IMG/VR virus record: IMGVR_UViG_3300046011_007693
Coordinates: 1 to 21,892 of that record
Length of the DNA: 21,892 bases
DNA from: a virus
Direction: 5' to 3' (one strand)
Shown here piece after piece: positions 1 to 21,892 of this stretch (its first letter is position 1; every line of letters starts with the position of its first letter). The notes under the pieces are model-generated. The model searched no databases. It was given only the letters and a program-made list of their open reading frames with translations, and was not told the origin of the DNA. Made by a program: the position numbers and the translations under genes.

Positions 1-22
1 GGGACTTAGGGGTAAATAAAGC

Positions 23-1780
23 ATGCTCTCTGCAGAGCAGATTGTCGAACTGTACCGCAATCGACAGATGAAACTCGGTCCGCTGTACGAGCAGATGCGC
101 AACGTACGCGACCTTGCCAATGGCGAAATTGTCGTTCCGCTCAACGAGTTGGACCGTTCTGCCAAATCGAATGTCGCCAATCTGTTGGTAACCGGCCTCG
201 ACCAGATGTCAATGCGCATTTCGTCGACAATGCCTTCGCCGTATTTCCCGCCAGTCAAAGACGGTTCTGACCGCTCAAAGAGTTATGCGCGCATGCGTCG
301 CAAGGCAATGCTGTCTTTCTGGGACCACAACAAGATGAACATGAAGATGCGCCGACGTGCGCGTCACTTGTTGGCATACTCGCAATCCGCAGTCTTCTTG
401 AAGCCAGACTTCCGCACCCTGATGCCCAAGTGGGTGGTGCGCAATCCGCTTGATACGTTCCCTGCTCCTGTTGAGGACCAGGACGACATGCTCCCAGCAG
501 ACTGCATCTTCACCCACAAGGTGACGGCAGCCTGGTTGCTACAGAACTACGGAGACTTGGTGTCTGGTCAGTTGCGTATGGGCGACGTCGACAGCGACTC
601 GCGCTACACACTGCTTGAATACGTTTCGGCTGATGCTCTGCAACTCGTCGTAATGGGCGCAGAAGACAACCCAGAACTGTCACCGGCGCAGCGCGCTGGA
701 ATGCAGGAGATGCTGCTTGAGGGAATCCCGAACCGCACTGGCATGCCGCTTGCCGTGGTTGCAAACCGCATCACGCTTGACAAGCCACGTGGTCAGTTCG
801 ACGGAATCCTTGGGATGTACTACACGCGCGCCCGCTTGCAGGCTCTTACCGAAATCGCAATCGAACGCGGTATCTTCCCAGAGGAATACTTGGTTGCACG
901 CACTGGCGAGAACCCGGAAATCGTGCAGTTGGCCGACAGCAAGAACGGCATCCTGGGCATCGTCCGTGGCGGAGATATACGAAGTCAAGACCTGAACCCT
1001 GGATACAAGACCTACGAAGCACTGGACAGACTCGAGCGTCAGGAACGACTCGAGGGAGCAATCCCGGCAGAGTTCGGTGGCGAATCAGCAACTAACATCC
1101 GCACTGGCCGCCGTGGCGAAAACGTATTGTCGGCAACCGTCGACTTCCGCGTGCAAGAAGCACAGGCAGTGTTCGAAGCCTCGCTGCTCGAAGAGGACAA
1201 AATCGCCATCGCAATCGAAAAGGCGTACTGGGGCGAAATGCCCAAGATGTTCTTCCTGCCATCGCGCGTGTCGACTGGTCAAGAGACATACGTACCCAGC
1301 AAGATTTGGGAAACCGATTTCCACTACGTTTCGTATTCGGCTGCTGGTTCGGATGTCAACTCGCTCATCATTGGACTTGGTCAGCGACTCGGCACCGGCA
1401 TGATGAGCAAGGAATCCGCACGCGAAGCAGACCCACTCATTTCCGACCCAGAGTTGGAACACGACAGAATCATTGCAGAAGGCGTAGAGGCAGCGCTGCT
1501 GTCGAGCATTCAGCAGCAGGCCGTCAATCCAGCCGGTCCTTACCAGCCAGAAGACCTCGCGCATCTCGTCAAACTCGTAATGGAGCAGGACGTGTCGCTA
1601 TACGAAGCAGTAGAACGCACCAACAGGCGCGCGCAAGAACGGCAGGCCACAGCCATGCCGACGGGCGCGCCAGAAACCATGCCCGGGCTGGCGCTTCCTG
1701 GCATGGGCGCAGAAGCGCCGGTGGCAGGACCGGGGGGCGAACCTAGCCTGGAGCAACTCTTAGCGCAAATCGGAGGCTGA
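23..1780 (+). CDS. Portal protein
   Basis: Predicted portal: the dodecameric ring at one capsid vertex through which DNA is packaged and ejected. The 585-aa length is normal for portals of short-tailed phages. The N-terminal third is helical and basic (residues 1-120), followed by the segment VRNPLDTFPAPV near residues 139-150, which resembles the wing region of actinophage portals. A long helical stretch at about 340-405 would suit the stem/crown. The last 40 residues are Pro/Gly/Ala-rich and end in a short acidic helix, a common portal tail. The start ATG has an AGGGG Shine-Dalgarno 10 nt upstream. The gene order portal, then scaffold, then capsid supports the call. The terminase, normally just upstream, would lie outside the window; the first 22 bases hold only stops and a ribosome site. 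Family assignment is by recognition of overall pattern, not by a search. Confidence 0.87.
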   Translation: MLSAEQIVELYRNRQMKLGPLYEQMRNVRDLANGEIVVPLNELDRSAKSNVANLLVTGLDQMSMRISSTMPSPYFPPVKDGSDRSKSYARMRRKAMLSFWDHNKMNMKMRRRARHLLAYSQSAVFLKPDFRTLMPKWVVRNPLDTFPAPVEDQDDMLPADCIFTHKVTAAWLLQNYGDLVSGQLRMGDVDSDSRYTLLEYVSADALQLVVMGAEDNPELSPAQRAGMQEMLLEGIPNRTGMPLAVVANRITLDKPRGQFDGILGMYYTRARLQALTEIAIERGIFPEEYLVARTGENPEIVQLADSKNGILGIVRGGDIRSQDLNPGYKTYEALDRLERQERLEGAIPAEFGGESATNIRTGRRGENVLSATVDFRVQEAQAVFEASLLEEDKIAIAIEKAYWGEMPKMFFLPSRVSTGQETYVPSKIWETDFHYVSYSAAGSDVNSLIIGLGQRLGTGMMSKESAREADPLISDPELEHDRIIAEGVEAALLSSIQQQAVNPAGPYQPEDLAHLVKLVMEQDVSLYEAVERTNRRAQERQATAMPTGAPETMPGLALPGMGAEAPVAGPGGEPSLEQLLAQIGG

Positions 1781-1781
1781 T

Positions 1782-2156
1782 ATGGCAAATCGTTTTGACC
1801 TGCAGAACCCGGCGGCAAAGATTGCAAAGTCAGCCGCAAAGGGACAAACCTACGGCAAGGCCACAGAGCAGATGGCAAGCCAGTCGGCAGTGCCAATGGG
1901 TCCTTCACCTTCGGATGTTTCGGCTGGCCGCACAGCACGTCAGTCAGCAAAACTCACCTCAATTGGCGCACCTACGCAGCGCCCAGACGAACCAATTACT
2001 GCTGGCGCCAATTTTGGACCAGGTCCAAACATGTTCCAGGCTGGAATCCCGATGGTTTCGCAGACCAACATGGCGTTGGAAGAACTGCGGGCCATCGCAA
2101 TGGCATTCCCAAACGACGACCTGGATGATTTGCTGTCCCGCTACGGGATTGGCTGA
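1782..2156 (+). CDS. Small protein of unknown function after portal
   Basis: A 124-aa protein that starts 1 nt after the portal stop behind a strong GGAGG site, so it is translated with the portal. The first 85 residues are Ala/Ser/Gln/Pro-rich, probably disordered. The C-terminal 30 residues contain a likely amphipathic helix (ALEELRAIAMAFPNDDLDDL) ending in RYGIG. No signal peptide or membrane segment is visible. Its stop overlaps the ATG of the giant downstream gene (TGATG), indicating translational coupling. I do not recognise a family. Its place between portal and internal proteins suggests a minor virion or assembly factor, for example a small head or portal-associated protein, but this is inference from position only. 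Confidence 0.75.
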   Translation: MANRFDLQNPAAKIAKSAAKGQTYGKATEQMASQSAVPMGPSPSDVSAGRTARQSAKLTSIGAPTQRPDEPITAGANFGPGPNMFQAGIPMVSQTNMALEELRAIAMAFPNDDLDDLLSRYGIG

Positions 2157-5100
2157 TGCTTTACAACAACCTTTTCCCCGAGGACCGGGAGTACCTGCTG
2201 AGTTTGCAGCAGGACATGAACACTGCCCAGTACCAGTTCAGCCCTCAGTACTCGCAGTCCATGGCAATGAAGTTGAATCAAATCAACTATCGCGCACCAT
2301 GGCTGTCGCCAGAGGTACAACTCTCGCTTGCCAAGGCAGGCGCCAGTGCGGCAGCAATCGACGAAGTTGGCAGGATGGCCCAACAGCGCGAACTCGATTC
2401 GTTTGAACAGAGAAGAGATGCAGTTGGCAATCTTCCAACACCTGTCCGCGCCGTATTCGACGGCCTGAGTTTTGCCAAGCGCATTGCTTCAAAGACATTC
2501 CAGTTGGCGATTCCAGCGCCAGCAGAAGCCATTGCTGGTGGCATTACCAATCTTGTCGGCCCAGTAGCAAGTGCGGCGGCGCGTCCAGCCAAGTGGGCAT
2601 CGCGTTGGTCGCTTGCTGCTTTGATGAGCGTTCCGGAATACGCCAACACGGTACTCGGACAGATGTGGACCGGGGCTGGTCTTGACATTCCAGGAATGAT
2701 GTCAGCAAGCACATTCCAAACCATGCTCGACAATCCCGAAGAGCAGGGAGTTGGCTGGCTGCCCAACGCACAAATCGTGGAAGAACAGGCGGCACGCGCA
2801 CGCGCAACTCGCGGCACCATCTACGGTTCTGCATTTACCCTGGGCCGCGGAGTCATGTCGGCTGGCGGAATCTTCCGCGAAGAAGACATGGCCTATCGCT
2901 ATGGCTCGGGCGTAATCGACGCAATCTTCAACATTGTGCTGCCCGACCCCTCGAAGTACATTGCCAAGGGACTACGCACCGCCGAGTACGCAGCAGTGGC
3001 GATGAAGACCGGCGAAGCAATCGAAGTACTCCGAAAGGCCGGTACGCCATCGGCGGGATTGAAGGGCATTGTTCCGCTTCTCAGCGCAGAAGATGCCAAG
3101 TCCTTGCGCAGCGCACTTGGCCCCACGAAGCAAAAGATGCTCCGAGAAGCAGGACTCGGCATTGACTTTTCTGGCGCAACTTACAACGCACTCGAGTTCA
3201 ACAACTTCTTCCGCAGCAACCCATACGCAAAGAAACTTGTTGAAACTCTGCAAAACACAGACGACGCTGGCACCATCTGGGAAGACATCTTCGACGGCAA
3301 GATAACCACCGACATGGCGCTGCGCCTGAAGAATGCCAAGACAGAGGACCAGGTCATTTCGGCATTGACCAGCGGCTGGACCTACGGCGACCGCACACTG
3401 CAGGCCGGAATCGGAACCTACAAATACGAGCGCAATCTCGTCGGCAACAGCATTCGCAAGATGCGCGCATTCCAGCAGGTCCCAACCGAACAAATCGTGG
3501 TGTCTGGCGGAGACGTTGACAACCAGGAATCAATCCTGAACTTGACCCGCTCCTTGCGTGCAGGCGGCGCATCAGACGCAGAAATCAAGACGTTCCTTTC
3601 GGGCGACGAAAAGACAATCGGCGCACTCGAGGCTTTCTCCAAGTCGCCTCGCGCAACCCCAACAGCCAGAAAGAATGTCCTCAATACCTACAAGCGCTAC
3701 CTGAAGACCTATTTGCGCTCTTCTGGCGTACACGACCAGATGATTGAGGAAGTACTTAGCGGCGGAGAAATGACCATCGACGCGATGCGCTCGTACTTCC
3801 GCAGCCGCACGGGCGTTGAAACGGACAACGGTCTGATTCGCGCACTCTATGAACAGGTCAAGGACAGACTCGACCCCGACTTCGTGAACGAAGTGTTGGA
3901 TGGGGCTGGCTTCACCAAGCGCGACATTCAGTTGCTGCAGCCAGCGCAACTTGTCGACTTGTTGAACCGAGTCCAAATCCTTCCGGATACACGTGTCATT
4001 CGCCGTCTTACCCGCGGTTCATTGTTCCGCAAATTGCTGTCGGACAGCGAGGGCAAGCAACTTATTCCCAAGTTGCCCATCACGAGCCGCATGCCATGGC
4101 GCACAGTTGATGTCGTGCCCAAGGCACTGCGTCAGGAGTACGACGAAATCAACGATGAAATCCGCAGACTTGAGCAGTTGAAGGGTCCGGCACGACAGGC
4201 AGCCTCGGAGCGAATCGACGAACTAAAAGACCGTGCGGTCAGCATGACCGAACAGAAGCGCAGGCCAGTGCTAACCGGCGAGCAGCGCCTTTCTTTGGCA
4301 TTTGCCGAACTCCTACAGCAGCGAGTTTGGAAGGTCGCGCAGTTGGCGACTGGTGGATATGTAGTTCGCAACATGCTTGACGCACAGGTCCGCATGGCTG
4401 CCGGTGGCATCAATCAGTTCAAGCACCCAATTGACTACATCAATGCGGTGATTGGCAAGCGCTACGGCAAGACGATTACCGGTGTCGATGTCACCGACCT
4501 TGGAGTGTCGGCAGGCAAGCGAGCCCTCGAAGAGGGCGCCGAAGCCGCCGAAGCCGGTGTGCGGTCGAAGTACTGGGAGCGCAGCAGGCAAGAAGATGTC
4601 TACGAAGACTTGCGCGAGGCCTTCGTTGGTGCTTCTTCACGCTTCGGTTGGAGCGCCAGCGACAGCGTCAGGCACCGTTACAAGTCCGGGTCATTCACCC
4701 TGGTTACTAGGGCAAGCGGGCCAAAACGTTATCTGTCGCGTTACCACACAGACGGAGTCATCCAGTCCGCCCAGAAGACACTCACGGACGAGTTCCAGTC
4801 CCGCGCTGCAGTCGCACTCAGTGCCGGAAAGACAGATGAGCAAGTTGTAGATGAACTCATAAAGTTCATGGACAACGAGAGGACGCATGCGTTTAGAAGT
4901 GTAGACGCTCTCTTCTCTGATGGCATTGAGTTCTACGACAGGACAAAAGACGCACCATTCAAGTTCCCACCCCTGTCCATAAAGCAGTTGAAGAAGGACG
5001 ACCCAGAGTTCTATCGCTCGATTCTTGATGCGTACTTCCGCCACATCGTCATCGACAACGTCAGGTACAACACCGGAAACCTTGATGACGTCTTGTTTCT

Positions 5101-7282
5101 CTTTGCCCATAATGCTGTTGGCAATCTTGACGACACCAGGATTCTCAGAGTTGACGACTTCAAGTTGAAGCCCAAAGAAAAGGTCAAAGTGGGCCAAAGG
5201 CGCACGGTTGAAATTGCCGGTGAGAAAGTCTCTGGCATTGTTCGCAGGATTGAGGGCGACGAGTACACCTTTGTGCCCATCGCCGTGGACAACGCGGCAA
5301 CTGCGGGCAAGAACGGTCTGGGTGCTAAGGAGGCACGCCGACTCATTGAGCGCGCCAAACTGTACGACGAAACCACCAAGAAGGGTCTTGCCGTCTCATA
5401 CCCGCGCGAGCAAATGATTACCTACCGTCCTGGCGGAAAGTTCGATTCACTCGAGCAGCGAACCATGGACGCAATGGACAAGTTGACCAACTGGTTCTTT
5501 GACGGCTTTTACGATACGGCTTCACGCACGCTGGAGAAGTCGGTTGTGTTCCGCCAGTTCTACTACGACGAAGTGGTCAAGCACATCGACCAGTTGTCGT
5601 ACGAAGAGGGCATGAAGTTGTACGCCGAAATCTACGAAAAGTCCAAGGGCGACATTCGCAAATACTTTGGCGAAAGCAAGTTGCGACAGAAGGTCACAAA
5701 GGCGATTGAGGACCTGCCAAATCGCAAGGGCGCCAAGGGCACTCTTACCGTCGAGGAACTCGACGACTACTCGCGCTTTGTTGGAATCCACAACACCAAA
5801 GAACTTCTGTACGACGCATCGTCACGCAACAATTTCCAAGACGCATTGCGTGTGGTGGCTCCGTTCGAAGCGGCATGGCGAGACGTACTTGGTCGTTACG
5901 CAAGTTTCGCCGTCACCGACAACATCCACATGTATCGCCAGTTCCACAAGGTGTATCACGGCCTGTCGCAGGCTGACCCGGACATGGATGGTCGTGGCTT
6001 CATCTATCGCGACCCCAACACAGGCGAACCAATGTTCACGTTCCCCATGTCGGGGACCATTGCCAAACTGTTCACCGGCACCGACTCGCCCTTGAGCGCA
6101 CCGCTGGCTCGTTTGTCTCAGGGCATCAGTTTCTATCCAGCGCTGGGACCAATGGCAAGTTTCTCGGTTTCACAACTCCTGCCAGATGTGCCCAAGTACG
6201 ACAAGTTGAAAGAACTTCTGCTTCCGTACGGCGAGGTTGGCTTCCTTGACGCAATCAACGTCACGCCATCCTGGCTGCAAAAGACCGCACCCGCAATCGC
6301 TGGCATGTTCACAAACCAGGTCTACATGAACACCGTGTACGGCAACACCTATATGGAGACCTTGCGTGCTTTGTCGGTCAACACCGAGAAGTACAACCTG
6401 AGCACCGAAGAGGGCGTGACCCAGTTGATGGCAGATGCCAGGACGCGCGCTCAGATTCTTACCCTTATGCGCGCCCTCGGTCAGTTCACGGGACCAGCAG
6501 CCCCAATCGTTGAGTTCAAGGTTCCGACTAAAAAGGGTGACAAGTTCGTTGACGAACTGATGAAGGAACTGCGCACCTTTGAGCAGGAGGACTACGACAG
6601 CGCAGTCGACAAGTTCCTGGGGCTGTACGGAGACGAGTTGGTTCTTTACCTGGGCTCCAAGAGCCGAGCCGTTGCCCAGGGTCTTGAGGCCACCGAAGAG
6701 TTCGGCGTCTGGGAGCGCGAGAACAGGGACCTAATCAACCAGTTCCCTGACACCGCCTACTTCATGGCTCCGCGCGGCGGAGGCGACTTCAGTTTCAGCG
6801 TTTGGGAACGGCAGTTGATTGAGGGCAAGCGTGAGCGCTTGACCGACCGCGAGATGATTGACCTGGCACAGAACCGCTTGGGCGCCGTCAAGTACCGAGC
6901 CGCTCGCCGCATGTTTGGACCGAATCCAAACGAACTGCAGCGCAATGCCCTGCGCAACTACCGCGACTACCTCAACGCCAAACTGCCCGGTTTCCCACGC
7001 CGAGCCCAGTTCGAGGCAAACAAACTGCAGAACGACATCGACCAGTTGTACAGGCTGGCAGATGACCCACGTCTCGACGGCAACGCAATCGCGGCTTCGG
7101 TTCGCGAATACTTGCGCGTGAGAATACAGGTCATGCAGTCCAATGACCTGATTAGTTTCCAGTCCAAAAAGGCCGCTACGGCAAGACAGCAACTTTACCA
7201 GTTGGGTGAGTCGCTCTCGTCCGCGAACCCTGAGTTTGATAGAATCTGGCAGCGTTTCTTGGTGCAGGAAGTGGATTTGTAA
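2156..7282 (+). CDS. Giant (1708 aa) predicted internal virion / DNA-ejection protein
   Basis: A single uninterrupted 5.1-kb gene, by far the largest in the window. Visible pieces: an N-terminal helical part; an Ala/Gly/Pro-rich, partly hydrophobic stretch at about 114-160 that could contact membrane; a charged coiled-coil candidate at about 658-703 (rich in E, R, K); a helical motif around 717-765 including LLQQRVWKVAQLATGGYVVR and HPIDYINAV; a beta-rich insert around 1010-1040; and a hydrophobic section around 1292-1410 with the order FYPALGPMASF, LLPYGEVGFLDAI and TPSWLQK. Helix-rich giants with such motifs recur in phages as internal or ejected proteins (general knowledge). I see no lytic transglycosylase signature, no protease motif and no convincing RNA polymerase motif. 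Start overlaps the preceding stop. It lies between portal and scaffold with three further likely cargo proteins. A MuF-like or polyvalent head protein is the main alternative. Confidence 0.6.
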   Translation: MLYNNLFPEDREYLLSLQQDMNTAQYQFSPQYSQSMAMKLNQINYRAPWLSPEVQLSLAKAGASAAAIDEVGRMAQQRELDSFEQRRDAVGNLPTPVRAVFDGLSFAKRIASKTFQLAIPAPAEAIAGGITNLVGPVASAAARPAKWASRWSLAALMSVPEYANTVLGQMWTGAGLDIPGMMSASTFQTMLDNPEEQGVGWLPNAQIVEEQAARARATRGTIYGSAFTLGRGVMSAGGIFREEDMAYRYGSGVIDAIFNIVLPDPSKYIAKGLRTAEYAAVAMKTGEAIEVLRKAGTPSAGLKGIVPLLSAEDAKSLRSALGPTKQKMLREAGLGIDFSGATYNALEFNNFFRSNPYAKKLVETLQNTDDAGTIWEDIFDGKITTDMALRLKNAKTEDQVISALTSGWTYGDRTLQAGIGTYKYERNLVGNSIRKMRAFQQVPTEQIVVSGGDVDNQESILNLTRSLRAGGASDAEIKTFLSGDEKTIGALEAFSKSPRATPTARKNVLNTYKRYLKTYLRSSGVHDQMIEEVLSGGEMTIDAMRSYFRSRTGVETDNGLIRALYEQVKDRLDPDFVNEVLDGAGFTKRDIQLLQPAQLVDLLNRVQILPDTRVIRRLTRGSLFRKLLSDSEGKQLIPKLPITSRMPWRTVDVVPKALRQEYDEINDEIRRLEQLKGPARQAASERIDELKDRAVSMTEQKRRPVLTGEQRLSLAFAELLQQRVWKVAQLATGGYVVRNMLDAQVRMAAGGINQFKHPIDYINAVIGKRYGKTITGVDVTDLGVSAGKRALEEGAEAAEAGVRSKYWERSRQEDVYEDLREAFVGASSRFGWSASDSVRHRYKSGSFTLVTRASGPKRYLSRYHTDGVIQSAQKTLTDEFQSRAAVALSAGKTDEQVVDELIKFMDNERTHAFRSVDALFSDGIEFYDRTKDAPFKFPPLSIKQLKKDDPEFYRSILDAYFRHIVIDNVRYNTGNLDDVLFLFAHNAVGNLDDTRILRVDDFKLKPKEKVKVGQRRTVEIAGEKVSGIVRRIEGDEYTFVPIAVDNAATAGKNGLGAKEARRLIERAKLYDETTKKGLAVSYPREQMITYRPGGKFDSLEQRTMDAMDKLTNWFFDGFYDTASRTLEKSVVFRQFYYDEVVKHIDQLSYEEGMKLYAEIYEKSKGDIRKYFGESKLRQKVTKAIEDLPNRKGAKGTLTVEELDDYSRFVGIHNTKELLYDASSRNNFQDALRVVAPFEAAWRDVLGRYASFAVTDNIHMYRQFHKVYHGLSQADPDMDGRGFIYRDPNTGEPMFTFPMSGTIAKLFTGTDSPLSAPLARLSQGISFYPALGPMASFSVSQLLPDVPKYDKLKELLLPYGEVGFLDAINVTPSWLQKTAPAIAGMFTNQVYMNTVYGNTYMETLRALSVNTEKYNLSTEEGVTQLMADARTRAQILTLMRALGQFTGPAAPIVEFKVPTKKGDKFVDELMKELRTFEQEDYDSAVDKFLGLYGDELVLYLGSKSRAVAQGLEATEEFGVWERENRDLINQFPDTAYFMAPRGGGDFSFSVWERQLIEGKRERLTDREMIDLAQNRLGAVKYRAARRMFGPNPNELQRNALRNYRDYLNAKLPGFPRRAQFEANKLQNDIDQLYRLADDPRLDGNAIAASVREYLRVRIQVMQSNDLISFQSKKAATARQQLYQLGESLSSANPEFDRIWQRFLVQEVDL

Positions 7283-8113
7283 ATGGTTGAAACAGGCAAC
7301 AACATGGACCAGAATGCGGGTCAGGGCGTATCCGACTTCAGCATGGCGTTATCCTCGCTGCCAATAACCCCAACCCCTCAACGCAAGTTCACTGGTTTCT
7401 CGCCAAACCTAACCCCGCAAGAAATCCAAGAAATCCAGAACGACGCGAACATTAGGTTCAGTCAAATCACCAAGCCAAGAGTTATTGGCGGAGTCCTCGA
7501 GCCCTCCTACTACGACACCTACGTTCGTGGCGCAGTGCTGTTTGACGAGCAGGGCAGGGTTGCTGGCAAGCAGTACGACATCAGCGACCCCTTCGTGGTT
7601 GCTAGGCAGATGTACAAAATGAGCACGGCTGAGCGAATCAGGGTTGCCAAGGAACTCGAGCGCATTGGCTGGTATGGCAACAGCAAAGTTAGCGAAGCCC
7701 TGATGAACGGAATTGGCTGGGCTGACGAAGACGAGCGAGTGTGGGGCAAACTGCTCAGCATTGCCAACACCGCACAAAAGCCATGGTCGGATGTCGTCGG
7801 CATGCTTGGCACATTTGCAACCGTGCAAACTGGTGGCGGCGTAACAGTGCGAGTCACGTCCGATGAGGACGCCATGGCGTATGCGCGCGAAGCATTCTTT
7901 TCTCGTCTGGGCAGGGCTCCAACCAAGAAGGAACTGGCAGACGCAATCGACTTCATCCAGAACAAGGAGCGCTCAGCCGTTAGGGCAGGCCAGCAGATGC
8001 CAAGCAGCCAGGTCAGCGCAGCGGGCTTTGCAGAGGCTGCTGACCCGACAGCAAAGACATCATGGGGTCTTGGTAACGCAATCGCAATCGCAATGAATGC
8101 GCTAGGTCAATGA
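7283..8113 (+). CDS. Predicted internal virion protein (276 aa)
   Basis: Starts immediately after the stop of the 1708-aa gene, with AGGAAGTGG as a ribosome site. A disordered N-terminus (residues 1-45) is followed by mixed alpha/beta sequence. Around residues 190-235 there is a compact helical motif (AREAFFSRLGRAPTKKELAD, then AIDFIQNKERS). I associate this motif with phage internal or structural proteins that carry DNA-ejection functions, but no enzyme motif is present. The C-terminus is Ala-rich (GNAIAIAMNALGQ), potentially amphipathic. Its stop codon overlaps the next start (ATGA), so it belongs to the same translationally coupled block as the giant protein and the two genes after it. The likely role is cargo or core protein of the capsid; an alternative is a head-tail accessory protein. 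Confidence 0.6.
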   Translation: MVETGNNMDQNAGQGVSDFSMALSSLPITPTPQRKFTGFSPNLTPQEIQEIQNDANIRFSQITKPRVIGGVLEPSYYDTYVRGAVLFDEQGRVAGKQYDISDPFVVARQMYKMSTAERIRVAKELERIGWYGNSKVSEALMNGIGWADEDERVWGKLLSIANTAQKPWSDVVGMLGTFATVQTGGGVTVRVTSDEDAMAYAREAFFSRLGRAPTKKELADAIDFIQNKERSAVRAGQQMPSSQVSAAGFAEAADPTAKTSWGLGNAIAIAMNALGQ

Positions 8114-9072
8114 TGGCACCGAAACCCAAAAAACCAAAGAAGCCAAAGGTGCAGGACTGGCGCGAACAGTTCAAGGTTCAGTTCCCTCAGTTCGGTTCGA
8201 TGTTCGATGGCGGTGAGGGAGAGGCTAAGGCACGCGCCACCCTCGGGGAAGACCTCATCAATCTTTTCATTGACTTCGCCCAAAATCCAGACCAGTACGA
8301 CCTGACAACCGATGCTGGCAGAGCGGCGTGGATAGCCAAGGTTCAGGGCACGAAACTTTATACGGCCACGGATAAAGCCAAGCGCGACTGGGCTCTTCTC
8401 GGTCAGGCAGACAAAGACGACCAAATCAACGACAAGATGGTTGAACTGCGCAGCCAGTTCGGAGAACTAGAACTTGACGACACGCAGTTGCGCGACCTTG
8501 CCACCTACAGCCTGAGCACCAAGGCAAGCGAACTGCAGACCAACTACTACGCATACTCAATCGTCTCGACTCGCCAGGCAACCGCAGGTGGTCCTCCGGC
8601 CCTTGGAGAAACGGATGTCGCTACGCAGTTGAAGCAGGCCCTGAAGCGCTACAACTACAACCCTCCAGGACTGGACGACCAGATTCGTTCTGCGCTCACC
8701 GGACAGCCGTATCTTGGCACGACCTACACCCAGGACATGCTCATCAAGAAAGCCAAAGACAACGCGAAAATCATGTACTCGCAGTTCAGCGAGCAGTTTG
8801 ACCAGGGCTACACCATGGAGGATGTGTTCGAGCCGTACCGCAACCTCGCGGCACAGACCCTCGAGATGAATCCCATGGACATCAACATGGACGACCCGAA
8901 GTTCTCCATTGTCTTCAATAAGCGCCCAGATGGAACCAGCCTGACGGCTGACGACTTCCAGTTTGCGCTCCGCAGCGACCCCAAGTTCGGCTGGACCAAG
9001 ACACGTGCCGCCAGGAACGAGGCCATGAAGATGATTGACTTCCTTGAGCGCAACTGGGGGTTGATGCAATGA
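8110..9072 (+). CDS. Predicted internal virion protein (320 aa), basic N-terminus
   Basis: Begins with a Lys/Pro-rich basic tail (residues 1-16, repeated KPK units) that could bind packaged DNA. The rest is helical and acidic/Gln-rich, with pairs of helices around 55-150 and 160-250, and ends with a helix, MKMIDFLERNWGLMQ. Start may be either of two tandem ATGs (8110 or 8113); the first overlaps the previous stop and has AGGT nearby. No membrane segment, cysteine cluster or enzyme motif is visible. It is coupled to both neighbours by stop/start overlaps. I do not recognise a named family. From position and composition it is probably a packaged structural protein working with the 276- and 400-aa products. 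Confidence 0.58.
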   Translation: MMAPKPKKPKKPKVQDWREQFKVQFPQFGSMFDGGEGEAKARATLGEDLINLFIDFAQNPDQYDLTTDAGRAAWIAKVQGTKLYTATDKAKRDWALLGQADKDDQINDKMVELRSQFGELELDDTQLRDLATYSLSTKASELQTNYYAYSIVSTRQATAGGPPALGETDVATQLKQALKRYNYNPPGLDDQIRSALTGQPYLGTTYTQDMLIKKAKDNAKIMYSQFSEQFDQGYTMEDVFEPYRNLAAQTLEMNPMDINMDDPKFSIVFNKRPDGTSLTADDFQFALRSDPKFGWTKTRAARNEAMKMIDFLERNWGLMQ

Positions 9073-10271
9073 GCAACGTGGAGATGACATACGACCCAAC
9101 ACAGCAGCGCATGGTGCCTGTTTCTGAGGCCCGCGTTCGCACCAACGTCGCACAGCAGCCCAGAGACGAAGAAGCCGCTGCCCCCACCCCCACACCAGCA
9201 GAAGCACTGGCTACGGCCAATGCGGCCCGTATCGGCGAGGTCGAGACAGAAGCAGGCAGGGTGGCTGGCTTGGCAGGCGGAGCGCTGGCAAGCAGGGCTA
9301 GCGAGATTGTCGCTGGTGTCAGGTCGGGAACATACTCGGTTGCAGACGCACTGGGTGCGCTAGCAAACATCACCACTGCCATCGGAACCACCACCACCAG
9401 CGGCGGGGGCAACGAGGATGACGATAATTTGCCAATGGGCGAGAACCAGGACGCAAGGGCTTTGCTTGGGTCTTACTTGGCAAGGTACGGCCTGGAGTCC
9501 CTGGGCGACACAATCTCTGGGCTTATGGCTCGTGGTGTTACCACCGAGTCCGCAGTCCTCTTTGAACTTCGTGAGACAGAGGCGTTCAAGAAGAGGTTCG
9601 CCGCCAACATCAAGCGGGCAGCAGCCGGGCTGTCACAACTCACGCCTGCCTCTTACATTGCTTTGGAAAATACCTACCGCGAAGTCATGAAGTCAAACGG
9701 CATGGACCGCTACTTCAACCGCCCAGACATCATCGAGAACCTCTTGTCTGGCGACGTTTCCCCCCAGGAACTGCAGTCCAGAATCGCCCAGGGCTATCGC
9801 CAAGTGCAAGAAGCAGATGCTGCAACCAAGACGCAGATGCGCGAACTGTACGGCGTTGAAGACTCAGACCTCGCTGCGTACTTCCTGAACCCAACCGAAA
9901 CCATGCCGGTTCTGACCAGGCGCGCAGAGGCGGCCAAGTTGGCTGCCCGTGCCAAGGAGCAGGGAAACATGCAACTCACCAGGCTTACAGCAGAAGAACT
10001 GGCATCTCGTGGGATTACAGAGGCTCAGGCTTTTCAGACATTTGGGACCATGGCTCAGAGACGCGGTCTTTTCGAAACGATGACTGGCGAAGAAGAACTC
10101 ACAGCCGAAGAACAACTCGGCGCTTCCTTTGGCTACAACACCGAGGCACAGGAGCGCCTTGCCCGACGAGCCGAGACACGTCGCGCCGCATTCCGTGGCG
10201 GCGGCAGATTTGCGACTACCACTGGCGCAACATCCGGCACGATTGAGACCGGCGCCGGAATGGCGCAGTAG
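9069..10271 (+). CDS. Predicted internal virion protein (400 aa)
   Basis: The first 120 residues are low-complexity (Ala, Thr, Pro, Gly; an acidic EDDD patch at about 116-119). From residue 130 a helical domain follows, starting LLGSYLARYGLESLGDTIS and continuing with ENTYREVMKSNGMDRYF, VEDSDLAAYFLNPTETMPVL and AEELASRGITEAQAFQTF. I recall similar helical repeats in uncharacterised phage structural proteins of actinobacterial and aquatic phages. The C-terminus (about 358-385) is Arg-rich, ending in a Gly/Thr-rich tail. The start overlaps the previous stop (ATGA). This is the last gene of the coupled block; a promoter for scaffold and capsid lies just behind it. Probably packaged in or near the head. 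A tail-associated role cannot be excluded. Confidence 0.6.
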   Translation: MSNVEMTYDPTQQRMVPVSEARVRTNVAQQPRDEEAAAPTPTPAEALATANAARIGEVETEAGRVAGLAGGALASRASEIVAGVRSGTYSVADALGALANITTAIGTTTTSGGGNEDDDNLPMGENQDARALLGSYLARYGLESLGDTISGLMARGVTTESAVLFELRETEAFKKRFAANIKRAAAGLSQLTPASYIALENTYREVMKSNGMDRYFNRPDIIENLLSGDVSPQELQSRIAQGYRQVQEADAATKTQMRELYGVEDSDLAAYFLNPTETMPVLTRRAEAAKLAARAKEQGNMQLTRLTAEELASRGITEAQAFQTFGTMAQRRGLFETMTGEEELTAEEQLGASFGYNTEAQERLARRAETRRAAFRGGGRFATTTGATSGTIETGAGMAQ

Positions 10272-10275
10272 TTCC

Positions 10276-10304
10276 CTGACATTACGCCATCGGTGGTGTA
10301 TTGT
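10276..10304 (+). promoter_or_regulatory. Sigma70-like promoter for scaffold and capsid genes
   Basis: CTGACA at 10276-10281 (5 of 6 matches to TTGACA), a 17-bp spacer, and TATTGT at 10299-10304 (4 of 6 to TATAAT; fits actinobacterial TANNNT). Predicted transcription start near 10311, giving a leader of about 90 nt before the scaffold ATG. It lies in the only real gap between the internal-protein block and the capsid genes, where extra transcription for the abundant capsid protein would be expected. No experimental support. Confidence 0.55.
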
Positions 10305-10311
10305 TTTGTTT

Positions 10312-10332
10312 GTCGGGTTCCCCCGCCCCGAC
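10312..10332 (+). promoter_or_regulatory. Hairpin at predicted 5' end of scaffold-capsid mRNA
   Basis: GTCGGG (10312-10317) pairs with CCCGAC (10327-10332) around a 9-nt C-rich loop. It would sit at the very 5' end of the transcript predicted from the upstream promoter. Such 5' hairpins can protect mRNA from decay. There is no U-tract, so it does not look like a terminator. Confidence 0.45.
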
Positions 10333-10356
10333 CTAAGCAACAAGGGTGTACGCAGC

Positions 10357-10379
10357 CTTCTGGGTCCTCCACCTAGAAG
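10357..10379 (+). promoter_or_regulatory. Leader hairpin with CCTCC loop upstream of scaffold gene
   Basis: CTTCTGGGT (10357-10365) pairs with ACCTAGAAG (10371-10379): nine pairs including one G-U. The five-base loop is CCTCC, the complement of a Shine-Dalgarno core. The scaffold ribosome site (GGAG, 10390-10393) is 11 nt downstream, so the loop could pair with it or the hairpin could simply keep the site exposed. Confidence 0.5.
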
Positions 10380-10400
10380 TGGGCAGAACGGAGTGAGCAC

Positions 10401-10862
10401 ATGTCAGATGTCAACGACCAGTTCGATGACGAGACGAGCGAAACGGTAAGCAAAGACCCCGTACGCGCGCACCTTAGAAAGGTGGAGCAGGAGAACAAAC
10501 TTCTCCGGCAGCAAGCGCAAGAGTTTGAATCCCTGAAGAGGAAGATGGCTTTCGCTGAGGCAGGCATTGATGTGAATGCCCCGCAGGCCAAATACTTCAT
10601 CAAGGGTTACGACGGCGAGGTCTCAGCCGAAGCGATTCGGGCGGCAGCACAAGAGGTAAACCTCTTACCGCAGCAGCAAGAGCCGAAAGAAGCAGTGGAC
10701 GACTCAGAGAAAAGGGCTTGGGCCAGGCTTCAAAAAGCAAGCACTGCTGCTGAGCAGACTGACGACCAAGTTGATTGGGTGAAGAAGTTGAACTCGACTC
10801 GCAGTCAAGATGAAGTCATGCATCTACTTGCGCAAATGAGAGAACAAACACAAAACATCTAG
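10401..10862 (+). CDS. Capsid scaffolding protein
   Basis: A 153-aa, acidic, Gln/Glu-rich helical protein directly upstream of the major capsid gene, the classic place for a scaffold. Residues 21-52 form a strong coiled-coil candidate (RKVEQENKLLRQQAQEFESL region). The middle (85-105) is Gln/Glu-rich and probably flexible. The C-terminus (105-153) is helical with basic patches (VDWVKKLNSTR), as expected for a capsid-binding tail. No protease motif is present, so it is not a fused maturation protease. ACGGAG lies 8 nt before the ATG. It shares a transcript with the capsid gene. The scaffold guides shell assembly inside the procapsid and leaves before or during packaging. The assignment rests on position, size and composition. 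Confidence 0.8.
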   Translation: MSDVNDQFDDETSETVSKDPVRAHLRKVEQENKLLRQQAQEFESLKRKMAFAEAGIDVNAPQAKYFIKGYDGEVSAEAIRAAAQEVNLLPQQQEPKEAVDDSEKRAWARLQKASTAAEQTDDQVDWVKKLNSTRSQDEVMHLLAQMREQTQNI

Positions 10863-10886
10863 CCCGGTGGGTTTCTCCCACTCGGG
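10863..10886 (+). promoter_or_regulatory. Intercistronic hairpin between scaffold and capsid genes
   Basis: CCCG + GTGGG (10863-10871) pairs with CCCAC + CGGG (10877-10886) around a TTTCT loop, with one bulged T at 10882. It begins right after the scaffold stop and ends 18 nt before the capsid ATG. No T-run follows, so it is unlikely to be a terminator. It may stabilise or punctuate the mRNA so that capsid is made in excess of scaffold. Confidence 0.55.
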
Positions 10887-10904
10887 AGAACGGAATAACC
10901 CACA

Positions 10905-11870
10905 ATGTCCAAGACAGAACAAAGCAGCCTTCTTACAGACCAGGTTGCATTTGACCGCATTGCGTATTTCGCACTTCGCTCCGAACTTCTGTTCGACGCG
11001 GTTGCAGACGTCATGCCGGTCGCCCAGGCAATGCCTGGCTCGTCGGTGAAGTTCACCATCTTCAACGACCTCTCCGAGGCGACCTCAACCCTGGCAGAAA
11101 CGACAGACGTCACCCCGGTGGCGATGAGCGACAGCCAAGTTGAAGTGACGCTGAACGAGTACGGCAACGCAGTCAACACCACAGCCAAGTTGCGTGGCAC
11201 GTCGTTCCTCGACGTCGACGCGGCAGCGGCGAACGTGGTCGGCTACAACGCCGGTATCTCAATCGACTCAGTCATCCGCGAGGTTCTCGCTGGCGGCACC
11301 AACGTCGTTTACGGCGGCGGCGGCACGTCCGACGAGACGGCTCGCAACCAGATTGAGGCCGAAGACATCATCGAGGCCAACGACGTTCGCAAGATTGTCG
11401 CTGCTCTCCGCAAGGCGAACGCAGTGTCGTTCAACGGCATGTACATGGGCTTCATTCACCCAGACGTGTCGTACGACCTCCGTCGTGAGACTGGTGTTGC
11501 TTCATGGCGTGACCCGCACGTGTACAGCGACCCGGCGAACATCTACAACGGTGAAGTCGGCGCCTTCGAAGGCGTGCGTTTCATCGAGTCGCCACGCGCC
11601 AAAATCTTCGAGAACGCCTCGAACGGTTCTGGCTCGACCGGAAACATTGACGTCTACTGCACCCACATCATGGGCCGTCAGGCTCTTGCTAAGGCGCACT
11701 CGATTGTCGATGGCAACGGACCGTTCCCACGTGTCGTTCGCGGCCCAGTGGTGGACGTGCTCCAGCGCTTCCAGCCAGTCGGCTGGTACTGGCTCGGTGG
11801 CTACGCACGCTTCCGCGAAGCGTCGCTGCGCCGCATTGAGTCCTCGTCGAGCATCGGCGCGAACTCCTAA
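10905..11870 (+). CDS. Major capsid protein, N4-gp56 family (HK97 fold)
   Basis: A 321-aa protein that I recognise as the N4-gp56 type of major capsid protein, which forms the icosahedral shell. Evidence: an N-terminal helical segment (LLTDQVAFDRIAYFALRSEL), beta sequence at 47-97, a helical spine region at about 108-172, and the family hallmark near the C-terminal half: MGFIHPDVSYDLR (181-193), WRDPHVYSDP (201-210) and IYNGEVGAFEGVRFIESPR (213-231). No cleavable delta-domain or protease is evident, and a separate scaffold gene precedes it. The GC-rich third positions and compact codon choice suit a highly expressed gene. GGA lies 12 nt before the ATG, and the segment AGAACGGA is shared with the scaffold leader. 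A strong terminator follows. Confidence 0.93.
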   Translation: MSKTEQSSLLTDQVAFDRIAYFALRSELLFDAVADVMPVAQAMPGSSVKFTIFNDLSEATSTLAETTDVTPVAMSDSQVEVTLNEYGNAVNTTAKLRGTSFLDVDAAAANVVGYNAGISIDSVIREVLAGGTNVVYGGGGTSDETARNQIEAEDIIEANDVRKIVAALRKANAVSFNGMYMGFIHPDVSYDLRRETGVASWRDPHVYSDPANIYNGEVGAFEGVRFIESPRAKIFENASNGSGSTGNIDVYCTHIMGRQALAKAHSIVDGNGPFPRVVRGPVVDVLQRFQPVGWYWLGGYARFREASLRRIESSSSIGANS

Positions 11871-11884
11871 TCAGGAGCAGTAAG

Positions 11885-11936
11885 AAAAAAGTGGGGGCCG
11901 GGTTTCATCCCCTGGCCCGGTCCCCACGTTTCTTAT
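11885..11936. terminator. Strong, probably bidirectional terminator after capsid gene
   Basis: A 12-bp stem with one G-U pair: GTGGGGGCCGGG (11891-11902) pairs with CCCGGTCCCCAC (11916-11927), 13-nt loop. It is flanked by an A-run (11885-11890) and followed by GTTTCTTATT, so it reads as an intrinsic terminator on either strand. It lies 14-20 nt after the capsid stop and just before the next promoter-like box, and would end the scaffold-capsid transcript. Confidence 0.9.
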
Positions 11937-11945
11937 TCATCATTG

Positions 11946-11960
11946 TGGTAAGGTAGCCCC
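11946..11960 (+). promoter_or_regulatory. Extended -10 promoter, likely leaderless start of next gene
   Basis: TGG followed by TAAGGT (11949-11954), then exactly 6 nt, then the ATG at 11961. TGn-TANNNT is an extended -10, and 6 nt to the ATG would make its A the first transcribed base. It directly follows the terminator, where a new promoter is needed. No good -35 is seen. The AAGG could alternatively act as a weak ribosome site. Confidence 0.5.
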
Positions 11961-12323
11961 ATGTCGATTTCGAATTACGCAGAAAACAAACTGCTCGAGA
12001 CACTCTCGAATACTTCTTTCTCGGTTGCAAACACCTACATCAAGTTGCACACGGGCGACCCGGGCGAAGCGGGTACCGACAACGCAGCCACCAACGCGAC
12101 GCGCAAGGTCGTCACGTGGAGCGCCGCAGCAAGCGGCAGCATGGCGACGGCTGCAACTGCAGAGTGGACCAATGTGTCCACCACAGAGACCTACACGCAC
12201 TGGTCCCTCTGGGACGCTTCTTCATCGGGCAACTGCCTGTGGACTGGAGCGCTTGCTTCTTCCGCTGCAGTGACCGCCGGAGACACTTTCCAAATTACGT
12301 CTCTGACGCTCACTCTCGATTGA
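11961..12323 (+). CDS. Small phage tail-fibre-like structural protein (gp80-like)
   Basis: A 120-aa, mostly beta protein. The motif order is typical of a small structural family found widely in actinophages: N-terminal helix SNYAENKLLETL, then YIKLHTGDPGEAGTDNAA (residues about 26-43), KVVTWSAAASGSM, WTNVSTTETYTHWSLWDA and a final TAGDTFQITSLTLTLD. These proteins are often annotated as tail fibre or tail proteins, but their exact place in the virion is not well established. It is the first gene after the capsid terminator and probably starts a new transcription unit. The next gene begins 15 nt after its stop. Family recognition is fairly firm; function is uncertain. Confidence 0.72.
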   Translation: MSISNYAENKLLETLSNTSFSVANTYIKLHTGDPGEAGTDNAATNATRKVVTWSAAASGSMATAATAEWTNVSTTETYTHWSLWDASSSGNCLWTGALASSAAVTAGDTFQITSLTLTLD

Positions 12324-12326
12324 GAG

Positions 12327-12338
12327 TAAAGTAGCCAC
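12327..12338 (+). promoter_or_regulatory. TANNNT box exactly 6 nt before start codon
   Basis: TAAAGT (12327-12332) plus 6 nt (AGCCAC) leads straight into the ATG at 12339. It matches the box before 11961 closely (TAAGGT-AGCCCC). There is little Shine-Dalgarno potential. A small 6-bp hairpin, ACTCTC/GAGAGT (12312-12327), ends at the box. It is a possible leaderless promoter. Confidence 0.4.
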
Positions 12339-13178
12339 ATGGCTACTGAAGTAACCGATTTTTCCTTCGGGTTCGTCGATACTCCTGGCTTTAGGGAGTT
12401 TGAGGAAATACCGGATTACTCCTACCGGAGAGTCGTCTATTTTGCTTCGCCGTTTAGGGCGACCCAAGCCTTTTTCAAAGGCTCCGTAGTTCGCACTGCA
12501 ACTGGTTCTGGTGTTGGTTCTTCCTCAACCTCAGCAGTTCGCATTGTGTTGCGAACCGCCACCGATTCAGGCAGTGGCGCAAGCAGCATTGCATACATTG
12601 AAGTGCTGCCTCGTTCTGCCAGCGGAACCGGAACAGGCACTTCTGGTGGGGGCGCAACATGGCTATACATTGCCCCACGCACCGCAACCGGTTTTGGCCT
12701 TGGCTCATCCACCGCAATTTCGGTTTTTGGCTCAGTCAGGACAGCAAGTGGTTCCGGTCTTGGCACATCATCCGTTACTTACAGGAAGGAACTTTTCAGA
12801 ACCGCTACGGGCACAAACACAGCCACGGAAACGGCATCAGGCCGCAAGGTGTATCGAGTCACCGCTACTGGCTCTGGCACCAGCAGTGAAACACCAGCGT
12901 CTTTCGTCAAGTTGCTCATCTTCCGTCCACCAACCGATTCACTGGTGCGCTGGGCGGACTTCGCTGGGCGCGGCATTGCCAACAGGTTCTTTAGCCACGT
13001 TGTTCCTGGCGAACGCGGTCGCAACGTCTACAAGTTGATTGACGGCTCGTTCACAGAAAACGAGCAAAGGGACATTGCCATCATTGTCAAGACCTACTAC
13101 GGTGGACATGAAAACATCGTCACCCAAAGCGAAAAGGACGAACTCATCGCCGCTGGGTACGGGGCCTACATAACCTGA
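12339..13178 (+). CDS. Virion protein with seven ~20-aa Ser/Thr/Gly repeats
   Basis: A 279-aa protein in three parts. Residues 1-50 are mixed and aromatic-rich. Residues 52-190 hold seven imperfect repeats starting at R52, R72, R92, R114, R134, R154 and R173 (spacing 20, 20, 22, 20, 20, 19). Each begins like RTATGSGxGSSS and runs into a short hydrophobic strand, a pattern that suits a beta-solenoid or stacked-hairpin fibre. Residues 195-279 form a globular domain with WADFAGRGIANRFF, TYYGGHENIVTQSEKDEL and IAAGYGAYIT; the latter type of ending recurs in uncharacterised phage structural proteins. No signal peptide or membrane segment is visible. A spike, fibre or capsid decoration protein is likely. 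Its Ser/Thr richness and the glycosyltransferase one gene away make it a candidate glycan acceptor. Confidence 0.65.
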   Translation: MATEVTDFSFGFVDTPGFREFEEIPDYSYRRVVYFASPFRATQAFFKGSVVRTATGSGVGSSSTSAVRIVLRTATDSGSGASSIAYIEVLPRSASGTGTGTSGGGATWLYIAPRTATGFGLGSSTAISVFGSVRTASGSGLGTSSVTYRKELFRTATGTNTATETASGRKVYRVTATGSGTSSETPASFVKLLIFRPPTDSLVRWADFAGRGIANRFFSHVVPGERGRNVYKLIDGSFTENEQRDIAIIVKTYYGGHENIVTQSEKDELIAAGYGAYIT

Positions 13179-13187
13179 CGGGGGACA

Positions 13188-13424
13188 ATGAAGCACAGGG
13201 AAACTCATCCGAACCTCGATGTTGAGGGCTGCTTTGCCTGCCGGATTTCACACGTTGCTGTTTCTGGCTCCGCGATGCCAACGCGCAGCAGGGCCGTGTC
13301 GGACATGAACCACAAGGAACGCATCCTCGACAAAGACCTGGATGCCTACAAGAGAATACGCAAGACCGGCGGCCAGCCGACAAAGATTGACGGTGCTGCA
13401 AAACTAGAGAAGATTGCCGATTGA
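13188..13424 (+). CDS. Small actinophage-type CxxC protein
   Basis: A 78-aa basic protein. HPNLDVEGCFACRI at residues 7-20 has a single CxxC pair, and the rest follows the order MPTRSR, then ERILDKDLDAYKRIRKTGG (about 44-62), then QPTKIDGAAKLEKIAD. This combination is familiar from small conserved proteins in many actinophages, where function is unknown. A lone CxxC could bind metal as a dimer or together with the His residues, but this is not shown. A GGGGG-rich ribosome site lies close before the ATG. Its stop overlaps the TTG start of the glycosyltransferase. Conservation of the family supports an actinobacterial host. Confidence 0.72.
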   Translation: MKHRETHPNLDVEGCFACRISHVAVSGSAMPTRSRAVSDMNHKERILDKDLDAYKRIRKTGGQPTKIDGAAKLEKIAD

Positions 13425-14524
13425 ACTACCAATCTTGGCGAGGTTTTCCTGACCCAAGATACGGGTACGGCACAATGCTCAAGGGCTTTGTCGACCACGT
13501 CCCCGCTGACGTCACGCTGCACGAACATGCCGATGTCATGGTGTTCATGATGCAGCCGTTTCAAATGGGGCACTTCTATTCCGGGCAACACAAGACGTGC
13601 TTCACGATGTGGGAATCGGACACGCTGCCTAAGCGCTTTGTTGACTGGCTACCCACATACGAACAGATAATCGTCCCCTGCACCCACAATCTGGACCTAT
13701 TCTCAAGGCACCATCGAAACGTAAAACTCGTACCTCTGGGCGTGGATTTGAAGCGATGGAAGCCAAAGGACAGAAAGACAAACCCAAGGTTCAGATTCCA
13801 TGCCGGTGGCTCTCAATGGATTCGCAAGGGATTGGACATAGTCCTTGAGGCTTTTCGACTTGCGAACCTTGATGCCGAACTGCACCTGAAGCCCAATCCA
13901 GAAGCCTTCGGGATGCCTGACCTTGACCTGCCCGACAATGTGTTTTTGCATCGGGGCTGGTTTACCGACGACCAAACCCTTGACTTCTTTCGTAGCGCAG
14001 ACTGCTGGATAGCGGCAACCAGGGGCGAAGGTTTCGGGCTGATGCCATTGCAGGCCATGGCAAGCGGCATCCCGACAATTATGAACGCAGCATCGGGGCA
14101 GGGAGACTTTGCCCATCTAGCCCCCATCGTTATTTCCCACAAGCCCGCCCCGTCGGATTACGGCGGCATGTGGGACGAATCCGACCCGAAGGAACTGGCA
14201 GGGGCGATGTGCGAGATGTATGCCAATCATGACCGCTACCTTCGGCACGCCCAAAGCGTGCTACCCAAAGTGTCAGAATGGTCCTGGGAATCGGCTGCCC
14301 GAAAACTCGCGAACGCTTTGCCCGAAGGCAAAATGCTGGCAAAGCCCAAGTTAGAGATGGCAACTGTTTGGCATCATGTAGTGCTGAACAGAACCGAACA
14401 ATGCGACATTGGCGACAAGTCCTATTACTTCGTCAAGGGCGTACCACTGCGAGTGCCCGAAAGGGTGCTTGGCGTTCTGCTCAGGACGGGGTATGTTGAA
14501 TCCCACACGAAAGAAACCCTATGA
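13421..14524 (+). CDS. GT4-like glycosyltransferase (GT-B fold)
   Basis: A 367-aa enzyme predicted to move a sugar from an activated (nucleotide) donor to an unknown acceptor. The C-terminal Rossmann half carries the family motifs: PLGVD (105-109), HAGGSQWIRKG (127-137) and the donor-site motif EGFGLMPLQAMASGIPTI (203-220). In the usual E-x7-E motif, the first Glu is E203 but the second position is Gln (Q211). The N-terminal half has WRGFPDPRYGYGTML (6-20) and MWESDTLP (63-70), as in other phage-encoded enzymes. Residues 313-367 form an extra small beta domain (KSYYFVKGVPLRVPERVLGV region) not part of the core fold. The start is TTG overlapping the preceding stop; an internal ATG at 13474 would remove the conserved N-terminus. 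Acceptor could be virion protein or host surface. Confidence 0.85.
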   Translation: MNYQSWRGFPDPRYGYGTMLKGFVDHVPADVTLHEHADVMVFMMQPFQMGHFYSGQHKTCFTMWESDTLPKRFVDWLPTYEQIIVPCTHNLDLFSRHHRNVKLVPLGVDLKRWKPKDRKTNPRFRFHAGGSQWIRKGLDIVLEAFRLANLDAELHLKPNPEAFGMPDLDLPDNVFLHRGWFTDDQTLDFFRSADCWIAATRGEGFGLMPLQAMASGIPTIMNAASGQGDFAHLAPIVISHKPAPSDYGGMWDESDPKELAGAMCEMYANHDRYLRHAQSVLPKVSEWSWESAARKLANALPEGKMLAKPKLEMATVWHHVVLNRTEQCDIGDKSYYFVKGVPLRVPERVLGVLLRTGYVESHTKETL

Positions 14525-14703
14525 AAAAGAAGACCAAATCAAGAGTCAATGAGGCGGGAAATTACACCAAGCCAGAAATGCGGAAGCGTCTATTCAAGAA
14601 AATAAAAGCCGGTTCCAAGGGTGGAGACCCCGGCGAGTGGTCGGCGCGCAAGGCACAACTCCTTGCATCCGAATACAAGAAAGCCGGTGGAGGCTACAAA
14701 TAA
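14521..14703 (+). CDS. Tiny basic phage protein 1 (60 aa)
   Basis: A strongly basic 60-aa protein beginning MKKKTKSRVNEAGNYTKPEM and ending in KAGGGYK, with GSKGGDPGEWSARKAQLLA in the middle. I recognise this sequence type from small unnamed genes in aquatic podoviruses, where it is well conserved but without known function. Its ATG overlaps the glycosyltransferase stop (ATGA), and its own stop overlaps the next ATG (TAATG). It is the first of five such genes. The high Lys/Arg content suggests binding to DNA or RNA, either packed in the head or during packaging, but that is inference. Confidence 0.8.
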   Translation: MKKKTKSRVNEAGNYTKPEMRKRLFKKIKAGSKGGDPGEWSARKAQLLASEYKKAGGGYK

Positions 14704-14939
14704 TGGCGCTTGCGAAATCCCAGAAATCCTTGAAAAAATGGACCTCCCAAAAATGGCGCACGTCCGATGGCAAACCGTCAAAGGGCAAGAAGCGCTACCT
14801 GCCAGACGCGGCATGGAATGCGCTCAGCCCGTCTGAAAAAGCCGCAACAAACAGGGCGAAAGCCAAGGGTAATAAGGCTGGCAAACAGTTTGTCAAGCAA
14901 CCCAAAAAGGTTGCGGAGAAAACCAAGAGGTACAGGTAA
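14703..14939 (+). CDS. Tiny basic phage protein 2 (78 aa)
   Basis: Begins MALAKSQKSLKKWTSQKWRT and ends KQPKKVAEKTKRYR, with YLPDAAWNALSPSEKAATNR between. An open frame continues upstream to 14637, but the ATG at 14703, which overlaps the previous stop, is the natural start because the upstream extension lies inside the preceding gene and does not look like phage protein. Similar small Lys-rich genes occur in cyanophages and pelagiphages (from memory). The ending FVKQPKK...KTKRYR is distinctive. Function unknown; nucleic-acid binding is plausible from charge. Confidence 0.8.
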   Translation: MALAKSQKSLKKWTSQKWRTSDGKPSKGKKRYLPDAAWNALSPSEKAATNRAKAKGNKAGKQFVKQPKKVAEKTKRYR

Positions 14940-15211
14940 TGGCAATCACATACCGGGGCGAACGCTTTGCTGGTTACAACAAGCCCAAACGCACCCCCAA
15001 CGCCAAGAAGTCCCATGCAGTTCTTGCCAAGTCCGGCAGCCAGGTGAAGTTGATTCGCTTCGGCCAGCAGGGCGTACAAGGCTCCCCCAAAAAGAAGGGT
15101 GAGTCCGCGTCATACCGCAAGCGTCGCGAATCCTTCAAGGCACGTCACGCCAAGAACATCGCCAAGGGTAAGATGTCTGCGGCCTACTGGGCTGATAGAG
15201 TCAAGTGGTAA
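14939..15211 (+). CDS. Tiny basic phage protein 3 (90 aa)
   Basis: Contains GSQVKLIRFGQQGVQGSPKK at about 33-52 and YRKRRESFKARHAKNIAKGK at about 59-78, then MSAAYWADRVKW at the end. The order RFG-Q-G, RRxSFKARH and AAYWADRVKW is familiar from conserved phage proteins of unknown function, often near structural genes. The conserved His and Trp residues hint at a folded domain rather than a disordered basic tail. Its ATG overlaps the previous stop (TAATG). It may bind nucleic acid or metal; no evidence of catalysis is visible. Confidence 0.8.
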   Translation: MAITYRGERFAGYNKPKRTPNAKKSHAVLAKSGSQVKLIRFGQQGVQGSPKKKGESASYRKRRESFKARHAKNIAKGKMSAAYWADRVKW

Positions 15212-15226
15212 CCGAAAGGAACAGAC

Positions 15227-15346
15227 ATGCCCAAAGTTGGTAAGAAGGAATTTTCCTACAGCAAGAAGGGAATGGCAATGGCTAAGGCCGAGGCCAAGAA
15301 GACTGGTAAGCCCATGAAGATGGGTAAGGGAAAAAAGAAGAAGTGA
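15227..15346 (+). CDS. Tiny basic phage protein 4 (39 aa)
   Basis: A 39-aa gene: MPKVGKKEFSYSKKGMAMAK at the start, then an Ala/Lys helix and a final GKGKKKK. It has a good ribosome site (AAAGGA, 6 nt before the ATG) and follows the previous gene by 15 nt. Similar very short Lys-rich proteins with the VGKKxFxYxKKG start are known to me from aquatic phages. About 40 percent of residues are Lys. Likely nucleic-acid binding or a head-packed basic peptide; unproven. Confidence 0.72.
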   Translation: MPKVGKKEFSYSKKGMAMAKAEAKKTGKPMKMGKGKKKK

Positions 15347-15483
15347 AAGGTTCTAAGTCAAAGAAGCCTGCCAAGGAAATGGCAAAGCCGCCCAAGGGTA
15401 AAAAGGGCAAGCGCACTCGTAAGAGTTCTGCGAAGGCTCAGGCTGGTTCGTTCCCAGGGTACGGTACCTACGGAGTGAGATGA
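15343..15483 (+). CDS. Tiny basic phage protein 5 (46 aa, GTG start)
   Basis: A GTG at 15343 overlaps the previous stop (GTGA) and opens a 46-codon frame rich in Lys, Ser and Ala, ending GSFPGYGTYGVR. An internal ATG at 15379 would give 34 aa. Its stop overlaps the ATG of the adaptor gene (ATGA), continuing the unbroken chain of overlaps, which is the main reason to believe it is translated. The Gly/Tyr/Phe C-terminus differs from the Lys-only neighbours. Function unknown. Confidence 0.6.
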   Translation: MKGSKSKKPAKEMAKPPKGKKGKRTRKSSAKAQAGSFPGYGTYGVR

Positions 15484-16364
15484 CGACAGTTGCGACGGTC
15501 CTGAACAGGGCGTCGCGGCAGATGTTGGCAGGGGTCGTTGAAGAACGCAACAAACTGGCTGCGGCACTCGACAGCAGCACGACGAGTGTTGTTGTTTCTT
15601 ATGATGTCGGCGGCCTTCGTGCTGGCACTGTATTCGAGGTCGACTCAGAACTTTTTTACATCTGGGAAGCAAACTCAGCGACCAAGACACTGACGGTTGA
15701 AAGAGGCTACGCGGGTACAACCGCGGCATCGCACTCCTCCGGAGCGTTGGTTACCGTCACTCCGCGCTTCCCTCGAGCACAGATGCTCGACGCGTTGAAT
15801 GCAGACATCGACGACCTGTCGTCTACGGCGAACGGACTGTTCCGCGTCGTGAGCGTGGACCTGTCCTACAACGGCGCCGACAGGCAAATTGACATCACCT
15901 CCTCGGGGACAATTCTTCAGTTGCTTGACGTGCGCTTGCGCTACCTCGCTGACGAACACCCAGTGATTCACGGCGTGCGCTTGCAGACTGGCTTGCCCAC
16001 CGGCGACTTCGCCTCCGGCAACACTCTCGTGCTTGATGAGTCAGTTATGGCAGGAACACTTAGGGTTCGATACAAGGCTCCGTTTGCGCGCGCCACATCA
16101 GAGTCCGACGACCTGACGACAAACTGCTTTGTGCCAACCACGTGCGAAGACATAGTTGAAATGGGTGTCATTCTGCGCATGATGGCCGGTCGCGAAATCA
16201 AGCGCAACTTCATAGAAGCACAGGGCGATACTCGCCGTCCAGACGAAGTGCAGGCTGGCGCAGTGACCAACTCAATCGCCAACATTCTGCGCCTGCGTCG
16301 AGAGCGAATCATTGCCGAAGCCGGTCGACTCAAGGCGCTGTACCCAATCAAGTTCAGGAAGTAG
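15480..16364 (+). CDS. Predicted head-tail adaptor / connector protein
   Basis: A 294-aa protein placed just before the large beta-rich tail protein, as the adaptor precedes the nozzle in T7-like phages (gp11, gp12). Residues 1-26 and 215-294 are helical; the latter includes DIVEMGVILRMMAGREIKRN and a long basic helix (LRLRRERIIAEAGRLKALYP), a pattern suiting a ring protein that docks on the portal. Residues 27-95 are a beta module (with ERGYAGTTAASHSSGALV) that also occurs in the fibre-like gene at 18229, so it has an inserted domain compared with the roughly 200-aa T7 adaptor. CGGAG lies 4 nt before the ATG. It could instead be a neck or fibre-attachment protein. Confidence 0.6.
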   Translation: MTTVATVLNRASRQMLAGVVEERNKLAAALDSSTTSVVVSYDVGGLRAGTVFEVDSELFYIWEANSATKTLTVERGYAGTTAASHSSGALVTVTPRFPRAQMLDALNADIDDLSSTANGLFRVVSVDLSYNGADRQIDITSSGTILQLLDVRLRYLADEHPVIHGVRLQTGLPTGDFASGNTLVLDESVMAGTLRVRYKAPFARATSESDDLTTNCFVPTTCEDIVEMGVILRMMAGREIKRNFIEAQGDTRRPDEVQAGAVTNSIANILRLRRERIIAEAGRLKALYPIKFRK

Positions 16365-16367
16365 CCG

Positions 16368-18221
16368 ATGGCTACTATCACGCGTTTTACTGACGCGTTC
16401 CGACCAGCCACTGGTTTCTATACGGGAACCGGAGCAACACAACTAGTTCCAAACGTATTCCCCGTGGCAATCAACGGCAGGCCGTACATGATTGACACCA
16501 AGAGCAGGGAGTTCACACGCCAGTTTGATGCCCGTGTCCGTGACTCGGTTGACCAGTCGACAGAGCCTGGCGAGTCAGCGCTGAACCCGCAAGGGTTGTG
16601 GCGTCGCTCGCAGTCGTCGTGGCATTACGGTGCGGGGCAGCAGTATTCGGATACGGCTGACGCTGAGTCGTTCAGGTTCTATGAGAGCAAGGGCGTGGAC
16701 CCGTGGACGAAAGGTCGCTTATCGCTGCTGCGCGACACATCCAATGTTTACCCGACCTCAGGCACAAACCTGTATGCGGTGACAGCCGATGGGCGTTTGT
16801 ACGGCACTGATGGACAGACCGTGAAGTACACCACCGATTTTGTAACGGTCACAACGGTGACAGGTACCAAGGCGTCAAACTTGTATTCGATTACGTCGGA
16901 CGGCTACAACGTGTTCTACTCGTACGACAACGGCGACATCGACCAGACGAACGCTGGCATCTCCACGTCGTCGGCGTACATCACGGGTATCGAGGCTGGC
17001 GTTTTGGCGTATGTGCGTGGGCGTTTGATGGTCGCTGGTCAGGGTGTGGATAAGCGCAAGATTTGGAACATCACCACCGCAGCAGGCTCCTCAGCCAACA
17101 ACCCGACTGCTCTCTACACGCACCCGAACACAAACTGGACGTGGGTGGGTTTCGCCGCTGGCCAGACCCACATCTATGCCGCAGGCTACGCAGGTAACAC
17201 GAGCATCATGTACAAGACGCAAATCAAGGCTGATGGTACAGCGCTTGACATTCCGACTGCTGCCGCTGAACTGCCGCTCGGTGAGATTGTGCGTTCTATC
17301 TACGGCTATCTCGGCTACATCATCCTCGGCACCACGACAGGGTTCCGTTTCTGTTCAACGGACACCGACGGCAACCTCACCGTCGGCCCGCTCGTGGAGA
17401 CTGGGGCTTCTGTCGGTGCGATGGCTGGCATCGGTAAGTACGTCTACTTCTCGTGGTCCAACTTCGACTCCACCTCCACAGGCATCGGACGCATGGATGT
17501 TTCGGTGTTCATCTCCCCGAACCAGCCAGCGTATGCAACCGACCTGATGGCTACCGCCCAGGGTACGGTGCAAGCGATACATGAGTTCCAGAACGATGTG
17601 CTGTTCACGGTGTCTGGTGTTGGTGTGTTCCAGCCACACGCCACGAACCTTGTGTCGTCGGGCTACCTGCGTTCAGGTATCTATCGGTGGGGTGTGCCAG
17701 ACGCCAAGTTCATCCCGAAGTTGGACATCCGCTGTCTACCGTTGGTTGGGTTTGTCCAGTTGTCGATTGCCTCGGATGGGGGAGACTTCCACGACTTCTC
17801 CCCGGTCAGCATTGAGGGCATCAAGGAGAGAACCTTTGACGGGCTGGAAAGCAAGGTGTTCGAGGCCGAAATCAAGGTCACGCTTACTCGTTCTTCCGGC
17901 GCCACAACGGGCCCGACCCTAACCCGCTGGATGGCCCGTGCTTACGCGGCACCCCTTCGCTCCCAAATCTTTTCGGTCCCCCTCGTCATGCACCACAAAC
18001 TGTCCGTCAAGGGAAGGGAGTACTGGCAGGATGTCGACAGAGAACTTGGCTACCTGCGAGACCTGGTCGAGAACCCCAGGGTCGTCATCTATCAGGAGAA
18101 CCAAGAAACCTTTGCCGTTGTCGTGGAGAACGTCCAGATGCAGGTTCAGCAAATCATCAATGCCCACGTGGAAAACGACTTCGAGGGTACTGCTATAGTC
18201 GTTATGCGTAGTGTAAGATGA
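16368..18221 (+). CDS. Predicted tail nozzle / tube protein (beta-propeller-like)
   Basis: A 617-aa protein, starting 3 nt after the adaptor gene. Residues about 130-440 hold repeated strand-turn units such as GTNLYAVTADGRLYG, SNLYSITSDGYNVFYSYDNG, THIYAAGYAGNTSIMYKT and VGAMAGIGKYVYFSWSNF, which read like blades of a beta-propeller, as in T7-type nozzle proteins. The C-terminal 180 residues form a different beta domain (FVQLSIASDGGDFHDFSP; LTRWMARAYAAPLRSQIF) ending with a helical/strand part, FEGTAIVVMRSVR. It would form the distal tube of a short tail. No coiled-coil tape-measure gene is found in the window, which fits a podovirus. AGGAAG lies 8 nt before the ATG. Confidence 0.62.
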   Translation: MATITRFTDAFRPATGFYTGTGATQLVPNVFPVAINGRPYMIDTKSREFTRQFDARVRDSVDQSTEPGESALNPQGLWRRSQSSWHYGAGQQYSDTADAESFRFYESKGVDPWTKGRLSLLRDTSNVYPTSGTNLYAVTADGRLYGTDGQTVKYTTDFVTVTTVTGTKASNLYSITSDGYNVFYSYDNGDIDQTNAGISTSSAYITGIEAGVLAYVRGRLMVAGQGVDKRKIWNITTAAGSSANNPTALYTHPNTNWTWVGFAAGQTHIYAAGYAGNTSIMYKTQIKADGTALDIPTAAAELPLGEIVRSIYGYLGYIILGTTTGFRFCSTDTDGNLTVGPLVETGASVGAMAGIGKYVYFSWSNFDSTSTGIGRMDVSVFISPNQPAYATDLMATAQGTVQAIHEFQNDVLFTVSGVGVFQPHATNLVSSGYLRSGIYRWGVPDAKFIPKLDIRCLPLVGFVQLSIASDGGDFHDFSPVSIEGIKERTFDGLESKVFEAEIKVTLTRSSGATTGPTLTRWMARAYAAPLRSQIFSVPLVMHHKLSVKGREYWQDVDRELGYLRDLVENPRVVIYQENQETFAVVVENVQMQVQQIINAHVENDFEGTAIVVMRSVR

Positions 18222-18228
18222 GGTTCCA

Positions 18229-18726
18229 ATGGCAGCAGTAACTCGTAGACAGTACAAAGGCGCAGCGGCGCAAACCACGATTGTCAACGCTTTGGCGTCT
18301 GGCGACACGTCGGCTACTTTGGCGGCGACGACTGGTTGGCCGTCGGCTGCAGCAGTGCCGTTCTATGTCGTCATTAGTCCTGGGACTGCGAGCGAGGAGA
18401 AGTGCAGCGCCACCATTTCAGGCTCAGTGCTGACCCTTACCCGCGCGCAGGATGACACGACTGCCCAGAGCCATGCTTCCGGTGCGACTATCTACCCCGT
18501 CTTCTCAGCGGATGACGCTGATGAAGCGAACTTCCTTGCGTCGCGTTACACGACGAAGGGCGACATCGTTGCTTTCGATGGTTCGGATGTGGCTCGTCTT
18601 GGGGTAGGTACAAACAACTTCGTGTTGACCGCCGATTCCACTGCGGCGACTGGGCTAAAGTGGGCGCAGGCGTTGTCCTCTGGCGAGGATGACCAAATCG
18701 TTATCGCAGTACAAGTCTTCAGTTAG
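18229..18726 (+). CDS. Tail-fibre-type protein
   Basis: A 165-aa beta-rich protein in two parts. Residues 17-95 form a module (NALASGDTSATLAATTGWP, then SVLTLTRAQDDTTAQSHASG) common at the start of phage fibre or baseplate-associated proteins, where it ends in a VFSADDADEAN-type helix. Residues 105-150 carry YTTKGDIVAFDGSDVARLGV, then NFVLTADSTAATGLKW, a motif very frequent in phage tail fibres. It is short for a fibre and probably serves as an attachment or collar piece for the adhesin genes downstream. GAGG lies before the ATG. Paralogy to residues 27-95 of the 15480 product is visible. Confidence 0.7.
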   Translation: MAAVTRRQYKGAAAQTTIVNALASGDTSATLAATTGWPSAAAVPFYVVISPGTASEEKCSATISGSVLTLTRAQDDTTAQSHASGATIYPVFSADDADEANFLASRYTTKGDIVAFDGSDVARLGVGTNNFVLTADSTAATGLKWAQALSSGEDDQIVIAVQVFS

Positions 18727-18737
18727 GATAAGGACAC

Positions 18738-19100
18738 ATGGCAACATTCAGCAAACTAAATCTCAGCGGTTCGACGGGTGGTCGTCTCATCAAGGTGGCG
18801 GCGACCGCGACGACTGGTACGACGATTCATGCGACTGGTACGTCAGCGAGCATCCTTGACGAGATTTGGCTGTATGCAGTCAACTCGGACACAACTGCCC
18901 GCAAACTGACCATCGAGTTCGGTGGCACGACTGCACCTGATGACTTGATTGAGTTGACGATTGCGGCTGAGTCTGGTCTTGTGCTTGTGGTCCCCGGGTT
19001 CACGTTGGCTGGTACTGGGTCTGTTGCTCGTACGGTGACAGCGTTTGCTGCGACGACGAACGTGATTCTTATTGGCGGTTACGTCAACCGCATTTCGTAA
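18738..19100 (+). CDS. Small beta-rich virion protein
   Basis: A 120-aa protein starting MATFSKLNLSGSTGGRLIKV, with ATTGTTIHATGTSASILDEI, then a strand-rich body (RKLTIEFGGTTAPDDLIELT; LVLVVPGFTLAGTGSVARTV) and a final NVILIGGYVNRIS. I recognise this as a frequently seen small phage protein with an Ig/jelly-roll-like strand pattern, located next to fibre genes in aquatic phages. No membrane or signal segment. AAGGA lies only 3 nt before the ATG, so initiation may use a shifted pairing. Likely a tail or capsid accessory. Its TAA stop forms part of the TANNNT box before the next gene. Confidence 0.65.
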   Translation: MATFSKLNLSGSTGGRLIKVAATATTGTTIHATGTSASILDEIWLYAVNSDTTARKLTIEFGGTTAPDDLIELTIAAESGLVLVVPGFTLAGTGSVARTVTAFAATTNVILIGGYVNRIS

Positions 19101-19109
19101 GGTAGCAGC
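19098..19109 (+). promoter_or_regulatory. TANNNT box exactly 6 nt before start codon
   Basis: TAAGGT (19098-19103) plus AGCAGC, then the ATG at 19110. It is nearly identical to the element before 11961 (TAAGGT-AGCCCC-ATG). Its TAA is also the stop of the preceding gene. It may be a leaderless promoter driving the adhesin genes or a repeated weak ribosome site (AAGG). Confidence 0.4.
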
Positions 19110-20018
19110 ATGACGCTGCGGTGGGGTCAACGAGAGCGAGTCAGCACGCTAGTTGGCCAATGGTTTGGCACTGGTTGGGTTGCGCCAATTCTCACTCTGG
19201 CTGTTGAGTATCTGGTTATTGGTGGCGGTGGCGGCGCTGGTTCTGGTACCAACTCATCTGACGTTCGTTCTGGTGGTGGCGGTGGTGCAGGCGGTTATCG
19301 CACCAACGTAAGTGGCGCCACGTCTGGTCGAAACTCTTCAGCAGAAGCATCGATGACCCTGACTCCCGGCACATATTCGGTAACGGTCGGTGCTGGTGGC
19401 TCTGGCGGAACGCGAAACGGCGGAAACAGCGGAAGCAACAGCGTGTTCAACGGAATTACATCCACTGGTGGTGGTGGTGGTGGTGGAACTGGTTCTGGTG
19501 GTCTAAACGGTGGTTCTGGTGGTGGCGCTGGCGGAGACCAAAGCACCGCTGGTACTGGTGCGACCGCACAGGGTTTCGGCGGAGGCGGTCGTGACAGCAA
19601 CCGTGCTGGTGGCGGTGGTGGTGCTTCCGCGGCTGGCGGCAATGGCGGAGGTGTCGTTTCGGGAACTGGCGGCAATGGTCTTTCAAACAGCATCACTGGC
19701 ACGGCAGTAACTCGCGGTGGTGGTGGTTCTGGTGGTTCAGACAACCAAGCCGGCGCGGCTGGAACTGGTGGTGGCGGTTCGGGTGCCGTGAATGGAAACG
19801 GCAACGCTGGCACTGCAAACACCGGCGGTGGTGGTGGCGGTAGCGGTGGCGACCAAGGAACCGCATTTACTGGCGGCGCTGGTGGTGCGGGTGTTGTCAT
19901 CGTGCGTTACTTGACTGCTGACGGTTCGACATTCACCATTACTGGCGGAACAATAACCACCTCCGGCTCGCACACGATTCACACCTTCAACAGCACTGGT
20001 AATTTGGTAATCGCATGA
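19110..20018 (+). CDS. Glycine-rich tail adhesin candidate, copy 1
   Basis: A 302-aa protein. Residues 1-37 are a conserved head (GQRERVSTLVGQWF, VEYLVIGGG). Residues 38-265 are dominated by runs of Gly broken by short inserts such as GGYRTNVSGATSG, TPGTYSVTVGAGGSGG and SGSNSVFNGITSTGG. The last 40 residues return to beta sequence (VVIVRYLTADGSTFTITGG ... HTIHTFNSTGNLVIA). This layout belongs to a glycine-rich domain family found in phage tail tips and bacterial surface proteins. In phage S16-type adhesins, similar Gly-rich stretches fold as a polyglycine sandwich that displays variable loops for receptor binding (established for that system, inferred here). The next gene is a paralogue, overlapping by ATGA. 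Confidence 0.75.
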   Translation: MTLRWGQRERVSTLVGQWFGTGWVAPILTLAVEYLVIGGGGGAGSGTNSSDVRSGGGGGAGGYRTNVSGATSGRNSSAEASMTLTPGTYSVTVGAGGSGGTRNGGNSGSNSVFNGITSTGGGGGGGTGSGGLNGGSGGGAGGDQSTAGTGATAQGFGGGGRDSNRAGGGGGASAAGGNGGGVVSGTGGNGLSNSITGTAVTRGGGGSGGSDNQAGAAGTGGGGSGAVNGNGNAGTANTGGGGGGSGGDQGTAFTGGAGGAGVVIVRYLTADGSTFTITGGTITTSGSHTIHTFNSTGNLVIA

Positions 20019-20947
20019 GTCGCGGAGGACAACGCACAAGGGTCTCAACTACTGTCGGGACCTGGGGTAACGTCACCGGGCTTGGCAGTGGAAGAACTTC
20101 CGTTTCTGTTGAGTATCTCGTTATTGCTGGCGGTGGTGGCGGTGGGTCAGGCACAAACGATGGCGGCATACGTAGCGGTGGTGGCGGCGGTGCTGGTGGC
20201 TATCGCACCAATGTGAGTGGCGCCACGTCCGGCGGAGGCTCATCTGCCGAGGGTGCACTTTCACTAACTGCAAACACGACGTACACTGTCACTATCGGCG
20301 CCGGTGGTGCTGGTGGTACGCGGGCTGGCGCAAGCAGCGGAAGCAACAGCGTCTTTGGTTCCATTACATCAACAGGTGGCGGTGGCGGCGGCGGTACACA
20401 TGCCAATGGCGCATCAGGCGGGTCTGGTGGTGGCGGCGGTAGCAATGGTGCTAATGGTGGTGCTGGAACAGCAAATCAAGGCTATGCAGGCGGAAGCAGA
20501 GGCACTGACGGCAACCGTGGTGGTGGCGGTGGTGGTGCTGGTGGAGCAGGTAATAACGGCGGCAGTACGAATGGTGGCAACGGCGGTGGTTCGCTCAATA
20601 ACAGCATTACGGGTTCAAGCGTTGCGCGCGCTGGTGGCGGTGGTGGTGGTTCTGACCAAACTGTCGGTAGCGGTGGCGGTGGCGGTGCGGGCAATGCCGG
20701 TGGCGGTAATGGTGGTGCGGCATCAGCGAACACAGGCAGCGGTGGCGGCGGCTCAGGAAACGACAATGGAACTGCTTTCACGGGTGGTAGTGGCGGGTCC
20801 GGCATTGTAGTTGTGCGCTACTTGACCGCTGACACAACTGCTTCGGCAACCCAAACGGGCTTGACGATTACGGGAGGAACAGTTACCACCAGCGGCAACT
20901 ACACTATCCACACCTTCACAAGCACAAGTTCACTGGTAATCTCGTAA
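20015..20947 (+). CDS. Glycine-rich tail adhesin candidate, copy 2
   Basis: A 310-aa tandem paralogue of the preceding gene. It shares the head (GQRTRVSTTVGTW, VEYLVIAGG), the inserts GGYRTNVSGATSG, TVTIGAGGAGG and SGSNSVFGSITSTGG, and the tail (VVVRYLTADTTASATQTGLT ... YTIHTFTSTSSLVIS). Differences concentrate in the Gly-rich middle and in an extra short insert in the tail, as expected if the exposed loops diverge for receptor recognition while the ends hold the fold and attachment. The ATG overlaps the stop of copy 1, so both are made from one mRNA. Two copies may form a mixed fibre tip or extend host range. Proline-rich reverse-strand frames here are artefacts of the Gly codons. Confidence 0.75.
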   Translation: MSRGGQRTRVSTTVGTWGNVTGLGSGRTSVSVEYLVIAGGGGGGSGTNDGGIRSGGGGGAGGYRTNVSGATSGGGSSAEGALSLTANTTYTVTIGAGGAGGTRAGASSGSNSVFGSITSTGGGGGGGTHANGASGGSGGGGGSNGANGGAGTANQGYAGGSRGTDGNRGGGGGGAGGAGNNGGSTNGGNGGGSLNNSITGSSVARAGGGGGGSDQTVGSGGGGGAGNAGGGNGGAASANTGSGGGGSGNDNGTAFTGGSGGSGIVVVRYLTADTTASATQTGLTITGGTVTTSGNYTIHTFTSTSSLVIS

Positions 20948-20957
20948 GGAGACCCTT

Positions 20958-21317
20958 ATGGCGCACATGGCACAACTCGACAACAACAACACGGTCCTTC
21001 GTGTTCTCGTGGTATCCGACAACGATTGCCCAGACCCAGCACCAGCGAACGAAGCGCAAGGCGCAGCGTTCCTTGAATCGCTCGGCCTCGGCACAAACTG
21101 GAAACAAACCAGTTACAACGCCACGTTCCGCAAAAACTATGCAGGCATCGGCTACACCTACGACGCAGTACGTGACGCGTTCATCGCACCGAAGCCGTTC
21201 GCATCGTGGGTGTTGAACGAAGACACCTGCCAGTGGGAAGCCCCAGTCCCATATCCGACAGACGACAAACCGTACCGTTGGGATGAGGACACAACCTCGT
21301 GGGTTGAAATCGTTTAG
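20958..21317 (+). CDS. Conserved small phage protein with YTYDAVRDAF motif
   Basis: A 119-aa acidic, aromatic-rich protein. It begins MAHMAQLDNNNTVLRVLVVS, then has NWKQTSYNATFRKNYAGIGY at about 47-66, TYDAVRDAFIAPKPFASWVL at about 67-86, and ends WEAPVPYP ... YRWDEDTTSWVEIV. I recognise this gene type from cyanophages and other aquatic phages, where it usually lies near structural genes and has no established role. A near-consensus TAAGGAG site lies 6 nt before the ATG, the best ribosome site in the window, implying high expression. It may be a virion protein or a fibre-assembly helper; it closes the tail gene cluster. Confidence 0.8.
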   Translation: MAHMAQLDNNNTVLRVLVVSDNDCPDPAPANEAQGAAFLESLGLGTNWKQTSYNATFRKNYAGIGYTYDAVRDAFIAPKPFASWVLNEDTCQWEAPVPYPTDDKPYRWDEDTTSWVEIV

Positions 21318-21436
21318 TCGAACGGCCCTTGCTCAGGCCAGTCCCTAAACATCCACCACAAGCCGACAATCGGCACCAATAGCACCACGCCCAGGACGGT
21401 CAACCCGACAACGAAGAAGTGGCGCACGTCTAGCAT
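21314..21436 (-). CDS. Possible 40-aa single-span membrane protein
   Basis: On the - strand, an ATG at 21436 opens 40 codons ending TAA at 21316-21314. The product starts MLDVRHFFVVGLTVLGVVLL, continues VPIVGLWWMF and ends RDWPEQGPFD. Residues 7-30 are a clear hydrophobic span, followed by an acidic/Pro tail. Codon third positions are mostly G or C, as in the neighbouring genes. It exactly fills the gap between two + strand genes, overlapping the upstream stop by 3 nt. Against it: AGGAGG lies about 14 nt from the ATG, too far to be ideal, and it is the only - strand gene proposed. It may be a spurious frame. Confidence 0.4.
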   Translation of the reverse strand: MLDVRHFFVVGLTVLGVVLLVPIVGLWWMFRDWPEQGPFD

Positions 21437-21442
21437 CGTAGC
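21431..21442 (+). promoter_or_regulatory. TANNNT box exactly 6 nt before GTG start
   Basis: TAGCAT (21431-21436), then CGTAGC, then the GTG at 21443. No Shine-Dalgarno is present here, so a leaderless transcript would explain how this gene starts. The box overlaps the start codon of the possible - strand gene. Confidence 0.38.
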
Positions 21443-21682
21443 GTGTTTGCCCTCCTAGCCCTGCTATTACCACTCACCCCAGTCCACTGCTGGACCACGG
21501 GCGAACGATGGGAAGACACCCGCACCACCGAAGAACTCCTGGAAATCGGAGCCGTAGAACTCTGCACCGGAGGCGGCATACGAGAAGGCTCCAAAATCAC
21601 TGATGAACAGCGCCAGGTGGTCAACACCATCATCGTCGTCACTGTCGTGGCAGCCGCAGCCACTAGTATTCGACGCAAATGA
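21443..21682 (+). CDS. Small membrane-associated protein, possible lysis-module gene
   Basis: A 79-aa protein from a GTG start; an in-frame TAG at 21431 and no other start nearby fix the 5' end. The N-terminus (MFALLALLLPLTPVHC) is a hydrophobic signal-like segment or membrane anchor. The middle is acidic with Cys at 16 and 41. Residues about 61-76 (VNTIIVVTVVAAAATSI) form a second hydrophobic span, ending in basic RRK. No true lipobox is seen before the Cys. Two spans around a short external loop suit a small membrane protein of a lysis module. Its stop overlaps the next ATG (ATGA). I do not recognise a family. Confidence 0.6.
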   Translation: MFALLALLLPLTPVHCWTTGERWEDTRTTEELLEIGAVELCTGGGIREGSKITDEQRQVVNTIIVVTVVAAAATSIRRK

Positions 21683-21846
21683 AACGCTTGCTCGACTACA
21701 TCAAAGAAAACTCGTGGACCGTCGCAGGCATCGGCCTCGTGCTCATCACCCTCTCAGGCCCAACACTTCGGCAAGCGCTTTGGATTAGTGGCGTTGCCCT
21801 AGTGCTACACTCGGTCCTAACCTTTACAGGGGGGAAAGATGACTGA
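21679..21846 (+). CDS. Holin-like small protein (55 aa)
   Basis: A 55-aa protein that is shorter than 60 codons. A basic N-terminus (MKRLLDYIKENSW) leads into hydrophobic segments at about 13-26 (TVAGIGLVLITLSG) and 33-50 (LWISGVALVLHSVLTF), with a charged end, GGKDD. Two spans, small size and charged ends are features of class II-type holins, which permeabilise the membrane at lysis. The start overlaps the previous stop, and its stop overlaps the next ATG (ATGACTGA region), just before a likely endolysin position. Other small two-span membrane proteins would look the same. Confidence 0.58.
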   Translation: MKRLLDYIKENSWTVAGIGLVLITLSGPTLRQALWISGVALVLHSVLTFTGGKDD

Positions 21847-21892
21847 AATCATGCTCAAAGCCAACGCCACGGTAGCCAAGTTCCTTGACTTG
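21839..21892 (+). CDS. Start of a gene cut by the window end (possible endolysin)
   Basis: An ATG at 21839 sits 4 nt behind a strong GGGGGG-AAAG ribosome site and overlaps the end of the holin-like gene. Eighteen codons are visible (MTEIMLKANATVAKFLDL), open to the window end. Too short to assign. The context after a holin-like gene suggests an endolysin, but this is a guess from position. Confidence 0.5.
   Translation, partial: MTEIMLKANATVAKFLDL

Follow-up and report, generated by a model that had tools for sequence, protein, structure and literature searches.

The most striking result of this analysis is an exchange of cassettes. A block of genes lying between the portal and scaffold genes is exchanged, as a whole or in large part, as a unit between phages with near-identical heads. 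The block was followed up in IMG/VR record IMGVR_UViG_3300046011_007693, a stretch of 21,892 bases from a freshwater virus (hereafter the window), where it consists of four proteins of 1708, 276, 320 and 400 aa (A, B, C and D) and a small open reading frame before A (g124). It is best seen as a variant podovirus ejection module. Comparative sequence evidence makes it probable that g124 and A–D together form the ejection-protein cassette of a short-tailed phage infecting Actinomycetota, with an unusual gene position and with parts that differ from those of known systems. This reading is built on homology, synteny and exchange, from which we infer presence in the virion, ejection and the formation of a conduit.

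All genes of the region lie on the plus strand. The left flank of the block is a portal protein of 585 aa (23–1780; phrog_104, E 3e-13) and the right flank is a probable scaffold protein of 153 aa (10401–10862; phrog_7813), whose slot is annotated as ‘scaffolding protein’ in Streptomyces phage Dennebes. The major capsid protein, of 321 aa, is encoded downstream (10905–11870; PF13252 E 4e-55, phrog_1357 E 6e-86). An earlier note on this DNA had described four translationally coupled open reading frames at 2156–10271 between portal and scaffold, and its coordinates, coupling and placement are all exact. A (2156–7282) is a large, virion-type protein and the candidate main ejection protein, followed by B (7283–8113), C (8110–9072; phrog_34303 and phrog_6654), which consists of a core domain, and the helical protein D (9069–10271; phrog_8424, E 2e-65). 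At the start/stop junctions, g124 and A overlap by 1 nt, A and B abut, and B/C and C/D each overlap by 4 nt. Between D and scaffold lies a spacer of 129 bp; tRNA genes and Rfam matches were looked for in the window and none were found. The functional unit exceeds the four-gene description: the 124-aa frame at 1782–2156 (g124; phrog_8200), which also lies between portal and A in relatives, belongs to it too. The order portal-g124-A-B-C-D-scaffold is kept in 59 metagenomic loci, all complete from portal to scaffold, and two other contigs, from other metagenomes, match the window region at 100% protein identity, so A–D are real genes.

The block is not special to one phage and is also found in metagenomic relatives, in the Beephvirinae, a subfamily of Streptomyces podoviruses, and in Planktophila phages. 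C and D retrieve the Beephvirinae and one Planktophila phage, while tblastn of A in 50,697 phage records returns no match; because A finds nothing in cultured phages in this way, profiles are needed to establish homology. In Immanuel3, a member of Streptomyces cluster BF, portal gp03 is followed by small genes, gp09 (1648 aa), gp10 (274 aa), gp11 (438 aa), gp12 (432 aa), gp13 (373 aa), tRNAs, the scaffold slot gp62 and capsid gp61. Five other Beephvirinae records share this gene order, and JXY1 has the same order recorded on the opposite strand, with A and the first C annotated in pieces. Profile alignment with hhalign, in which unrelated family pairs score below 2%, matches D to gp13 (100%, E 2e-43), C to both gp11 and gp12 (99%) and A to gp09 (97.6%, E 3e-12). 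Three bridging contigs, namely a Streptomyces himalayensis contig, a Herbidospora prophage and an Acidimicrobiales MAG contig, narrow the distance further: with the Streptomyces himalayensis and Herbidospora sequences added, the A score rises to 99.9% (E 2e-31). B is the weaker case, matching gp10 at 85%, or at 89.5% with the same bridging sequences (E 2e-6 over 103 columns); it occupies the same position, and the B of the Herbidospora prophage matches both B families. The Beephvirinae (Immanuel3 gp09–gp13) are thus like the window in slot, order and homologous A, C and D, but they have C in two copies, which bear NlpC/P60 and SLT domains, compared with one C without an enzyme in the window, and 15–22 tRNA genes between D and scaffold where the window has only its short spacer. 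The window block is a variant of the Beephvirinae-type block with a single C and without hydrolases.

The enzymes of the Streptomyces phages are found at the N-termini of Immanuel3 gp11 (NlpC/P60, E 4e-30) and gp12 (lytic transglycosylase SLT, E 3e-5). These two proteins are paralogues with a common core, phrog_6654, behind the enzyme domains, and the window’s C is that core alone. The earlier observation that the block shows no enzyme motif is therefore correct for the window’s proteins, although C relatives in Streptomyces phages do bear enzymes. In the Herbidospora prophage, NlpC/P60 is encoded as a separate open reading frame adjoining a bare C core. Within the freshwater group, C ranges from 274 to 705 aa, and a Pfam scan of ten freshwater C proteins found no recognised hydrolase. 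Their long N-terminal parts were considered as wall hydrolases and rejected, as none of the ten has a Pfam match there and the regions appear by eye to be helical with Pro/Thr-rich linkers. Among the freshwater records as a whole, NlpC/P60 and M23 gave nothing above cut-off, and SLT scored above cut-off in three records, in small separate open frames. Since the hydrolase is fused to C homologues in some phages, stands as its own frame in Herbidospora and is not recognised in the freshwater C proteins scanned, it is a detachable module. Enzymes are unevenly distributed in known ejection systems as well: T7 gp16 has a transglycosylase, P22 gp16 is without one, and in K1E the lysozyme activity lies on the gp15 homologue (PMC8954989). 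SEA-PHAGES annotators name the C homologues ‘minor tail protein’, and other phages have NlpC/P60 domains in their tail proteins as well (phrog_329, phrog_400).

Both of these last observations agree with an alternative in which A–D are external tail-tip or baseplate proteins, forming a tail knob with wall-degrading enzymes as in phi29-type podoviruses, and are neither stored in the head nor ejected. The hosts, as Actinomycetota, fit this alternative too, given that a 2022 review describes ejection proteins as widespread among podoviruses with Gram-negative hosts but lacking in the phi29-like phages that infect Gram-positive bacteria (PMC8954989). Gene order argues against it, however, because the A–D genes precede scaffold and capsid and stand apart from g294 and g617, which are probably tail genes. 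The co-variation of D with the portal, described below, and the exchange of a large gene set with the head unchanged, which resembles the behaviour of the P22 ejection genes, also count against external tail proteins, and we regard this alternative as unlikely. The interpretation in the earlier note is supported in part: the ejection role gains indirect support from the hydrolase-bearing C homologues in podoviruses, from cassette exchange, and from the fact that no other candidate was seen after the tail genes. A literature search found no virion proteomics or structure for any member of the block families.

The clearest instance of exchange comes from the Planktophila phages LanE43AprE7 and LanE43AprF5 (OX376640 and OX376641; hereafter E7 and F5), which were cultivated on the same host strain (PMC10202952). 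Their DNA aligns at 96–98% identity at E7 positions 2833–8372 and again from 16922 onward; between 8372 and 16922, an interval of 8.5 kb that is exactly the block, they show no DNA similarity. The F5 block encodes, in unchanged order, an A-sized protein of 1711 aa, a C detected by hmmsearch (4e-13) and a D that is 26% identical to E7 D. BLAST finds no similarity between the A proteins of the two phages, F5 A gives a weak profile match (60%), and no separate B gene is recognisable in either genome. These cultivated freshwater actinophages are like the window in having A, C and D types between portal and scaffold, but unlike it in having no recognisable B and in the deep difference between their two block versions. 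The study that described these phages reported an 8-kb genomic island of hypothetical proteins without homologues in the other phage of the pair (PMC10202952), and we infer that this ‘8 kbp genomic island’ is the A–D block.

Metagenomic loci show the same pattern on a larger scale. Across 54 non-redundant loci, for which pairwise identities and rho were calculated, portal and scaffold have median pairwise identities of 78% and 53%, compared with 33% for A, 24% for B and 28% for C. B is co-inherited with A (rho 0.79), whereas A and portal are only loosely associated (rho 0.18; bootstrap interval of the difference 0.41–0.75). D, whose C-terminal part is conserved, behaves in the opposite way, with a rho of 0.70 with portal and 0.20 with A, and the last part of C, like D, follows the head genes. 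Within g124, the C-terminal half tracks A (rho 0.61) and is part of the exchanged cassette, compared with a rho of 0.21 for the N-terminal half. Even where portal is at least 95% and scaffold at least 90% identical, A falls below 50% identity in 21 of 40 pairs, the pairs being non-independent, and two or more A types occur in eight of ten portal clusters. The converse is seen in loci L115 and L163, whose A, B and C proteins are 98–100% alike with scaffold at 48%. In eight swapped pairs, left breakpoints fall at the portal end or, often, in g124, with one pair breaking early in A, and right breakpoints fall within C or D. By analogy with these pairs and with E7 versus F5, the exchangeable segment of the window would run approximately from mid g124 to within D (2007–9700, plus strand). 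Among the window’s own nearest relatives, with portal at 92–94% and A at 80–86% identity, no swaps were seen; exchange of a gene set between phages with like heads, as in P22, was observed in the window’s relatives but not in its closest kin. On these patterns of co-variation, g124 and D are read as putative adaptors joining a constant head to a changing set.

Metagenome assembly could in principle produce such a picture if strains were joined at their conserved head genes, since mis-joins are expected at shared flanks and many of the contigs derive from mixed populations. That the exchange is an artefact of this kind is nevertheless very improbable. The cultivated and sequenced E7 and F5 show the identical pattern at the identical place, recruitment plots show that the 8-kb island is variable in nature (PMC10202952), and A types recur in independent contigs, type A27 in four and type A16 in seven. 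Assembly chimeras could inflate the swap counts in the metagenomes; the E7/F5 case is unaffected.

The records of T7, P22 and N4 each place the ejection genes downstream of those for capsid and tail, compared with the portal-scaffold gap in the window, and the earlier note’s contrast with T7, in which these genes come after the tail tube genes, therefore stands. That note had also expected different parts and had proposed a profile search. The profiles of A–D show no relation to T7 gp14–16, P22 gp7/20/16 or N4 gp51/52, and their matches to PDB sequences are at chance level only. For T7 and P22, hhalign gave less than 2% for all pairs in comparisons against single sequences, which very remote homology could escape. 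T7-like phages, the frame chosen in the note, are replaced by the actinophage lineage as the one that fits. P22 gp7, gp20 and gp16 are, like the block proteins, encoded by adjacent genes and strongly divergent between phages, and the P22 proteins are functional when moved as a matched set, but their genes lie after the capsid and tail genes, their hosts are Gram-negative and they have no detectable sequence relation to A–D. P22-like gp16 proteins mostly share 22–26% identity, and P22 functions with a complete ejection set from another phage. The gp16 and gp20 used have to be compatible with each other, and mutations in these two proteins escape the exclusion protein SieA (PMC10883804). T7 gp14, gp15 and gp16 likewise cluster one very large protein with smaller partners, and both the T7 and the Beephvirinae sets include a peptidoglycan hydrolase; the differences again lie in gene position and in the absence of a detectable sequence relation. 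In Schitoviridae (DEV gp71–73, N4 gp50–52), a giant protein also stands beside smaller ones, and D could take a position like that of DEV gp72, which encircles the portal as a helical ring. N4 gp51/52 are, however, unrelated to the block proteins, and a Pfam search of A found no RNA polymerase domain. The block may work like the T7, P22 and N4 systems, although membership in any of them is unsupported.

The properties of the proteins bear out the earlier description in part. A helix-rich character is confirmed for D, whose AlphaFold2 model is all-helical (pLDDT 77), and holds for most of A residues 509–1708, where the model is of low confidence (pLDDT 59.5) and includes a small beta domain. 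The claim of basic tails fits A, with a pI of 8.6, and the Lys/Pro-rich stretch with which C begins, but the overall pI values of B, C and D (5.3, 5.1 and 4.9) are acidic. A has no Pfam match. The D model has a significant match only to its own family in a viral structure library, and in the PDB its matches, at Z no higher than 7.2, are to chains such as designed helical repeats. Fold matches of the A model were set aside owing to its low confidence, the best being a 55-residue SlyD-like beta insert (Z 7.2). Neither the D model nor the partial, low-confidence A model gave a clear match to the fold of an ejection protein. A–D also contain no clear transmembrane helix, with zero windows of 19 residues above 1.6; T7 gp14 and gp16 score slightly higher and fail this threshold as well.

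Proteins that are large, fast-changing, exchanged, encoded between portal and scaffold and unrelated to known channel proteins might instead be co-injected effectors, carried in the head and delivered into the cell, where they would counter defences or subvert the host rather than build a conduit. Cassette exchange is also compatible with other host-facing proteins. The conserved four-gene order, the co-inheritance of A and B and the wall hydrolases on C homologues point instead to an envelope machine, making effectors an improbable explanation. Under the preferred reading, an ejection cassette, A–D would be built into the head beside the portal during assembly. On infection they would exit ahead of the DNA or together with it and create a route across the cell wall and membrane. 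A would be the principal, large component, with B as an obligate partner, while C may act at the cell-wall step, given that in Streptomyces phages it bears wall-cutting enzymes. D and g124 would couple the set to the conserved head, since parts of both track head genes in evolution. Which protein plays which role is the least secure part of this proposal.

Of 24 related records, 21 contain WhiB, an actinophage marker (PMC10202952), among them the contig bearing the window’s sequence, and the hosts are therefore taken to be actinobacterial; among 14 control genomes, only Corynebacterium scored. Podovirus morphology, with a tail of 16 nm, is documented for the Beephvirinae member Abafar (PMC11536984), and the freshwater group comprises more than 500 metagenomic relatives. 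A tentative extension, which we consider possible but somewhat short of even odds, is that a separate ejection system evolved in podoviruses of Actinomycetota, a group in which none has been reported. Its core would be swapped as an allelic cassette among phages whose heads are nearly identical, perhaps because ejected proteins are targets of envelope exclusion, as in P22 versus SieA; by the same analogy, cassette exchange may allow a phage to escape exclusion systems. The block offers a concrete and testable entry candidate for actinobacterial podoviruses, covering both an abundant freshwater group and cultivable Streptomyces phages. The exchange data suggest a function for the hypothetical proteins of the ‘8 kbp genomic island’ in the first Nanopelagicales phages brought into culture, and they suggest that entry proteins, besides fibres, are a main site of diversification.

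The predicted structure of A, the 1708-aa candidate ejection protein, contains a small beta domain at residues ~988-1047 that appears to resemble the insert-in-flap domain of SlyD, with a Z score of up to 7.2 over ~55 residues in a structure comparison in which the whole A model is of low confidence. In some relatives (L148, L152, L179 and L180), A is longer, at 2171-2264 aa with ~500 additional residues, and C is short, at 274-334 aa. The Planktophila phages LanE43AprE7 and LanE43AprF5 encode a proteasome/HslV-like protein (PF00227, phrog_1040; 7500-8036 in locus L013) between the portal and the homologue of g124, the 124-aa adaptor-like protein. At the other end of the block, a 129-bp spacer separates D from the scaffold gene in the window, whereas the Streptomyces podoviruses of the Beephvirinae carry 15-22 tRNA genes exactly in this gap (16040-17988 in locus L011).

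Between the head and tail genes, a 367-aa ORF with a TTG start (13421-14524) looks, by eye, like a glycosyltransferase; such enzymes have been reported in related freshwater actinophages (PMC10202952). Two overlapping arginine-rich ORFs of 111 and 72 aa at 14767-15317 look non-coding, and this stretch may be a regulatory region or hold some other gene. Further along are two tandem glycine-rich paralogues of 302 and 310 aa (19110-20018 and 20015-20947), which are probably tail-tip or fibre proteins and have homologous tandem copies in both Planktophila phages.
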